From the NCBI GenBank assembly GCA_019744975.1, contig JAIETP010000003.1, positions 62,001 through 126,000 on the forward strand: a DNA stretch of 64,000 nucleotides. The letters run 5' to 3'. Source of the DNA: Burkholderiales bacterium (GTDB taxonomy: Bacteria > Pseudomonadota > Gammaproteobacteria > Burkholderiales > SG8-41). Positions within the stretch are counted from its first letter, which is position 1, and the number at the start of each line of letters is the position of its first letter. The notes below the pieces were generated by a model. It saw nothing but the letters and a program-made list of their open reading frames with translations, searched no databases and was not told the DNA's origin. Below are positions 1 to 64,000 of this stretch, in pieces. A program made the translations under genes and the position numbers.

Positions 1-1
1 C

Positions 2-934
2 GACTGCCTCGCCCCGCCGTGGACCCTGCCGCTGCTCGCACGCATGCCCGAAGTGCGCCACGGCATCAGCAATCCCTTCGGTCACGGCGCCTTCAGGCTG
101 GGCGAACGCCGCGCGCTCGGCAAAACACTGCGCGAACGCAATTACGATCATGCACTGGTGCTGCCGAACTCGTGGAAATCAGCGCTGATCCCGTGGTTTG
201 CCGGCATCCCGCTGCGTACTGGTTTTCGCGGCGAAGCACGCTGGGGCCTGCTCAACGACCTGCGCCGCCTCGATCCCGTCGCGCTGCCGCAGATGGTGCA
301 GCGGTTTGCCGCGCTGGCGCTGCCCGCCGGCACAACCCTGCCCTCGCCATTGCCGCTGCCGCTGCCGGCGCTGCAATCAACGGCGGCACAACAACAACAG
401 CTGCTGGCGCGACTCGGACTCAATACCGACAAAAACAAGGACAAACCGGTGATCGCATTCTGTCCGGGCGCCGAGTACGGGCCGGCCAAACGCTGGCCCG
501 AAGCCCATTTCGCAGCCCTCGCACGGATGCTCGCGGCGCGCGGCTGCGTGGTGTGGCTGGTCGGATCGCCAAAAGATCATGCCGTTGCCGAAACCATCGC
601 GCAGGGCAGCGCCGGCGCCTGCGTCAACCTCTGCGGTAAAACCGACATTGCCGAAGCCACCGACCTGCTCGCCGCGGCACGGCTGGTGGTGACCAACGAC
701 TCCGGACTGATGCACATTGCAGCCGCCGTCGGCCGTCCGGTGATCGCGCTCTATGGTTCCAGCTCGCCGCAGTTCACGCCGCCCCTCAGCCCCGATGCGC
801 GCATCCTCAAGCTGGACATTGAATGCAGCCCCTGCTTCAAACGCGAGTGCCCGCTGGGCCATTTCAAATGCCTGAACGACCTGTCGCCGGAGCGCGTTTT
901 CGCCGCAATCGATTTTGCTAGAATCTGCACCTGA
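2..934 (+). CDS. waaF: ADP-heptose:LPS heptosyltransferase II, 5' end outside window
   Basis: Adds the second heptose of the lipopolysaccharide inner core on the cytoplasmic face of the inner membrane. The frame is already open at base 2 (reading DCLAPPWTLPLLARMPEV), a typical WaaF N-terminal stretch, so only the first few dozen residues are cut off by the window edge. GT9-family signatures visible are FCPGAEYGPAKRWP (donor-binding loop), TNDSGLMHIAAA and the C-terminal Cys-rich CSPCFKRECPLGHFKCL that is characteristic of WaaF. The first in-window ATG (44) is internal. The truncation is an artefact of the window, not a pseudogene. A 269-bp inverted-repeat element begins 23 bp after the stop. 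Confidence 0.92.
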   Translation, partial: DCLAPPWTLPLLARMPEVRHGISNPFGHGAFRLGERRALGKTLRERNYDHALVLPNSWKSALIPWFAGIPLRTGFRGEARWGLLNDLRRLDPVALPQMVQRFAALALPAGTTLPSPLPLPLPALQSTAAQQQQLLARLGLNTDKNKDKPVIAFCPGAEYGPAKRWPEAHFAALARMLAARGCVVWLVGSPKDHAVAETIAQGSAGACVNLCGKTDIAEATDLLAAARLVVTNDSGLMHIAAAVGRPVIALYGSSSPQFTPPLSPDARILKLDIECSPCFKRECPLGHFKCLNDLSPERVFAAIDFARICT

Positions 935-957
935 TCCGCGCAGGCTGTAAAGCGCAC

Positions 958-1226
958 AGGGCCTGTTAACCATTATTTCATGAGATGCGTTGTGGCCAAA
1001 ATCGTCAGTGGCAAGGCGTTTGCCGCAGCTCATATCGAGAATATGAGCAAGGCAAACAACGCAGCCAGTGGCGATTTTGGCCTCAACCCGGAGGGACGGG
1101 ACGATTTGGCCCCAGTGCGTTGTCGCGCCTTCGCTTGTTTGCCAAGGGGCAAACGGCACTCGACGCTCCTAGCCCTGAGGCCAAATCGTCGCCGTCGCAC
1201 TCATGAAATAATGGTTAACAGGCCCT
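958..1226. repeat. MITE-like inverted-repeat element, copy A
   Basis: This 269-bp element begins AGGGCCTGTTAACCATTATT and ends with the reverse complement (AATAATGGTTAACAGGCCCT), giving terminal inverted repeats of about 27 bp. Inside are short hairpins, such as GTTTGCC/GGCAAAC and CATAT/ATATG, and repeated GGCCAAAATCG-type segments. The same sequence occurs in the opposite orientation at 16171-16439 and 29315-29595. No conserved reading frame is shared by the copies and no target-site duplication is obvious. The right end flows straight into AGGGAG, the probable ribosome-binding site of the gene at 1238. It fills the waaF-1238 gap. Best guess is a non-autonomous mobile element. Confidence 0.85.
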
Positions 1227-1237
1227 AGGGAGCTGCC

Positions 1238-1675
1238 GTGAAAAAATCCATGTTCGCGACGCCGCAGGACGCCGAGGCGGCCTTTTACGACGCCTTTGTC
1301 AAACGCGACCTCGACGCGATGATGGAAGTCTGGTCGGATGATGACGACAGTTACTGCGTGCATCCCGGCGGCGCGCGAGTGTCCGGCGTCGAACGCATTC
1401 GTGAATCATGGCGGCGGCTTTTCGCCGGCGGTCAGGACCTGCGCTTCAGCCTGCGTGACCAGCAGCTGATCCATACCATGATGCTCGCCGTACACAGCGT
1501 TTACGAACACATCTCCGTCGCCGGCCAGTCGCGCGCGCAGCAACCAATGATCGCCACCAACATCTATCAGCGCACCGAGCGCGGCTGGCGCATGGTGGCG
1601 CACCACGCCGCCGCGGCGCCAGCCTCGGTGAGGCAGGAAGCCGACACCGGGCCTGCGACCAAAACACTGCACTGA
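1238..1675 (+). CDS. NTF2/SnoaL-like (DUF4440-type) small protein
   Basis: A 145-residue protein with the NTF2-like alpha+beta cone fold used by many small ligand-binding proteins and enzymes. Family signs are an N-terminal AEAAFYDAFVKRDLDAMMEVW helix pair, CVHPGG, and a closing strand pair with GWRMVAHHAA. It starts at GTG 1238, placed 6 bases after AGGGAG, which lies at the junction with the upstream repeat. No substrate can be assigned. It resembles the YybH/SgcJ-like group of stand-alone ketosteroid-isomerase-fold proteins. The stop is followed by about 160 bp without a gene before the next start. Confidence 0.75.
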   Translation: MKKSMFATPQDAEAAFYDAFVKRDLDAMMEVWSDDDDSYCVHPGGARVSGVERIRESWRRLFAGGQDLRFSLRDQQLIHTMMLAVHSVYEHISVAGQSRAQQPMIATNIYQRTERGWRMVAHHAAAAPASVRQEADTGPATKTLH

Positions 1676-1839
1676 TTCCGTACGCTGCGCGCTGCAGCCA
1701 CAGCCGCAATTCCTGTCCGTATAGCGGATTTGGCGGCGTCATCGGGGCAAGCATTCGTTATACTGAATCAGTCCGTTTAGTGGACGTCGTTTCATGGCGG
1801 GCAGTCGCACACACCCCCGCACAACCACAACTGAAAACC

Positions 1840-2664
1840 ATGGCTGACACGAAACCTGTCACTGAACTTGCGCTGCCGCAGCGCAGCCCCAAGCCGCGCC
1901 GCCGCGGCATTACCTCGATGATCGACTTCGGCCCCGATACCTTCGGCTGGTCCGGCGGCGAACGCGACATTGCCGACCTGCTCGACGTTGCCGCGAACTA
2001 CATCGACTACGCCAAGATCTACGCCATGAACGCGCTGCTGATCCCCGGCGATGTGGTTAAACGTACAACCAGACTCTATCTCGACGCCGGCGTGATGCCC
2101 TTTGCCGGCGGCATCCTCTTTGAATACGCCTGGCACCGCAACGAAATCGACGGACTGATCGCGCTCTTGAAACGCCTCGCCATCCCGGGTCTGGAGATTT
2201 CCGAGAACTACGTGACGCTGTCGGAAGAAGAACGCACCCGCATGATCGACCGTTTCCAGAAGGCGGGCATCAAGATCGTCTATGAATTCGGCCGCAAAAA
2301 TCCCGAAGACCCGCTGAGCCTCGATTACCTTGAAGGCATCGTGCGTTCGGTCGCCGCACAGGGCATCCACCACGTCACTGTCGAACAATGCGAGATGGAC
2401 CTGCTGGCCAAGGATGCACCCGCGAGCATCAAAGCGCTGTCGACTCAGGACTGGTTTGATCATGTCGTGATCGAAGCAGACCCTTATCGTTTTCCGCAGC
2501 AGCATGTGCAGATGCTGCGCGACTTCGGCCGCGACGTGAACCTCGCCAACATCGCGCCGGGCCAGGTGCTGCGGCTCGAAGGTTTCCGCCAGGGTGTGGG
2601 CCGCGCGGTGAATTATTCGCTGCTGTCGGGCGACGACTCGCGCCCCGCCGGCATTGACAGATAA
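1840..2664 (+). CDS. ComA (phosphosulfolactate synthase)-family TIM-barrel protein
   Basis: 274 residues resembling phosphosulfolactate synthase, which in methanogens adds sulfite to phosphoenolpyruvate for coenzyme M synthesis. Visible family features are ANYIDYAKI (ComA has DFVKF here), GVMPFAGGILFEYA, GLEISENYVTLSEEER and IKIVYEFGRKNPEDP. The GWGT-type segment after the lysine is replaced by YAMN, so the substrate may differ. The frame is open back to a GTG at 1780, but ATG 1840 (MADTKP) is preferred; neither has a strong Shine-Dalgarno. No comB/comC is nearby. It lies just before a tricarballylate-dehydrogenase-like flavoprotein and a class II aldolase, suggesting a carboxylic-acid catabolic unit. 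Family sure, reaction unknown. Confidence 0.75.
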   Translation: MADTKPVTELALPQRSPKPRRRGITSMIDFGPDTFGWSGGERDIADLLDVAANYIDYAKIYAMNALLIPGDVVKRTTRLYLDAGVMPFAGGILFEYAWHRNEIDGLIALLKRLAIPGLEISENYVTLSEEERTRMIDRFQKAGIKIVYEFGRKNPEDPLSLDYLEGIVRSVAAQGIHHVTVEQCEMDLLAKDAPASIKALSTQDWFDHVVIEADPYRFPQQHVQMLRDFGRDVNLANIAPGQVLRLEGFRQGVGRAVNYSLLSGDDSRPAGIDR

Positions 2665-2669
2665 CACTT

Positions 2670-2686
2670 AAGTATTTGTTTTTATT
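2670..2686 (+). repeat. AT-rich intergenic motif, copy 1
   Basis: AAGTATTTGTTTTTATT, 5 bp after the ComA-like stop and about 20 bp before the next start. One of seven copies in the window (five exact, two with a variant 3' half). Confidence 0.8.
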
Positions 2687-2706
2687 ATATATTTTAGAGA
2701 TCCTTC

Positions 2707-4206
2707 ATGAGCAAAACCTTATTTGGAAATCCTGATGTCATCGTCGTCGGTGCCGGCAACGCCGCGGCCTGTGCAGCGCTGGCCGCGCGTGAAAGCGGCG
2801 GCCAGGTAATCATGCTGGAAGCAGCACCGATCGAAGAATGCGGCGGCAACAGCCGTTACACCGCAGGTGCGATGCGTGTGCAGTTCAACGGCGCCGACGA
2901 TCTCAAGCAGATCGTTCCCGACCTGACGGACGATGAAATCAAAAACACCGACTTCGGCACCTATACCGCCGATCAGTTCTACGACGACATGGGCCGCATC
3001 ACCCAGTACCGCACTGATCCCGATCTCTGCGAAATCCTCGTCTCACGCAGTCTCGAAACGCTGACGTGGATGCGCAAAAAAGGCGTCAAGTTCCAGGCCA
3101 GCTTCGGCCGCCAGGCGATGAAAATCGACGGCAAGTTCAAATTTTTCGGCGGCCTCGCCGCGGAAACCTGGGGCGGCGGTCCGGGCCTGGTCGACAACGA
3201 ACACAAGGCCTGCGAACGCGAAGGCATCAAGATTTATTACGAAACCCCGGCCACCGGCCTGATGCTGGACGACGACGGCAAGGTCATGGGTGTCAAAGCA
3301 AAACACCAGGGCAAAAATGTCGAGATCACGTGCAAGGCCGTGGTGCTGGCCTGCGGCGGTTTTGAATCCAATGCCGAGATGCGCACACGCTACCTCGGTG
3401 CGGGCTGGGACCTGGCCAAGGTGCGCGGCACCCGCTTCAACACGGGAGCCGGTATCCGCATGGCACTCGAAGCCGGCGCGCTGCCTTACGGCCACTGGTC
3501 GGGCTGTCATGCCGTGGGCTGGGACATGAATGCGCCGGCCTTCGGCGACCTCGCGGTCGGCGACAACTTCCAGAAACACAGCTACCCGATCGGCATCATG
3601 ATCAATGCCAACGGCGAACGTTTTGTCGACGAAGGTGCGGACATCCGCAACTACACCTACGCCAAATACGGCGCCGTGGTGCTGAACCAGCCGGGCATGT
3701 TCGCTTGGCAGGTTTTTGACGCGCAATCAATCCCGCTGCTGCGCGACGAGTACCGCATCAGGCAGGTCACCAAGGTGCGCGCCGACACGCTGGAAGAACT
3801 GGTGAAAAAACTGGAAGGCGTCAACGCCGAGGCCTGCCTGCGCGAGATCAGGGCCTACAACAAGGCGGTGCGCACCGAAGTGCCGTTCAACCTGACGGTC
3901 AAGGACGGCCGCCGCACCGAAGGCCTCAAAATCAACAAATCGAACTGGGCATTGACCATCGACCAGCCGCCGTTCGAGGCCTACGCGGTGACCTGCGGTG
4001 TCACCTTCACCTTCGGCGGCGTCAAGGTCAACAATGAAGGCAACGTCGAGGACACCGCCGGCAAACCGATCGCCGGCCTGTATGCCGCCGGTGAAATGGT
4101 TGGCGGGCTTTTTTATCACAACTACCCCGGCGGCACCGGACTGACCTCAGGGGCGGTTTTCGGCAAACTCGCCGGCGGCAGTGCCGGCCTGTACGCGAAA
4201 ACCTGA
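2707..4206 (+). CDS. tcuA: FAD-dependent tricarballylate dehydrogenase-like flavoprotein
   Basis: A 499-residue soluble flavoprotein of the fumarate reductase/succinate dehydrogenase group. TcuA oxidises tricarballylate to cis-aconitate. The N-terminal dinucleotide-binding motif is VIVVGAGNAAACAALAA with EECGGNSRYTAG following. The middle carries VVLACGGFESNAEMR, and the C-terminal FAD site is GLYAAGEMVGGLFYHNYPGGTGL. Length matches TcuA. Tricarballylate use normally needs TcuB (an electron carrier) and TcuC (a transporter), and neither is adjacent, so the true substrate could be another tricarboxylate or an unsaturated acid. It is probably cotranscribed with the ComA-like gene 42 bp upstream, and a class II aldolase follows 107 bp downstream. 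Confidence 0.8.
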   Translation: MSKTLFGNPDVIVVGAGNAAACAALAARESGGQVIMLEAAPIEECGGNSRYTAGAMRVQFNGADDLKQIVPDLTDDEIKNTDFGTYTADQFYDDMGRITQYRTDPDLCEILVSRSLETLTWMRKKGVKFQASFGRQAMKIDGKFKFFGGLAAETWGGGPGLVDNEHKACEREGIKIYYETPATGLMLDDDGKVMGVKAKHQGKNVEITCKAVVLACGGFESNAEMRTRYLGAGWDLAKVRGTRFNTGAGIRMALEAGALPYGHWSGCHAVGWDMNAPAFGDLAVGDNFQKHSYPIGIMINANGERFVDEGADIRNYTYAKYGAVVLNQPGMFAWQVFDAQSIPLLRDEYRIRQVTKVRADTLEELVKKLEGVNAEACLREIRAYNKAVRTEVPFNLTVKDGRRTEGLKINKSNWALTIDQPPFEAYAVTCGVTFTFGGVKVNNEGNVEDTAGKPIAGLYAAGEMVGGLFYHNYPGGTGLTSGAVFGKLAGGSAGLYAKT

Positions 4207-4313
4207 AAATAAAGCACGTCCCAATCCGCATGTTCCAGACTGTGAGACACCACCCTTGCGCCCGGCAGGTCCGGGCGTAGAATCCAGCGCACGATCCCCA
4301 GAAGGAGTCCGTC

Positions 4314-5090
4314 ATGAATGCCCCCGCAATCAAGGTCAACAAACCGGTTCGCGACCAGGTCAGCAAGGAAGAATGGGAAGCCCGCGTCAATCTCGCCGCC
4401 TGTTATCGCCTGATGGCGGAATTCGGCATGGTGGAAATGGTCGCCAACCACATTTCCGTGCGCGTACCGGGCAGTCACAATGAGTTCCTGATCAACCCGT
4501 ACGGCATGCTCTACGAGGAAATGACCGCCTCGTCGATGCTGAAAATCGACCTTGAAGGCAATGTGCTGTTCAACGCCACCGAATACGGCGTAAACGAAGC
4601 CGGCTTCGTGATCCACAGCGCCGTACATGCCGCGCGCCACGACGTGGATTGCATCATCCACACCCACACCCTCGCCGGCATGGCGGTGTCCGCGATGAAA
4701 TGCGGCATCATGCCGATCGCGCAATCTTCGATGCGCTTCCTCGACATCGCCTACCACGACTATGAAGGTGTCGCCCTGCGCCTCGAAGAACGTGAACGTC
4801 TGGTGCAGAACCTCGGCAACCGCGAAGCGATGGTACTGCGCAACCACGGCCTGCTGACCACCGGCGCCACCATCGCCGAATGTTTCAACAACATGTACCG
4901 GCTGGAGCGCGCCTGCCAGCTCCAGGTGATGGCATTGTCCTGCAACACCGAACTGCAATTGCCGCCGCAGGAAGTCACCCAGTACACCAATAACCTGATG
5001 CTGCCCGGCGTACGCCGCCGTTTCGGCCTGCTCGAATGGCCGGCCATGCTGCGCAAACTCGACCGTACCGATCCGTCGTACCGGGATTAA
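4314..5090 (+). CDS. class II aldolase/adducin-family protein
   Basis: 258 residues of the zinc-dependent class II aldolase/decarboxylase fold (fuculose-phosphate aldolase, adducin head). Metal ligands are visible as HTHTLAGMAV and NHGLLTTG; an early NHISVRVPG and DYEGVAL are also typical. The start ATG follows AAGGAG at a good distance. It ends the short gene group 1.8-5.1 kb and is followed by a strong terminator. The reaction is unknown: members of this branch near flavoproteins and CoA transferases often act on hydroxy or keto acids, which is inference here. Confidence 0.85.
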   Translation: MNAPAIKVNKPVRDQVSKEEWEARVNLAACYRLMAEFGMVEMVANHISVRVPGSHNEFLINPYGMLYEEMTASSMLKIDLEGNVLFNATEYGVNEAGFVIHSAVHAARHDVDCIIHTHTLAGMAVSAMKCGIMPIAQSSMRFLDIAYHDYEGVALRLEERERLVQNLGNREAMVLRNHGLLTTGATIAECFNNMYRLERACQLQVMALSCNTELQLPPQEVTQYTNNLMLPGVRRRFGLLEWPAMLRKLDRTDPSYRD

Positions 5091-5118
5091 AAGCGGAGAC
5101 TGAACAGTCAGCAGCAAC

Positions 5119-5147
5119 AAAAAAAGGCCCCGCGGGGCCTTTTTTTG
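5119..5147. terminator. bidirectional Rho-independent terminator
   Basis: An A-run, then AGGCCCC-GC-GGGGCCT, then a T-run of seven. It lies between the convergent class II aldolase and DUF4870 genes and would serve both. Confidence 0.93.
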
Positions 5148-5150
5148 TAC

Positions 5151-5195
5151 CTGCGCTTTTTGTGTCTGCGCTTTTTGTGTCCGCGCTTTTTGTGC
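5151..5195. repeat. tandem repeat, 3 x 15 bp
   Basis: Unit CTGCGCTTTTTGTGT; two exact copies and one with two changes. It sits between the terminator and the stop codon of the DUF4870 gene. Confidence 0.9.
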
Positions 5196-5204
5196 CGGCT
5201 TACT

Positions 5205-5549
5205 TTATTTCAACAAGCGGATCGCAAACGGGTATTTGTAATGCTCGCCCTTGGATACGGCGACAGCGGCGAGTATGCAGAACACCAGGTTGGCGATCAG
5301 CAGCAAGGGCATCAGCAGCGCGCCGATCAGGATCACCATCAGGATCCCGGCAACCACAAATGCGATCAGCATGGTGATCTGGAAATTCAGCGCCTCCTTG
5401 CCCTGCTCGTCGATGAAAGCCGACTGGTCTTTTTTGATCAGCCAGATGATCAACGCGCCGACGAAGCCGGATACGATGCCCAGCAGATGGGCGAGCATGG
5501 CCAGGTTGCGATCGTCGTTGCTCGTGCCCTGCGTCACGGGATCATTCAT
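5205..5549 (-). CDS. DUF4870 (Tic20-like) membrane protein
   Basis: A 114-residue inner-membrane protein. It begins with a polar N-terminus (NDDRNLAMLAHLLGI), followed by a helix, then the family hallmark WLIKKDQSAFIDEQGKEALNFQ, two long hydrophobic helices and a closing ISKGEHYKYPF-like tail (here VSKGEHYKYPF). This is the standard DUF4870 architecture, a small four-helix membrane protein of unknown function. It is transcribed towards the aldolase, with a shared terminator between them. Confidence 0.9.
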   Translation of the reverse strand: MNDPVTQGTSNDDRNLAMLAHLLGIVSGFVGALIIWLIKKDQSAFIDEQGKEALNFQITMLIAFVVAGILMVILIGALLMPLLLIANLVFCILAAVAVSKGEHYKYPFAIRLLK

Positions 5550-5657
5550 GGTTTTGTCTCCCTGTCATGGTTAGCGGTACGGATTACGCTTTTTCGCGAT
5601 TGTGGCACGGTCGCAGATACGGCGTAAACCGTCACTTAAACCGCGTACTATTCGCCC

Positions 5658-6647
5658 ATGGCAATATCGCAATCCGCATACCGAACACCACTCTGGCTGC
5701 CCGGCGGCAATCTGCAGACGCTGTATCCGGCACTGCTGGCGCGCCGCCCCGCCGTCGACTACCAGCGCCAGCGCTGGGATACGCCGGATGGTGATTTTAT
5801 TGATCTCGACTGGACTCAAAACCAGGATTCAGGATTGAGGATTGAGGATGGTGCGCGACCGCTGCTGGTGTTGTTTCACGGATTGGAGGGCAGTTCCAAC
5901 AGCCACTACGCCCGCGCGCTGATGCACGCCGCTGTCGCTGGTGGCTGGCGCGGGGTGGTCGTGCATTTCCGCGGTTGCAGCGGCGAACTGAACCGCCTGC
6001 CGCGCGCCTACCATTCCGGAGACAGCGCTGAAATCGACTGGATCCTGCGCCGCCTGAAACAGCAGCTGGAAGGCGCACCGCTGCATGCTGCCGGTGTCTC
6101 GCTCGGCGGCAATGCCCTGTTGAAATGGCTGGGTGAACAGGAGGGCGCCGCAACCGCAATACTGCGCAGCGCCGCCGCCATGTCAGCACCGCTGGATCTG
6201 CATGCCGCAGGTACCGCGCTGGAGCAGGGCTTCAACATGGTTTATACCAGACACTTCCTGGTTACCATGAAAAAGAAATCCCTGTTGAAACTGCGGATGC
6301 ATCCCCGCCTGTTCGATGCAGTGCGCGTACGCGCGGCCCGTACGCTGCGCGAATTCGATGACCTGGTCACCGCGCCGCTGCACGGCTTTGCCGGAGTGGA
6401 TGATTACTGGACACGCGCCAGCAGCAAACCCTGGCTTTCGCGTATTGCCGTACCGACATTGCTGCTGAATGCGTGTAATGATCCCTTTCTGCCTGCGGCT
6501 GCGTTGCCGCGGCCGCAGGAAATATCGGCCAGGGTAACGGCGACATTCACGAAAACGGGCGGCCATGTCGGATTCATCACCGGCGCCTTTCCCGGCACAC
6601 TGGGCTGGCCGGCGCAGGCCGTGATCGACTTCATGTCCGCAAACTGA
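5658..6647 (+). CDS. yheT: YheT-family alpha/beta hydrolase
   Basis: 329-residue predicted carboxylesterase of the YheT/ABHD1-3 group. Markers are the opening PLWLPGGNLQTLYPAL, LFHGLEGSSNSHYAR (oxyanion region), VVHFRGCSGELNRLPRAYHSGDSAEI, the nucleophile elbow GVSLGGNAL, and C-terminal NACNDPFLP (Asp) and GGHVGF (His). A run of 7-bp repeats (AGGATTC/AGGATTG, 5824-5851) lies in frame between WTQNQ and GARPLL, just before the core domain. Because 7 is not a multiple of 3, copy-number slippage there would break the frame. The substrate is unknown. Confidence 0.9.
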   Translation: MAISQSAYRTPLWLPGGNLQTLYPALLARRPAVDYQRQRWDTPDGDFIDLDWTQNQDSGLRIEDGARPLLVLFHGLEGSSNSHYARALMHAAVAGGWRGVVVHFRGCSGELNRLPRAYHSGDSAEIDWILRRLKQQLEGAPLHAAGVSLGGNALLKWLGEQEGAATAILRSAAAMSAPLDLHAAGTALEQGFNMVYTRHFLVTMKKKSLLKLRMHPRLFDAVRVRAARTLREFDDLVTAPLHGFAGVDDYWTRASSKPWLSRIAVPTLLLNACNDPFLPAAALPRPQEISARVTATFTKTGGHVGFITGAFPGTLGWPAQAVIDFMSAN

Positions 6648-6689
6648 TGTATAACTTGATATATAACTAATTGTTTTTATTGAAAATTA

Positions 6690-8090
6690 ATGAAAAAACC
6701 CGAGGCACCACCAGCGGCCATCTTCAAGGCTTATGACATCCGCGGCATCGTCGGCGACACCCTGACCGTCGCCGGCACCGAAGCCATCGGTCGCGCCATC
6801 GGCGCCGAAGCGCTGGCACGCGGCCGCCATGCCGTGGTCATCGGCCGCGATGGCCGTCTCTCCGGTCCCGAACTCGCCGCGGCTCTGGCGCGCGGCCTTC
6901 AGGCCAGCGGCATTGATGTCATCGACGTCGGCCAGGTCGCAACACCGATGCTGTATTTCGCCGCACACGAACTCGACACCCTGTCCGGGGTGATGGTGAC
7001 CGGCTCGCACAACCCGCCGCAATACAACGGCCTGAAAATGATGCTCGCCGGCGACACCCTGGCCGGCGACGCCATACAGGCCCTGCGCCAGCGGCTGCTC
7101 GACAACAACCTCAGCAACGGCGCCGGCAGCTACCGCAGCCATGACATCCGCGCCGCCTACCTTGAACGCATCACCGGTTCGCGCATTACCGGTTCAATCA
7201 AACTCGCCCGGCCCATGCGCATCGCCATCGATTGCGGCAATGGCATCGCCGGCGCCACTGCGCCGGAACTCTATCGCCGGCTGGGCTGCACGGTGGAAGA
7301 ACTGTATTGCGAGGTCGATGGCACCTTCCCCAACCACCACCCCGATCCGTCGCAGCCGAAAAACCTGCAGGACCTGATTGCAGCATTACGGGCGGGCGAT
7401 GCCGAAATCGGACTGGCCTTCGACGGCGACGGTGACCGGCTGGGCGTGGTCACCAAGTCGGGAAAAATCATTTATCCCGACCGCCAGCTGATGCTGTTTG
7501 CCGCCGACGTCTTGTCGCGTGAGCCTGGTGCCGAAATCATTTTCGACGTCAAATGCACCCGCCACCTGTTCAGCTGGATCCGCGAACACGGCGGCAAACC
7601 ACTGCTGTGGAAAACAGGGCATTCCTTCATCAAGAAAAAGCTCAAGGAAAGCGGCGCGCCACTGGCCGGTGAAATGAGCGGGCACATTTTTTTCAGGGAG
7701 CGCTGGTACGGTTTTGACGACGGCATGTATGCCGGCGCACGTCTGCTGGAAATCCTCAGCCGCAGCGCCGACCCCTGCGCCATCCTTGAAGCGCTGCCGG
7801 ATGCGATCAACACGCCGGAGCTGCAATGGCAGCTGAACGAGGGTGAAAACTACAGCCTGATGGATAATCTGCAGAAAACCGCAAAGTTCACCGGCGCGCA
7901 GGAAATCATCACCATCGACGGCCTGCGCGTGGAATACGCCGACGGTTTCGGTCTGGCACGACCCTCAAACACGACACCGATCATCGTGCTGCGCTTCGAA
8001 GCCGACAACGAAGCGGCGCTGCAGCGCATCCAGGCGGACTTCCGGCGGGTGTTGCTCGCCGTCAAACCGGGCGCAACACTGCCCTTCTGA
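6690..8090 (+). CDS. algC: phosphomannomutase/phosphoglucomutase
   Basis: A 466-residue alpha-D-phosphohexomutase of the AlgC/ManB type, interconverting hexose 6- and 1-phosphates for LPS, exopolysaccharide and nucleotide-sugar synthesis. Four domains are recognisable by their loops: FKAYDIRGIVG at the N-terminus, the catalytic phosphoserine loop TGSHNPPQYNG, the Mg-binding DGDGDRLG, the sugar-specificity loop GEMSGHIFF, and the C-terminal phosphate-binding RPSNTTPIIVLRFE. Length is normal for AlgC. It is preceded by an AT-rich leader (ATATAACTAATTG...) and converges on the response regulator downstream. Confidence 0.92.
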   Translation: MKKPEAPPAAIFKAYDIRGIVGDTLTVAGTEAIGRAIGAEALARGRHAVVIGRDGRLSGPELAAALARGLQASGIDVIDVGQVATPMLYFAAHELDTLSGVMVTGSHNPPQYNGLKMMLAGDTLAGDAIQALRQRLLDNNLSNGAGSYRSHDIRAAYLERITGSRITGSIKLARPMRIAIDCGNGIAGATAPELYRRLGCTVEELYCEVDGTFPNHHPDPSQPKNLQDLIAALRAGDAEIGLAFDGDGDRLGVVTKSGKIIYPDRQLMLFAADVLSREPGAEIIFDVKCTRHLFSWIREHGGKPLLWKTGHSFIKKKLKESGAPLAGEMSGHIFFRERWYGFDDGMYAGARLLEILSRSADPCAILEALPDAINTPELQWQLNEGENYSLMDNLQKTAKFTGAQEIITIDGLRVEYADGFGLARPSNTTPIIVLRFEADNEAALQRIQADFRRVLLAVKPGATLPF

Positions 8091-8103
8091 ACGATTGCCG
8101 TGC

Positions 8104-8137
8104 TTTTCAGGAATCCCCCGGACCGGCCGCCTGAAAA
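8104..8137. terminator. possible terminator hairpin between convergent genes
   Basis: TTTTCAGG and CCTGAAAA are inverted around an 18-nt GC-rich loop, just after the hexomutase stop. There is no good T-run, so this is a weak call. Confidence 0.35.
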
Positions 8138-8140
8138 CGA

Positions 8141-8620
8141 TTATTCACCACGCCCGTCGCGCCTGAAGGGATTGCCAGGCGGCAGCTCGTTCAGCACCGC
8201 CCAGAATGCGCCGACCTGTCTCACCGCCTCGACAAAGGCCTGGAACTTCACCGGCTTGACCACATACGCATTGATGTTCAGGTCATAACAGTTGCGCAAA
8301 TCCTGGTCTTCGCGCGAGGACGTCATCACCACCACCGGGATCTTTTTCAGCAACGGGTCCCCTTTCAGCTGCCGCAGCACTTCCAGCCCGTCGACGCGGG
8401 GCATTTTAAGATCCAGCAGCACAACAGCCGGGCTGCCATCCGGCCGACCGGCAAATTCACCGCGACGGTACAGATAGTCCAGCGCCTCGGCGCCATCCCG
8501 CAAATGCAGCACCTCATTGGCCATGTGCGACAGCGCCTTCAGCGTGAGTTCGGCGTCATGGGCATCATCTTCAACGAGCAGTATACGGGCCAGGGTATTG
8601 ATGGTTTTCTCCTCGATCAC
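8141..8620 (-). CDS. single-domain (Rcp1-type) response regulator
   Basis: A 159-residue stand-alone receiver domain. Conserved acidic pair VEDDAHDAEL, phospho-acceptor Asp in VVLLDLKMPRVDGLEVL, Thr/Ser in VVMTSS and Lys in VVKPVKF are all present. The insertion between strands (ALDYLYRRGEFAGRPDG) is the signature of Rcp1/CheY-like partners of phytochrome-type kinases. There is no output domain, so it relays phosphate or binds another protein. The best start is GTG 8620, 17 bp after the kinase stop, so the two genes are almost certainly cotranscribed. Confidence 0.9.
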   Translation of the reverse strand: MIEEKTINTLARILLVEDDAHDAELTLKALSHMANEVLHLRDGAEALDYLYRRGEFAGRPDGSPAVVLLDLKMPRVDGLEVLRQLKGDPLLKKIPVVVMTSSREDQDLRNCYDLNINAYVVKPVKFQAFVEAVRQVGAFWAVLNELPPGNPFRRDGRGE

Positions 8621-8637
8621 GTTTGCCGTGGCCGCGG

Positions 8638-10446
8638 TTACGCCGCCCGCAGCGTGAAATAAAACGTGGCACCACGCTCCAGCGTCGCTTCCGCCCAGGT
8701 CCGGCCACCGTGCCGCGCGATGATGCGCCGGACATTGGCGAGGCCAATGCCCGTGCCCTCGAACTGGTCTGCCCGGTGCATGCGTTGGAACACACCAAAA
8801 AGTTTATCTGCGTATTTCATTTCAAATCCGACACCGTTGTCGCGCACAAACAGGATCAACCGCCCTTCTTCCTCACCCAGGCTGCCGATTTCAATCCGTG
8901 CCGGATCCCGGGGGCGGGTATATTTCACCGCATTCCCCAGCAGGTTGGCAAACACCTGCCTCAGCATCACCGGATCACCACGAACGACCGGCAGCGCTTG
9001 TACGGTCCAGGCGATGTTGCGCTGCCCTGTATCCGGCGCCATGGCCTGGATGGTTTCCTCGACCAATGCGTCGAGCGCAACACTGCTTTCAATCAGCTCG
9101 ACCCGTCCCATGCGTGAAAACGCCAGCAGATCATCGATGAGCTGCCCCATTTTCCGGCTGGCATCGGTCACCACCTGCAGATAACGCTGCGCCTCGCCAG
9201 TCAGCCGCCCCTGGCTCTCGCCGGCCAGCAATTCGATATAACCGTCGATATGGCGCAGCGGCATGCGCAGATCATGTGACACCGAATAGGCAAACGATTC
9301 CAGTTCCCTGTTGGTGGCCGCCAGCTGCGCGGTGCGCTCCGTCACGCGGCGCTCAAGATCGGTATTGAGTTGCTCGATCACCTCGCGCTGCTCCTGGATC
9401 AGGCCGAAATCGTGGTCCAGGGCGGCCATCAGCCCGCCGATTTCGCCGCGCGGATAAGGCTGACCGATGCGCGCGCTGAAATCGCCACCGCTGAAGCGAG
9501 TGACCGCTGCATTGATGCGTGCAATCTGCCGACGGATGCCCATCTCGGACAATGCCCAGGCACCAACAACCACCAGTAACAGTACGACCGCCAGCGCAGT
9601 CAGCGACTGCTTTAGGTTGCGGTTCGCCACCGTGAGCAAGTCCGTACGGGCAACCCCGACCAGGACACGCAGGCCGGCTTCCGGGAATTCCGGCAAATCG
9701 CTGACAGCCCAGATCCGCGACACTCCGCCAAAGGTGATGTCCTGTTGCACATTCTCGCCGCGGCCGTTCAGCGCAAAACGCGCCAGTGGCGTGTCCGCGA
9801 TGGAGGAGCCGGGTAATTTCCCGCCCTCGGGGTTCCACGACAGGATCATGCCTTGGCTGTCCATCAAGGCAATCACCGCGCCGTTGAACGGCAGGGTTTT
9901 TGCGCGGGACCGCATGAATTCCTCGAGGTTCAGCGAAGCCAGCAACACAAACCGCGGCTCACCGGTTTCATTCCGCACTGCATAGGCCACCTGCATGACC
10001 GCAATGCCGGTCAGCCTACCGAATACGGGTTCAACTGCCAGTGGCGGGGCATCCGGCTTCATCACCGCCTGGAAATAGCGGCGGTCGGTGAGATTCAGCT
10101 TGCGGCCGGTGCGCAGCGAATCACAAAACAGATTGCCGTCCGGCAGGATCGTCAGTATCCCCGTGTATTGCGGATGTTCCTTCAGCACATCATTCAGAAA
10201 GATGGAACAGGCGGCCTTGTCCGGCCGGTCAAAATCCCTTGCCCTGGACAAACCGTAATGCAATTGCGCAGTGCCGCGCACCATGTCTTTCAGTTCATGC
10301 GCCACACGTCCGGCCTCGGCGCTCAGCCGGTGCGCTGCTTCGGCAATTTCGGCATCACGACGTTCGACGAAATGGAACACGCTCACCAGCGCGGGAATCA
10401 GCGTTGCGAACATGATCAGCAGCAACAATCGGACGCGAATACTCAT
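8638..10446 (-). CDS. dCache sensor histidine kinase
   Basis: A 602-residue membrane sensor kinase. TM1 is at residues 5-25. A double-Cache periplasmic sensor (about 30-275) contains LPDGNLFCDS and NLTDRRYFQAV. TM2 is near 280-300, with a HAMP domain near 300-352 and a coiled coil to 385. HisKA has the acceptor His391 in FAYSVSHDLRMPLRHIDGY. The ATPase domain shows NLLGNAVKYT, DNGVGFEM and GTGIGLANV. The SHDLRMPLRHI form is typical of kinases that signal to Rcp1-type receivers such as the one encoded 17 bp downstream. The ligand is unknown; dCache domains often bind amino acids or organic acids. Confidence 0.92.
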   Translation of the reverse strand: MSIRVRLLLLIMFATLIPALVSVFHFVERRDAEIAEAAHRLSAEAGRVAHELKDMVRGTAQLHYGLSRARDFDRPDKAACSIFLNDVLKEHPQYTGILTILPDGNLFCDSLRTGRKLNLTDRRYFQAVMKPDAPPLAVEPVFGRLTGIAVMQVAYAVRNETGEPRFVLLASLNLEEFMRSRAKTLPFNGAVIALMDSQGMILSWNPEGGKLPGSSIADTPLARFALNGRGENVQQDITFGGVSRIWAVSDLPEFPEAGLRVLVGVARTDLLTVANRNLKQSLTALAVVLLLVVVGAWALSEMGIRRQIARINAAVTRFSGGDFSARIGQPYPRGEIGGLMAALDHDFGLIQEQREVIEQLNTDLERRVTERTAQLAATNRELESFAYSVSHDLRMPLRHIDGYIELLAGESQGRLTGEAQRYLQVVTDASRKMGQLIDDLLAFSRMGRVELIESSVALDALVEETIQAMAPDTGQRNIAWTVQALPVVRGDPVMLRQVFANLLGNAVKYTRPRDPARIEIGSLGEEEGRLILFVRDNGVGFEMKYADKLFGVFQRMHRADQFEGTGIGLANVRRIIARHGGRTWAEATLERGATFYFTLRAA

Positions 10447-10758
10447 GCACCCAGACTACTGGAAAACCCGAAAGCAGGGAAAGGTATATGCCTTACCAGC
10501 AGTACAAACAGGCAGCCGGTATCAACATGCGGACACTACCAACTTGAGGATGCCGTGAAAGATGTCTGCAAGCGCCGTTCAGCGCTTCGCGGGAGTCAAG
10601 GTGCCGCGGTTGTAATCCTTGTCGCCGGGCATCACACAGCGGCCAATCCCGAACAGGCACTCTGGGCCAGCGCTGCAGGTGCAAACAGCGCAAGCGGCTG
10701 GCATTGCCGCAGCAATGCTCATGAAATCATGGCCGGGTACGGTCGCGTTTCTTGAGGG
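10447..10758. other. 312-bp region between kinase and alaS
   Basis: Region between the kinase start and the alaS stop. The only thing worth noting is a short Cys-rich frame on the minus strand (separate entry). No terminator with a T-run or known repeat was seen. Confidence 0.5.
10579..10722 (-). CDS. candidate small Cys-rich protein (47 aa)
   Basis: A minus-strand frame opening 36 bp after the alaS stop. It contains a dense cysteine cluster, CAVCTCSAGPEC, followed by C in GIGRCVMPG, and ends GTLTPAKR. Five Cys fall within about 20 residues, which could bind metal or form disulfides. There is no clear Shine-Dalgarno and I recognise no family, so this could be chance. If real, it would be read through from alaS. 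Confidence 0.25.
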   Translation of the reverse strand: MSIAAAMPAACAVCTCSAGPECLFGIGRCVMPGDKDYNRGTLTPAKR

Positions 10759-13413
<2,655 letters not shown>

Positions 13414-13521
13414 TTAAGGTGACTGGTGAAAACCAGATAAGGCGCAGATTTTAAACCAGTTTTACCGCTGCATCCGCAAGCAGCAGCCCGCGCCGGAACC
13501 ATTACGGTCCGGCGGTCTCGC

Positions 13522-13737
13522 TCAGCGTGCGCTGAGGCGTGCCATACGTTCCGCCCAACGCTGTGTCGCAGCGTCTGCTTCAGCCGTTTGCGAAGCGGCC
13601 ACAGAAACGACGGGCACCGGTGCCGCAATAACTTCCTGGATTGCAAAAAAACCGGTCGACAGCAGATCGCAGGCGGCGATGGTCATTGCCGTCCAGAAAA
13701 CCAGCAAGTCTTTGTTTTTAAACAATTCTTTAATCAC
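13522..13737 (-). CDS. small membrane-anchored hypothetical protein
   Basis: 71 residues: short basic N-terminus (MIKELFKNKDLL), one hydrophobic segment (VFWTAMTIAACDLLSTGFF), then an Ala/Val-rich linker and a polar C-terminus ending RWAERMARLSAR. It lies between recX and alaS on the same strand, and its start is 30 bp after the recX stop. No family recognised. The start ATG has GAAGGAGAATG-like purines upstream, which supports translation. Confidence 0.5.
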   Translation of the reverse strand: MIKELFKNKDLLVFWTAMTIAACDLLSTGFFAIQEVIAAPVPVVSVAASQTAEADAATQRWAERMARLSAR

Positions 13738-13767
13738 CGCATTCTCCTTCTTATCTCCTGCTTATGC

Positions 13768-14220
13768 TTACTCATCTTTTGCCAAACCGCGGAGCAACTT
13801 CGTAATGACTTCGCTGCTGAATCCACGCCCCAGTAAAAACCGCGCCTGTTTCGCACGCTCCGCCGCACCCGCCGGCAGCACCTTGAATTTCCTGCGCCAC
13901 ACATCCCGCGCTGCTTCCAGTTCACCGTCCTTCAGTGCCGCGACCGTTGAATTGATCACTTCAGCAGCTACACCTTTTACCTGCAGATCGCGGCGGATGC
14001 GTGCCATCCCGTAACGACTGCGCCGCGCATGCACCATCTGCTCTGCCGCGCGCTGTTCCGACAACCAGCCGCGCTGCGTGAAATCATCCAGGACCTCCGC
14101 GATTTCCGCCTCTGACTCAGCGTGCGGCGCGAGCTTTAGCGTCAACTCGTGACGGGTATACTCGCGCCGCGCCAAGTGCCTGAGTGCACGGGCCCTGAGA
14201 CTGGGTTCTTTAGAACTCAT
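13768..14220 (-). CDS. recX: RecA regulator RecX
   Basis: 150 residues of three-helix repeats that bind in the groove of RecA filaments and limit their growth. Family features are the opening LRARALRHLARREYTRHEL, FTQRGWLSEQRAAEQMVHARRSRYGMARIRRDL and the terminal FLLGRGFSSEVITKLLRG. It is placed 164 bp downstream of recA, the usual arrangement. That gap shows neither a terminator nor another gene, so recX may be expressed by readthrough from recA. Confidence 0.93.
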   Translation of the reverse strand: MSSKEPSLRARALRHLARREYTRHELTLKLAPHAESEAEIAEVLDDFTQRGWLSEQRAAEQMVHARRSRYGMARIRRDLQVKGVAAEVINSTVAALKDGELEAARDVWRRKFKVLPAGAAERAKQARFLLGRGFSSEVITKLLRGLAKDE

Positions 14221-14384
14221 CTCATAAACGGCCTGCGCTTGCCATGACTTTGTCGCCCGCTATGTTCCTCCTCGCCTTACCTTTCGGTAATGTCTCGTCG
14301 GAGCCTCGCGTGCTTCGCGTCATGTCTGCGCTCGGCGCGTTTCTGAAATGAGTTCGCTTTGGTTGATAACAGAAATCAGATCGC

Positions 14385-15467
14385 CTACTGCCCGGACGCT
14401 TTTTTCCGCGCGACCGGATCCGACTCAACAACTTCCAGCGGCGGCTTCTTGACTTCACCGGTCACCGCCGGGCCACCGGAAACACCGACCGCAGCACGGA
14501 TCCGCGCTTCGATTTCGTTGGCCATTTTCGGATTTTCCTTCAGGTATTCGCGGGTGTTGTCCTTGCCCTGACCGATGCGATCCTTGCCGTAGGAATACCA
14601 GGCGCCGGATTTTTCAATGATGTTGTGGATCACGCCGAGTTCGATGATCTCGCCTTCGCGCGAAATGCCTTCGCCGTAGAGAATGTCGAATTCAGCCTGG
14701 CGGAACGGCGGCGCCACCTTGTTCTTGACGATCTTGGCGCGGGTCTCGGAACCGATGACCTCCTCGCCCTTCTTGATCGAACCGATGCGACGGATGTCGA
14801 TACGCACCGAGGCGTAGAACTTCAGCGCATTGCCGCCGGTGGTGGTTTCGGGATTGCCGAACATCACGCCGATTTTCATGCGGATCTGGTTGATGAAAAT
14901 CACCAGCGTGTTGGAACGTTTGATGTTGGCGGTGAGCTTCCGGAGCGCCTGCGACATCAGCCGCGCCTGCAGGCCCATCTGCGGCTCGCCCATTTCGCCT
15001 TCGATCTCGGCGCGCGGCACCAGTGCCGCCACCGAGTCGATCACCACCACGTCAACCGAGCCCGAACGCACCAGCATGTCGGCGATTTCCAGTGCCTGCT
15101 CGCCGTTGTCCGGCTGGGAGATGATCAGTTCATCGACCTTGACGCCCAGCTTGCCGGCATATTGGGGATCCAGCGCATGTTCGGCGTCGATGAACGCGGC
15201 CGAACCACCGAGTTTCTGCATTTGTGCGATCACCGACAGCGTCAGCGTGGTTTTGCCCGAGGATTCCGGGCCGTAGATTTCAACCACCCGGCCGCGCGGC
15301 AGGCCGCCGATGCCCAGACCGATGTCAAGGCCCAGCGAACCCGTCGATACCGCCTGAATGTCCCGCGCGATGTCGGCTTCGCCCATACGCATGACCGAGC
15401 CTTTGCCGAATTGTTTTTCGATTTGCGACAGTGCCGCCGCGAGTGCCTTGCTTTTGTTTTCGTCCAT
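14385..15467 (-). CDS. recA: recombinase RecA
   Basis: 360 residues, full length. DNA strand exchange and SOS co-protease. Visible are [19 protein letters not shown], the Walker A loop [11 protein letters not shown], Walker [19 protein letters not shown], loop L1/L2 with [19 protein letters not shown] and [12 protein letters not shown], and an acidic/basic C-terminal tail. Upstream (minus strand) are a good TATAAT and a LexA-type operator, indicating damage-inducible expression. The preceding gene, pncC, ends 189 bp upstream. Confidence 0.98.
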
Positions 15468-15557
15468 GATGCCCTCTCAGTTCTTTTTCCGGTTCAGTCG
15501 TGCAGTTCAGTCGGAACAGCACTTAGTGGTGATGCTTTTTGCTCAGGTGATGGCCGC

Positions 15558-15598
15558 ATTATACATAAATTTTCAGAAAATGCTGGGTATTTATACAG
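15558..15598 (-). promoter_or_regulatory. recA promoter with LexA (SOS) box
   Basis: On the minus strand, CTGTATAAATACCCAG (15583-15598) fits the CTG-N10-CAG LexA operator. It is followed about 20 nt later by a perfect TATAAT (15558-15563), so LexA would cover the -35 region. It lies about 95-130 nt before the recA start codon. Confidence 0.8.
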
Positions 15599-15634
15599 TA
15601 GTGTGTAAATCACCAGATAAATAATTAAATTATC

Positions 15635-15651
15635 AATAAAAACAAATACTT
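15635..15651 (-). repeat. AT-rich intergenic motif, copy 2
   Basis: Exact AAGTATTTGTTTTTATT on the minus strand, 5 bp after the pncC stop codon and upstream of the recA promoter. Confidence 0.8.
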
Positions 15652-15656
15652 ATAAT

Positions 15657-16157
15657 CTATTTCAACACTGCAGGCAGTAAACCGAGCACCCCATTCAGTG
15701 CAAATTCTGTCGATCCCCGGCGCACCGCTTCACGGTCGCCCGGGAAGTGCCGCGTCGCACTTTTCGGCTCGCCGTTTTTGACGCCCCAGGCAAAACATAC
15801 CGTGCCCACCGGCTTCTCTGCGGTACCGCCCGAGGGGCCCGCCGTGCCACTCACCGCCACTGCAATCTGCGCATGACTGTTGGCCAGCGCGCCGGTCACC
15901 ATTTCGCGCACCGTCTGCTCCGATACTGCGCCATGCGTGCCCAGTGTCTGCTGGCTGACGCCGAGCATTTCGCGTTTGGAGATATAGGTATAAGTCACGA
16001 AGCCGCGCTCGAACCACTGCGAACTGCCGGGCACCGCCGTCACCGCCTGCGCCACCCAGCCCCCCGTGCACGATTCCGCCGTCGCCAGCATCAGGCCCTG
16101 CGCCTTCAGCGCCACGCCCACCTGCTCCGCCAGTTCAATGAGCTTTTTGTCCGGCAT
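15657..16157 (-). CDS. pncC: nicotinamide-nucleotide amidohydrolase (CinA C-terminal family)
   Basis: 166 residues, the stand-alone C-terminal CinA domain that deamidates NMN for NAD recycling. Typical segments are LMLATAESCTGGWVAQAVT near the N-terminus, WFERGFVTYTYISKREMLGV, HGAVSEQTVREMVTGAL and AVAVSGTAGPSGGTAEKPVGTVCFAW. Length matches PncC. It normally follows pgpA directly; here a 269-bp inverted-repeat element separates them. Confidence 0.92.
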   Translation of the reverse strand: MPDKKLIELAEQVGVALKAQGLMLATAESCTGGWVAQAVTAVPGSSQWFERGFVTYTYISKREMLGVSQQTLGTHGAVSEQTVREMVTGALANSHAQIAVAVSGTAGPSGGTAEKPVGTVCFAWGVKNGEPKSATRHFPGDREAVRRGSTEFALNGVLGLLPAVLK

Positions 16158-16170
16158 CGTCAGTTCTCCC

Positions 16171-16439
16171 AGGGTCTGCTAACCATTATTTCATGAGTGC
16201 GACGGCGACGATTTGGCCTCAGGGCTAGGAGCGTCGAGTGCCGTTTGCCCCTTGGCAAACAAGCGAAGGCGCGACAACGCACTGGGGTCAAATCGTCCCG
16301 TCCCTCCGGGTTGTGGCCAAAATCGCCACTGGCTGCGTTGCTTGCCTTGCCCATATTCTCGATATGGGCCGCAGCAAGCGCCTTACCTCTGACGATTTTG
16401 GCCACAACGCATCTCACGAAATAATGGTTAGCAGACCCT
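16171..16439. repeat. MITE-like inverted-repeat element, copy B
   Basis: 269 bp, opposite orientation to copy A and the same length. Its ends read AGGGTCTGCTAACC and GGTTAGCAGACCCT. Relative to copies A and C (AGGGCCTGTTAACC / GGTTAACAGGCCCT), two positions have changed, and both ends carry the matching change. An internal hairpin GTTTGCC/GGCAAAC is at 16243-16260. The pgpA stop codon (TAG, minus strand, 16438-16440) uses the last bases of the element. Confidence 0.87.
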
Positions 16440-16932
16440 AATCCAGCCAAGCGTACAAAGCCGCAAGCACCAGCAGCGTATACGCCGCGGCAATCAGGTC
16501 ATCCCACATCACGCCGAAACCGTTTTTCAGCGTGCGGTCATAGTAACGAATGGGCGGCGGCTTGAAGATGTCAAAAAACCGGAACACCACAAACGCAAAG
16601 GCCTGCCAGTAAGCGCCTGGCGGCACAAAAAACAATACCAGAAAAAACGCCACGACTTCATCCCACACCATGCCGCCGTGGTCCGCCGCACCCAGCGCGC
16701 GGCCGGTGACCGCGCAGGCCCAGGCACCGAGCCAGAACAGCGCAACGATCACGGCCAGGAAGGTCCACGCATCCAGTCGCGGCTGCAGCACATGGAACAG
16801 CGGGATCGCCAGCAATGTGCCGAAGGTGCCGGGAGCGAAGTGAATCAGGCCGATGCCGCCGCCGAAGGCGATGAAATGCGCGGGGTGGCTGTAGACGAAG
16901 CGCAGGCTGGGACGGACGATAGATTCGGACAT
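16438..16932 (-). CDS. pgpA: phosphatidylglycerophosphatase A
   Basis: 164-residue integral membrane phosphatase making phosphatidylglycerol from its phosphate. Signatures are GGGIGLIHFAPGTFGTLLAIPLF near residue 25, WDEVVAFFLVLFFVPP, FRFFDIFKPPPI and MWDDLIAAAYTLLVL. It normally lies next to thiL; in this genome thiL is about 8 kb away, beyond an accessory island. Its last codon and stop fall exactly at the edge of repeat copy B, so the native 3' end may have been altered by the insertion. Function is probably unaffected because the membrane domain is complete. Confidence 0.93.
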   Translation of the reverse strand: MSESIVRPSLRFVYSHPAHFIAFGGGIGLIHFAPGTFGTLLAIPLFHVLQPRLDAWTFLAVIVALFWLGAWACAVTGRALGAADHGGMVWDEVVAFFLVLFFVPPGAYWQAFAFVVFRFFDIFKPPPIRYYDRTLKNGFGVMWDDLIAAAYTLLVLAALYAWLD

Positions 16933-16943
16933 GAACGCGCCGC

Positions 16944-17363
16944 TCAGTCCTGCCAGGGATTGACCACTGGAACCTTCAAATCACGGAAGTGCCGTACATT
17001 GCGCGTCGCCAGCGTGGCACGCCGCGCCAGCGCAATTCCCGCAATCTGGGTGTCGCGCACATCGACCGGCCGGCCGGCCTTTTGCCGCGTCGCCGCCAGG
17101 GCGGCTGCCGCCGCAGCCGCGGCGCTGTCGAAATCCAGCACCCGGTTCTCCAGATCGTCTTCGAGCAGGCGCTCGAACGCGGATTCCAGCGCCTGCCGCC
17201 TGCGCCCCTTCGGCAACAGGTTGAGGCCGAAACGCGCTTCAAACAGGGTCACACTGGTAATCCACACTGATTCCGGCGGCTGGCGATCCAGCCAGTCGAT
17301 GACCGGAACATCCGGCGCCGTGCGCATCAGCGCCGACAGCACATTGGTGTCGAGAATGATCAC
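16944..17363 (-). CDS. fitB: PIN-domain toxin, FitB/VapC family
   Basis: A 139-residue ribonuclease toxin of the type II VapC group. PIN acidic residues are Asp5 (IILDTNVLSAL), Glu42 (TLFEARFG) and Asp104 (VDVRDTQIAGIA), with NVRHF at the C-terminus. The poly-Ala helix (SAAAAAAAALAA) is normal for this branch. Its start overlaps the antitoxin stop by 4 bp (GTGA/ATGA-type coupling). The neighbouring RHH antitoxin makes this a FitAB-type pair. It ends 11 bp before pgpA begins. Confidence 0.9.
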   Translation of the reverse strand: MIILDTNVLSALMRTAPDVPVIDWLDRQPPESVWITSVTLFEARFGLNLLPKGRRRQALESAFERLLEDDLENRVLDFDSAAAAAAAALAATRQKAGRPVDVRDTQIAGIALARRATLATRNVRHFRDLKVPVVNPWQD

Positions 17364-17608
17364 CGGCTGAAATCGGCGGATCGTGCGGCATCGCCGCGCA
17401 ATTCGGGCAGATCGCCGGCAAGGCCGGTTTTGCTGAACCGCGCCGCGATGCGCGAACCCAGCTTCGGCTGCGCACGGTTGGATTCCTTCGCCGCATTGCG
17501 CAGGATCTGCCTCACCTCCTCCTCCATGCTGCGCCCGTGGCGCTCGGCACGGCGCTTCAGGCGGGCCTTGACCTCATCCTCGAGATGGCGGACTACGAAC
17601 TGGGCCAT
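17360..17608 (-). CDS. fitA: ribbon-helix-helix antitoxin, FitA-like
   Basis: 82 residues: an N-terminal Arc/MetJ-type ribbon-helix-helix DNA-binding domain (QFVVRHLEDEVKARLKRRAERHGRSMEEEVRQIL) followed by a C-terminal toxin-binding tail that reads ...GSRIAARFSKTGLAGDLPELRG. That layout is diagnostic of FitA. It should repress its own operon; a candidate operator lies 28 bp upstream. It pairs with the PIN toxin, whose start overlaps its end. Confidence 0.88.
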   Translation of the reverse strand: MAQFVVRHLEDEVKARLKRRAERHGRSMEEEVRQILRNAAKESNRAQPKLGSRIAARFSKTGLAGDLPELRGDAARSADFSR

Positions 17609-17910
17609 GATCCGGCTCCCTCATGAAAGCAGAAAGATATCACGATATCAATTAACGTCGAACAAGTCAAAAAGGCCCGAGTTATCCCAAGAGTCAAATC
17701 AAAGCTTCCCAGTTGAAACACCTGCTGGCGACAGGTGTGCCATTGAGGCCGTTGCCCATGCTGCTGCGTCATATCCGGGCTTAAAGTCACCTTTGGTTGC
17801 CTATTCGGCGCTAGCCTCCCCATATTGTGCAGTGATCTTCGCTGGAGTAGGCTATTTATCGGATTGCCGGTAGATTTTCCGAAACGAGCGTCGTTTTTGG
17901 AGTCTCTCTT
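17609..17910. other. 302-bp region between fitA and the secreted-protein cluster
   Basis: Divergent intergenic region. Apart from the fitA operator candidate, I see no gene, hairpin terminator or repeat. It must hold the promoters for fitAB (left) and for the cluster (right); no consensus promoter stands out. Confidence 0.5.
17636..17649. promoter_or_regulatory. candidate FitA operator
   Basis: GATATCACGATATC: two GATATC half-sites with a 2-bp spacer, 28 bp before the fitA start. This resembles the short palindromes used by VapB/FitA autorepressors. Confidence 0.5.
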
Positions 17911-18909
17911 GTGAGCAAGTATGCGATTTTTTTTGTCTGCATTCTTAGTACGGTCGCCACCCTCTCAGTGTCGGTCGGTGCCCACGCGCAAGTTCGTGGT
18001 CGCTGCGTTCCCTCGCCTCCCTGCTACTGCAGCGACGAATGTTTGCGCTGTGGGCCTGGAGGCTGTCGTTCGTCAGGCGGTACCAGTGGTGGCGGCCAGA
18101 CTACGCCAACCCATGACTTCGAAGCCGAGCGCCGCGCACAGGAAGAAGCACAGCGCAAGCGCGAAGAAGACGAACGCATCGAGGCACAACGCCAGCAGGC
18201 AGAGCGCGATAGAAAATTCAAGGAAGCGCGCGACGCGGCCGCCAAAGGCCTGAAAAGCGCAACGCCCGGTGGCAATAGCAACACATTCGGATTAAAAGAG
18301 GCCACTCCTTCGGCATCGGAATTGCGCACAGCCGATCCGCGAGTAGATCGTGATCTTACAGGTCAACGAGCGGCATGGAAGCAGATTCACTGTGCCGCAT
18401 CGATACTCTCGCCCGCGTTGGCAGCACTAAAGCCACCCGATGGCAGGCCCATCGATTTTAACGAATACCGTTATCTTGCGAATGAGGCGTTGAATGCCTT
18501 GAACGGTCAGCGCCTTGGGGTGCAATGCGCGCCAGCGCCTGAGATGCCGCAGGCATCAAACCGCGCGCCCGACATGGATCGCGCCATTGCGTCGCAGCGC
18601 CGTTTGATCGAACGCGCCAATACCGCTGTTACGCAACTGGAAGATGCGGTGCGTGCACGGCAAACGCGTTCGGCTGACGATGAGCGGATTGCCCAAGTCT
18701 ATGCGCAACAGCAAGCCAACGCTGCCGCGATCGACAAAAACATTGCACCGATCCGCGAGCAGCAACGTCAGATCAACCAGAAGCGTGAGCGCAAGCCCGG
18801 AGAAGCATCTGATCCTGCAGCACAGCAGGAGGCGCGTGCGCGGCGAAAACTGGATGAGGTGGTTCAGGACGTGAAAAAATTTAGCCAGGATTATAGTGTG
18901 AAATTTTAA
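17911..18909 (+). CDS. secreted Cys-rich, coiled-coil protein of unknown family
   Basis: 332 residues. Signal peptide about 1-26 (hydrophobic core, cleavage near AHA-QV). A Cys-rich, Gly/Ser-rich stretch follows (CVPSPPCYCSDECLRCGPGGC). Residues about 70-110 form a charged coiled coil (EAERRAQEEAQRKREEDER), then a linker with GLKSATPG and FGLKEATPSASELRTADPRVDRDL. A second helical region (about 215-320) is rich in Gln/Arg. GTG start with GGAG upstream. First gene of the cluster of exported proteins that runs to 24.3 kb. No family recognised, and only export and extended helices can be claimed. Confidence 0.75.
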   Translation: MSKYAIFFVCILSTVATLSVSVGAHAQVRGRCVPSPPCYCSDECLRCGPGGCRSSGGTSGGGQTTPTHDFEAERRAQEEAQRKREEDERIEAQRQQAERDRKFKEARDAAAKGLKSATPGGNSNTFGLKEATPSASELRTADPRVDRDLTGQRAAWKQIHCAASILSPALAALKPPDGRPIDFNEYRYLANEALNALNGQRLGVQCAPAPEMPQASNRAPDMDRAIASQRRLIERANTAVTQLEDAVRARQTRSADDERIAQVYAQQQANAAAIDKNIAPIREQQRQINQKRERKPGEASDPAAQQEARARRKLDEVVQDVKKFSQDYSVKF

Positions 18910-18993
18910 AGCGGCAAGCCTGAAGTTGCGGCTGCAACCCTCACGAAGGCTTGAAAAATGAATCGCGACACAATCCATACGGCAGGAGCCTTC

Positions 18994-20040
18994 ATGCGAC
19001 TCACCGCAATGGTCGCCTTGTGCGTGGCGGCGTTTATGGCGGGAGCCGCTCACGCACAAGCGCCCGTTCCCGAGGCGATTCCAGCGGTGCTGCCCGACCC
19101 CGTCAAGGCGACGCTGAACACAAAACGAGCAGGATTGGACGGACAACGCATGGCGCTGGCGCAAAAAGTGGCCGCCCACAATGCCCGCTGCCGCAATGTG
19201 CCACCGGAAAATACTGTATTGACAGTAGATTGCGCCGCTGCACAACAAAACCTGAACAGTGAAGTGCAGGCCTATCGTCAATCCGTGCAGACTTTCAATA
19301 ACGACGTAGTGGCGGCGGAGCGCAGGTATTTCATCAACAGCATGAATGCACTGGCCGGTCGTATAGGTTGGTATAGCGCAAAGGAACAGGCGCGTCTCGC
19401 CAAGGCACTGGAAAGCCTAGATGCCGACGGCGATCCCAACGCGACCGCCCCCCAGATTCGGCTCGCTTGGCAGAATGTACTTTCCCGCGGCCACGACGAG
19501 GAACTGGCACGCAAAGCCGCCGCGGGCGATGGCCCGGGTTTTCCAGGGGCAGGTAAGCAGTCTTTTGAAGACTGCACCATCTTCGCGCTGGCTAATGCCA
19601 CGGGAGTGCCCTACTCCGTGGTGGCTGCACGCGCAACCGAACTAATACGCAGCGGAGAGTGGCGCGATGCCGTTGCACGCACAAATCCGCAACGAGCCAT
19701 TGAGCAGCGTGGACTGAACGGTGGAGAGGTGGTCATGTTGGCTGAGGTTTTGGGACAGGCCGAGGTGGTGCGTAGCGCCGATTTTGCCAAGACACTGCGG
19801 GAGGGCCGAAGGCTGATGCTGAACGTCGTGCCTCGGGATGGCGATACTCGCAAGGGACACGCGGTCGTACTCACCAAGGCTTTTCAGCACGGTGGAGAGA
19901 CCTGGTATGAAATGATGGATTCCAACCAAGGGCCACAGCAGCGGCGCTATTTAAGTCACAAGGAGTTAAACACAATGCTGCAGGAAACCGGCGTGGCCTT
20001 CCGTCCGGAACCCGGCCGGACCCCGATGCTGCTTCGGTAG
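18994..20040 (+). CDS. secreted protein with predicted papain-like (C39-like) peptidase domain
   Basis: 348 residues from ATG 18994, chosen because AGGAG lies 6 bases before it and a clean signal peptide follows (MRLTAMVALCVAAFMAGAAHAQA). The frame also opens at ATG 18958. Middle part (about 45-150) is helical. The C-terminal part has SFEDCTIFALANATGVPYSVV (Cys194), RKGHAVVLTKAF (His289) and MMDSNQGP (Asp309/Asn311). A Cys at the head of a helix, a GHAVVL strand and a downstream D/N is the layout of papain-fold peptidases such as C39. No family-level match recalled, and catalysis is inference. It is followed by the TPR paralogues, so it could process or be scaffolded by them. Confidence 0.6.
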   Translation: MRLTAMVALCVAAFMAGAAHAQAPVPEAIPAVLPDPVKATLNTKRAGLDGQRMALAQKVAAHNARCRNVPPENTVLTVDCAAAQQNLNSEVQAYRQSVQTFNNDVVAAERRYFINSMNALAGRIGWYSAKEQARLAKALESLDADGDPNATAPQIRLAWQNVLSRGHDEELARKAAAGDGPGFPGAGKQSFEDCTIFALANATGVPYSVVAARATELIRSGEWRDAVARTNPQRAIEQRGLNGGEVVMLAEVLGQAEVVRSADFAKTLREGRRLMLNVVPRDGDTRKGHAVVLTKAFQHGGETWYEMMDSNQGPQQRRYLSHKELNTMLQETGVAFRPEPGRTPMLLR

Positions 20041-20182
20041 CGGCTGAGAAACTGGTATCAGCCCCGCGCAGAGGAGTATTGAAGCGTAACCCGCAGAATG
20101 GAACCTGCCCTGCGATGAGAGTGATACACAGGAGCGTTGCAGTAGTTACAACGGAACCAAATTGAACGGATTGGAGCAAATC

Positions 20183-20983
20183 ATGCAGTTATTGAACAGG
20201 CGCATCGTATTTTTTCTATTCATGCTGGTGATGGCTGTTACCGCTCACGCCCAATCCCCGCGCGAGCAGTTGAATCAGCTCGTCACGCAATTGCTGGCAA
20301 CCCCCGGTGACACCGCGCTGCGCGAGCGCATCATCAAGCTGGCGCAGGAAATCAAGCCGCCGCCTGCTGTGCCCGAGGAAGCAGAGCGGCGCATGGCGCG
20401 TGGTATCGCGGGATTTCAGGGGGCAAAGTCGCCGACAGATTATCAAATTGCGGGTCGGGAATTCCAGGGCGCAGTTGATGCGGCGCCGTGGCTGGCCGAC
20501 GCGTATTTCAATCTCGGCATGGCCTTGGATAAGGCTGGCGATCATATCGCGGCCATAAGAAGCCTGAAGCTTGCGCTGGCGGCCAATCCGGAGAGCCGTG
20601 AAGTAAGAAATCTGCTTTATCAAGTCGAGTTTCGCGCGGAACAGGCAGCCTCGGAGCGAGCAAAAAAAGAGCGAGAAGCGAGGGAAGCGGTGCGTACTAT
20701 TGCCGGCGAGTGGGCCGACGTGTCCGGTGGTAATATGAATTTTGTTATTCAACAAGTCAGTGGCCGATATGATGTGCGGTGGAGCAATCAAGCTCTCGCC
20801 TATCGCGTTCACTCGGTGTCAGATCAGCAGTTCAGTTATCAGCTTGATCAAGGCCTGCAACAGGTCTATACGACGTGTACTCTCTCGAGCGACGGCCAAG
20901 GCCTGACCTGCCAAGCACGGTATGTCCAGTCTGGAGGAGCCTCCGGGAATTTTGATCCTAGGCGTTACCGCCGCTTGCGCTGA
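20183..20983 (+). CDS. secreted TPR-module paralogue 1
   Basis: 266 residues from ATG 20183 (GGAG 6 bases upstream). Signal peptide to HAQ, then the shared module SPREQLNQLVTQL...PGDTALRERIIKLAQEIKPPP (about 25-62) and two TPR-like helix pairs (about 66-136, with YFNLGMALDKAGDHIAAIRSL). A basic helix follows, then a unique beta-rich C-terminal domain (about 172-266) with IAGEWADVSGGNMNF and CTLSSDGQGLTC, which looks like a small barrel. Periplasmic or outer-membrane associated by inference. It heads three same-strand copies with start-to-start spacing of 863-867 bp. Function unknown. Confidence 0.75.
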   Translation: MQLLNRRIVFFLFMLVMAVTAHAQSPREQLNQLVTQLLATPGDTALRERIIKLAQEIKPPPAVPEEAERRMARGIAGFQGAKSPTDYQIAGREFQGAVDAAPWLADAYFNLGMALDKAGDHIAAIRSLKLALAANPESREVRNLLYQVEFRAEQAASERAKKEREAREAVRTIAGEWADVSGGNMNFVIQQVSGRYDVRWSNQALAYRVHSVSDQQFSYQLDQGLQQVYTTCTLSSDGQGLTCQARYVQSGGASGNFDPRRYRRLR

Positions 20984-21049
20984 GTGCAGTGTCGAGCCGG
21001 GCCCGGTAACCAAAACGAGCGGCCGCAAAGTATTAACGGAGGCTGAGAT

Positions 21050-21871
21050 ATGAAAAAGATATCCACGGGCATCCTCATTTTGCTTGTGATCTTGGTGGCC
21101 ATGCCTACGCACGCCCAATCCCCGCGCGAGCAATTGAACCAGCTCGTTGCGCAATTGCAGGCAAGCCCCGGTGACACCGCCCTGCGTGAGCGCATCATCA
21201 AGCTGGCGCAGGAAATCAAGCCGCCGCCTGCTTTGCCGGAAGAAGCCGAGCGGCGCATGGCGCGTGGTTCGGCGGCGTTCAAGGCGGCCAAGAGCGAAAA
21301 TGATTACAAGGACGCCGTGCGTGAGTTCGAGCAGGCGTACAATGCGGCGCCTTGGTCGGGCGACATTTACTACAACCTTGGGCTTGCACAGGACAAGGCG
21401 GGCGATTATGCGTCTGCCATCCGCAGCCTCAAACTCGCGATGCTGGCCGTGCCGGGCAGCCGTGAAACCAGGACTTTGCTTTATGAGGTTGAATACCGGC
21501 AGGAGAAAGCAAATTCACCTGAAGCGTTGGCAGCAAGAAAGAGGGAAAAAGACGAAGGAATGCTTAGCGCTATTGAAGGAGCGGTTTTTCGGTGGACGCA
21601 TCCCGATTCTCGCCAGACGCATACCGTCGAAGTGCGCGGGCGCATTGCATCTTACAAACGGGTGTTCGACGGGGGTATTGTCACGGCGAGTTGCCCACTT
21701 TCTGTTGTGGAGAAAAATGCCACGTGCGAAGCTTTTTTTGATCAGACTTTTGGGGTATCACCGTGGCGGATTTTTATAGACGTTGCTACGCACGGGCGCA
21801 GTGTTTGGACGGCATGGATTGAGCCGAGCGGGAAAAAGTTACAGCCGGTGATTCTGAATCGCGCCAATTAA
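21050..21871 (+). CDS. secreted TPR-module paralogue 2
   Basis: 273 residues: signal peptide (MKKISTGILILLVILVAMPTHAQ), the constant module SPREQLNQLVAQLQASPGDT to AQEIKPPPALPEEAERRMARG, TPR region (YYNLGLAQDKAGDYASAIRSL) and a C-terminal domain beginning AIEGAVFRWTHPDS and ending PVILNRAN. This last part is related to that of paralogue 3 (VEVRGR, SVV, ATHGRS, LNR) but not to paralogues 1 or 4. A GGAGG ribosome site precedes the ATG. The N-terminal half is close to identical to its neighbours at DNA level, pointing to recent duplication or gene conversion. Confidence 0.75.
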   Translation: MKKISTGILILLVILVAMPTHAQSPREQLNQLVAQLQASPGDTALRERIIKLAQEIKPPPALPEEAERRMARGSAAFKAAKSENDYKDAVREFEQAYNAAPWSGDIYYNLGLAQDKAGDYASAIRSLKLAMLAVPGSRETRTLLYEVEYRQEKANSPEALAARKREKDEGMLSAIEGAVFRWTHPDSRQTHTVEVRGRIASYKRVFDGGIVTASCPLSVVEKNATCEAFFDQTFGVSPWRIFIDVATHGRSVWTAWIEPSGKKLQPVILNRAN

Positions 21872-21912
21872 CGTGATCGACAGCGAAACCGCGCCAATCG
21901 GGAGAAGTAACG

Positions 21913-22755
21913 ATGAAGCCGGGTAAATTTGTTCTTGTTCTGATTGCAGGATTTTTTGCGGTGAACAACGCACACGCCCAATCCCCGCGCGAGCAGTTGA
22001 ATCAACTCGTGACGCAATTGCAGGCAAGCCCCGGTGACACGGCGCTGCGCGAGCGCATCATCAAACTGGCACAGGAAATCAAGCCACCGCCCGCTGTGCT
22101 GGAAGAGGCGGAACGGCGCATGGCGCGTGGTTCGGCTGCGTTTCGGGCGGCCAAAAGCGAAAACGACTTCAGGGACGCCGCCCGCGAATTCGAGCAAGCA
22201 TCGATTGCTGCACCTTGGTCGGGCGACATTTACTACAACCTTGGGCTTGCACAGGACAAGGCTGGTGACCATGCATCGGCCATCCGCAGCCTTAAGCTGG
22301 CGATGCTGGCCACGCCGGACAGTCGCGAAACCAGGACCTTGCTTTACGAGGTCGAATACAGGCAGGAGAAAGTGGGTTCGCCTGAAGCGCAGGCTGTTAA
22401 GAGACAAGTGCAAGGGGACACGCTTCTTCAGGCTCTTGACGGAGCAGTGTTTCGTTTTGTCGATTCCTTCAACGCTACGTTCACAGTTGAAGTGCGCGGT
22501 CGCACCGCGACTATTATTAGGCATCAAGGCAGGCATAACTCTCGGTATGCGACTCTGGAAGAGCGACCCCCTGTAACGGGGAACTGTAGATTGTCTGTCG
22601 TAAACGGAAATCCTCAGTGCGAGGCACCAATGGTTAATTTTGGCGGCTATCGGGTCTTCATAGATATTGCGACTCACGGGCGAAGTGCTGGGATAGCATG
22701 GATTGGACCGGATGGAAAGAGGGAATCGCCGCAGATTCTAAATCGTACCAATTGA
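21913..22755 (+). CDS. secreted TPR-module paralogue 3
   Basis: 280 residues: signal peptide ending NAHAQ, constant module (SPREQLNQLVTQLQASPGDT), TPR helices with YYNLGLAQDKAGDHASAIRS, then a C-terminal beta-rich domain (ALDGAVFRFVDS... VEVRGRTATIIRH... ATHGRSAGIAWIGPDG) that is a longer sister of the one in paralogue 2. It has the only leader whose sequence (CGACAGCGAAACC ... GTAACGATG) is repeated, in damaged form, after its own 3' end. The role is unknown; the architecture suggests a binding scaffold with an exchangeable head. Confidence 0.75.
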   Translation: MKPGKFVLVLIAGFFAVNNAHAQSPREQLNQLVTQLQASPGDTALRERIIKLAQEIKPPPAVLEEAERRMARGSAAFRAAKSENDFRDAAREFEQASIAAPWSGDIYYNLGLAQDKAGDHASAIRSLKLAMLATPDSRETRTLLYEVEYRQEKVGSPEAQAVKRQVQGDTLLQALDGAVFRFVDSFNATFTVEVRGRTATIIRHQGRHNSRYATLEERPPVTGNCRLSVVNGNPQCEAPMVNFGGYRVFIDIATHGRSAGIAWIGPDGKRESPQILNRTN

Positions 22756-22816
22756 TGCATTCGACAGCGAAACCATGCAAATTGAAGGGGTAACGATAAA
22801 GCTGGGTAAAATACGT
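22749..22816 (+). pseudogene. remnant leader and start of a further TPR-module copy
   Basis: The segment CGACAGCGAAACC ... GGTAACGATAAAGCTGGGTAAA copies the leader and first codons of paralogue 3 (CGACAGCGAAACC ... AGTAACGATGAAGCCGGGTAAA). The start codon ATG has become ATA, and similarity ends about 20 bp later. This marks the joint of a tandem duplication whose extra copy has been lost or replaced. Confidence 0.6.
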
Positions 22817-22899
22817 GGCGCGACGTGGCATTTTGAGGGGCCGGAAGCGTTCGGAGCGTTGCACAAAATGGCCGCGCTGGATTGCCTGGGCTGCATCGC

Positions 22900-23283
22900 A
22901 TGAATCACCGGGTTTTGATCGCGCTGACTATCTTGTATGCGGGCACCATAACCGGCATCGTGATCGGCCTGCCCGAAGCCGAGGCAAGGAGCGTGCTTCG
23001 CTGGATCGCCGGAATCGGGGGCATCATTGCCACGCTCGCGCTTTTCGCCTGCATGCTACTGAGCCCTTTCGAGAAATCCGAACGCTTTACACAGGCCCGC
23101 AGGAGCATGCTGTCGGGCATTGTCACCATCGCCGCGAAGGTAAGTTGCGCCGGGTATTCTGCCTTCATCGGGGCAGCCGGCGCGAAACTGATTATAGAAG
23201 GCCATGTCATGTGGGGTTGCGTAGCGCTCGGCGCTTTCGCGATGATCCTCTTTTTTGTGATCGTGGCACCCTCAGAGGTATAA
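22900..23283 (+). CDS. small membrane protein in the island
   Basis: 127 residues from ATG 22900 (a TTG in frame at 22882 is less likely). Hydrophobic segments lie at about 4-22 (VLIALTILYAGTITGIVIGL), 32-56 (WIAGIGGIIATLALFACMLL), 72-100 (SGIVTIAAKVSCAGYSAFIG) and 105-125 (GCVALGAFAMILFFVIV), so about four transmembrane helices with a short loop containing SPFEKSERFTQARRS. No family recognised. It sits where an extra TPR-module copy has decayed and may be unrelated to the paralogues. Confidence 0.55.
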   Translation: MNHRVLIALTILYAGTITGIVIGLPEAEARSVLRWIAGIGGIIATLALFACMLLSPFEKSERFTQARRSMLSGIVTIAAKVSCAGYSAFIGAAGAKLIIEGHVMWGCVALGAFAMILFFVIVAPSEV

Positions 23284-23346
23284 AAACACCCTCCGTTAAT
23301 TTGCCTGGCCCCATTAATTTTCTTTGACGGGCTTGGTAGCTGCCCA

Positions 23347-23360
23347 CCCATAATTATGGG
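23347..23360. repeat. perfect 14-bp palindrome
   Basis: CCCATAATTATGGG in the short gap between the membrane-protein gene and the convergent fourth paralogue. It could be an operator or a hairpin; there is no other evidence. Nearby CCCCATTAATTTTC resembles the GGGGTCA-type repeats at 24322. Confidence 0.4.
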
Positions 23361-23371
23361 CAATGAAAATA

Positions 23372-24277
23372 TTACTCACGAACAAGCCTTACCTTGCGTT
23401 CATAACTTCCCGTAGCACATCCGCCCCTATCTGCTGTCATATGCCGATAGGTGAAGGACAACTCTATTCTCCTGCCCTGGTCCGTCACTTGCCCTCGTGC
23501 GTCCCCCTCCTCTGAAGGGCATGAAAAGCCCGGCGTTGCATTGCGATAAAAGCGGCCGCGAAGGTTAGCACCATCGACCACCATCACAAACCGGGGCACG
23601 TTGGCATCAATCGACACCTCAACTTCCCCCCTGCCTTGGTAGTAGTTCATCTGCCGCGATTGATAAATATTCAACTTTTCCTCAACTACGTCAATCCGCC
23701 AGTATTCCATTGGACGACCGGAAGGAAGTAGATGGGCAGATCCCGGCCAATCCGGTTTATACGTGCCGACAAACTTTCGAGAAATGTCTTGAGCCACTGA
23801 TGCACCCTGCTCCGCGAGGTACTCGAGTTTGAAGATGCGCTGCCTGATTTCACTCGCGTCACTGGCGCCCGGCGACGCGAGCGTGTAAAGCCGAAAACTC
23901 GCCATCGCTTCGCGATACTTTTTGGCTTTTTCCAGTGCTACACCCATGTTGTAGTAAGCGGCGCCGAGCCAAGGCGCTTCGTTTGATGCCGCAGTGAATT
24001 CGGCGACTGCCTTGTCGAAATCAGCCGGTTCCCTGGCCACCTCGAATGCTGCCTGACCGCGTCCCAACCGACGCTCCACCTCCTCCGGAACTGCTGGCGG
24101 CGGCTTGATCTCCTGCGCGAGCTTGATGATCCGCTCGCGCAATGCGGTGTCACCGGGGTTTGACTGCAACTGCGTGACGAGTTTGCTTAACTGTTCACGC
24201 GGGGACTGGGCATATGCATTCGCAGAAAAAGCAATGATGGCGATAACAAAAACAAGGTATTTTCGATTAATACTCAT
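23372..24277 (-). CDS. secreted TPR-module paralogue 4 (opposite strand)
   Basis: 301 residues on the minus strand: signal peptide ending NAYAQ, constant module (SPREQLSKLVTQLQSNPGDT, AQEIKPPPAVPEEVERRLGRG), TPR region (AAYYNMGVALEKAKKYREAM) and a long, different C-terminal domain with FVGTYKPDWPG, MEYWRIDVV, VMVVDGANLRGRFYRN, CPSEEGDARG and a final CATGSYERKVRLVRE. The last part resembles a small secreted beta-barrel. AAGGAG precedes the start. It is the most diverged copy in its first half, so the duplication is older than that of copies 1-3. Bracketed by GGGGTCA-type repeats. Confidence 0.75.
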   Translation of the reverse strand: MSINRKYLVFVIAIIAFSANAYAQSPREQLSKLVTQLQSNPGDTALRERIIKLAQEIKPPPAVPEEVERRLGRGQAAFEVAREPADFDKAVAEFTAASNEAPWLGAAYYNMGVALEKAKKYREAMASFRLYTLASPGASDASEIRQRIFKLEYLAEQGASVAQDISRKFVGTYKPDWPGSAHLLPSGRPMEYWRIDVVEEKLNIYQSRQMNYYQGRGEVEVSIDANVPRFVMVVDGANLRGRFYRNATPGFSCPSEEGDARGQVTDQGRRIELSFTYRHMTADRGGCATGSYERKVRLVRE

Positions 24278-24321
24278 GACTAGTCTCCTTATCCGTAGGG
24301 AGCGTCAGGGCGCGCTTAAAA

Positions 24322-24390
24322 GCAGTCATGGGGTCAGAAAGAAGCAGTCATGGGGTCAGAAAGCAGTCATGGGGTCAGGTCTTGCCTTTT
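24322..24390. repeat. three GCAGTCATGGGGTCAG direct repeats
   Basis: GCAGTCATGGGGTCAG at 24322-24337, 24344-24359 and 24363-24378; the last continues GTCTTGCC. From memory, ATGGGGTCAGGTCTTGC-like sequences accompany REP-associated (RAYT) transposase genes in proteobacteria, but no such gene is present, so this is at most a remnant. Confidence 0.6.
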
Positions 24391-24447
24391 GCCCAATGAA
24401 TCACAATGAATTAAAAGAGCCAAGCCGACTTCCCACAGCCGCTTTGC

Positions 24448-24825
24448 TCACAACTTCTTCGCCACATATTTCACCCCGTCCATCGTCGCAAAATCCGAGT
24501 CCTGCGTCCACAGCGTCGCATTGAATGCCCGCGCCGTCGCCAGCATGATGCTGTCGGCCATCGGCAGTGATTTCTCCACGCTCAACTGCGCCGCCGCCAG
24601 CGCCAGCGGCACCGTCAGCTCAACCACCCGGCCCTGCTGCATCAGGGCTGCCGCCTGCAGCGCTGCGTTTTCGCCGCGTTGCTGCAGCACCCGCTTGAAG
24701 ACCTCATGGACACTGATCGAAGGCACGATCAGGTCGCGTACGGCCTCCAGCGCCGGCGCAAAAAATCCGGCGTTGGCGCCATCCGCCAGATACTCCAGCC
24801 AGCCCGAAGAATCGACAACGTTCAC
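24448..24825 (-). CDS. vapC: PIN-domain toxin VapC
   Basis: A 125-residue type II toxin, predicted metal-dependent ribonuclease. PIN acidic residues are Asp5 (NVVDSSGWLEYL), Glu41 (SVHEVFKRV), Asp91 (PMADSIMLATA) and Asp109/Asp111 (WTQDSDF), the complete set. Its start overlaps the antitoxin end by 4 bp. This branch (VDSSGWLEYLADG) is normally paired with an AbrB/MazE-type antitoxin, as here. It forms the right border of the island that separates pgpA from thiL. Confidence 0.92.
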   Translation of the reverse strand: MNVVDSSGWLEYLADGANAGFFAPALEAVRDLIVPSISVHEVFKRVLQQRGENAALQAAALMQQGRVVELTVPLALAAAQLSVEKSLPMADSIMLATARAFNATLWTQDSDFATMDGVKYVAKKL

Positions 24826-25028
24826 ACGCGGTCCGTATCGCGCGGCACATCGGTGTCGATGCCCTTGAGGAAGCCGCGCATGCGCTTGACCGGCCGCACG
24901 GGAATCAGTTCGATGCGGTCAAGATAGGCCACCGCCTGCACTTTCTGCCCCGGCAACAGTTTCATCGCTTCACGGATGGATTTGGGAATGACAACCTGGA
25001 ATTTCGGGGAGATGGTCAGCGTTTCCAT
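24822..25028 (-). CDS. vapB: AbrB/SpoVT-type antitoxin VapB
   Basis: 68 residues: swapped-hairpin AbrB DNA-binding domain (METLTISPKFQVVIPKSIREAMKLLPGQKVQ) and a short C-terminal tail (GFLKGIDTDVPRDTDRV) that would thread into VapC. It overlaps vapC by 4 bp. Upstream, TGGTAT occurs twice within about 20 bp (TGGTATTACAACCATGGTAT) and may be the autoregulatory site. Confidence 0.92.
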   Translation of the reverse strand: METLTISPKFQVVIPKSIREAMKLLPGQKVQAVAYLDRIELIPVRPVKRMRGFLKGIDTDVPRDTDRV

Positions 25029-25123
25029 GACAGTCCTATCGATAAGGTTTTGGTATTACAACCATGGTATCGATTGAGTCAACGCTCCGCAAGCGTTACA
25101 ATGCCGGTCACCAATTGACCTAT

Positions 25124-25140
25124 AAGTATTTGTTTTTATT
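25124..25140 (+). repeat. AT-rich intergenic motif, copy 3
   Basis: Exact AAGTATTTGTTTTTATT, 17 bp beyond the thiL stop codon but in the opposite orientation to thiL. Confidence 0.8.
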
Positions 25141-25157
25141 ATGTTTTTTATGCCAGC

Positions 25158-26126
25158 TTACCCAAAATGATCAAAGCCTTTTTGCTTCAGCGCCAGCGGC
25201 AATCCATCCCGATCCACGACCACCACACTGCACACCCCCGCCGGTGCACGAATCACACGGCCGATACGCGTCACCTTGACGCGGGCGCGCAAGGCAGCGC
25301 GCTCAACCGCAGCACGTTTCGCCGGCGCCGCGGTGAAGCACAGTTCGTAATCATCACCACCGGCCAGCAGCGCCGACTGCGCCACCGGTGATTGCAGTTG
25401 GCGCCGCATTAACACCGACACCGGCAGACGCTCAAAAGCCACCACCGCAGCGACCTTTGAACGTTCGCAAATATGGCCAAGGTCCGCGACCAGGCCATCG
25501 GACACATCAATCGCGCTGCGCGCCACACCACGCAAGGCCAGACCCAGCGCCACACGTGGCACCGGCCGGTCAAGGCGCTGCTGCGCCTGCTTCAGTTCAG
25601 TGGGTTTCAATTTGATGCGTTTGGATTTTGCCGCGACCGCCAGCGCGGCATCACCCAGTGTGCCCGACACCCAGATATCGTCACCGGCTTTGGCGCCATC
25701 GCGGCGCAGCGCCTGGCGCGCCGGCACTAAACCGATGATCTGCACACAGATGTTCAGCGGGCCGCGCGTGGTATCGCCGCCGATCAGATCAACGCCGTGT
25801 TTTCGCGCCAGCACCATGAAACCTTTGGCAAACGCCTCCACCCAGCGCGCATCGGCGCGGGGCAAGGCGATACCCATGGTCGCCCAGCGCGGTGTCGCGC
25901 CCATCGCCGCCATGTCCGACAGGTTCACCGCCAGTGCCTTGTGGCCGATGGATTCAGGATCGGCATTTTTGAAAAAGTGCCGCCCGGCAACCAGCATGTC
26001 GGCTGCAACGGCCAGCAGTTGCCCGTTATCCGCCTTGATCAACGCGGCGTCGTCACCGACACCGAGCACCGTGCGCGGCGTGGCATGGGTGAAGTACTGA
26101 CGGATCAGGTCAAATTCGCTGGGCAT
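25158..26126 (-). CDS. thiL: thiamine-monophosphate kinase
   Basis: 322 residues from ATG 26126 (MPSEFDLIRQYF). The open frame runs 58 codons further upstream, but only this start gives the normal ThiL N-terminus. Makes thiamine diphosphate. ATP/Mg sites are GVGDDAALI, DMLVAGRHFF, NLSDMAAMGA, GGDTTRGPL, IDVSDGLVADLGHI and GGDDYELCF. In related genomes it lies between nusB and pgpA; here both flanks carry insertions (island at 16.9-25.1 kb; RIO kinase and sigma unit at 26.3-29.2 kb). Confidence 0.95.
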   Translation of the reverse strand: MPSEFDLIRQYFTHATPRTVLGVGDDAALIKADNGQLLAVAADMLVAGRHFFKNADPESIGHKALAVNLSDMAAMGATPRWATMGIALPRADARWVEAFAKGFMVLARKHGVDLIGGDTTRGPLNICVQIIGLVPARQALRRDGAKAGDDIWVSGTLGDAALAVAAKSKRIKLKPTELKQAQQRLDRPVPRVALGLALRGVARSAIDVSDGLVADLGHICERSKVAAVVAFERLPVSVLMRRQLQSPVAQSALLAGGDDYELCFTAAPAKRAAVERAALRARVKVTRIGRVIRAPAGVCSVVVVDRDGLPLALKQKGFDHFG

Positions 26127-26284
26127 TTGAGGCCCTATTGTGCCTTGAACCAGGACGCGCCGGCACAACATCGCCGTCGCAGCACTTTTGGTGCAGAACT
26201 CCGACAGCGCTGAACCTGCACAGAGACCGGCTGCTTCTGGCCCCATAATAGGGGCCCTCTGCCGCAGGTTCAGTTTCGTCACCC

Positions 26285-27133
26285 ATGAAAATCCCCGCAA
26301 GACTCCAGCCTCTGGTCGAAGACGGCTTGATCGATGACGTCATCCGCCAGCTGATGAGCGGCAAGGAGGCGACGGTGTTCATCGTCCGCTGCGGCGCGGA
26401 AATCCGCTGTGCCAAGGTGTACAAGGAAGCCAACAAGCGCAGTTTCCGCCAGGCGGTGGATTACACCGAAAACCGCAAGACCAAAAACAGCCGCCGCGCC
26501 CGCGCCATGGAAAAACGCACGCGTTACGGCCGCAAGGCCCAGGAAGAAGCCTGGCAAAGTGCCGAGGTCGATGCGCTTTATCGCCTTGCCGCGGCAGGTG
26601 TGCGTGTACCGGTGCCGTACAACTTCCACGAAGGTGTGCTGCTGATGGAACTGGTGACCGACGCCCATGGTGATCCGGCGCCGCGGCTGGATGACGTGGA
26701 ATTCAGCGCCGAACAGGCGCGCAGTTATCATCAGGCATTGATGACGGAGGTGGTGCGCATGTTATGCGCCGGCGTCGTGCACGCCGACCTGTCCGAATTC
26801 AATGTGCTGGTCGGCAGCACGGGCCCGGTGATCATTGACCTGCCCCAGGCGGTCGACGCGGCAGGCAACAACCACGCGAAAAGCATGCTCGAACGCGACG
26901 TGCTCAACCTGACCAATTTTTTCGGCCGTTATGCGCCGGAACTGCTGGCCACCGCATACGGCAAGGAAATCTGGTCACTCTACGAAAGCGGCACGCTGAC
27001 ACCGGATGCCAAACTGACCGGGCGTTTTGAGCAGACACTGAAACCGGTCGATCTGGTCAGCGTGGTGCGCGAAATCGATGACGCGCGCGCCGAAGAGGCG
27101 GCGCGGCTGTTGCGCATGGCGGAAAACCGTTAG
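26285..27133 (+). CDS. RIO1-family serine kinase
   Basis: 282 residues. An atypical protein-kinase fold: GKEATVFIVRCGAEIRCAKVYKEANKRSFR (ATP loop and lysine), a basic segment NRKTKNSRRARAMEKRTRYGRKAQEEAW typical of RIO1, HADLSEFNVLVG (catalytic loop) and IIDLPQAVD (metal-binding, with DLPQ in place of DFG). Bacterial members are widespread in Proteobacteria and of unknown substrate. It is transcribed against its neighbours and ends at a strong terminator, so it is a monocistronic insertion in the nusB-thiL interval. Confidence 0.93.
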   Translation: MKIPARLQPLVEDGLIDDVIRQLMSGKEATVFIVRCGAEIRCAKVYKEANKRSFRQAVDYTENRKTKNSRRARAMEKRTRYGRKAQEEAWQSAEVDALYRLAAAGVRVPVPYNFHEGVLLMELVTDAHGDPAPRLDDVEFSAEQARSYHQALMTEVVRMLCAGVVHADLSEFNVLVGSTGPVIIDLPQAVDAAGNNHAKSMLERDVLNLTNFFGRYAPELLATAYGKEIWSLYESGTLTPDAKLTGRFEQTLKPVDLVSVVREIDDARAEEAARLLRMAENR

Positions 27134-27167
27134 CCACCCTTGAAGCACGGACGTATTTGATTGCAAT

Positions 27168-27196
27168 AAAAAAGGGCCGTGTGACGGCCCTTTTTT
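27168..27196. terminator. bidirectional Rho-independent terminator
   Basis: AAAAAAGGGCCGT-GTG-ACGGCCCTTTTTT, a long perfect stem downstream of the RIO kinase; symmetrical, so it works for both strands. Confidence 0.95.
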
Positions 27197-27240
27197 ATCG
27201 CAACCCGCCGCGGCAAACCGCGACGTTCTTACCTGGGTAC

Positions 27241-27293
27241 TTATTTGCGTACCTTTATTTGCGTACCTTATTTGCGTACCTTATTTGCGTACC
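27241..27293. repeat. tandem repeat, 4 x 13 bp
   Basis: Unit TTATTTGCGTACC, four exact copies with one extra T after the first, ending 4 bp before the DUF3455 stop codon. Confidence 0.95.
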
Positions 27294-27297
27294 TTAA

Positions 27298-27822
27298 TTA
27301 GTTCTGTTTGAAAAACACGTATTTCGCCTGATATTTGACCTGCTGCTTGGCGCCAGTGGTGGATGCGTCACAGGTCGCGGCCGGCGCCACGCCGCCCTTG
27401 GTCTCGAGGCGCTGGATGTAGCTGACTCCCGTCATCGCGCCCTTGCCCATCGCCGGCTCGGCCTTGACCAGTTGCAGCGGAATATTGCCCGGGGATGCCG
27501 GCGCAATTGCGACCTGCTTGCCGGTCACTTTCGAGCCATCGTTGGCTTCCCAGGTCGGTCCGCCGTAATACTTGCCGATGGCTTTGCCCTGCATGTCGTT
27601 CAGAACTGCGACCGGCACCACAAACGCCCAGGCAAACGTGCCCGGCTTTTCCTTGTTATCGCGGCATTCGTAGGTGATCTCGCCGACGCCCACACTTTCC
27701 AGGAAGGCGGAATGGCCGGCCGGCACACGCACCGGTTCGGGGAGTGCTTCAGCGGCAAAACCGGCGCCGGCGGTGGCCAGCAGGACTGCGCAAACAACGG
27801 GTTTCAGTGTGGCTTTGAACAT
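27298..27822 (-). CDS. DUF3455 secreted protein
   Basis: 174 residues from ATG 27822 (AGAGGA 8-9 bases upstream); the frame is open 19 codons further but without a ribosome site. Signal peptide to FAAEA. The DUF3455 body shows VPAGHSAFLESVGVGEITYECR, WAFVVPVAVL, YYGGPTWEANDGSKVTG, SPGNIPLQLVKA and GVSYIQRLETKGGVAP. Family members are exported proteins of unknown role. It follows the anti-sigma gene by 118 bp on the same strand, so it may be a target of, or cotranscribed with, the ECF sigma unit. Confidence 0.88.
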   Translation of the reverse strand: MFKATLKPVVCAVLLATAGAGFAAEALPEPVRVPAGHSAFLESVGVGEITYECRDNKEKPGTFAWAFVVPVAVLNDMQGKAIGKYYGGPTWEANDGSKVTGKQVAIAPASPGNIPLQLVKAEPAMGKGAMTGVSYIQRLETKGGVAPAATCDASTTGAKQQVKYQAKYVFFKQN

Positions 27823-27940
27823 GATGTGGGTCCTCTTGAGTAGTGTCAGTGGGCGAGCTGCCGGATGGCGGCCTCTCACTGATCACTACCCCCGGGCCAG
27901 ACCCCCGGATGCAGCCCGCAGAAAATGTTTTAACCCGTCT

Positions 27941-28666
27941 TCAGCGCGCGGACGCCACCACCGTGCGGCCCAGGTACAGGATCGGGCCGGTCGGGCGCCC
28001 GATCGGCGAACCGGTTTCCGGCTCCAGCGTCAGTTCAAACAACTGTTCGCGCTCCAGCACCGGCAGGTTGGCGACATCGATTTCGGTGACCCGGTCCGGC
28101 GGCACCAGCCCCAGCGAGGTCGGTGCGCTGGCGTCCTTCGCCTTGGTCCAGAACTGCAGTGCTTTTTGCGGCGCCACGGTGGTGGTGCCCAGCGGAATCA
28201 GGCGCAGCTTGCCGCCGACGGAAGCCTCGACGATCCAGCCGGCGTCCTGCTTGTCCGGGCTTTGCAGCACCGCCAGATAACGGGTGCCGGGCACGGGGGC
28301 CTCGACCTTGCCGGTCAACTGCAGGGCAAACACCACGGCCAGTACTGAAGCAAAGGCCGCGCCGAAACGCCAGAAGGTCAGGCCTTCCCACCACGGCTGA
28401 GACGGCGCGGCACTGCCGCCCGCCTTCGCCTGATTGAGGCTCAGCTCAATGCGTGACCATACTGCCGGTGACGGTTCCACCGGCGCCAGCATGCGCGTCA
28501 TCGCCAGCAGTTTGTCCTGCCAGAAATACACATCCTGCTGCAGGCCGGCATCGCGCGGCAGAGCCTGCACAACCTCATCATGCTCGGCGACAGACAGCGT
28601 GCCGATCACATATTCAGCGGCAGTGGCGGCGCGTTCGAGCGGATCGGCGGGGATCATGACAAACAC
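27941..28666 (-). CDS. anti-sigma factor, RskA type
   Basis: 241 residues. The cytoplasmic N-terminal anti-sigma helices (AAEYVIGTLSVAEHDEVVQALPRD) lead to a single transmembrane segment (FWRFGAAFASVLAVVFALQL, about 100-120) and a periplasmic RskA C-terminal domain (GTRYLAVLQSPDKQDAGWIVEAS, LGLVPPD, LEPETGSPIGRPTGPILYLG). Its start overlaps the sigma-factor stop by 13 bp, so the two are translationally coupled. It should hold the ECF factor inactive until a membrane or oxidative signal triggers release or proteolysis. Confidence 0.9.
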   Translation of the reverse strand: MFVMIPADPLERAATAAEYVIGTLSVAEHDEVVQALPRDAGLQQDVYFWQDKLLAMTRMLAPVEPSPAVWSRIELSLNQAKAGGSAAPSQPWWEGLTFWRFGAAFASVLAVVFALQLTGKVEAPVPGTRYLAVLQSPDKQDAGWIVEASVGGKLRLIPLGTTTVAPQKALQFWTKAKDASAPTSLGLVPPDRVTEIDVANLPVLEREQLFELTLEPETGSPIGRPTGPILYLGRTVVASAR

Positions 28667-29238
28667 TCCTTCAGCGCGATCAGGCCGCGGCGGATCCAGG
28701 ATTTGACGGTGCCCAGCGGCGCGCCCAGCTGCGCCGCCACCTGTTCATGCGAATAACCGTCGACAAAAGCCAGCAGCACCGACTGCCGGCGCTGCTCTTC
28801 GAGGCGTTCGAGGCACTGCGCCAGCGCGCGTTTTTCCGCGGAGTCATCCACCGACTGCCAGGCGGCATGCGCCTCCATCAGCTCTTCATGGCGCTCATCA
28901 TCACGTTCGGGCGAATTGCTGATCGCGCGCAAGGCGTTCAGCGCGCGGTGGCGCACCACGGTGTAAATCCAGCCGCGCGCCGAACCCAGCCGCGGGTTGT
29001 AGCTGCCGGCCTTGCGCCAGATCTGCAAAAAAGCGTCGTGCAGCACTTCCTCGGCAAGCTCACGCCGGCGCACGATGCGCAGCACCGTGGCCATCAGCCA
29101 GCGCCGTTCGCGCTCGTAAATGGCACGCAAGGCGTACTGGTCGCCCTGCGCACAACGCAGCAGCGCGGCTTCGAAATCCAGCGGCAGATCATCGGTTTCG
29201 GTGGTCATGGTCGTCAGGCCCGGCAGCGCCGGACTCAT
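28654..29238 (-). CDS. ECF RNA polymerase sigma factor
   Basis: 194 residues (an ATG 10 codons in is also possible). Region 2: LLRCAQGDQYALRAIYERERR, RRELAEEVLHDAFLQIWRKAGSYNPRLGSARGWIYTVVRHRALNALR. Region 4: LERLEEQRRQSVLLAFVDGYSHEQVAAQLGAPLGTVKSWIRRGLIAL. Closest in style to SigK-like factors paired with RskA-type anti-sigmas, as here. It is isolated from nusB by repeat copy C. No self-promoter was recognised. Confidence 0.93.
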   Translation of the reverse strand: MSPALPGLTTMTTETDDLPLDFEAALLRCAQGDQYALRAIYERERRWLMATVLRIVRRRELAEEVLHDAFLQIWRKAGSYNPRLGSARGWIYTVVRHRALNALRAISNSPERDDERHEELMEAHAAWQSVDDSAEKRALAQCLERLEEQRRQSVLLAFVDGYSHEQVAAQLGAPLGTVKSWIRRGLIALKECLS

Positions 29239-29314
29239 TGTTCCTGTCCGATACTACACGCGGGGTGCGGTTTTGGATGCAGCGGCCCTGCGTCGCCGCG
29301 ATTCCGGGGAAATT

Positions 29315-29595
29315 AGGGCCTGTTAACCATTATTTCATGAGTGCGACGGCGACAATTTGGCCTCAGGGCTAGGAGCGTCGAGTGCCGTTTGCCCGCAGGC
29401 AAACAAGCGAAGGCGCGACAACGCACTGGGGCCAAATCGTCCCGTCCCTGCGGGTTGTGGCCAAAATCGCCACTGGCAGCGTTACCGCATTTGGCAAATG
29501 AGTTGCCCATATTCCCGATATGGGCCGCGGCAAGTGCCTTGCCACTGACGATTTTGGACACAACGCATCTCACGAAGTAATGGTTAACAGGCCCT
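29315..29595. repeat. MITE-like inverted-repeat element, copy C
   Basis: 281 bp, same orientation as copy B. Ends AGGGCCTGTTAACCATTATT and AGTAATGGTTAACAGGCCCT. It is about 12 bp longer than A and B because of one extra segment near GCATTTGGCAAATGAG. The flanks extend the inverted repeat (TTAGGG/CCCTAA). The stop codon of the next minus-strand gene (29594-29596) is inside its terminal CCCTA. Confidence 0.87.
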
Positions 29596-29893
29596 AAGGC
29601 GTGCCGGGGGATTTGGGCTGCCCACCCTCCTCGACGCCGGCCGCCTGTTCCCGCTGCATGCGCTGGAACTTCGCCAGTTCCTCGGCATATTTTTTCTTCA
29701 GCTGCGTCGGGAACCAGAAATCCACCGCGGCAAAGCCGAAAAAGAAAAGCAGCATGACCGTGCGCGTGCCCTGCTCAAGATCGCCGCCGTAAAACAGCAC
29801 CCACAGCGCAAGCACCAGATTCAGCGCGCCGGCAAAATAGAAGGTGTAGATCCGCTTTTTCAGCCGGGGGTCCATCGCGTACATTTTTTCCAT
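29594..29893 (-). CDS. two-helix membrane protein, unknown
   Basis: 99 residues: polar start (MEKMYAMDPRLKKRIY), TM1 TFYFAGALNLVLALWVLFY, TM2 TRTVMLLFFFGFAAVDFWF, then a charged tail (QLKKKYAEELAKFQRMQREQAAG) ending SPGTP. It lies 19 bp after nusB, so it is likely cotranscribed with it. The stop codon comes from the edge of repeat copy C; the original C-terminus may have been different. No family recognised. Confidence 0.7.
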   Translation of the reverse strand: MEKMYAMDPRLKKRIYTFYFAGALNLVLALWVLFYGGDLEQGTRTVMLLFFFGFAAVDFWFPTQLKKKYAEELAKFQRMQREQAAGVEEGGQPKSPGTP

Positions 29894-29911
29894 GGCTCAT
29901 TCCATCACAAT

Positions 29912-30346
29912 TCAACTGTTTCTCCCAACCTGCACTTCCGGCGCGCGCAGCTGCATCGCCATCTTGTCGAGCACGCCGTTCACGTATTTATGGCCGTCGG
30001 TGCCGCCGAAGGACTTGGCGAGTTCAATCGCTTCGTTGATCACCACGCGGTAGGGCACTTCCGGACACTTCTCGAATTCAAATCCGGCGAGCAGCAGAAT
30101 GCCGCGCTCCACCGGTGACAGGCTTTTGTAGGCGCGGTCGAGCAGCGGCGCGATGCGTTGCTCCATCTCCGCCGCGCCGGCGACGGCGCCGGTGAGCAGC
30201 AACTGGAAATATTCGGCATCGATCTTGCTGAAACCCTCGGCATCGCTCAGTTGCCGGGCAATGGTTTCAGGATCGGTGCCCGCGAGTTGCCACTGGTAGA
30301 GGCCCTGCAAGGCGAATTCGCGCGAACGGCGGCGGCTGGATTTCAT
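29912..30346 (-). CDS. nusB: transcription antitermination factor NusB
   Basis: 144 residues from MKSSRRRSREFALQGLYQWQL; an ATG 6 codons earlier (30364) is possible. All-helical RNA-binding protein of the rRNA antitermination complex. Typical parts: RSREFALQGLYQWQLAG, DAEYFQLLLTGAV, LSPVERGILLLAGFEF, PYRVVINEAIELAKSFGGTDGHKYVNGVLDK. It follows ribH as in most betaproteobacteria. Confidence 0.95.
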   Translation of the reverse strand: MKSSRRRSREFALQGLYQWQLAGTDPETIARQLSDAEGFSKIDAEYFQLLLTGAVAGAAEMEQRIAPLLDRAYKSLSPVERGILLLAGFEFEKCPEVPYRVVINEAIELAKSFGGTDGHKYVNGVLDKMAMQLRAPEVQVGRNS

Positions 30347-30377
30347 GATGTTCCGGTAAGACATTCACGCCAGGCAT

Positions 30378-30416
30378 GGACAATGAGCGTGGACAATGAG
30401 TGTGAAAAATGAGTGT
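30378..30416. repeat. tandem repeat, 3 x 13 bp
   Basis: GGACAATGAGCGT, GGACAATGAGTGT, GAAAAATGAGTGT, with a partial fourth. Upstream of nusB, between ribH and nusB. Confidence 0.85.
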
Positions 30417-30440
30417 GAAAAACAATCGCTAAATAGTTGT

Positions 30441-30456
30441 TTAAAATCAAATACTT
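30441..30456 (-). repeat. AT-rich intergenic motif, copy 4 (variant)
   Basis: AAGTATTTGATTTTAA on the minus strand; its first two A bases are the last two bases of the ribH TAA stop codon. Confidence 0.7.
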
Positions 30457-30943
30457 ATATATTTTCCGCGGCCGACCGGAAGTGTTTCAGCAGATGCGCC
30501 ATTTCGATCGCCGCCAGCGCGCAGTCGAGCCCCTTCTGCGCCATGCGCACCTCCGCCTGGCCGTCGTTCTCGGTGGTCAGGATGCCGTTGGCAATCGGCA
30601 CACCGGTTTCAAGCTGCACGTCGGTGATGCCGCGCGCCGATTCATTCGACACGATTTCAAAATGATAAGTCTCGCCGCGGATCACCGCGCCCAGCGCCAC
30701 CAGCGCGTCGTACTGGCCGCTGATTGCCATCGCCTTCAGCGTCAGCGGGATTTCCAGCGCGCCGGGTACGGTGACGATGGTCATGTCCTTTTTCGCCACG
30801 CCATGTTTGACCAGCGCCGCGGTGCAGCTCGACAGCAGTCCGTCACCGATGTCGATGCTGAAACGCGCCATCACGATGCCGATGCGCAGGCCCGCGCCAT
30901 TGTGCTCCGGTTCCAGTTCTTCAATATCGTCGTAACGTGCCAT
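30455..30943 (-). CDS. ribH: 6,7-dimethyl-8-ribityllumazine synthase
   Basis: 162 residues from ATG 30943 ([11 protein letters not shown]). The longer frame runs back through a repetitive tract and encodes nothing family-like. Condenses the butanone phosphate from RibB with the pyrimidine from RibD. Motifs: [64 protein letters not shown]. The catalytic His is in GETYHFE. Part of the ribD-ribE-ribBA-ribH run. Confidence 0.96.
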
Positions 30944-30952
30944 ATTAGATGC

Positions 30953-31078
30953 GGTGAACGGGTGAACGGGTGAACGGGTGAATGGTGACATTCCAACCCG
31001 ATCCCGTATCAATCCGTCCGGACCGATTTTCTCCAAATGAATTTACCCGTTCACCACTCACTCGTTCACCCGTTCACC
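30953..31078. repeat. 8-bp minisatellite, inverted halves flanking a short spacer
   Basis: GGTGAACG four times at 30953-30984 (last unit GGTGAATG), and its complement CGTTCACC at 31048-31055, 31063-31070 and 31071-31078. The two blocks can pair across about 65 bp. The ribBA stop codon (31066-31068) is made by this repeat. Confidence 0.85.
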
Positions 31079-32175
31079 GCTTTACCCGGCGGCTGCAGGT
31101 AACCCGCCACTTCCAGGTCAAAACCCGCCATGCTCGGCATGCGCAGCGGCTGCGCCAGCACGCGCATTTTTTTGACGCCGAGGTCGCGCAGGATCTGCGC
31201 GCCGATGCCGTAATTGCGCAGCACGATTTTCGCCGCGCCGCCGCGTTCATGCTGCGGCCGCGCGCGTTCCAGCAGTTCTGTCGCGGTTTCCTGGCGGTGC
31301 AGCAGCACGATCACGCCGCGGCCCTCCTCGGCGATTTTCGCCATCGCGTCATGCAGATTCCACGAATGACTGGTGGCGCCGGTGTCGAGCAGGTCGATCA
31401 GCGATACCGGCTCGTGCACCCGCACCAGCACTTCATCACGCGCGGTGAATTTGCCGCGCACCAGCGCGAGATGGGTCTGTTTGCTCGCCGCTTCGGTGTA
31501 GGCCACCAGCCGGAACGTGCCGTGCGCGGTGTCGATGTCGCGTTCGGTGGCGCGTTTGACCAGCGATTCAGTGCTGCTGCGATACTGGATCAGGTCGGTG
31601 ATGGTGCCGATTTTCAGTTTGTGTTCGGCGGCAAATTCGATCAGGTCCGGCAGCCGCGCCATCTCGCCGTTTTCCTTGAGGATTTCGCAGATCACCGCCG
31701 CCGGCATCACCCCCGCCAGCCGCGCCAGGTCACAACCGGCCTCGGTATGCCCTGCGCGCACCAGAGTGCCGCCGTTCTGCGCCATCAGCGGAAAAATATG
31801 TCCCGGCTGCACGATGTCGGCCGGACCGGCATCGGGCCGGATCGCCGCCTGCACGGTGCGGGCGCGGTCCGCCGCCGAAATGCCGGTGGTCACACCTTCG
31901 GCGGCTTCGATCGACAGCGTGAAATTGGTGCCCATCGGTGAGCGGTTGTTGCTGACCATCAGCGGCAGGTTGAGTTGCCTGCAGCGTTCCTCGGTCAGGG
32001 TCAGGCAAATCAGGCCGCGGCCGTAACGCGCCATGAAATTAATGGTCTCGGCGGTGGCGAATTCCGCGGCCAGCACCAGGTCGCCCTCGTTCTCGCGGTC
32101 TTCCTCGTCGACCAGCACCACCATGCGTCCGGCGCGCATGTCGGCAATAATGTCGGCGGTGGAACTGATGGCCAT
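31066..32175 (-). CDS. ribBA: 3,4-dihydroxy-2-butanone-4-phosphate synthase with degenerate GTP cyclohydrolase II domain
   Basis: 369 residues from ATG 32175 (MAISSTADIIADMRAG); a GTG at 32196 overlapping the ribE stop is the alternative. The RibB half is intact: VLVDEEDRENEGDL, SNNRSPMGTNFTLSIEA, HIFPLMAQNGG, RAGHTEAGCDLARLAG. The RibA half keeps the scaffold (THLALVRG, VLVRVH, IVLRNYGIGAQILRDLGV) but lacks the zinc-binding cysteines and RCDCG segment; SLIDLLDTGATSHSWNL stands there. So it should make the butanone phosphate but not open GTP, and a separate RibA is expected elsewhere. Its last codons and stop come from an 8-bp repeat array. Confidence 0.93.
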   Translation of the reverse strand: MAISSTADIIADMRAGRMVVLVDEEDRENEGDLVLAAEFATAETINFMARYGRGLICLTLTEERCRQLNLPLMVSNNRSPMGTNFTLSIEAAEGVTTGISAADRARTVQAAIRPDAGPADIVQPGHIFPLMAQNGGTLVRAGHTEAGCDLARLAGVMPAAVICEILKENGEMARLPDLIEFAAEHKLKIGTITDLIQYRSSTESLVKRATERDIDTAHGTFRLVAYTEAASKQTHLALVRGKFTARDEVLVRVHEPVSLIDLLDTGATSHSWNLHDAMAKIAEEGRGVIVLLHRQETATELLERARPQHERGGAAKIVLRNYGIGAQILRDLGVKKMRVLAQPLRMPSMAGFDLEVAGYLQPPGKAVNG

Positions 32176-32192
32176 GTCGTCTTTACCTGATT

Positions 32193-32783
32193 TCACTGCT
32201 TTGTTTCCTGCAATCGTTCAATGTAACGCGCCAGCAAATCCACCTCAAGATTGACCCGTGCACCCGGCTTCAACTGCTGCAATGTCGTAGCAGTCAGCGT
32301 GTGTGCGATCAGGTTTACCTCAAAGCTGTCACCCTCGACCGCATTCACCGTCAGACTCACGCCGTCCACCGCCACCGAACCCTTGCGCGCGATGTAACGC
32401 GCAATCGCCGCCGGCGCCGTGATCACGAGCCGCCGATTATCCCCCACCGGCTCGAAGCGCGATACCGTGCCGGTGCCGTCGACATGCCCCGTCATCAGGT
32501 GTCCGCCCAACCGGTCGGCCAGACGCAGCGCTTTTTCGAGGTTGACCGCGGCGCCCTGGGCAAAACCGGCGACTGCGCCCAGTGTCGCCTGCGACACTTC
32601 GGCTTCAAATCCACTGCTGTCGAAGGCCACCACCGTCAGGCATACGCCGCTGACCGCGATGCTGTCGCCCAACGCAACATCGTCCATGGCCAAACCGTTG
32701 CCGGCGATGCGCAGCCGCACACCACCCGGGGCAGGAACAACTTTTTCAATACGGCCGATGGCCGCTACGATGCCGGTGAACAT
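32193..32783 (-). CDS. ribE: riboflavin synthase alpha chain
   Basis: 196 residues. Two tandem lumazine-binding barrels dismutate ribityllumazine to riboflavin. First barrel MFTGIVAAIGRIEKV... GDSIAVSGVCLTVVAF; second HLMTGHVDGTGTVSRFEPVGDN... KGSVAVDGVSLTVNAVEGDSFEVNLIAHTL. The repeated VxGVCLTV/VDGVSLTV motifs are diagnostic. Its stop overlaps a possible GTG start of ribBA. No FMN riboswitch-like structure was seen upstream. Confidence 0.96.
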   Translation of the reverse strand: MFTGIVAAIGRIEKVVPAPGGVRLRIAGNGLAMDDVALGDSIAVSGVCLTVVAFDSSGFEAEVSQATLGAVAGFAQGAAVNLEKALRLADRLGGHLMTGHVDGTGTVSRFEPVGDNRRLVITAPAAIARYIARKGSVAVDGVSLTVNAVEGDSFEVNLIAHTLTATTLQQLKPGARVNLEVDLLARYIERLQETKQ

Positions 32784-32808
32784 CAGTATTGTTTGTCCGT
32801 TGCGTAAA

Positions 32809-32895
32809 CCACCCCCACCCTAACCCTCCCCCTGAAGGGGAGGGAATACCATGGAACACCTTCCCCTTCAGGGGGAAGGCGGGGATGGGGGTGGG
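32809..32895. repeat. nested inverted-repeat element between ribD and ribE
   Basis: Outer arms CCACCCCCACCC and GGGATGGGGGTGGG enclose two hairpins (CCCTCCCCCTGAAGGGGAGG and CCTTCCCCTTCAGGGGGAAG). This C-run/G-run palindrome is of a kind common between proteobacterial genes. It lies inside the ribD-ribE operon. Confidence 0.8.
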
Positions 32896-32916
32896 CTTGG
32901 ATACCGCTCATAAACG

Positions 32917-34002
32917 TTACTGTTTAATTCGCGCCAGCACACGCACATCGTCGCCAAACTGCCGGACATCGGTGATTTTCAGCTTGTGCCGGCCGGCCAG
33001 GTTTTCCAGAGGCGGCAGATGGAACATGCCCTTGGCGGTGTCGCCGAGGATGCACGGCGCCATGTAGATCAGCAGTTCATCCACCAGGCCTTCGGCGAGC
33101 AGGGAGCCATTCAGCTTGTAACCGGCCTCGACATGGATTTCGTTGCAGCCGCGGCGCGCCAGTTCCTGTATCAGTGCCGGCAGTTCCACCTTGCCGTCAT
33201 GGTTGGGCAGCACCACGACTTCGGCCCCCTTGGCGCGCAGGGCCACGCTGCGCGGCACATCGGCGCCGGCGGCGGCGATCAAGGTGCCTTTGCCGAGCAC
33301 ATGCGCCGTCAGCGGCGTCTGCATCCTGCTGTCCACCACCACCCGCATCGGTTGACGGAGCGTCATCACATCGCGCACCGTCAGTTGCGGGTTGTCATCC
33401 TTGACCGTGCCGACACCCGTCAGCACCGCGCAGGCGCGCGCGCGCCAGGCATGACCGTCGCGGCGTGCTTCATCGCCGGTGATCCACTGGCTCTGGCCGT
33501 TGGCCAGCGCGGTACGGCCGTCGAGGCTGGCGGCGATTTTCATGCGCACCCAGGGCGTGCCGCGGGTCATGCGTGCAATAAACCCGATGTTCAGTTCGCG
33601 CGCTTCCATTTCCATCAGGCCGACATCGACCTGGATGCCGGCGGCACGCAGTTGATCGAAGCCCCTGCCGGCGGTTTTCGGATTCGGATCCTGCATCGCA
33701 GCCACCACCCGCGCCGGTTTGGCCTTGATCAGCGCATCAACACAGGGCGGCGTGCGGCCGTGGTGGGCGCAGGGCTCGAGCGTCACATACACCGTGGCGC
33801 CCGCGGCCTTGCTGCGCGCATGCTGCAAGGCGATCGGTTCGGCATGCGCAGCACCGGCTTTTTCGTGCCAGCCTTCGCCGACCACCTTGTTGTTTTTGAC
33901 GATCACGCAACCGACGCGCGGATTCGGCGTGGTCGTGTACAGGCCGCGCGCCGCGAGCTCCAGCGCATAAGCCATGTGGCGGTAATCGTCGGGTGTGAAC
34001 AT
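32917..34002 (-). CDS. ribD: bifunctional riboflavin deaminase/reductase RibD
   Basis: 361 residues from ATG 34002 (MFTPDDYRHMAYAL; GCGGAAG just upstream). The N-terminal cytidine-deaminase fold carries the zinc site HAEPIALQHA and PCAHHGRTPPCVDALI. The C-terminal DHFR-like reductase has VRMKIAASLDGRTALANGQSQWITG, DVMTLRQPMRVVVDS and HVEAGYKLNGSLLAEGLVDELL. Performs the second and third steps from GTP to riboflavin. It follows nrdR closely. Confidence 0.96.
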   Translation of the reverse strand: MFTPDDYRHMAYALELAARGLYTTTPNPRVGCVIVKNNKVVGEGWHEKAGAAHAEPIALQHARSKAAGATVYVTLEPCAHHGRTPPCVDALIKAKPARVVAAMQDPNPKTAGRGFDQLRAAGIQVDVGLMEMEARELNIGFIARMTRGTPWVRMKIAASLDGRTALANGQSQWITGDEARRDGHAWRARACAVLTGVGTVKDDNPQLTVRDVMTLRQPMRVVVDSRMQTPLTAHVLGKGTLIAAAGADVPRSVALRAKGAEVVVLPNHDGKVELPALIQELARRGCNEIHVEAGYKLNGSLLAEGLVDELLIYMAPCILGDTAKGMFHLPPLENLAGRHKLKITDVRQFGDDVRVLARIKQ

Positions 34003-34037
34003 GATTGCTTCCGCCATCGCCGTTGAGCGACGTGGGT

Positions 34038-34499
34038 TTATTTACGGACCGGCCTGCGCACTTCCTTGATGGCATCGGTGAAATCATCGACACCCTGGAA
34101 ACTGCGATAAACCGAGGCAAAACGGATATAGGCGACTTCGTCGAGTTTTTTCAGTTCGCGCATAACCATTTCGCCGACACGCCGCGCCTGCACTTCGCGC
34201 TCGCCCAGCGACAGCAGCTCGTTGGTCAGCGCGCCGATGGCCTCGTCGACCAGCGGCGTCGGCACCGGCCGCTTGTGCAGCGCGCGCATGAAACTGGTGC
34301 GCAGCTTGGCCATATCGAACTCGGCGCGGCTGCCGTCCTGCTTGACCACCTGCGGCATGCGCAGCTCAACGGTTTCGTAGGTCGTGAAACGCTTGCTGCA
34401 GGAAACGCACTTGCGACGTCGGCGGATGCTTTCCCCGTCATCACTCTCGCGCGAGTCGATGACCTGGGTTTCATCCGATTTGCAGAAAGGGCATTTCAT
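34038..34499 (-). CDS. nrdR: transcriptional repressor NrdR
   Basis: 153 residues. The zinc ribbon [20 protein letters not shown]...[15 protein letters not shown] (four Cys as CxxC pairs) is followed by the ATP-cone domain ([29 protein letters not shown]...[17 protein letters not shown]). Senses dATP/ATP and represses ribonucleotide reductase genes. It lies 9 bp after glyA, a classic arrangement. Confidence 0.97.
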
Positions 34500-34508
34500 G
34501 CGGTGTGA

Positions 34509-35759
34509 TCAGTTTTGGTAAACGGGAAACTTGTCGCACAGCGCCTTGACCTCGGCACGTACGCGTTTGATCACAGCCTCATCCTGCGGCGCGTCGAGCA
34601 CGTCGGCAATCAGATGGCCGAGTTTTTCGGCTTCATGTTCCTTGAAGCCGCGTGTGGTCATCGCCGGCGAACCGATACGCACACCGCTGGTCACCGTCGG
34701 GGTGCGGGTGTCGTTGGGCACCGAATTCTTATTGACCGTGATGTTGGCACGGCCCAGGGCCTGTTCTCCCTCCAGCCCGGTCACCGGTTTTTCGCGCAGG
34801 TCGAGCAGGAACAGATGGCAATCGGTGCGGCCGGAAACGATGCGGTAGCTGCGCTCCTGCATGACCTTCGCCATCACCCGCGCGTTATCAAGCACCTGCT
34901 GCTGGTATTTGCGGAAGTCCTTGGACATCGCCTCTTTCAGTGCCACGGCTTTCGCAGCGATCACGTGCATCAACGGGCCGCCCTGCGAACCGGGGAACAC
35001 GGCCGAGTTCAGCACTTTTTCATGACGGGCTTCGGCCAGGATCAGGCCGCCGCGCGGACCACGCAGCGTCTTATGCGTGGTCGTGGTGACAAAGTCGGCG
35101 ATGCCCACCGGGCTCGGATAAAGGCCCGCGGCCACCAACCCGGCGTAATGCGCCATGTCGGCCATCAGCAACGCGCCGGTGTCGTCGGCAATCTTGCGGA
35201 ATTTTTTCCAGTCGATCACCAGTGAATAGGCGGAAGCACCGGCGACGATCAGTTTGGGCTTGCGCACCTTGGCCATCTCGGCCACTTCGTCATAATCAAT
35301 CGCCTGCGTTTCCGGATTGAGGCCGTAGGAGGCGGCATCGTAGTACTTGCCGCTGATATTGACCTTGGAACCGTGCGTCAGGTGACCGCCGTCGGACAGC
35401 CGCATGCCGAGGATGGTGTCGCCCGGATGCAGTGTCGCGAGGAACACCGCGGCATTGGCCTGCGCGCCGGAATGCGGCTGCACATTGGCATAACCGGCCT
35501 TGAACAGCTCCTTGGCGCGGTCGATCGCCAGTTGTTCGGCAATGTCGACATATTCACAACCGCCGTAATACCGCTTGCCGGGATAACCCTCGGCATATTT
35601 GTTGGTCAGCACCGAACCCTGCGCGGCGAGCACCGCCGGACTGGCGTAATTCTCCGAGGCAATCAGTTCGATATGGTCTTCCTGGCGCTGCGCTTCCTGC
35701 TGCACGACGCGGAAAATTTCGGGATCGGTGGTTTCGAGGGTATTGCTGAAAATGGTCAT
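34509..35759 (-). CDS. glyA: serine hydroxymethyltransferase
   Basis: 416 residues from ATG 35759 (MTIFSNTLE); the frame is open 9 codons further. PLP enzyme interconverting serine and glycine with tetrahydrofolate. Motifs: [63 protein letters not shown] and the PLP lysine in [14 protein letters not shown]. Heads the minus-strand run glyA-nrdR-ribD-ribE-ribBA-ribH-nusB. Confidence 0.97.
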
Positions 35760-35863
35760 GGGTGGGCGCTGTCCGGTGATTACCATCTGGAGCGCTGAAT
35801 TTTATCATGCGAAACGACTCCTTCCCCTTATGATGCTGTACTGGGGAAGGAGGCCTCCACATC

Positions 35864-36376
35864 ATGAAACCGCTGCTGGCGCTGTCTCGCGCCATCGATA
35901 CGCTGAACGAATATGCCGGCCGCGGCGCCTGCTGGCTGGTCCTGGCCTGCATCCTCATCAGCGCCTGCAACGCCGTTGCCCGTTACGGCTTCAACCTGAG
36001 CTCCAACGGTTTTCTTGAAATCCAGTGGTACCTGTACACGCTGGTGTTCCTCGGCGCCGCCGGTTACACGCTGAAACACAACGCGCATGTGCGCATCGAC
36101 CTCATCGCCGGCCGGCTCTCGCCGCGGGCACAGGCCTGGATCGACATCTTCGGCCACCTGTTCATGCTGCTGCCGGTGTGCGCGATCATGCTGTGGTTCG
36201 GCTGGGCCGCGTTTGTCGAGTCATACCGCATCAATGAAATTTCCACCGATGCCGGCGGTCTGCTGCGCTGGCCGATCAAACTCGTCGTGCCCCTGGCCTT
36301 TGCGCTGCTGATCCTGCAGGGTGTCTCGGAAACCATCAAAAAGTTTGCGGTGCTACAGCGCGAAACGCGCAGCTGA
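35864..36376 (+). CDS. dctQ: TRAP transporter small permease
   Basis: 170 residues with four transmembrane segments (LVLACILISACNAVARYGF; EIQWYLYTLVFLGAAGYTL; DIFGHLFMLLPVCAIMLWFG; KLVVPLAFALLILQGVSETI). EIQWYLYTLVFLGAAGYTLKHNAHVRIDLI is the standard DctQ loop. It partners the DctM gene 151 bp downstream; a repeat element occupies the gap. No substrate-binding protein adjoins; the nearest DctP-type gene is at 47.9 kb. Confidence 0.93.
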   Translation: MKPLLALSRAIDTLNEYAGRGACWLVLACILISACNAVARYGFNLSSNGFLEIQWYLYTLVFLGAAGYTLKHNAHVRIDLIAGRLSPRAQAWIDIFGHLFMLLPVCAIMLWFGWAAFVESYRINEISTDAGGLLRWPIKLVVPLAFALLILQGVSETIKKFAVLQRETRS

Positions 36377-36408
36377 CCATGCAAACAAGAACAAACAAGC
36401 CCCTCGCC

Positions 36409-36510
36409 GTCACTCCGGCACGCCCCGAAGGAAGTCCTCTTGGGGGGAAAGCCGGAGTCCAGGAGGTTTGCTGCGGCCGGTACTGGATTCCGGCATTCGC
36501 CGGAATGACG
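36409..36510. repeat. inverted-repeat element inside the TRAP operon
   Basis: GTCACTCCGGC...GCCGGAGTCCAG then CTGGATTCCGGCATTCGCCG...GAATGACG. The two hairpins back to back share outer ends GTCAYTCCGG/CCGGAATGAC. Resembles the widespread GTCATTCC...GGAATCCAG palindromes. Confidence 0.8.
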
Positions 36511-36527
36511 AAAGGTTAGGAGGCGCC

Positions 36528-37988
36528 ATGGCCTTCGAACTGATGGCGCCGCTGATGTTTGTCGGCTTGGCGGCATTCCTGCTGCTGGGTTACCCGGTCG
36601 CCTTCGCCCTCGCCGCCAACGGCCTGCTGTTCGCCTTCATCGGTTTTGAACTCGGCATGCTGCAACCGGAACTGCTGCAGGCATTGCCGCAGCGCCTGTT
36701 CGGCATCATGGCCAATCCGCTGCTGCTGGCGATCCCGTTTTTCACCTTCATGGGCCTGGTGCTCGAACGCAGCGGCATGGCCGAGGACCTGCTCGACACC
36801 GTCGGCCAGCTGTTCGGCCCGGTGCGCGGGGGAGTCGCCTACGCAGTGATTTTTGTCGGCGCGCTGCTCGCCGCGACCACCGGCGTCATCGCCGCGTCGG
36901 TGATTGCGATGGGCCTGATCTCGCTGCCGGTGATGCTGCGTTACAACTATTCACCAAGGCTCGCCAGCGGCGTGATCTGCGCCTCGGGCACGCTGGCGCA
37001 GATCATTCCGCCGTCGATCGTGCTGATCGTGCTCGCCGATGTGCTCGGCGCCACGGTAGGCGACGTTTATGCCGGCGCGCTGCTGCCCGGCCTGCTGCTG
37101 GTGGCGCTGCTCGCCGGTTATGTGTTCATTACTTCGATGCTCAATCCCGCCGCCGCTCCGGCGCTGCCGCCGGAAGCGCGGCGGCTGCGCGGCGCACCGC
37201 TGTGGCGCCATGCCGCACTGGTCATGGTGCCGCCGCTGGTGCTGATATTCCTCGTGCTGGGTTCGATTTTTGCCGGCATCGCCACGCCCACCGAAGGCGG
37301 CGCGCTGGGTGCAGTCGGCGCACTGGCGCTGGCGGCGGCCAAACGGCGGCTGAACATGAAAGTGGTGCGCGAAGCGCTGGATGCAACCACAAGGCTGTCG
37401 AGTTTCGTGATGTTCATCGTCATCGGCTCCTCCGTGTTCGCGCTGGTGTTCCGCGCCGTCAACGGCGACCTGTGGGTGGAGCGGCTGTTCACGCTGGTGC
37501 CGGGCGGCGAGGTCGGTTTCCTGATCGTCGTACACCTGATGATTTTTGTGCTCGGCTTTTTCATCGACTTTTTCGAAATCGCCTTCATCCTGCTGCCGCT
37601 GCTGGCGCCGGTGGCGGCCAAACTCGGCATTGATCCGGTGTGGTTCGCGGTGATGATCGGCATCAATCTGCAGACCTCATTCCTGACCCCGCCTTTCGGT
37701 TTTTCATTGTTCTACCTGCGCAGCGTCGCACCGCCGCAGATCAAAACCGCCGACATCTACAGGGGCATCATTCCGTTTGTGATCGTGCAGCTCATCGCGC
37801 TGCTGCTGGTGGTGTTTTATCCGCAACTGGTCACGGTGTTCAACGATGCAAAACCGGCACGCGACAGCAGCAACATCGAAATCAACATTCCAGTCGACAA
37901 CACCGCCGATAAACCCGATGCCGACGGCCTGACGCGGGAAGAAAAATCGGCTTCGGACATCGAGCGCATGCTCCGCGACGGAAAGTAA
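36528..37988 (+). CDS. dctM: TRAP transporter large permease
   Basis: 486 residues from ATG 36528, which has GGAGG 5 bases upstream; the frame is open 69 codons earlier through the repeat. Twelve or so transmembrane helices with DctM markers NPLLLAIPFFTFMGLVLERSGMAEDLLD, ATTGVIAASVIAMGLISLPVMLR, GTLAQIIPPSIVLIVLADVLG and PPFGFSLFYLRSVAPP. A polar 60-residue C-terminal extension (NDAKPARDSSNIEINIPVDN...ERMLRDGK) is unusual. Imports an organic acid using an ion gradient; the substrate is unknown. The MR/MLE-family enzyme downstream suggests a sugar acid or related compound. Confidence 0.94.
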   Translation: MAFELMAPLMFVGLAAFLLLGYPVAFALAANGLLFAFIGFELGMLQPELLQALPQRLFGIMANPLLLAIPFFTFMGLVLERSGMAEDLLDTVGQLFGPVRGGVAYAVIFVGALLAATTGVIAASVIAMGLISLPVMLRYNYSPRLASGVICASGTLAQIIPPSIVLIVLADVLGATVGDVYAGALLPGLLLVALLAGYVFITSMLNPAAAPALPPEARRLRGAPLWRHAALVMVPPLVLIFLVLGSIFAGIATPTEGGALGAVGALALAAAKRRLNMKVVREALDATTRLSSFVMFIVIGSSVFALVFRAVNGDLWVERLFTLVPGGEVGFLIVVHLMIFVLGFFIDFFEIAFILLPLLAPVAAKLGIDPVWFAVMIGINLQTSFLTPPFGFSLFYLRSVAPPQIKTADIYRGIIPFVIVQLIALLLVVFYPQLVTVFNDAKPARDSSNIEINIPVDNTADKPDADGLTREEKSASDIERMLRDGK

Positions 37989-37995
37989 TAAACTC

Positions 37996-38012
37996 AATAA
38001 AAACAAATACTT
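37996..38012 (-). repeat. AT-rich intergenic motif, copy 5
   Basis: Exact motif (complement AATAAAAACAAATACTT on the plus strand), 7 bp after the dctM stop. Confidence 0.8.
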
Positions 38013-38041
38013 ATTTTTTCAAATCCATCCTTTAAAAAACC

Positions 38042-39139
38042 ATGAAAATCACCGCCGTCACCACCTTCGTCAACCGCATGCCACTGCTGATCACCGGCGA
38101 TGCGCCGATGGTTGGCGGCCAGGCCCGCACCGCGATGGAAACACTGCTGGTACGTATCGATACCGATGCCGGCGTCACCGGCTGGGGTGAGGGTTTCGGC
38201 CACCGCGTATGGCCGGCGACACGCACCGCGCTCGACCGCATGGTCGCTCCCCTGTGCATCGGCCGCGACCCGACCGCCATTGCCGCGCTGATGTACGACC
38301 TCGCACGCTCGGTGCATGGCGCCGGGCGCAACGGGCCGCTGATGTATGCCTTGTCGGCAATCGACATCGCGCTGTGGGACATCGCCGGCAAGATCGCCAA
38401 CCGGCCGCTCTACCAGTTGCTCGGCGGCAGCCCGCGCACCGACCTGCCCGCCTACGCCAGCCTCTTGCGTTACGGCAAAACTTCGGCGATGGAACCGCGC
38501 ATCAATGAGGCGCTGGAACGCGGCTACAAACTGATCAAGATCCACGAAATCGAACCCGACATCATCCGCGCTGCCCGGCGTGCCGTCGGCGCGAACATTC
38601 CGCTGATGGTCGACTGCAACTGCCCGTGGACGGTCGCGCAGGCGGTGGCGATCTGCCGCGAACTGCGCGACCTCAAACTGGAATGGATCGAGGAGCCGGT
38701 ATGGCCGCCGGAAGACCATGCCGGCCTCGCGCGCGTACGCGCCGAAGGCGGCATCACGGTGGCCGGCGGTGAAAACACCGGCAGCGCCAATGAATTCCAC
38801 CGCCTGTTCGAACGCGGCGCGCTCGACGTGGCACAACCCAGCATCACCAAGGTCGGCGGCGTCAGCGAAATGCAGAAAGTGTTTGCGCTGGGTGAAGCGC
38901 ACGGCGTGCGCGTCGTGCCGCACTCGGCCTATTTCGGTCCCGGACTGCTCGCCTCCATCCATGTCAGCGCGGCGCAATCCCGCGAAGTATGGATTGAAAG
39001 GTTCTACTGCGATTTTGCCGAAACACCCTTTGGCGAGGCGATCAATCCGAAAAACGGCCGCATCGCGATTCCGCAGGGCCCGGGCCTGGGCGTTGATCCC
39101 GATCCGGCCTTGCTGAAAAAATTCATGGTCGAGGCCTGA
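38042..39139 (+). CDS. mandelate racemase/muconate lactonizing family enzyme
   Basis: 365 residues, enolase superfamily. An N-terminal capping domain (ETLLVRIDTDAGVTGWGEGFGH) is joined to a TIM barrel. Metal ligands Asp191 (MVDCNCPW), Glu217 (EWIEEPV) and Glu244 (GGENTG) are in place, as is His294 (VVPHSAYFGPG). The first acid/base strand reads LIKIHE, so the usual KxK is K166-x-H168, a departure worth noting. It probably acts on the acid imported by the adjacent TRAP permeases. Specific reaction unknown. Confidence 0.9.
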   Translation: MKITAVTTFVNRMPLLITGDAPMVGGQARTAMETLLVRIDTDAGVTGWGEGFGHRVWPATRTALDRMVAPLCIGRDPTAIAALMYDLARSVHGAGRNGPLMYALSAIDIALWDIAGKIANRPLYQLLGGSPRTDLPAYASLLRYGKTSAMEPRINEALERGYKLIKIHEIEPDIIRAARRAVGANIPLMVDCNCPWTVAQAVAICRELRDLKLEWIEEPVWPPEDHAGLARVRAEGGITVAGGENTGSANEFHRLFERGALDVAQPSITKVGGVSEMQKVFALGEAHGVRVVPHSAYFGPGLLASIHVSAAQSREVWIERFYCDFAETPFGEAINPKNGRIAIPQGPGLGVDPDPALLKKFMVEA

Positions 39140-39170
39140 AAATACCGCCGGCAAATATATGCGACCCGGA

Positions 39171-39210
39171 TTTCGTTAAGCTCATTTCGTTAAGCTCATT
39201 TCGTTAAGCT
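39171..39210. repeat. tandem repeat, 3 x 14 bp
   Basis: Unit TTTCGTTAAGCTCA, two full copies and one ending TTTCGTTAAGCT. Intergenic, before the hydrolase. Confidence 0.92.
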
Positions 39211-39251
39211 TAGCTGGAATCAATAACAACAGACGCACAAGGAGGGGCGCC

Positions 39252-40151
39252 ATGCATCCCTTGATCCGTTTCACCACGCTGCTGCTGTGTTTCACCGCCG
39301 CACCGGCGCTGGCTTATGAAGATAAATACCTCGACGCCAATGGCGTAAAAATCCGTTACATCGACACCGGCAAGGGTGCAGCCATCGTGCTGCTGCACGG
39401 CGGCACGTCAAACCTTGAGAGCTGGACCTCGCGCGGCGTGGTCGATAATCTCGCGAAGGATTTCCGCGTGATTGCCTTTGATGCCCGCGGCCACGGCAAA
39501 AGCGATTCACCACACGATCCGGCCGCCTACGGCCGGCAGCAGGCGCTGGACGTGGTGCGCATCCTCGACGCGCTGAAAATCGAGCGCGCACACATCATCG
39601 GTTTCTCGCTGGGCAGCAGCACCGTCGCGCAACTGCTGACGCTGCACCCCGAACGTTTCCTGACGGGGGTGCAGGTCGCCGGCGCCGGCCGCTCACCGAA
39701 GGAAGCCAACAACCCGCGCATCGAAACCGAAGCCGCCGAAATCGCCCGCGACTGCATCAGCCGCAGCCGCGCGATGCGCCAGGCCCCGGCAGGCATGAAA
39801 CCCACTGAAGAAGAAATCCAGCAGCGTATCGCCGCCTGCCGTGCCGACAAGTCTTTCGACCCGCTGGCCGTCGCAGCCTCGCTGCGCGGCTACAAGGATC
39901 AGGCCGTCACCGCGGAGCAGATGGCCGCGGTCAAGGTGCCGACCATGGGCATCGTCGGCACGCTGGACCACACGCTGAAGGACATGCAGGAACTGAAAAA
40001 TACCCGCCCCGGCATGAAACTGGTGCTGCTCGAAGGGGTATCACACACCGGCAAAACCGGCATCCAGGGCGACCCGCGTCTGGTCAGCGAAATCCGCGCC
40101 TTCATTGCCGAACAGCGCAAGCCCCCGGCCGCCAGCTCCAGCAGCTACTGA
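39252..40151 (+). CDS. exported alpha/beta hydrolase
   Basis: 299 residues with a signal peptide (MHPLIRFTTLLLCFTAAPALA). Core motifs: IVLLHGGTSNLESW (oxyanion), FDARGHGKSD, the nucleophile elbow GFSLGSSTVAQL (Ser), GIVGTLDHTLKDM (Asp region) and LEGVSHTGKTG (His). It resembles 3-oxoadipate enol-lactonase-like hydrolases but is exported. The start follows AAGGAGGGG. It may process the substrate of the TRAP/MR group outside the cytoplasm, which is inference from position only. Confidence 0.88.
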   Translation: MHPLIRFTTLLLCFTAAPALAYEDKYLDANGVKIRYIDTGKGAAIVLLHGGTSNLESWTSRGVVDNLAKDFRVIAFDARGHGKSDSPHDPAAYGRQQALDVVRILDALKIERAHIIGFSLGSSTVAQLLTLHPERFLTGVQVAGAGRSPKEANNPRIETEAAEIARDCISRSRAMRQAPAGMKPTEEEIQQRIAACRADKSFDPLAVAASLRGYKDQAVTAEQMAAVKVPTMGIVGTLDHTLKDMQELKNTRPGMKLVLLEGVSHTGKTGIQGDPRLVSEIRAFIAEQRKPPAASSSSY

Positions 40152-40167
40152 CGCACATTAGAGTTGC

Positions 40168-40265
40168 GATGGCGGAAGACCGCCATCGTTCCCGCTTTTT
40201 GGAATGGCGGAGGGTCAACGCCATCGTTCAGTTTTTGGGAATGGCGCGGTTCATCGCCATCGTTC
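40168..40265. repeat. triple tandem hairpin array
   Basis: Three successive hairpins, each ATGGCG...CGCCATCGTT, separated by CCCGCTTTTTGGA / CAGTTTTTGGGA spacers (40168-40187, 40204-40224, 40241-40260). Between the convergent hydrolase and Bug genes. It may act as a terminator array. Confidence 0.75.
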
Positions 40266-40268
40266 TAC

Positions 40269-41240
40269 CTATTCAGGTTTGATCCCCGCCGCCTTGACCA
40301 CGGCAGCCATCTGCTGGGTGCCCTGCTTCATCGTTTCAGTGACTTGCTCCGGCGTGGTGTGCGCGGCAAACGCGCCCATGGCACTGAGACGCTCCTGCAT
40401 CTCCGGCGCGCGCATGAATTCGCCGATACGCTGATTGAGGAGCACGATCACCGCGCGCGGCGTCCGCTGCGGCACGACCACAGCCCACCACTGACCCGGA
40501 AACGGCGCATCGACGCCGGCCTCGGCCATGGTCGGAACCTCGGGCAGCACCGTTGCGCGCTGCGGCGTGGTTACCGCCAGCGCGCGCAGCCGCCCCGCCT
40601 TGACCTGAGGCACCGAAGGCACCATATCGGCAAACGACAGCGCAATCTGTCCGGCGACGACATCCAGGACGGCAAGGCCGCCTCCCTTGTACGGCACATG
40701 AACAATATTGACGCCGGTCGCGGCCTTGAACACCTCGCCGACGATATGCGATGTAGTGCCGACGCCGCCCGAACCAAAATTGAATTCACCCGGCCTCGCT
40801 TTCGCCAGCGCGATGAACTCCTGCACCGTACGCGCCGGCACTGACGGGTTGACGACCATCATCGGCGCCGCGGTAGCCACGATGGATACCGGGGCAAAAT
40901 CCCTGAACGGATCGAAGCCGAGGCGCTTGTAGAGAAAAACATTGGTGACCATCGCCGCACCGCTGGTCACCAGCAGCGTGTAACCGTCGGGAGCGGCCCG
41001 TGCGGCGATTTCATGGCCAATGTTGCCGGCGGCGCCGGGTCGATTGTCGACGATCACCTGTTTGCCGAGAGTATCGGACAATTTTTGCGCGACAAGGCGG
41101 GCCATCACGTCACTGGTGCCGCCCGGCGGGTAAGGGGCGATCATGCGCACCGGCTTGTTGGGGTAAGTCTGCGCCTGCGCAAAACACGGCATCAAACACG
41201 CCAGCACACAGCACCACAGCTGCAAAGGTTTCACGGGCAT
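40269..41240 (-). CDS. Bug-family tripartite tricarboxylate transporter receptor
   Basis: 323 residues from ATG 41240 (GGAGGAG upstream); the longer frame has no family features. Signal peptide MPVKPLQLWCCVLACLMPCFAQA, then the Bug body: YPNKPVRMIAPYPPGGTSDVMARLVAQKLSDTLG, VDNRPGAAGNIGHEIAARAAPDGYTLL, HVPYKGGGLAVLDVVAGQI. Periplasmic receptor for a carboxylate, with the conserved Asp in the PGG(T)SD loop. No TctA/TctB permease nearby, as is common for the many orphan Bug proteins of betaproteobacteria. An inverted repeat upstream may be its operator. Confidence 0.93.
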   Translation of the reverse strand: MPVKPLQLWCCVLACLMPCFAQAQTYPNKPVRMIAPYPPGGTSDVMARLVAQKLSDTLGKQVIVDNRPGAAGNIGHEIAARAAPDGYTLLVTSGAAMVTNVFLYKRLGFDPFRDFAPVSIVATAAPMMVVNPSVPARTVQEFIALAKARPGEFNFGSGGVGTTSHIVGEVFKAATGVNIVHVPYKGGGLAVLDVVAGQIALSFADMVPSVPQVKAGRLRALAVTTPQRATVLPEVPTMAEAGVDAPFPGQWWAVVVPQRTPRAVIVLLNQRIGEFMRAPEMQERLSAMGAFAAHTTPEQVTETMKQGTQQMAAVVKAAGIKPE

Positions 41241-41657
41241 CGCTCCTCCTCCGGAAATCAGCCTGACAAAAATCCATTCTATTGAAAATTCCGTAAATAA
41301 TGACAAAAACATGCCTCTGGCGAGGCTGTCATGTTTTTGGAAAATATCAATAACCTTGTCTGGATACCGATCATGACAACACCCCGCAGCGGTCGGCAGC
41401 AGCGGTTCCACCGGATCATACGTCTTGCACACGAAGCTGCGCGGGGTAATATCACCCGGAATCATCACCCGGAATCATCACCCGGAATCATCACCCGGAA
41501 TCATCACCCAAAATCGGATCAGGATTTCCGGCCAGCGCCCACTTCCAGCCCGGATCGCAGGCATGATGCATGATTGCGGTTGCCCGCACCAGGTTGCACG
41601 CATCAAGTTGCCCGCGTCAATTTACCTGTATCAACCCGTCATCACGAGGTTCCGCCC
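41241..41657. other. 417-bp divergent intergenic region
   Basis: Between the Bug gene (left) and kefB (right). It holds an inverted repeat CAAAAACATG/CATGTTTTTG (41304-41339, operator-like), a 5 x 13-bp tandem array (41451-41515), and a looser run of GCATCAAGTTGC-like repeats (41578-41640). No gene recognised. Confidence 0.7.
41451..41515. repeat. tandem repeat, 5 x 13 bp
   Basis: Unit ATCACCCGGAATC, four exact copies and a fifth ATCACCCAAAATC, upstream of kefB. No spacers, so not a CRISPR. Confidence 0.95.
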
Positions 41658-43448
41658 ATGCCATTGCTTGAACAAGCCGCCATTTTCCTGTTGACCGCAG
41701 TGCTGCTGGTACCGCTGTTCCAGCGCTTCAAGCTCGGCGCCGTACTGGGTTACCTCGCCGCCGGCGTGCTGGTCGGGCCCTGGGGTCTCGGCGTGGTCGC
41801 CGAAGTCGAAACGACGCTGCATTTCGCCGAGTTCGGCGTGGTGCTGCTGCTGTTCCTGATCGGGCTCGAACTCGAACCCGCGCGGCTGTGGGCGCTGCGT
41901 CGCCCGGTATTCGGTTCCGGCGGCGCACAGGTCGGCATCACCGGCCTGCTGCTGGCGGGCGCCGGCATGGCCCTCGGCCTGTCGTGGCAGGCGGCAGTCA
42001 TCGCCGGTTTTGCCGGCGCGATGTCCTCCACCGCGCTGGTGCTGTCGGCGCTGGCGGAAAAAGGCCAGCTCGGCCAGCCGCATGGCCGCGAGTCCTTCGC
42101 GGTACTGCTGTTCCAGGATCTGGCGGTGATTCCGCTGCTCGCCCTGCTGCCGCTGCTCGGCGGCGACGCTCAGGCTGATGCCAACTGGATCTCCGCGGCC
42201 AAGGGTCTGGCCGCGATCGCCGTGGTCATCGTTGGCGGCCGTGTCGCGGTTCACCCGCTGCTCAAATTCATCGCCACCCACGGCAGCCGCGAAGTATTCA
42301 CCGCAGCGGCATTACTGCTGGTGGTCGGTGCAGCAGTGATCATGGAAAAAATCGGTCTGTCGATGGCCCTGGGCGCCTTCCTCGCCGGCGTGTTGCTCGC
42401 CGATTCCGAATTCACCCATGAACTCAAAGCCGACATCGAACCGTTCAAAGGATTATTGCTCGGGCTGTTTTTCATGGCGGTGGGCATGAGCGCGGACATC
42501 GGTCTGCTGCGCGCGCAACCGCTGCTGGTGATCGGCCTTGCAATCGGCCTGATCGGCATCAAGGCGACGATCATGTACGGGATCGCCCGCCTGCGCGGCG
42601 CCAATAATGAAACCGCGCAACGCACCGCGGTGATGCTGTCCGAGGGCGGAGAATTCGCGTTCGTGCTGTTTGCCGCCGCCATCACGCTCGGCGTACTCGA
42701 TCGGCCGACCGCGCAATTGCTGATCCTGGTGGTGACGCTCTCGATGCTGCTCGCGCCGGGCATGTTTGCGCTGCACGATCGCCTGCTCGCGCGCTGGCTG
42801 GAGCACAGCGCACCGCCCGAATACGACACCATCGACGGCACGGCAAGCCCGGTGATCATCGCCGGCTACGGCCGTTACGGCCAGATCGTATCGCGGGTGC
42901 TGCGCATGTGCGGCATTCATTTCACCGCGCTGGAAGCCAATTACCAGCAGGTGGATTTTGTACGGCGTTTTGGCAACAAGGTGTATTTCGGCGACGCGTC
43001 ACGGCTCGAACTGCTCGAAGCCGCCAAGGCCGGCGAAGCCAGACTGTTTGTGCTGGCCATCGATGACATTGAAGCCTCGGTGCGCACCGCGCAGGTGGTA
43101 CGCCGGCATTTCCCGAAACTGGCCATCCTCGCCCGCGCCCGCAATCGCCTGCACTGGTTCCGACTGCGCAAACTCGGCATCACGGCGATTTACCGCGAAA
43201 CCTTCCCGTCCAGTCTCGAAACCGCGCACCGCGCGCTGCTGCAGCTGGGTCTCGGTGTTGCCGCCGCCGAACGCGCGATCACCTTGTTCAAACATCATGA
43301 CGAAGAACAGTTGCTGACACAGTACGCCGTGCAGCACGACGAAGCACAGTTGATCCAGGGCGCGCGCGACGCGGCGGAGCAATTGAAGGAGCTGTTCGAG
43401 GCCGACGCCATCGGGCCGCAGGCCGGATTCCCGCAAGTACAGAAATAA
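41658..43448 (+). CDS. kefB: CPA2 cation:proton antiporter with RCK domain (KefB/KefC type)
   Basis: 596 residues from ATG 41658 (MPLLEQAAIFLLTAVLLVPL). The first about 380 residues are a 12-13 helix Na+/H+-exchanger fold: GYLAAGVLVGPWGLG, ALRRPVFGSGGAQVGITGLLL, SSTALVLSALAEKGQL, FQDLAVIPLLALLPLLGG. An RCK_N NAD-binding domain (VIIAGYGRYGQIVSRVLRMCG, VYFGDASRLELLEAA) and a C-terminal helical tail follow. A potassium-efflux system of the glutathione-gated type by similarity; no KefF/KefG ancillary oxidoreductase adjoins. Confidence 0.94.
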   Translation: MPLLEQAAIFLLTAVLLVPLFQRFKLGAVLGYLAAGVLVGPWGLGVVAEVETTLHFAEFGVVLLLFLIGLELEPARLWALRRPVFGSGGAQVGITGLLLAGAGMALGLSWQAAVIAGFAGAMSSTALVLSALAEKGQLGQPHGRESFAVLLFQDLAVIPLLALLPLLGGDAQADANWISAAKGLAAIAVVIVGGRVAVHPLLKFIATHGSREVFTAAALLLVVGAAVIMEKIGLSMALGAFLAGVLLADSEFTHELKADIEPFKGLLLGLFFMAVGMSADIGLLRAQPLLVIGLAIGLIGIKATIMYGIARLRGANNETAQRTAVMLSEGGEFAFVLFAAAITLGVLDRPTAQLLILVVTLSMLLAPGMFALHDRLLARWLEHSAPPEYDTIDGTASPVIIAGYGRYGQIVSRVLRMCGIHFTALEANYQQVDFVRRFGNKVYFGDASRLELLEAAKAGEARLFVLAIDDIEASVRTAQVVRRHFPKLAILARARNRLHWFRLRKLGITAIYRETFPSSLETAHRALLQLGLGVAAAERAITLFKHHDEEQLLTQYAVQHDEAQLIQGARDAAEQLKELFEADAIGPQAGFPQVQK

Positions 43449-43449
43449 A

Positions 43450-43493
43450 AACAAAATAAAATCAAAATAAAAACGGCGGGGCCGAGCCCCGCC
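43450..43493 (-). terminator. Rho-independent terminator for the lectin-like gene
   Basis: Stem GGCGGGGC-CGA-GCCCCGCC (43475-43493). On the minus strand it is followed by a T-rich tail (GTTTTTATTTTGATTTTATT), so it serves the minus-strand gene rather than kefB. Confidence 0.8.
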
Positions 43494-43547
43494 GCGGTAT
43501 TGCTTCAGTGCGCGTCAGCCTGGGCTCAACGCGTATTTAGTGCGAAT

Positions 43548-44207
43548 TCAGCGTGTATTCGCCGCAAAACAGTAAAACATTCCCGCGCCGCCCGAGGCGC
43601 GCAGATTGTCCTGGCTGCAGCCGCGCGAGGGATGCGAGGCATTCCACGACCGCGCAGGTTCGTCATCGCGCAGGCCCCAGCGGTCGTGGTGGCCGACGAT
43701 GGCAGAACCTTCCCCGCTTTTGGTCCAGTTGCCGCAGGTGGTGTCCTTGTCGCCGGTCGCCACCGTGCCGTCCGGTTTGGAGCCGGTAAGGATGTCATGC
43801 ATGTTCGGCACTTCGACGCGGCCGTTGACCTTGTCACCCTTCTCGGTCAGCGCCGTCATGCGGTTGATGCTGTTCAGCGCATGCAGTTCGTCGAGATTGC
43901 GCGCCACCAACCGTCCTTCAAAGGTGTACCACGGCCCCTTGCCGATGCGGTCGCGCGCGTTGACGGCGGCTGTGCCACCGTCAGCCGTTGTGCTCAGGTA
44001 GGCGCGCCATTGTTTTTTCCCGGCGCCCGCGGCGGCAGCCAGTTGCTGGCAATGCCGGTCGGCGCCGGCGAGTCCACCGAGGTCCGCGCCCTTGCCCACG
44101 CCGGCACTGGTCACAAAAAACGACATGTCGGGGCTGGGTTGGGCGGCCTGTGCCGCCAATGCCAGTAATACGGTTGCCAGGGTCACGGCTGTCTTGATCT
44201 TGTTCAT
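43548..44207 (-). CDS. secreted lectin-like protein
   Basis: 219 residues: signal peptide (MNKIKTAVTLATVLLALAAQAA), then SFFVTSAGVGKGADLGGLAGADRHCQQLAAAAG, WRAYLSTTADGG, VNARDRIGKGPWYTFEGRLVA, CGNWTKSGEGSAIVGHHDR and SWNASHPSRGCSQDNLRASGGAGMFYCF. This pattern (AD..C..LA..AG, WRAYLS, final C...G..G..YCF) is the C-type-lectin/endostatin-like fold of bacterial exported 'lectins'. Four Cys probably form two disulfides. Ligand unknown. Confidence 0.8.
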   Translation of the reverse strand: MNKIKTAVTLATVLLALAAQAAQPSPDMSFFVTSAGVGKGADLGGLAGADRHCQQLAAAAGAGKKQWRAYLSTTADGGTAAVNARDRIGKGPWYTFEGRLVARNLDELHALNSINRMTALTEKGDKVNGRVEVPNMHDILTGSKPDGTVATGDKDTTCGNWTKSGEGSAIVGHHDRWGLRDDEPARSWNASHPSRGCSQDNLRASGGAGMFYCFAANTR

Positions 44208-44278
44208 TGCGTACCTCCGTTGAATGGTTTTACAGCACGCTGAGAACAGTGCAGCATCCCCGCTTATTCCTGTTTTTA

Positions 44279-45232
44279 TTATTCGAGCAACAGGCTCGGC
44301 CGGCCCAACTGCAACAATACGCCGAGTTCATCGGCAAAGGTCCAACTGCTGGTGATATTGCCAGCATCATCGAAGTTTAGCATCGCCACCGCGTTGACGC
44401 CCATGCGCGCACCCGTGGGCGCGATGCCGCAGAACGGACCGCTGTGCGTGCCGTTGACGTTGAAACGCACCCACACCTGATTACCCTCGGCAAGCAGCAC
44501 ATCCAGCCCGTATCGCCGCTCGGCGAAGGCCGCATTCAGATTCAGCTCGCCATGACCATGCGCCTTGCTGTACGCACGCGTGTGCTCAAAACCGTAACGC
44601 AGGTTGTGATGATTCGCGGCCAGCCCTTCCTTGGTCTGCGTGGACAAACGAGTGCGCGCCGCGGTGAGTTTGTTGCGCGCCAGCGCGGTCAGTGCCGGTT
44701 GCGCCTCCAGCTTTTTGATGAAGGTCGCGGCATCGTCGGTCTGCGGCAAGGGTGGTGCAATCAGTTTGCCGTCAGCCCGCGGCGGCAGTTTCGCGCCGAG
44801 CTGCCGCAGCAATTCCGCCTCATCCATCATGTACCAGCCCTCGACCATCCGGCCGTTGACGATACGCAGCAGCGCGACTTCATAGACGTCGATGCGTTTG
44901 CCGGTCGCCGGGATGCCGAAAAAATTACCGGTATGGGTTCCGGTGACACGGAACAACAGGCCGACGCGGTCACCGTCGGCAATCACCTGCTCCATCACAT
45001 CGACCCGGTCAGGCAGTGCTGCGCGCAGATACAAAGCCGGATGCGGCCAGCCCTGATCGCGGGCGTTGTTCGCCAGGTGCAAATTGCCACCGCGCACCCG
45101 GTCGTAATTCGGCGCCAGCACTTCCTTCTCGACCTGCGGCATTTCCGGCGTGCCCTGGCTTTTCTTGAAACGCAGGGCTACGGCTACGTTGCGGGCGAGT
45201 TCGCCGCTGCGGTTGGGGTTGGCGTGGTTCAT
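44279..45232 (-). CDS. tandem SnoaL-like (ester cyclase family) protein
   Basis: 317 residues from ATG 45232 (MNHANPNRSGE). Two NTF2/SnoaL-type domains in a row: the first with VIADGDRVGLLFRVTGTHTGNFFGIPATGKRIDVYEV, the second with LAEGNQVWVRFNVNGTHSGPFCGIAPTGARMGVNAVAM. Repetition of the GTHxGxFxGIxxTG motif shows internal duplication. Both end with W.F.DE/W.M.DE followed by LL.QLG. Family members include aldol cyclases and many proteins of unknown role. Confidence 0.85.
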   Translation of the reverse strand: MNHANPNRSGELARNVAVALRFKKSQGTPEMPQVEKEVLAPNYDRVRGGNLHLANNARDQGWPHPALYLRAALPDRVDVMEQVIADGDRVGLLFRVTGTHTGNFFGIPATGKRIDVYEVALLRIVNGRMVEGWYMMDEAELLRQLGAKLPPRADGKLIAPPLPQTDDAATFIKKLEAQPALTALARNKLTAARTRLSTQTKEGLAANHHNLRYGFEHTRAYSKAHGHGELNLNAAFAERRYGLDVLLAEGNQVWVRFNVNGTHSGPFCGIAPTGARMGVNAVAMLNFDDAGNITSSWTFADELGVLLQLGRPSLLLE

Positions 45233-45310
45233 TTTATAAAGTGGGCGTGACAGCAAACAGACTTGCGTGTCTAATTAATCTCACTTTACCAAGAAAAAAG
45301 GGAAGCTGGC

Positions 45311-46138
45311 ATGCCTATCCCAACATACGACAAGTTGTTTAATCCACTTCTCGCGGCCATCAGACAGCTAGGCGGGTCAGCCTCCATTCGCGAACAAGAG
45401 CGAGTTGTCGCAGAAATCCTGAACCTGAGTGACCGAGAAGTAAATGAAATTCACAGGGGCAATCGCTCAAAACTATCTTATCGTCTTGCTTGGGCGCGTA
45501 ACTATCTCAAGCGGTTTGGCCTTCTGGACAACTCGAAACGTGGCGTTTGGTCTCTAACTGCCGAAGGATTAAAAACAACAGAAGTCGACAAGACTCAGGT
45601 AAAGCGATTTGTAGTCGACTTGGATCGCAATGGCAAAGATGAAGAAATTGAAAAGGAAGTTGAGAAAGAGGAGTCCTGGGAAGACGAGTTGCTAAGCATA
45701 TTAAAAGCGATGTCACCACAAGCGTTTGAGCGACTTTGCCAACGCCTACTTCGAGAATCTGGATTTATCCAAGTAGAAGTTACAGGACGCTCGGGCGATG
45801 GCGGTATTGATGGAAAGGGGGTTGTAAGAGTCGGCGGATTACTGTCTTTTCACGTGTTATTTCAAGCAAAACGATATAAAGGAAGTGTTTCGCCAACAAT
45901 TGTCAGGGACTTCCGCGGCGCTCTAGTTGGACGTGCCGATAAGGGATTAATCATCACCACTGGAACGTTTACCCGCGACGCAAGGCTCGAAGCTCAGCGA
46001 GATGGCGCTACACCTATTGATCTCATTGATGGTGAAGATCTTGCTCAAAAACTTAAAGAATTAGGAATCGGCGTTGAAGTTAAAGTAAAAAATCTTGAAG
46101 AGGTTTTAATCGACAAGGACTATTTCAAACAAATCTAG
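45311..46138 (+). CDS. mrr: Mrr-type restriction endonuclease
   Basis: 275 residues. N-terminal Mrr winged helix (YDKLFNPLLAAIRQLGGSASIREQERVVAEIL...LAWARNYLKRFGLL...GVWSLT) and C-terminal PD-(D/E)xK nuclease (FERLCQRLLRESGF, GRSGDGGIDGKG with the catalytic Asp, FHVLFQAKRYKG with QxK, FRGALVGRADKGLIITTGTF). Type IV enzymes of this kind cut methylated foreign DNA. No methyltransferase is nearby, which fits. The base composition is clearly AT-richer than its neighbours, indicating recent horizontal gain. Confidence 0.93.
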   Translation: MPIPTYDKLFNPLLAAIRQLGGSASIREQERVVAEILNLSDREVNEIHRGNRSKLSYRLAWARNYLKRFGLLDNSKRGVWSLTAEGLKTTEVDKTQVKRFVVDLDRNGKDEEIEKEVEKEESWEDELLSILKAMSPQAFERLCQRLLRESGFIQVEVTGRSGDGGIDGKGVVRVGGLLSFHVLFQAKRYKGSVSPTIVRDFRGALVGRADKGLIITTGTFTRDARLEAQRDGATPIDLIDGEDLAQKLKELGIGVEVKVKNLEEVLIDKDYFKQI

Positions 46139-46156
46139 CCATTGCGCATTACCAAT

Positions 46157-47323
46157 TCATTTGCGCTCTCTAGCTTTTTGCCACTGCGCCAGCCCCGCCC
46201 CAACCACCATCACCCCCGCCAGCACCCAGAACACCCCCGTCACCCCCATCACAGCACCCAGCGCACCAAAGGCCATCGGGCCGCTCATGCGCACAGCGTT
46301 GTTGACGGTGAGGCGCAGGCCCAGCATCTGACCTGATCGACCCTCGGCCGAATTCGCGAACATCATGATCACCGTCAGCGGGATGCCGATGCCCATGCCG
46401 AGGCCGAACAGGAAGGCGACCGCTCCCAGCACCCAGGCATTGGTCGTGAACGGCACCAACGCAAAAGCCACCGCACCGGTCAGGAACACCCACAGCAGCA
46501 GTTTTTCGCCGGAATGACGTTCGATCAGCCGCGCCAGAAAAAAGCGCACGATGAACACCGCCGTGGCCAGCATCGCCAGCACGCCGCCGATCGCCGAGGC
46601 CGACAGGCCGAGCTCGTGACCGTGGATGGGCACATAAAACTGGAACAGGTCGTAGCCCAGCTGCACCAGTCCGCCGGTGGTCAGCATCAGCACCACACTG
46701 CGATTGAGCCATGCCTGCGGCGCGGCGGCGCCCTTGATGCGGCCGCGCGCGGGCGGCAGGCTGTGCCCCATGACCAGCAGCAGCACGATCACCACCAGCG
46801 ACAAGGCGGCGGTGACCAGACAGGCCCAGCCATAACCGAGGTGGTCAATCGACAATCCGGCGATCAGCGGGCCGAAAAAACTGGTCGCGGCGCCGATCAT
46901 GCTGAAGTTGGCAAAGTTGCGCGCACGGTTTTCCGGGGCGCTGAGGTTGCCGATCAGGTTCTGCAACGTGACGTGGAAAAACGACAGCGCGAGGCCATTC
47001 AGCGCGGCGGCGGCGTAAAACACCGGCAGCGTCGGAAAAAAATACATCAGCAGCAGCGATACCGCGGCACAAATCGCCGCGAACATCAAGAGCTTCCTCG
47101 CGGCCTTGCGGTCAGCAAGTCCACCGATAAACCAGGACAGCAGCACCGGGAACAGGAACAGCAGGCCGCCGATCACGCCGACCGCCGTCGCCGACGCACC
47201 AAGGTGCAGCGCGTACAGCGTCATCAACACCCGCATCGCGTTGTTGCCGGTGAAATTGAAAAATGTCAGCGCCAGCGTGAGATAGATGGCGGGCACTGCG
47301 TTCGGTAAGCGGGCGTTCGGCAT
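46157..47323 (-). CDS. MFS transporter
   Basis: 388 residues, 12 transmembrane helices. MFS marks: GGLADRKAARKLL in loop 2-3, NLIGNLSAPENRARNFANFSMIGAATSFFGPLIAGL, and the second-half RLIERHSGEKLL. Likely a drug or metabolite exporter; the substrate is unknown. Convergent with mrr (18 bp apart) and divergent from the higBA remnant (74 bp). Confidence 0.88.
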   Translation of the reverse strand: MPNARLPNAVPAIYLTLALTFFNFTGNNAMRVLMTLYALHLGASATAVGVIGGLLFLFPVLLSWFIGGLADRKAARKLLMFAAICAAVSLLLMYFFPTLPVFYAAAALNGLALSFFHVTLQNLIGNLSAPENRARNFANFSMIGAATSFFGPLIAGLSIDHLGYGWACLVTAALSLVVIVLLLVMGHSLPPARGRIKGAAAPQAWLNRSVVLMLTTGGLVQLGYDLFQFYVPIHGHELGLSASAIGGVLAMLATAVFIVRFFLARLIERHSGEKLLLWVFLTGAVAFALVPFTTNAWVLGAVAFLFGLGMGIGIPLTVIMMFANSAEGRSGQMLGLRLTVNNAVRMSGPMAFGALGAVMGVTGVFWVLAGVMVVGAGLAQWQKARERK

Positions 47324-47397
47324 CGGAATTATCAGGAGCTGCAGCGGATGCGCCCGCTGCAGTTTTTCATATATAGCAAATTTGATATATTGTGTAG

Positions 47398-47583
47398 GTG
47401 GACTGGCAGATCGCTTTTTACATGCGCCTCAAGGCCGCCGAAGGTATCGCACGCGTGTTTTATTGCACGCTGGTGGGTCGCAGAATCGTGATATTGCATC
47501 AATTTATCAAGAAAACGGACAAAACCCCGGTCAGGGAACTGGATACTGCGCGCAGGCGCATGAAGGAAATCAAACATGGCTAA
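47398..47583 (+). pseudogene. higB: N-terminally truncated HigB/Gp49-like toxin
   Basis: 61 codons from GTG: YMRLKAAEGIARVFYCTLVGRRIVILHQFIKKTDKTPVRELDTARRRMKEI. This is the C-terminal half of the RelE/HigB Gp49-like toxin family (usual length about 100-115), beginning at the strand that normally reads ELR.R. The N-terminal helices are missing, because only 74 bp separate it from the divergent MFS gene. It overlaps higA by 8 bp in the normal toxin-antitoxin way. Probably inactive, but a short product is still possible; an AT-rich TTTGATATATTGTG lies just upstream. Confidence 0.7.
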
Positions 47584-47917
47584 GACCCTCAAGGACTTCA
47601 AGGCACGCGCCCTGGCGCGCCCCGATGTGCGCCGGGAATATGACCGGCTTGCCGACGAATTTGCATTTCTGGACGAGATTCTGAAAGCGCGCGCCGAGGC
47701 CGGGTTGAGTCAGGCCGAAGTTGCCGCGCGTATCGGCACCACGCAATCCGCGGTCGCACGCCTCGAATCCGCCGGCAGCGGTCATTCGCCATCAATCACG
47801 ACACTGCAACGCTACGCGTCGGCACTGGGCTACAAGGTGCAGGTACGACTGGTCAAGGACAGCGCCACGACGGCAAAGACCACCCGCACAAGGGCAAAAA
47901 CGGTACGTACCGGCTGA
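47576..47917 (+). CDS. higA: XRE-family antitoxin HigA
   Basis: 113 residues with a central helix-turn-helix: ILKARAEAGLSQAEVAARIGTTQSAVARLESAGSGHSPSITTLQRYASALGYKVQVRLV. The N-terminal KDFKARALARPDVRREYDRLADEFAFLDEI is typical of antitoxins paired with Gp49-like toxins. A basic tail (TTRTRAKTVRTG) follows. It appears intact although its toxin partner has lost its N-terminal half, so it may persist as a free repressor. Confidence 0.9.
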   Translation: MAKTLKDFKARALARPDVRREYDRLADEFAFLDEILKARAEAGLSQAEVAARIGTTQSAVARLESAGSGHSPSITTLQRYASALGYKVQVRLVKDSATTAKTTRTRAKTVRTG

Positions 47918-47925
47918 CAATCCGC

Positions 47926-49026
47926 CTATTTCTTTGCCGTCGGCCGCGTGGCGCTGGTAAAGGTGAAATTGTCGTAACTCATTTCGGCGACACGGAACCA
48001 GAGGAACTGGTCGCTACGGAACTTGAGCCACTGCGCGTAGATGCGTTTGAAATGCGGGCTCTTGGCAGCGGCCTCGTCGTAGATCTCGAAGGCCGCCTTC
48101 TGCGCCGCCTCCATCACCGGTTTCGGGAACTGGCGCAGCTGCGCGCCGCCGCCGACCAGCCGTTTCAGTGCCTCGGGATTTTTCGCGTCGTAATTCGCCA
48201 GCATGTGCACATTGGCCTCGGCGCAGGCCGATTCAAAAATCGACTTGTACTGTTTGGGCAGCGCTTCCCATTGTTTGAGGTTGACGATGGTCGACAGCTG
48301 CGGCCCGCCTTCCCAGAAACCGGGGTAGTAGTAGTACTTGGCGACTTTCTGGAAGCCGAGTTTTTCGTCGTCGTAGGGGCCGACCCATTCCGCGGCGTCG
48401 ATGGTGCCGCGCTCAAGGGCTTGATAGATTTCGCCGCCGGCGAGCTGCTGGCCGACGACGCCGAGTTTCGCCAGCACCTGCCCGGCGAGCCCGGCGACGC
48501 GCATTTTGAGGCCCTTCAGGTCGGCGAGGGTTTTGATTTCCTTGCGGTACCAGCCGCCCATCTGCACGCCGGTGTTGCCGGTGGGGAACTGCACGCAGCC
48601 GTATTCCTTGAACAGCGCAGCCATGGCTTCCATGCCGCCGCCGTAATACATCCAGGCATTCTGCTGCCTTGCATTCAAGCCGAAGGGCATCGCGGTGGCA
48701 AAGGCAAACGCCGGATCCTTGCCGATGTAGTAATAGGGCGCGGTGTGGCCGCATTGCACGGTGCCGTTCTGCACCGCGTCGAGCACCTGCAGGCCGGGGA
48801 CGATTTCACCGGCGGCAAAGACGCGGATCTGGAATTTGCCTTCGCTGCCTTCGGATACCCGCTTCGACAGGATTTCCGCGGCGCTGTACAAGGTGTCGAG
48901 GTTTTTCGGAAAACTCGAAGCCAGCCGCCACTGGATCACCGGCTGCGCACGGACGATGGCGGGAGCGGCCACGGCGCCCGCCGCCAGACCGAGGCCTGCT
49001 TTTTTCAGGAATGAACGACGTTGCAT
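47926..49026 (-). CDS. TRAP transporter substrate-binding protein, DctP family
   Basis: 366 residues with a Tat signal (MQRRSFLKKAGLGLAAGAVAAPAIVRA). The body shows QWRLASSFPKNLDTLYSAAEILSKRVSEGSEGKFQIRVFAAGEIVPGLQVLDAVQNGTVQCGHTAPYYYIGKDPAFAFATAMPFG and the carboxylate-pairing Arg region LKGLKMRVAGLAGQVLAKLG. This is the TakP-like branch (2-oxo acids, lactate). No TRAP permease adjoins; dctQM at 36-38 kb is a possible partner. Confidence 0.92.
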   Translation of the reverse strand: MQRRSFLKKAGLGLAAGAVAAPAIVRAQPVIQWRLASSFPKNLDTLYSAAEILSKRVSEGSEGKFQIRVFAAGEIVPGLQVLDAVQNGTVQCGHTAPYYYIGKDPAFAFATAMPFGLNARQQNAWMYYGGGMEAMAALFKEYGCVQFPTGNTGVQMGGWYRKEIKTLADLKGLKMRVAGLAGQVLAKLGVVGQQLAGGEIYQALERGTIDAAEWVGPYDDEKLGFQKVAKYYYYPGFWEGGPQLSTIVNLKQWEALPKQYKSIFESACAEANVHMLANYDAKNPEALKRLVGGGAQLRQFPKPVMEAAQKAAFEIYDEAAAKSPHFKRIYAQWLKFRSDQFLWFRVAEMSYDNFTFTSATRPTAKK

Positions 49027-49046
49027 GTTGTTCCTCCGTATATTAT

Positions 49047-49062
49047 AAGTATTTGATTTTAA
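49047..49062 (+). repeat. AT-rich intergenic motif, copy 6 (variant)
   Basis: AAGTATTTGATTTTAA, the same variant as copy 4, between pmbA and the DctP gene, 21 bp before the DctP start codon. Confidence 0.7.
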
Positions 49063-49104
49063 ATAATATTTTATTAAGGGGCGAAAGTCATGTACCCGCC
49101 AGCG

Positions 49105-50445
49105 TCATGCCCCTGCCAGTGTCATACCTTCTATCAGGATCGAACCACATTGCCGCGAACTGCGCCGCGATATGTCGCTGCCGATGGCGACGATGTTTTT
49201 GTACATGTCCTTCAGATTACCGGCGATGGTGATTTCCTGCACCGGGTAGGCGATTGCGCCGTTCTCGACCCAGAAGCCCGCAGCGCCGCGTGAATAGTCG
49301 CCGGTCACGCCATTGACACCCTGCCCCATCATTTCGGTCACCAGCAAACCGGTGCCGAGTTTTTTCAGCAGCGCGGCGAAATCCTCGCCGGTGTCTTTCA
49401 TGATCAGGTTGTGATTGCCGCCGGCATTGCCGGTGGATTTCATGCCGAGTTTGCGCGCGGAATAACTGGCGAGGAAATAACCCTGCACCACGCCGTCCTT
49501 GACGATATCGCGGGCGCGGGTTGCGACACCTTCTTCATCAAATGCGCCACTGGCCAGCGCCTTGGGAATATGCGGCAGGTCGCTGATCTGCACACAGGGC
49601 GAAAAAATTTCCTTGCCGAGGCTGTCGAGCAGGAAGGACGACTTGCGATACAGGCTCCCGCCCGACACCGCCGATACAAAATGCCCCATCAGGCTGGAGG
49701 CGACACCGGATTCGAACAGCACCGGCACCTGCGCGGTGGGCACCTGGCGCGCCTTCAGCCGCGCCACGGCACGTTCAGCCGCCTTGCGGCCGATGGATTC
49801 CGGAGGCGGCAGGTCGGCCGGATCACGCGCGGTTTCATACCAGTCGTCGCGCTGCATGCCGTCGCCCTTGCCCGCGACCAGCGCGCACCAGATGCCGTGG
49901 CGCGAACTCGGATAACCGGCGAGAAAACCATCGGTGTTGCCGTAAATGAAATGCGACTGCTGCGTGGAGACGGTCGCACCTTCGGAATTGGTGATGCGTT
50001 TGTCGAGTTTGAACCCGGCGTCTTCGCAGGCGCGGGCCATTTCGATGGCGCGTTCCACCGGCATGTCCCAGGGATGCAGCAGGTCGAGGTCGGGGAATTC
50101 GCGCGCCAGCATGTCGGGGTCGGCCAGCCCGGCGCAATCGTCGATGGCAGTGTAACGCGCAATCGCCAGTGCGGCATCGACGCTGTCGCGCACCGCCTGC
50201 GGCGCAAAATCCGAACTGCTGGCGTGGCCGCGTTGTTTGCCGATGTAGACCGTGACGCCGATGCCCTTGTCGCGGTTGTATTCGATGGTTTCGACTTCGC
50301 CCTGGCGCGCGGTGACGGTCTGGCCGTAACCTTCGCTGACTTCAGCGTCGGCGGCGGTGGCGCCCCGGCTTTTGGCATAGGCCAGCGCGTCGGTGACGAG
50401 TTGCTGGAGAGCGGCTTTATCGTAGGAAAAGGGATTTGATGCCAT
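49105..50445 (-). CDS. pmbA: metalloprotease PmbA (TldE)
   Basis: 446 residues from ATG 50445 (MASNPFSYDKAALQQLV); the open frame continues upstream but crosses the divergent yjgA. Partner of TldD in an inner protease that processes microcins and degrades CcdA-like peptides. Motifs: VSEGYGQTVTARQGEVETIEYNRDKGIGVTVYIGKQRGHASSSD, VLFESGVASSLMGHFVSAVSGGSLYRKSSFLLD, GNAGGNHNLIM and VNGVTGDYSRGAAGFWVENG. TldD is not in the window. The pmbA-yjgA divergent pair is conserved in proteobacteria. Confidence 0.95.
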   Translation of the reverse strand: MASNPFSYDKAALQQLVTDALAYAKSRGATAADAEVSEGYGQTVTARQGEVETIEYNRDKGIGVTVYIGKQRGHASSSDFAPQAVRDSVDAALAIARYTAIDDCAGLADPDMLAREFPDLDLLHPWDMPVERAIEMARACEDAGFKLDKRITNSEGATVSTQQSHFIYGNTDGFLAGYPSSRHGIWCALVAGKGDGMQRDDWYETARDPADLPPPESIGRKAAERAVARLKARQVPTAQVPVLFESGVASSLMGHFVSAVSGGSLYRKSSFLLDSLGKEIFSPCVQISDLPHIPKALASGAFDEEGVATRARDIVKDGVVQGYFLASYSARKLGMKSTGNAGGNHNLIMKDTGEDFAALLKKLGTGLLVTEMMGQGVNGVTGDYSRGAAGFWVENGAIAYPVQEITIAGNLKDMYKNIVAIGSDISRRSSRQCGSILIEGMTLAGA

Positions 50446-50544
50446 GGTTTTGCGGGACGCGGCGACAGAATTCACGCGAAAGGGCGTTATCATAACAGCT
50501 TCGATTTTGACTCTCATTTGACACTCACTTGACATTAGGTCGCC

Positions 50545-51084
50545 GTGGAAGACACCCCCGAGTTTGATGATGCCCCCAGTAAAAGCCAGCGCAAACGCGA
50601 CATGGACGCGCTGCAGGACATCGGCGAAGAACTGACACAGCTGAACGAACAGCAACTCGCCAGCGTCGATCTGCCGGAAAACCTGCGCGACGCCGTGCTG
50701 GCCGCACGCGCGATGAAACGCAACGAGGCGCGGCGCCGGCAGATGCAGTACGTTGGCAAACTGATGCGCCAGGTCGACCCGGCGCCGATCCGCGCCAAAA
50801 TCGACGGCTGGTTGTCGGTGTCGGCGGAACACACGGCCAGACTGCACCGGATCGAGCGCTGGCGCGAGCGCCTGCTCGCCGACCCCGCGGCACTGGCTGA
50901 GTTTATTGCCGCCCACCCCGCCGCCGACAGCCAGCAGTTGCGCACGCTGATCCGCAACACCGAACAGGAGCGTGAGCGCGGCAAACCGCCAAAAAATTTC
51001 CGCGCGTTATTCCAGATGATCCGTGACCTGACCACGGCGCAGAACTCGGTCGATGCATCTGAAGCCCGAAAATACGAAGCCTGA
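50545..51084 (+). CDS. yjgA: ribosome-associated protein YjgA (DUF615)
   Basis: 179 residues, all helical. SKSQRKRDMDALQDIGEELTQLNEQQLASVDLPENLRDAVLAARAMKRNEARRRQMQYVGKLMRQVD is the DUF615 signature; it binds late 50S assembly intermediates. Starts at GTG 50545, 99 bp from the divergent pmbA start. It is followed 16 bp later by mogA. Confidence 0.95.
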   Translation: MEDTPEFDDAPSKSQRKRDMDALQDIGEELTQLNEQQLASVDLPENLRDAVLAARAMKRNEARRRQMQYVGKLMRQVDPAPIRAKIDGWLSVSAEHTARLHRIERWRERLLADPAALAEFIAAHPAADSQQLRTLIRNTEQERERGKPPKNFRALFQMIRDLTTAQNSVDASEARKYEA

Positions 51085-51087
51085 AGA

Positions 51088-51100
51088 TATAATCCGCGCC
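51088..51100 (+). promoter_or_regulatory. TATAAT immediately before mogA (possible leaderless promoter)
   Basis: TATAAT at 51088-51093 is followed by only 7 nt before the mogA ATG, so a transcript from it would begin at or beside the start codon. No Shine-Dalgarno precedes this ATG. Confidence 0.4.
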
Positions 51101-51697
51101 ATGTCCGCCCCCGCAGAACTCATCATCGGCCTGGTCTCGATCAGCGACCGCGCGTCCAAAGGTGTGTACAAGGACGAAGGCATCCCGGCGCTGGAAGACT
51201 GGTTCAAACTCGCAATCAGCGCCCCGCAGTGGCGCACGGTGACCCGGCTGATTCCCGACGAACGCCCGGTCATTGAAGCCACGCTGAAGGAACTGGTCGA
51301 CCAGGAAGGCTGCCATCTGGTGCTGACCACCGGCGGCACCGGCCCCGCGCTGCGCGACGTAACCCCCGAGGCTACACTTGCGGTCGCTGACAAGGAAATG
51401 CCCGGCTTCGGCGAACAGATGCGCCAGGTCAGCCTGAAATTCGTACCGACCGCGATCCTGTCGCGCCAAGTCGCGGTGATACGCAAACAAGCGCTGATCA
51501 TCAACCTGCCCGGCCAGCCCAAAGCGATCAAGGAAACGCTGGAAGGCCTGAAGGACGAAAACGGCAAACCGCTGGTGCACGGCATATTCGCCGCAGTGCC
51601 CTATTGCATCGACCTGATCGGCGGGCCTTATATCGAGACCAACGATGCAGTATGCAAGGCGTTCCGGCCGAAATCGGCGATCAGGCCCAAGACGTAA
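51101..51697 (+). CDS. mogA: molybdopterin adenylyltransferase
   Basis: 198 residues from ATG 51101 (MSAPAELIIGLVSISDRASKG); the frame is open 16 codons earlier inside yjgA. Adenylates molybdopterin before molybdenum insertion. Motifs: VSISDRASKGVYKDEGIPALEDW, HLVLTTGGTGPALRDVTPEATLAVADKEMPGFGEQMR, AILSRQVAVIRKQALIINLPGQPKAIKETLEG, GIFAAVPYCIDLIGGPYIET; very close to the E. coli MogA pattern. No other moa/moe genes are in the window. Confidence 0.95.
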   Translation: MSAPAELIIGLVSISDRASKGVYKDEGIPALEDWFKLAISAPQWRTVTRLIPDERPVIEATLKELVDQEGCHLVLTTGGTGPALRDVTPEATLAVADKEMPGFGEQMRQVSLKFVPTAILSRQVAVIRKQALIINLPGQPKAIKETLEGLKDENGKPLVHGIFAAVPYCIDLIGGPYIETNDAVCKAFRPKSAIRPKT

Positions 51698-51712
51698 ATC
51701 GTGATTATGTAA

Positions 51713-51772
51713 TTAAGTGATTAGGTAATTCGTTACAGCAACCTCCAATCACTTAATTACCTAATCACTTAA
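51713..51772. repeat. AT-rich inverted repeat after mogA
   Basis: TTAAGTGATTAGGTAATT (51713-51730) and its exact complement (51755-51772) enclose a 24-nt loop. No T-run follows. Could be a hairpin terminator or a regulator site. Confidence 0.75.
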
Positions 51773-51796
51773 TCACCCTTTTAGCAGTCGTCCAAA

Positions 51797-52477
51797 ATGA
51801 CCCAACTCCTCGAATCCATAGAAATCGAATCAGCACCAAATCCCACCGCCGCAGTGATCTGGATGCACGGCCTCGGCGCCGACGGCAACGACTTTGTGCC
51901 CATCGTCAATGAACTCGACCTGTCCGGCGTGAAGCGCGGCATCCGTTTTGTGTTTCCGCATGCGCCGGTGCGGCCGGTGACCATCAACAACGGCCATGTG
52001 ATGCGTGCCTGGTACGACATTTCCTTCGGCGACCTCGAAGGCAACACCCGCAAAGCCGACGAAAAAGGCGTGCGTGAATCGCAGGCGCAGATCGGGCAGT
52101 TGATCGCGCGCGAAAACGGCCGCGGCATCACCACCGGAAAAATCGTATTGGCCGGATTCTCGCAGGGCGGCGCCGTCGCGCTGCAAACGGGGCTGCGTTA
52201 CCCGGAACAGCTCGCCGGCGTGATGGCACTGTCCACCTACCTGCCGCTGGCGGAGAGTTTTGCGCAGGAAGCCGCGCCCGCCAATGCCACGACTTCGGTG
52301 TTCATGGCCCACGGCATCCAGGACCCGGTGGTGCCGTACGCGATGGGCGGCGCGTCACGCGCGCGCCTGCTGCAGGCGGGTTATGCTGTCGATTGGCACG
52401 AATATCCGATGCCGCATTCGGTATGCCTCGAAGAAATCAACGACATCGCCCGCTGGCTGGGCAAGGTGCTGGGTTAA
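51797..52477 (+). CDS. carboxylesterase/phospholipase-family hydrolase
   Basis: 226 residues of the EstB/acyl-protein-thioesterase family. Visible: VIWMHGLGADGNDFVPIVNEL (oxyanion), the nucleophile elbow LAGFSQGGAVALQTGLRYPE (Ser), FMAHGIQDPVVPYAMG (Asp) and YPMPHSVCLEEIN (His). Cytoplasmic serine esterase with broad specificity. No obvious link to neighbours. Confidence 0.93.
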   Translation: MTQLLESIEIESAPNPTAAVIWMHGLGADGNDFVPIVNELDLSGVKRGIRFVFPHAPVRPVTINNGHVMRAWYDISFGDLEGNTRKADEKGVRESQAQIGQLIARENGRGITTGKIVLAGFSQGGAVALQTGLRYPEQLAGVMALSTYLPLAESFAQEAAPANATTSVFMAHGIQDPVVPYAMGGASRARLLQAGYAVDWHEYPMPHSVCLEEINDIARWLGKVLG

Positions 52478-52501
52478 TCAATTCGTCTGGCAACCACAAA
52501 A

Positions 52502-52579
52502 CCGCTCGGGCTGAGCCCTTCGACTAGCTCAGGACAGGCTCTGTCGAAGCACGCCCTTCGACAGGCTCAGGGCGAACGG
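52502..52579. repeat. intergenic inverted-repeat element (CCCTTCGACAGGCTCAGGGC type)
   Basis: CCGCTCGGGCTGAGCCCTTC...CCCTTCGACAGGCTCAGGGC GAACGG: imperfect palindrome containing two CCCTTCGAC...GCTCAGG blocks. This sequence type is very common between genes in beta- and alphaproteobacteria. Confidence 0.8.
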
Positions 52580-52624
52580 AATGGGTAAATTGCAAATAAT
52601 AAATACCGTTCGAGAGGATCTGAA

Positions 52625-53584
52625 ATGAAAACCGTCGTCACACTGGGCATCATCGCCTGCTCTGTCACACTAGCCACGGCAGCCATCGCCGCCGATTACC
52701 CGACCCGCCCGGTACGCATCATCGTACCCTTCGGCGCCGGCAGTGCCACCGACGTCGTCGCACGCACGGTCGGCCAGAATCTCGGTGAGGCACTGGGCCA
52801 GGCGATGGTCATCGACAACCGGGCCGGCGCCAACGGCACCATCGGCGCGGAACTGGCGGCGAAATCACCGAAAGACGGTTACACGCTGCTGATGAGCACC
52901 AACACGCCGAGCGCCGCGGCGCCCAGCCTGATGAAAAAAATCAATTACGATCCGGTAAAGGATTTCGCGCCAATCGCCCGCATCGGCACCATCGCCTTTG
53001 TGCTGGTGACCAATCCCTCGCTGCCGGCGAAATCGATGAAGGAACTGATCGCACTCGCCAAACAGCAGCCGGGCAAACTGACCGCCGGCTCGGGCAGCGC
53101 CGGCAGCCTGGTGCCGGTGTTCATGTTGCAGCAGATGGCCGGCATCGAGCTGAACCACGTGCCCTACAAAAGCATCCCGCCGGCGCTCGCCGACGTGATC
53201 AGCGGCCAGATCAATATGGTCTACGCCGACATGGTCACCGGTTCTCCACAGGTGAAATCGGGCAAGGTGCGCGCACTGGGCGTGACCTCGATGAAACGCG
53301 ACCCGCTGTTGCCCGATGTGCCGGCGATCGCCGAAACGGTAAAGGGTTTTGAATTGATCGCCTGGTTTGCGCTGTTCGCACCGGCCGGCACGCCGTCGGC
53401 CGTCGTTGACCGGCTCTCTGCCGAATCGCAGAAAATCCTCGCCCGCAGCGATGTGCGCGAACGGTTTGCGGTGATGGGCATCCAGGTCGCGCCGCTGAAA
53501 CCGGCGGAACTCGGTGAATTCCAGAAAAGCGAACTGGTGAAGTGGTCGAAGCTGGCGAAGGCTGCCAACATCATTCCGGAATAA
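52625..53584 (+). CDS. Bug-family tripartite tricarboxylate transporter receptor
   Basis: 319 residues: signal peptide (MKTVVTLGIIACSVTLATAAIAA), then DYPTRPVRIIVPFGAGSATDVVARTVGQNLGEALG, VIDNRAGANGTIGAELAAKSPKDGYTLLMS, HVPYKSIPPALADVISGQI and RDPLLPDVPAIAETV. Periplasmic carboxylate receptor. It has the standard Bug length and Asp in SATD. Orphan, like the one at 40.3 kb, and not closely similar to it. Preceded by GAGAGGATC just before ATG. Confidence 0.94.
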   Translation: MKTVVTLGIIACSVTLATAAIAADYPTRPVRIIVPFGAGSATDVVARTVGQNLGEALGQAMVIDNRAGANGTIGAELAAKSPKDGYTLLMSTNTPSAAAPSLMKKINYDPVKDFAPIARIGTIAFVLVTNPSLPAKSMKELIALAKQQPGKLTAGSGSAGSLVPVFMLQQMAGIELNHVPYKSIPPALADVISGQINMVYADMVTGSPQVKSGKVRALGVTSMKRDPLLPDVPAIAETVKGFELIAWFALFAPAGTPSAVVDRLSAESQKILARSDVRERFAVMGIQVAPLKPAELGEFQKSELVKWSKLAKAANIIPE

Positions 53585-53609
53585 ACCTGCGGAATCTGCG
53601 CAGGCAGTC

Positions 53610-54383
53610 TTAAAAAGAGAATTTGACCTTCGACGGCGCTGCCGCCACGGCTGCGGCTGCCGGTTGTGCCGCCGCAGTCGGACGCACATAAATGTCGTAG
53701 AGCAGCAGCCAGCGCCGGCAGTCCGGATCGGCAACCGGCTCGACGCCATGGAAGGAATTGTCGGTCTTGAAAAAAGCAAACAGCGAATTCGGCATGAACG
53801 GATTCGTATGGAGCAGCGCAAACTTGTCGCGGTCGTGATGCGGGCCGCCGGGACAGGTAAAAGCCGAATCCCTGGGCAGGTACATCGACGTGCCCATATG
53901 CGACTGCGAATCATCCGGCGGCAAATAGAACAACATGGTCACCACCTTGCGCTGGGCGTCGGTATGCGGCCCCAACTTGTAGTTGGTGATGTCCTGCACC
54001 AGCAAGCCCTCATCGTAGAACTGCATATCGTTCTTTCCGGTAAAACGCTGGTCGATGAGCGGCTGGAACTTGCGCAGCACCAGCGACTGGAAATTGGCAC
54101 CAACCAGCCATTCAGCCAGCTCTGACCAGAAAGCCCGCTTGGCGGCAGGCAATGTCGCCAGATTTTTTTCATCCAGGCCCAGCACAAAACGCTCCTTGTA
54201 ACCCTTGACCGCGCGCACCTCCTCAATCGGCCGCATCGCCGCGGGATCCGGCAGATTCTGCTGCAACTGCCGGTAAAAATCCGCCGGGAACACGTCCGGA
54301 ATATAAAAGTGCGGATAGGGAAACATGCTGAACGGCACGTTGCCCACCTTGTACGCCAGTTGCAGCTCAGCGTCGGAAAACAT
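53610..54383 (-). CDS. 2-oxoglutarate/Fe(II) oxygenase
   Basis: 257 residues from ATG 54383, which lies inside the end of the FkbM gene (17-bp overlap), implying translational coupling. The jelly-roll 2OG-dioxygenase has His140-x-Asp142 (KLGPHTDAQRKVVTMLFYLP) and His212 (NSFHGVEPV), with Arg223/224 downstream for the 2-oxoglutarate carboxylate; PHFYIPDVFPADFY is a typical opening. A Pro/Ala-rich tail ends it. The substrate may be a protein, lipid or glycan methylated by the partner enzyme, which is inference. Confidence 0.9.
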   Translation of the reverse strand: MFSDAELQLAYKVGNVPFSMFPYPHFYIPDVFPADFYRQLQQNLPDPAAMRPIEEVRAVKGYKERFVLGLDEKNLATLPAAKRAFWSELAEWLVGANFQSLVLRKFQPLIDQRFTGKNDMQFYDEGLLVQDITNYKLGPHTDAQRKVVTMLFYLPPDDSQSHMGTSMYLPRDSAFTCPGGPHHDRDKFALLHTNPFMPNSLFAFFKTDNSFHGVEPVADPDCRRWLLLYDIYVRPTAAAQPAAAAVAAAPSKVKFSF

Positions 54384-55131
54384 GCTCTGCCACCCCCTTG
54401 AAAGTGCCTTGCTTGCGTTCGGCACGCTGTACCTGCGCGCGATCATGCATCAGACCCATGGTGTTCAGTTCCCGCACCATTTCGCGGTGATCCTCGAGAT
54501 TCTGGTTGGTCTCGATCAGCACTGAGCGCACGGCAGGATTGGCCAGCGTGGTGCGGGCGCCGGCGATCACCCTGGGTTCGAAGCCGTCAACGTCAATCTT
54601 GATATGGTTGGGCACCGGCACCGCGCCGTCAGCCACCAGCTCGTCGAGAGTGGCGGCGACACAGCCCTGCACAAACAGGGTCTTCAGCGGCTTGTGTTCA
54701 AAGTCCAGCGCCTCGCCAACCGAATGGCAGGAGCCACCGACACGCATGTCGGCCATGTGCAGGTCGAACAGTCCGGACTTGTCCGACAGTCCCATGCAGT
54801 AGGCCTTGACCAGGTCCTGCAACTGGTTGTTCTGGATATTGCGGTTAAGCAAGGCGTAATTCTGCGATTCGGGCTCAAACGCATAAACCTTCACCTTGCG
54901 CGTGGCCGCGGCCCAGATCGTGTACATGCCGACGTTGGCACCGCAGTCGACCAGAACATCGCCCGGCTGGAAAGTGGCGATCCATTCCAGCGTCCAGGGT
55001 TCCTTGGTATGGATGGACTCCACCCGCCAGCGCGTCATCTGACCCGGAGTGGCGAACACCATTTTTACGCCTTCGTGCTCGATTTCGCAGCGTGGATTGA
55101 GGCGCTCGTATTCTTCCAGTGTCAGGGCCAT
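54367..55131 (-). CDS. FkbM-family SAM methyltransferase
   Basis: 254 residues. SAM-binding motif I VLVDCGANVGMYTIWAAA, motif II VYAFEPESQNYALLNRNIQNN, and the FkbM acidic motif IKIDVDGFEPRVIAGA with VLIETNQN. O-methylates hydroxyl groups, often on sugars. Overlaps the 2OG oxygenase downstream; with it, it forms a two-gene modification unit transcribed opposite to the flanking Bug and CoA-transferase genes. No glycosyltransferase is beside it. Confidence 0.92.
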   Translation of the reverse strand: MALTLEEYERLNPRCEIEHEGVKMVFATPGQMTRWRVESIHTKEPWTLEWIATFQPGDVLVDCGANVGMYTIWAAATRKVKVYAFEPESQNYALLNRNIQNNQLQDLVKAYCMGLSDKSGLFDLHMADMRVGGSCHSVGEALDFEHKPLKTLFVQGCVAATLDELVADGAVPVPNHIKIDVDGFEPRVIAGARTTLANPAVRSVLIETNQNLEDHREMVRELNTMGLMHDRAQVQRAERKQGTFKGVAEHVFRR

Positions 55132-55265
55132 GTGCGGGTTTTCAGACAGGGTGTGATTGTTTTTTGCGATTCTATACCAGCCGGCCCTTCATCCGCGCCA
55201 TCACTGCCGGCCGGATGACCGGGCAATCTTGATACAATCCGCGGCATTCCTACTGGAGCACACAC

Positions 55266-56465
55266 TTGAACCAACCTCTGGATGGCGTACGCGTACTCGA
55301 CCTCAGTTCGGTGGTCATGGGACCTTTTGCGACGCAATTGCTGGGCGATCTCGGCGCCGACATCATCAAGGTCGAGCCGCCCGACGGCGACATCCTGCGC
55401 CATATCGCGCCGATGCGGCATCCGGCGATGGGTCACATTTTCCTGCACCACAACCGCAACAAACGCTCGATCGTACTCGACCTGAAAAAACCCGACGGTC
55501 TGGCAGCACTGCAAAAACTGATCAAGACCGCGGACGTGTTGTTCTACAACGTGCGGCCGCAGGCGATGAAACGGCTGAAACTGTCGTACGAAGACGTCGC
55601 CGCGATCAATCCGCAGATCATCTATGTCGGCGCCTACGGTTTCAGCCAGCGCGGGCCCTACGCGGCGCAACCCGCCTATGACGACCTGATCCAGGGCATG
55701 TCGGCGATGCCGGCGCTGTTCCATGAGGCGGGGGCGTCCGCGCCGCGTTATGCGCCGCTGGCCATCGCCGACCGCATCACCGGGCTCGCCGCGGTCAATG
55801 CGGTGACCACGGCGCTGTTCGCGCGCAGCCGCACCGGCCGCGGCCAGTCGGTCGAAGTACCGATGTTCGAAACCGTCACGCAGATGGTGCTCGCAGACCA
55901 TATGGGCGGTTTCACCTTCGATCCGCCCGAAGGCCCCTACGGCTATGCGCGCATGCTGGCGCATGACCGCGCGCCCTACAAAACCAGTGACGGCTATATG
56001 TGCGTGCTGATCTACAACGACAAACACTGGCGCGCGTTTTTCAAACTGATCGGCCGGGAAGCCATGTTCAACACCGATGCGCGCTTCAGCAGCCATGAGG
56101 CGCGTTCGCGCAACATCGCCGAGGTTTACGCCTTTGCCGCCGAGGAGTTGAAAAAACGCAGCAACGCGGAATGGGAAAAACTGCTGCGCGAAGCCGACAT
56201 CCCCTCGGCGCCGATGAAAACCGTCGGCGATGTGCTGAACGATCCGCACCTCGCCGCCACCGGTTTTTTCAAGGAATCCGAACACCCCAGCGAAGGCCGG
56301 CTGCGGGAAATGATGCTGGCCAGCCACTGGTCGGACGCAGACCCGATGCCGCACCGGCCCGCGCCGCGTCTCGGCGAACACAGCGCGGAAATCCTGCGCG
56401 AAGCGGGTTACGCCGACGCCGACATCCAGCGCCTGGCGGCGGCGGGCGCGATCAAACTCGGTTGA
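55266..56465 (+). CDS. CaiB/BaiF family III CoA transferase
   Basis: 399 residues starting at TTG 55266 with GGAG nearby. Motifs: LDGVRVLDLSSVVMGPFATQLLGDLGADIIKVEPPDGD, NRNKRSIVLDLKKPDG, YNVRPQAMKRLKLSYEDV, IYVGAYGFSQRGPYA, and the nucleophile Asp169 in YAPLAIADRITGLAA. Transfers CoA between carboxylic acids. Such enzymes often work with orphan Bug/TRAP uptake in betaproteobacterial catabolism; no dedicated partner is adjacent. Confidence 0.94.
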   Translation: MNQPLDGVRVLDLSSVVMGPFATQLLGDLGADIIKVEPPDGDILRHIAPMRHPAMGHIFLHHNRNKRSIVLDLKKPDGLAALQKLIKTADVLFYNVRPQAMKRLKLSYEDVAAINPQIIYVGAYGFSQRGPYAAQPAYDDLIQGMSAMPALFHEAGASAPRYAPLAIADRITGLAAVNAVTTALFARSRTGRGQSVEVPMFETVTQMVLADHMGGFTFDPPEGPYGYARMLAHDRAPYKTSDGYMCVLIYNDKHWRAFFKLIGREAMFNTDARFSSHEARSRNIAEVYAFAAEELKKRSNAEWEKLLREADIPSAPMKTVGDVLNDPHLAATGFFKESEHPSEGRLREMMLASHWSDADPMPHRPAPRLGEHSAEILREAGYADADIQRLAAAGAIKLG

Positions 56466-56478
56466 ACTTAATCGACTG

Positions 56479-56497
56479 CCGGGGAAATGCTCCCCGG
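56479..56497. terminator. weak hairpin between convergent genes
   Basis: CCGGGGA (56479-56485) pairs with TCCCCGG (56491-56497). No clear T-run on either side, so only a possible terminator for the CoA transferase and GNAT genes. Confidence 0.4.
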
Positions 56498-56504
56498 GGT
56501 GCTC

Positions 56505-56972
56505 TTAGAACTGCCGGCGGTACTGGATAAAACCGGAATATTCAGCGACCTTGTCGTAGAGTCTGCGCGCCGTGGCATTGGATTCCTGCGTCATCCAGTA
56601 CACCCGGGGCGAACCCGCGGCCTGCGCCCGCTCATACACCGCCTCAATCAGCGCCCGGCCGATGCCCTGCCCGCGCGTTGTCTCCAGCGTGAACAAATCC
56701 TGCAGGTAACAGGTCGGCCCCAGCATCGCGGTGTTGCGATGAAACAGGTAATGCACCAGACCCAGCAGCCTGCCGTCGCGCTCGGCGACGATGGCGTGCA
56801 TCGGTTCATAGGCGTCAAAAAACCGCGACCAGGTCATTTGTGTCACTTCACCCGGTATGGTGCGTTTGTAGAAGGTGTTGTAGCCCTCCCATAACGGCAG
56901 CCACTGCTCGAAATCAGCGGGTACCGCGGAACGAATGGTCGGTTTGGCCGGCACGGAAGCTCCTGTGTTCAT
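56505..56972 (-). CDS. GNAT-family N-acetyltransferase
   Basis: 155 residues from ATG 56972 (MNTGASVPAKPTIRSAVPADFEQWLPLW). GNAT fold: IVAERDGRLLGLVHYLFH, CYLQDLFTLETTRGQGIGRALIEAVYERAQ (the RGQGIG acetyl-CoA loop), VYWMTQESNATARRLYDKVAEYSGFIQY. The closing WMTQESNATARRLYD is typical of acetyltransferases acting on small amines or amino acids. Substrate unknown. Confidence 0.92.
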   Translation of the reverse strand: MNTGASVPAKPTIRSAVPADFEQWLPLWEGYNTFYKRTIPGEVTQMTWSRFFDAYEPMHAIVAERDGRLLGLVHYLFHRNTAMLGPTCYLQDLFTLETTRGQGIGRALIEAVYERAQAAGSPRVYWMTQESNATARRLYDKVAEYSGFIQYRRQF

Positions 56973-57079
56973 GGCGAATGTGCATTGCAAATATTCAGGG
57001 CAAAAACAGCGGCATGGCAATCATCGCCGGCGTTGCCGCGCGCGGCTGTGTACTGCCGCCGGGAATGGTCATGACCTGC

Positions 57080-58624
57080 TCAGGAGCTGCGCGCCATCAC
57101 CTTGAACATCGCCCAGTCAAAATCCTCGCCGCCCTCGGCCAGCCGCGACGGCATCAGCAGATAGGGCTTGTTTTTGGCCACCATGTCATAACTGTCGCGC
57201 GAACTGAAAATGCCGTCACGCATCACCACGCCGACTTCGCCGTTACTGTCCGGTGTCGTCGACAGCAGCAGTGCGGAGTCGGTGGGCGCGGCAGGGCCGG
57301 ATGCAAACGCCCCGCCGGATTTGCCGACCCGGACCGGAATTGCAATTTTCGACAGCACCTGCACACCAACACGACGCTGCTGGTGCTCGTCGCGGGTGAC
57401 GCGGCGGATGATGCCGATGCCCCAGTGCTGCGCGATTTCGGTTTTGACGCCGATCAGCGCACCAACGCGCACCCAGTCGCTTTTCGCCGCCGGGATGATC
57501 GCGCCGTAGCCGCCGTCGCTGACGTTTTCGACGATCCAGCTCTCGGCCGAAGAGTCGGTGCTGAAATCAAGTTCATCGCTGTGCGCCGGATCCAGTGTCT
57601 GCAGTATTTCCGCCATGCCGTGCAGCACCGTCATTCGTGTCGCCGTCTGGCGGCGCTGGGTGTTGCGCGCGGGTGCGTCATCCGACCAGTATGAGATCAG
57701 GTGGCGCAGCACCGGCAGCACCGTCTCGTTGTCGTAAGTGCCGCCGAGGTGTACGCTCGACGGAATCGCGCCGGTTTCGCGGATGACCGCTTCGACTTTC
57801 TGTAACTGTATCAGCGCATCGCCGGCGCCGAAAAATCGCGCCGTTGGCGGGAATGTTTTTTCGCCGACCACACGGAACGGCGGTTTGCCGCCGGCGATGT
57901 CGAAGCAGTAGGCACAACCCGGGCCCGGCTGCTGCGCGATGCGGAAGCCGGATGAAAAATGCGCGACCGCGCGTTCGGCGATTTCCTGGCGCATGGGACT
58001 CAGGCCGTCGGTCGACGACACGCTGAGCATCACCGCCTTGAGGAATTCCTGGCGTACGGAACCGCCGCCGTGCGAACCGGGATATATCGCCACCGCGTTG
58101 CCTGCGAATCCGGAGGCCTCGGCAAACTGGTAGAGGCGGCCGATGTCGGACCACACCCGCGGCTCCACCGGACCGTAACGCACCAGGATCCATTTCAGCT
58201 GCAATGTCAGCGCGCGCAAGGTGCGCGCGACGATCACCGGCAGGTTCTTGCGGAAAGCGGTGCCTCCCGTCTGGGTGGATTCGAAGCGCGATACACATTC
58301 CAGATAAGCATCGCTCAAGGCCTTCCAGAAGGCGTAGCTGCCGGTCCACAAGCGGCTTTCCTGGAATTTCTGCTGCCGCGAGGTCGCGAAATAATCCTGG
58401 GCGAGTTTGCGCTGATAATTTTTTGCGGCGCCATCGAGCAGGTCGATGTTCTCGAACAGGCGGTCGAGTTTGTAAGCCTTGGTTTCGCGCAGGCTGTCGA
58501 GCCAGTGGGTAATCTCGCTCAAGGCTTTCATCGGGTCGGACGGCAATTCGGCGACGATCTCCCGGGCCTGTTTGATGTCGGCCATCGGATGATCCACTTT
58601 GCTGCCCGTCAGAAATCCAAGCAT
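57080..58624 (-). CDS. large protein with C-terminal PilZ-like domain
   Basis: 514 residues, no signal peptide or membrane helix. The first 330 residues are mostly helical (MADIKQAREIVAELPSDP, WLDSLRETKAYKLDRLFENIDLLDGAAK, FEASRFESTQTGG-like region, REFLK). The last part has RRQTATRMTV followed by WIVENVSDGGYGAIIP, which fits the RxxxR plus (D/N)xSxxG c-di-GMP-binding pattern of PilZ domains, then a beta-barrel-like stretch (VKTEIAQHWGIGIIRRVTRDEHQQRRVGVQVLS). A diguanylate cyclase is encoded 2 kb away. Probably a c-di-GMP effector of unknown output. Confidence 0.65.
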   Translation of the reverse strand: MLGFLTGSKVDHPMADIKQAREIVAELPSDPMKALSEITHWLDSLRETKAYKLDRLFENIDLLDGAAKNYQRKLAQDYFATSRQQKFQESRLWTGSYAFWKALSDAYLECVSRFESTQTGGTAFRKNLPVIVARTLRALTLQLKWILVRYGPVEPRVWSDIGRLYQFAEASGFAGNAVAIYPGSHGGGSVRQEFLKAVMLSVSSTDGLSPMRQEIAERAVAHFSSGFRIAQQPGPGCAYCFDIAGGKPPFRVVGEKTFPPTARFFGAGDALIQLQKVEAVIRETGAIPSSVHLGGTYDNETVLPVLRHLISYWSDDAPARNTQRRQTATRMTVLHGMAEILQTLDPAHSDELDFSTDSSAESWIVENVSDGGYGAIIPAAKSDWVRVGALIGVKTEIAQHWGIGIIRRVTRDEHQQRRVGVQVLSKIAIPVRVGKSGGAFASGPAAPTDSALLLSTTPDSNGEVGVVMRDGIFSSRDSYDMVAKNKPYLLMPSRLAEGGEDFDWAMFKVMARSS

Positions 58625-58707
58625 GGTTATTGTTCCCCTGTCATGACGTCTCTGTCATTTTTCTGCCGTATCGGGCTGCTGCGTTGAATCCCGCGGTTGA
58701 TTCCATT

Positions 58708-60030
58708 CTATCGGTCGCCCCCGCCAGCGCCAACCGAAAGTGCAACAGCACGTCCGCGCGCGGCATCCACGCCGGCAACAATGGCCAGGCCGGCGAGGAA
58801 ATAAGCGCCGGTGATCAGGATCGCCAGCCGGTGATCGCCCCCCGAAAGCCAGGTCACCACGCCATAGGTCAGCGGGCCGAGGATCGAGGAAAACTTCACC
58901 GCCAGCCCCCACAGCCCGAAAAATTCGGCCTGCCGACCCGGCGGGCTGAGGTAACCCACCAGTGCGCGACCCGCGGACTGGCTGGAACCGAGGCATACGC
59001 CGACCAGGTTCGCCGCGACCCAGAACAAGGCCGGCCCTTCGGCCGCCCAGGCCAGCAGCACGGTGATGATCCAGCCGGTCAAGGTCAACACGATGGTGCG
59101 CACGTGGCCGAGACGATCCTGCACATAACCGAAACCAAAGGCCCCGATCGCAGCGGTAACGTTGACCACCAGGATCAGCAGCAGCGTGTCGCGGGTGGTG
59201 AAGCCCATCGCCTGCTGCGCATAAATCGCCGCCAGCGCAATCACCGTCTGGATGCCGGCCTGGCAGAACACCAGGCACAGCAGGAAGCGCCGCAGGTCGC
59301 GATAGCGGTGGGCGGTACGCAGCGTTTCGCGCAATTGCGCAAACGCGGCGCGCACCGGCCACCCGTCGCCGGGTTGCACCACCGCGCGTTCCTTCAGCAG
59401 AAAAAACGTCGGCAGCACGGCCAGCGCAAAAATCGCCGCGGTGATCAGCATGGTCACCGGCACAAAGGCGGTCGCCGGCATGCCCCGCGCCTGCGCCCAG
59501 GTCACGTAGGCCAGACTGGCGCCGAGCGAAACCAGCCCGCCGAAGTAACCGAGGCTCCAGCCCCAGCCCGAGACCCGGCCCATGCCTTCGCCTTCGGCCA
59601 GTTCCGGCAGGAACGCGGCAATCAGGTTTTCGCCTGTGCCGAAGAAAAAATTCGACAGGATGATCAAGGTGACGCCGGCGGCCACATCGCCGCGGCCGGC
59701 CAGTGCCAGTCCGGCGGTAAAGGTCACGCAGCCGAATGTGGTGAAAAGCAAGAGGCGTTTTTTCGCGGCACGGGCATCGGCATACGCGCCGATCACCGGC
59801 GCCGTCAGCATCACCAGCGCATAGGACACCGCCAGCGCGGCGGTCCATGCGAACGTCGCCCACGGCGCATTGCCGGCGACCTCGGCGACAAAATAAGCGC
59901 TGAACACGGCGGTGATGACCACCGTGGTATAGCCCGAGTTGGCGAAGTCGTACATCGCCCACGCCCAGACTTCGCGCCGGCGTACGCCGGGCGCGAGGCT
60001 GTCAGGCAGGGGTTCGGCGTTCTCAGTCAC
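58708..60030 (-). CDS. MFS transporter, UMF1/Atg22-like
   Basis: 440 residues, 12 helices. The opening REVWAWAMYDFANSGYTTVVITAVFSAYFV is the hallmark of the UMF1 (Atg22-related) branch. Further marks: GAYADARAAKKRLLLF, FFGTGENLIAAFLPELAEGEGMGRVSGWGWSLGYFGGL, GYVQDRLGHVRTIVLTL, QSAGRALVGYLSPPGRQAEFFGLWGLAVKF. Substrate unknown; members are proposed amino acid or osmolyte exporters. Start overlaps the small gene upstream by 8 bp, implying coupling. Confidence 0.9.
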   Translation of the reverse strand: MTENAEPLPDSLAPGVRRREVWAWAMYDFANSGYTTVVITAVFSAYFVAEVAGNAPWATFAWTAALAVSYALVMLTAPVIGAYADARAAKKRLLLFTTFGCVTFTAGLALAGRGDVAAGVTLIILSNFFFGTGENLIAAFLPELAEGEGMGRVSGWGWSLGYFGGLVSLGASLAYVTWAQARGMPATAFVPVTMLITAAIFALAVLPTFFLLKERAVVQPGDGWPVRAAFAQLRETLRTAHRYRDLRRFLLCLVFCQAGIQTVIALAAIYAQQAMGFTTRDTLLLILVVNVTAAIGAFGFGYVQDRLGHVRTIVLTLTGWIITVLLAWAAEGPALFWVAANLVGVCLGSSQSAGRALVGYLSPPGRQAEFFGLWGLAVKFSSILGPLTYGVVTWLSGGDHRLAILITGAYFLAGLAIVAGVDAARGRAVALSVGAGGGDR

Positions 60031-60190
60031 CGGACACTTTATAACGGGCGGGCATGGCGCGTTGCATGGTATCAGTCCGGCACAATATCGCGGCGCGACA
60101 CTGCGCGCGCAATAAACGGCACAACCGGGGTGCAGCCCACAACAGCACCACTCCGAAATAAATCATCAGCAGGGTCAGCAGCACACCCAT
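60023..60190 (-). CDS. small membrane protein upstream of the UMF1 gene
   Basis: 55 residues from ATG 60190 with GAGGTG 5 bases before it. One transmembrane segment (MGVLLTLLMIYFGVVLLWAAPRL) and a Cys/Arg-rich tail (CRLLRAQCRAAILCRTD...MPARYKVSGD). It overlaps the UMF1 gene by 8 bp, so it is in the same operon. Not a known family. The longer frame (to 60298) has no start signal. Confidence 0.5.
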   Translation of the reverse strand: MGVLLTLLMIYFGVVLLWAAPRLCRLLRAQCRAAILCRTDTMQRAMPARYKVSGD

Positions 60191-60485
60191 GGTACACCTC
60201 GCTTTTCTGGCGCTTTGATTGCGCCCGTAGCCAACACTTGCATAAGCCGTACCCGAACGCAGGCCGACAGGCGCGGGGAGACGGCGGACCAGCGGCATGC
60301 CGCGGCGTATTGGTGTCGAAAGGGTGTCGAAGCCCGGACAGCGCCGGCGATTTCACGGCAAAACCGATTGCCAATTATTGCCGTCTCTGGCGGGAGACAA
60401 AAAAACTCAACAAAAACAAAAGCTTGCTCTGGCGTCCTGGAGAATGTCGGGTTCCGGCGACAGTTTTGGCGCGAACACCCACCAT

Positions 60486-60502
60486 AAGTATTTGTTTTTA
60501 TT
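60486..60502 (+). repeat. AT-rich intergenic motif, copy 7
   Basis: Exact AAGTATTTGTTTTTATT. Not beside any annotated stop codon, unlike most other copies. Confidence 0.8.
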
Positions 60503-60523
60503 TATATTTTTTTGCTGGCACGA

Positions 60524-60705
60524 TGCCTGCAATAAGTAGTGGCATCCGGCATGACCACGCGACAGGCAATGAAACATCCGTGAAAAAAATCACCACCACC
60601 AGACTGCAGACAGGCGCCGTGACCGGCCACCAGACCGGCAAACATCCATAACAAGGCGCGGAACCCGAATCCTCCGCAGGGCAATACGCAACGAACCCCT
60701 GTTTT
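60524..60705 (+). ncRNA. candidate small transcript ending at an orphan terminator
   Basis: Bounded by the AT-rich motif on the left and a strong terminator on the right. It contains a possible 42-codon frame with a GTGAAAAAAATC start-like sequence inside. No known RNA family recognised; extent of the transcript is a guess. Confidence 0.3.
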
Positions 60706-60730
60706 CCCCGGCGCAAGCCGGGGTTTTTTT
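60706..60730 (+). terminator. Rho-independent terminator (orphan)
   Basis: CCCCGGC-GCAA-GCCGGGG followed by seven T. Only works for plus-strand transcription, yet the genes on both sides are on the minus strand. Confidence 0.9.
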
Positions 60731-60741
60731 GTACTGCCGGC

Positions 60742-62427
60742 TCAGACCGTTGTTTCAGTATCCGCGTTTTTGATCACCACCCGGTTGCGTCCACCCTGTT
60801 TGGCCTCGTACATCGCAAGGTCGGCGATCCGCACCAGGCCTTCCGCGGACTCACGCAATTCCCGGCTGACGGCGATTCCAATCGAGGCCGTGATCGTACC
60901 CAGCGACTGGCCGCCGTAGGTCAGCTTGAGTCCGGCGATTTCAATGCGCACCGCTTCCGCCCGCGCCAGCGCGATGTCCTCGGCCGCTTCGGGCAGCACG
61001 ACGACAAATTCCTCGCCGCCATGGCGCGCAACAAGGTCGGATCCGCGCACCACGGCGCGGATCGCGTAAGTCACGTTTTTCAATACCAGGTCGCCGGCCT
61101 CATGGCCCCAGCAGTCGTTGATTTTCTTGAAATGGTCGATGTCGAGCAGCATCAGCGCCAGCGGCGTTTTTTTGCGGCGGGCGCGCATCAGTTCGGCGCC
61201 CAGCGCCTCCCACAGGTAACGCCGGTTCGGCAGGCCGGTCAAGTGATCGGTCGCCGCCTGATGATTGAGGCGCTGCAATGCATCCTGCAGTTCAGTATCG
61301 CGAATCTGCAGTTCCTGCGCCATCGCATCGAACGCGGAACCGAGTCGGGTCAGCTCTTCATCACCTTTGCCAAAACCGGCGCGCGCGGCCAGATCGCCGG
61401 TGCGTATGCGGTCGGCGACATCAAGCAGCGTGCGTACACGGCGCAGCACCAGGATCTCGGCGCCGAACCAGGCGACCACCACCAGCAGGATGGTGATGAC
61501 AAGAATCCCGAAGGTGGTGCGCAGCAATGCCTGGTCCGCTTCCGCGAAAATCATGTGCGAAGGTACGCTGACAATGACACGCAGCGGCGCAATACCATCG
61601 GGATTCATGCCGACGTTTTCAACCGCATAGAGACGCGACACGCCATCCTGGTCCGTCGCGGCGAACAGGCTGTTACCCGGACGGGACAAGGCCTCAATAA
61701 CGCGCGGATTCGGATGCTTTTCGCCAATACTTACCTTGGTCGTCGGATATTGAGCAAGCACGACATTGTTGCGGTCGAGAATGGTGACCATGCGGCCAAG
61801 CGCCGAGCGCAGGCCCTCGCGACGGGATTCACCCTGCTCAATGAAGGTCTCGATGTTCAGTCCGGCGAATGCCACCACCTGCAGGCTCCCGTCGGCATTC
61901 ATCACCGGATAGGCGAAATTGATTCCTGAAGAACCAGTCACCCGTCCGACCTGGTATTCACCGACACTGAACTTGCCGCTCTCCACCGCCATCCTGAAAT
62001 AGGAACGATCCCTGACGTTGACCGATCCGCTGCTGTTGCTGACGGTCGAGCTGCAAAAAACATCGCCGCTGGGCAGGGTCAGTCCCATCGCCCGGTACAG
62101 GCCGCCTCCCTCGGGCAGCAAGCGACGGAAATAACGATGGCACTCCACGCGGTCGGCCAGCAGATGGTCCGCCTGGCTGCCGATCGCGATCAGCAACTGA
62201 TGGGCGCTCTCCATGAGTTGCTCGGGACGTTTGGCGACCAGTTCGGCGATCAGCCGCAATTCCTGCTGCTCGTCGTGCTCCGCCACTTCGCGCTGCATGA
62301 TGCTGCTGTAAATCACCAATGCCAGAATCGGCAGTGCCGAGGCAACAATCAGTATTGCAATGCGGGCGCGGGTGCTCAGGTTTTTCAAGATTTGGCCAGT
62401 CTCTTTTTTTACCGTTGTTTCAAGCAT
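60742..62427 (-). CDS. dCache diguanylate cyclase
   Basis: 561 residues. TM1 about 22-42, periplasmic double-Cache sensor (LLPEGGGLYRAMGLTLPSGDVFCSS, NVRDRSYFRMAVES, GRVTGSSGINFAYPV), TM2 about 303-323, HAMP, then GGDEF. The active site is GGEEF (470-474) and the RxxD inhibitory site RGSD is at 461-464, so feedback inhibition by c-di-GMP is expected. LTGLPNRR and DIDHFKKINDCWGHEAGD are also present. Sensor layout resembles the histidine kinase at 8.6 kb. Could feed the PilZ-like protein 2 kb downstream. Confidence 0.95.
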   Translation of the reverse strand: MLETTVKKETGQILKNLSTRARIAILIVASALPILALVIYSSIMQREVAEHDEQQELRLIAELVAKRPEQLMESAHQLLIAIGSQADHLLADRVECHRYFRRLLPEGGGLYRAMGLTLPSGDVFCSSTVSNSSGSVNVRDRSYFRMAVESGKFSVGEYQVGRVTGSSGINFAYPVMNADGSLQVVAFAGLNIETFIEQGESRREGLRSALGRMVTILDRNNVVLAQYPTTKVSIGEKHPNPRVIEALSRPGNSLFAATDQDGVSRLYAVENVGMNPDGIAPLRVIVSVPSHMIFAEADQALLRTTFGILVITILLVVVAWFGAEILVLRRVRTLLDVADRIRTGDLAARAGFGKGDEELTRLGSAFDAMAQELQIRDTELQDALQRLNHQAATDHLTGLPNRRYLWEALGAELMRARRKKTPLALMLLDIDHFKKINDCWGHEAGDLVLKNVTYAIRAVVRGSDLVARHGGEEFVVVLPEAAEDIALARAEAVRIEIAGLKLTYGGQSLGTITASIGIAVSRELRESAEGLVRIADLAMYEAKQGGRNRVVIKNADTETTV

Positions 62428-62444
62428 ACCAATGTTCGTCGCGA

Positions 62445-63869
62445 TCAGCGCGGATCAAGCGGCGTCCGCCCCGAGATATCCAGCAGCCGTTCCAGATAAG
62501 CCGCATGCCTGAACAACGCCGTCTCGCCGCGCGGTTTACCAACCACCTGCAGGCCGACCGGCAGCCCGCCACGGGTAAAACCACCGGGCATCGCCAGTAC
62601 CGGACAGGCGGTCATGGTCAGCGCATACGTCAGCACCAGCCAGCCCATGTAACCATCAAAGGCAACACCATCCCAGCTTTCCGGATAACGCCAGTCGACA
62701 TCAAACGGCGGACACAGCGTCGCCGGGCAAATCAACGCATCGTATTGCTCAAAAAATGCTGCGGCGCGGCGAATGATCTCGCCCTGCGCGATTTCGGCAG
62801 CGACAACGTCGGTCAGCTTCAGCTTGAGGCCGAATTCGGCGTTCTCGACGACTTCCGGTTTCAGCACATCGCGGTACTGCGCCAGCAGGGGGGCCACGCG
62901 CGCGATGTAGACGGCACCGCGCAGCGTCAGGAAGTGTTTGCCGGCGTCATTCAGGTCCGGGTGCCTGTGTTCGACGGCAACACCGTCGGCCGCGAGTTTT
63001 GCGGCAAGGGTATCCATGACATGCCTCACTTCGCGATCAACGACCGGCGCCACACCAAGGTCGGTGCTGACCGCCACGCGCAGTGGTTTCTCCGGCCGCG
63101 CCGCGGCCTGGGCAAATGACGGCAGCGGTGTACTCGACCAAAGCGGCGGCGACAGCGGATCGCGCGCATCAAATCCGGCTTCCGCATCGAACATCAGCGC
63201 CACATCGGCCACGGTGCGCGCCATCGGTCCCTCGACCGACAATGGATTGAAGGGTTGTTTCTGGATGCGCGCCACCATGCCGGGACTCGGGCGCAGGCCG
63301 CTGACCGAACAGAATGCCGCGGGGGTGCGGATGCTGCCGCCGAAATCGTTTCCCGTCGCCAGCCACACCTGCCCGGCGGCCAGTGCCGCGGCACTGCCGC
63401 CGGAAGAACCGCTGGCGCTTTTGCGTACATCCCAGGGGTTGCGCGTCGCGCCGAACACGTCGTTGAAGGTATTACCACCGGCGGCGAATTCAGGAAGATT
63501 CGTTTTGCCGATGACGATGGCGCCATGGGCTTCGAGGCGGCGCACCACCGGATCCGAGGCCGGCGCAATGCGATTTTCATACACCCGCGAACCGGAGGTG
63601 CCGCGCACGCCTTCGACGTCGGTATTGTCCTTGACCGCGATCGGCAGGCCGTGGAGAAAACCCGCCGGAGCATCGCTGCGTTTGTGCTGCATCAGCCGCC
63701 GCGCCTGTGTCCGTGCGCGGTCGAAACACAGCGTGACCATGGCATTGATGCGCGGATTGGTTTCGGCGATGCGCGCCTCGGCGGCATCGATCAATTCCAG
63801 CGGCGACACCTCGCCCATTTTCAGCCGCGCCACCGCTTCGGTGGCAGTCCATTTTATGAATTCATGCAC
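62445..63869 (-). CDS. amidase-signature family hydrolase
   Basis: 474 residues from GTG 63869 (GGAGGAG 5 bases upstream); the longer frame lacks family features. The Ser-cisSer-Lys triad is visible as AVKDNTDVEG (Lys) and SASGSSGGSAAALAAG (Ser loop with cis-Ser), with GNDFGGSIRTPAAFCSVSGLRPS (nucleophile Ser in GGSI). Cleaves amide bonds of small molecules; the substrate is not predictable. It lies 17 bp upstream of the diguanylate cyclase gene on the same strand, so they may share a transcript. Confidence 0.93.
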   Translation of the reverse strand: MHEFIKWTATEAVARLKMGEVSPLELIDAAEARIAETNPRINAMVTLCFDRARTQARRLMQHKRSDAPAGFLHGLPIAVKDNTDVEGVRGTSGSRVYENRIAPASDPVVRRLEAHGAIVIGKTNLPEFAAGGNTFNDVFGATRNPWDVRKSASGSSGGSAAALAAGQVWLATGNDFGGSIRTPAAFCSVSGLRPSPGMVARIQKQPFNPLSVEGPMARTVADVALMFDAEAGFDARDPLSPPLWSSTPLPSFAQAAARPEKPLRVAVSTDLGVAPVVDREVRHVMDTLAAKLAADGVAVEHRHPDLNDAGKHFLTLRGAVYIARVAPLLAQYRDVLKPEVVENAEFGLKLKLTDVVAAEIAQGEIIRRAAAFFEQYDALICPATLCPPFDVDWRYPESWDGVAFDGYMGWLVLTYALTMTACPVLAMPGGFTRGGLPVGLQVVGKPRGETALFRHAAYLERLLDISGRTPLDPR

Positions 63870-64000
63870 TGTTGCTCCTCCCTGCATGCGCCGTTCGCAT
63901 GTGATGCTCATGCGCCAATTTCCTCTGCAGTATAACGGTCGGGAGCGCCGCGAACGTGATAGGCTTTCGCTCCCCGCAACACGCCAAATCAACAAATCAA

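Follow-up and report, generated by a model that had tools for sequence, protein, structure and literature searches.

The sites and their gene neighborhood

The window, that is, the whole stretch of 64,000 nucleotides that was analysed, contains a short motif that recurs between genes. The features at issue are listed here with their weight-matrix scores; neighboring genes are named by their Pfam families.

2669..2695, plus strand: putative IHF-type site, exact 17-mer, 46.8 bits; flanked by a ComA-family gene (ends 2664) on one side and by an FAD-binding oxidoreductase gene (starts 2707) on the other
6664..6690, plus strand: putative IHF-type site, 47.6 bits; directly upstream of the gene at 6690-8090
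13705..13731, plus strand: weaker putative IHF-type site, 31.1 bits; flanked by the alanyl-tRNA synthetase gene and the called gene that follows it
15626..15652, minus strand: putative IHF-type site, exact 17-mer, 53.8 bits; between a cinA-like gene and recA
25123..25149, plus strand: putative IHF-type site, exact 17-mer, 48.1 bits; 3' of an AIR-synthase-family gene
30431..30457, minus strand: putative IHF-type site, 44.8 bits; overlaps the ribH stop codon, before nusB
37987..38013, minus strand: putative IHF-type site, exact 17-mer, 48.3 bits; neighbors are a DctM-type transporter gene and an enolase-superfamily gene
49046..49072, plus strand: putative IHF-type site, 52.3 bits; 5' of a DctP-type binding-protein gene
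60400..60426, minus strand: weaker putative IHF-type site, 31.8 bits; back to back with the next site, 77 bp apart
60485..60511, plus strand: putative IHF-type site, exact 17-mer, 52.1 bits

The exact 17-mer AAGTATTTGTTTTTATT is found at 2670 (+), 15635 (-), 25124 (+), 37996 (-) and 60486 (+), and the variant AAGTATTTGATTTTAAA at 30440 (-) and 49047 (+). These are the five exact and two variant copies reported in the initial annotation, which had placed the minus-strand variant at 30441. Three of the four weaker matches given there also belong to the set, at shifted coordinates: 6669 should read 6665, a strong member (47.6 bits), 13712 should read 13706 (31.1 bits), and 60406 should read 60409 (31.8 bits). 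The fourth, at 44270, was rejected, as the weight matrix gives no score above 18 bits there.

With up to three mismatches allowed, the motif has 10 matches in the window, compared with a mean of 0.03 in shuffled sequence. Throughout the 3.69 Mb genome, 240 places (123 forward, 117 reverse) lie within two mismatches of the 17-mer, 53 of them exact copies, and the reversed pattern used as a control gives 0 places. The claim that the motif recurs beyond chance is therefore borne out, and the genome-wide count excludes the outcome that would have told against it, a lack of any excess. The motif is real, non-random and largely intergenic, and it is probably bound by a protein.

Anatomy of the element

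An 864 kb sample of the genome, which includes the window, was searched with an iterated home-made weight matrix, the training sequence being the same as the sequence in which sites were counted. At a threshold of about 23.7 bits, which two places of the reversed control also exceed, 109 sites were found. Common to them are TAA-NNNN-TTG-W-TT, an 8-nt spacer and a T-tract. In order, the consensus reads TAA, four variable bases with a bias to GTAT, TTG, A or T, TT, and then TTATTGAT followed by the T-rich tract. The whole element is about 27 bp long; the earlier description had caught the core alone.

The anatomy does not depend on the matrix. A matrix-free scan for TAA-N(k)-TTGWTT, with k running from 0 to 10, counts 13, 7, 4, 6, 101, 9, 3, 3, 3, 9 and 12 matches in the same sample (genome G000), the lone peak being at k=4. 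The same lone peak is present in G041 (41 matches versus 0-9 at the other spacings), G022 (15 versus 0-2), G005 (16 versus 0-5) and G046 (19 versus 0-4). The base following TTG in TAANNNNTTGbTT is T in 63 cases, A in 38, C in 3 and G in 1, and T occupies base 9 in 61% of the 109 sites. In the 101 matches selected by the core only, the T fraction is 0.56-0.82 at positions +22 to +26 from TAA.

Mobile miniature repeats with an IHF site inside them, similar to Correia elements or REP/RIP units, would also place many near-identical copies between genes. RIP and BIME units are small intergenic repeats of this kind, present in many copies and carrying IHF sites. Correia elements are likewise intergenic, are present in many copies and have an IHF-type core; that they carry an IHF site (PMC2229807, in excerpt) counts for such an origin. 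Unlike in Correia, RIP and BIME elements, no repeat unit flanks the sites described here. Across 66 aligned seed sites, the information content stays at or below 0.22 bits everywhere beyond -10 to +30, so that there is no conserved unit of greater length, and a longer mobile repeat is ruled out by the absence of conserved flanks. Species that share 81% AlaRS identity have, furthermore, kept the positions of the sites. A mobile origin is thus scarcely credible.

The sites as putative IHF-binding sites

The element resembles the binding site of the DNA-bending protein IHF (integration host factor), for which the consensus TAAnnnnTTGATW is given (PMC8407004, in excerpt). The sites known from E. 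coli and phage lambda have the same parts: a TAA-N4-TTG core, W, TT, a variable spacer and, on the TTG side, a T-tract like that of lambda H'. Along 601 bp of lambda attP, the pattern WATCARNNNNTTR has exactly three matches, which we take to be H1, H2 and H', and the distance of the T-tract from the core is the same in H' as in the sites described here.

The genome encodes two proteins of family PF00216, and the closest solved relatives identify one as IHF-alpha (E 8e-39 to 1ihf_A) and the other as IHF-beta (E 2.2e-33 to 1ihf_B). For HU, a packaging protein related to IHF, the best scores are 1e-17 (alpha) and 5e-19 (beta). IHF is the only DNABII protein found in this genome.

The resemblance is not complete. 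Base 9 is mostly T here and A in the classical consensus. The copies are unusually close to a single consensus for IHF sites, with 53 exact 17-mers in one genome. The lambda sites all score below the 23.7-bit threshold: the top place in attP (18.9 bits) overlaps H2 off register, H2 in register comes second with 16.6 bits, H' has 3.5 bits, and H1 is outside the best eight attP places. The T at base 9 and the low scores of the lambda sites could mean that some other architectural or regulatory protein with an IHF-like recognition sequence binds here. Such a protein would, however, have to share with IHF the length of the spacer, both arms and the H'-like T-tract, in a genome that encodes IHF-alpha and IHF-beta. 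In addition, one E. coli GeF-seq data set gives WAWCAACnnnTT, i.e. A or T at base 9 (PMC8407004, in excerpt), so that T seems to be tolerated at this position there. Another protein is therefore improbable, and the motif very likely represents a strong IHF-binding site.

Position relative to genes

Genes were called with a home-made caller, by whose coverage about one eighth of the 864 kb sample is non-coding. Outside the called genes lie 86 of the 109 sites: 59 in tandem gaps, 19 in divergent and 8 in convergent ones. The other 23 are inside called genes, and in 13 cases each end of the gene is more than 100 bp away. The initial statement that no copy is inside a gene thus holds for the window and fails for the larger sample. 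The distances to stop codons given for the window sites are correct, with gene ends taken from the home-made caller. The preference for stop codons that these distances had suggested does not extend to the sample: 16 of the 59 tandem-gap sites are within 10 bp of the upstream stop codon or overlap it, against 14.2 expected if sites were placed uniformly within their own gaps, and there is thus no such preference. Neither is there an orientation bias, as 28 sites in tandem gaps point with the genes and 31 against them; 58 of the 109 sites are on the plus strand.

A transcription terminator or an RNA element would likewise be T-rich and often close to gene ends. A terminator would not be expected in both orientations and with no preference for stop codons. 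The eight window sites that were folded have z-scores between -1.41 and 0.78, which is nothing unusual, and none of the 21 terminator-like matches in positions 1-20000 of the window falls on the four sites there. The fold scores and the terminator scan rule out a terminator or RNA fold as a candidate, and this explanation has next to nothing left in its favor.

The strongest rival to the architectural role proposed below is a large but ordinary IHF regulon, in which each site aids the adjoining promoter or operon and the sites are many because many genes use IHF. The mostly intergenic location (86 of 109) fits this explanation, as does the fact that 14 of 15 relatives have a site shortly 5' of their orthologue of the 6690 gene. 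A promoter-like match at 2661-2688 (+), with 9 of 12 positions, overlaps the site at 2670. On the other hand, the orientation of sites in tandem gaps is unbiased and 8 of the 109 sites are in convergent gaps. A -10-like TAnnAT lies within 18 nt 5' of 3 of the 109 sites and on the other side of 6, and promoter-like matches in positions 1-20000 of the window number 10 compared with 6.2 in shuffled sequence. Regulation gene by gene would also not predict the even spacing described in the next section. Ordinary regulation is, on balance, a rather unlikely explanation for the set as a whole. The motif was also considered as a promoter element and rejected, TAnnAT being close upstream of just 3 of the 109 sites.

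Even spacing of the sites

The 105 spacings in the G000 sample have a mean of 7.75 kb and a coefficient of variation (CV) of 0.549. Random placement gives CVs of 0.97 (genome-wide), 1.17 (in gaps weighted by their length) and 0.95 (one site per gap), and 0 of 1000 draws reached the observed value in each of these three nulls. Both tails of the distribution are depleted relative to length-weighted placement: 2 spacings are shorter than 1 kb where 24 are expected, and 1 is longer than 20 kb where 9.5 are expected. The evenness persists against a fourth null at thresholds of 23.8, 30, 36 and 42 bits.

In other genomes, spacing was determined with a weight matrix adapted to each. In G041, from the same genus (44 sites in 400 kb), the CV is 0.611, reached by 1, 0 and 0 of 1000 draws in the three nulls; in G022, from genus g9 (25 sites in 80 kb), it is 0.515, reached by 0, 0 and 12. 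Two smaller sets give higher values: 0.721 in G046, also from g9 (24 sites and 23 spacings in 240 kb; reached by 73, 5 and 74 of 1000), and 0.627 in G005, from g6 (15 sites and 14 spacings in 100 kb; reached by 57, 14 and 103). Three samples show clear evenness; in the two small ones it is weak. The density of sites across the five samples is one per 3.2-10 kb.

Even spacing on both strands is also a property of DNA uptake signals (DUS/USS), which are evenly spread, unoriented and occur about once per kb. Sites of such a type would be enriched via a competence machinery that prefers fragments carrying them, and the even spacing and the balance of strands (58 of 109 on plus) agree with this. 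The sites described here are, however, about three to ten times sparser, at one per 3.2-10 kb; they are mostly intergenic, and they have the anatomy of IHF sites, in which the spacer letters vary and the letters of the IHF consensus stay. An uptake function is therefore very improbable.

Conservation of site positions

Both the presence and the orientation of sites can be compared at orthologous gene boundaries. There are 90 gene pairs that are adjacent in both G000 and G041. Of these, 79 have no site in either genome and 7 have a site in both; a site is present only in G000 in 2 pairs and only in G041 in another 2 (p = 1.7e-7). All 7 shared sites have kept their orientation, and the four spacer bases differ in 5 of the 7. 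Position is thus maintained within the genus while the letters of the spacer drift. This comparison is that of one pair of genomes, as nine other pairs yielded 0 or 1 usable gene pair each.

The ribH-nusB boundary was read in 30 loci out of 68 genomes with a match. A site is present in all 16 loci from the window's genus. In g9 (4 of 4) and g6 (1 of 1) there is also a site, which points the other way and lies immediately 3' of the ribH stop codon or 4 bp away from it. There is no site in the 9 loci from g3, g4, g5, g7 and g8. At this boundary, the only one compared between genera, orientation therefore differs. The same boundary bears on the suggestion that the two 3' variants of the motif mark different gene classes: at this one boundary checked, it is not borne out, as the site carries GATTTT or GTTTTT depending on the species of the genus.

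Of the 15 closest named relatives (L071-L085), all but L072 have the site upstream of their orthologue of the gene at 6690. The four spacer bases vary freely among these sites. In a further 65 loci of this gene, no site was found wherever upstream DNA is present. In several of the L071-L085 loci, a -10-like box (e.g. TATAAT or TAAAAT) directly precedes the site, so that transcripts of these loci may begin within it. This is not a general feature, given the 3 of 109 sites with a TAnnAT close upstream. The relatives of this betaproteobacterial gene include metagenome bins under the names Bordetella parapertussis or Klebsiella pneumoniae (L074, L077, L099 and L149); these titles look like mislabels.

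Distribution of the sites and of HU

The family to which the window's genome belongs is represented by 74 genomes. The HU genes detected have E values of 2e-46 or lower, with the exception of a partial gene in G048 (1.6e-30); IHF-type proteins score between 1e-14 and 1e-18 against the HU profile. HU is present in 22 genomes, all 22 of which have 0-2 matches to the core, and is undetected in 52. All 38 family genomes with at least 20 core matches (22-435 each) are without detected HU. They comprise all 21 genomes of g1, 3 of g7, 1 of g6 and 13 of the 14 of g9. Such large sets, which among the sampled genomes occur in four genera of a single family, also set these sites apart from known IHF sites.

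The converse does not hold. Three HU-negative genomes (G033, G001 and G044) have 8-9 core matches, G033 of g9 having 8, and 11 have none: all 4 of g8, 4 of the 5 of g4, and G344, G043 and G030. These 11 genomes rule out HU loss as a sufficient cause of the sites. Assembly gaps play a part in the HU counts, since G335 and G054 have no DNABII match at all; many of the genomes are incomplete. The G+C content of the samples, which may bear on the absence of sites from g4 and g8, is 0.615-0.667 in these two genera, 0.57-0.63 in the site-rich g1, g6 and g9, and 0.47 in the nearly site-free G033.

In 275 other genomes of the class, where HU-negative means an E value above 1e-18 or no match, the 30 HU-negative genomes have a mean of 2.7 core matches versus 2.1 in the 245 others (p = 0.11), so that there is no clear excess outside the family. 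The genome richest in sites outside the family, G153, has 25 core matches with 0 in the control and is HU-positive. HU loss as a general cause is ruled out by these two results. HU loss may nevertheless be a condition for the expansion of sites in this family. The association with HU is at the level of genera and may reflect few events. An AlaRS gene tree covers 41 of the 74 genomes; as it splits g7 and g9, it is unfit for counting HU losses.

Several further observations concern these genomes. In the tree of the AlaRS gene (window 10759-13401), g7 and g9 are each split between two positions, a hint of gene transfer or of unsettled genus limits. A third DNABII match, not HU-like by its score, is present in G033, G056 and G341. 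The one in G033 (C113:578-844, L214), the single nearly site-free genome of g9, has the look of a diverged IHF-beta. G153 and G260, from a distant HU-positive genus of family f95, have 25 and 11 matches to the core, against 0 in the control; their sites are perhaps a second, independent set.

A possible role in chromosome architecture

Each bend at an IHF site is made by one IHF dimer, and a single IHF heterodimer would bend each of the sites sharply. The common function of the sites would then be in the architecture of the chromosome, as regular bends or loop anchors, and not in the control of particular genes. We infer such a function because the sites occur in every class of gap and in either orientation, and are spread more evenly than expected by chance. 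As IHF is the sole DNABII protein found, it may have taken over a part of the packaging that is usually shared with HU. Binding by IHF, bending and the architectural role are all inferred from sequence. If IHF is indeed the protein bound, an architectural role is the somewhat favored explanation; binding and role taken together are just on the probable side.

A more specific proposal, possible although short of probable, is that these bacteria, being without HU, carry an evenly spaced lattice of strong IHF sites, which would be a sequence-encoded ruler for nucleoid bends or loop boundaries. The ruler would have about one mark per 8 kb in the window's genome and one per 3 kb in the 80 kb sample from g9. 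Selection would act on the spacing and the place of a site, and not on its direction or on the adjoining gene.

In E. coli, IHF bends its cognate site by more than 160 degrees, and its motif occurs about 3000 times; topological domains there measure 10-400 kb, with barriers that are randomly placed and whose identity is yet to be established (PMC6907758, in excerpt). The sites described here differ from known IHF sites in being evenly spaced, in keeping their positions across species, and in that lambda's sites fall below the matrix threshold. The evenness together with the near-uniform strong consensus is what would be new here. Keyword searches of an open-access library, from which subscription journals are mostly absent, gave no paper on such a set of sites by title or abstract, and this does not exclude that one has been described. 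A sequence-encoded nucleoid structure would become directly testable with a motif that combines even spacing, conserved positions and a named candidate protein. The genera that have HU and no sites, and those that have sites and no detected HU, amount to a natural experiment on the division of labor between HU and IHF.

The two spacings below 1 kb in the G000 sample both belong to back-to-back pairs, a minus-strand site followed by a plus-strand one, 77 and 78 bp apart. One pair is in the window (60409-60502) and the other in contig C1 of the same genome (92868 and 92946). Such a pair is perhaps a composite site for two dimers.
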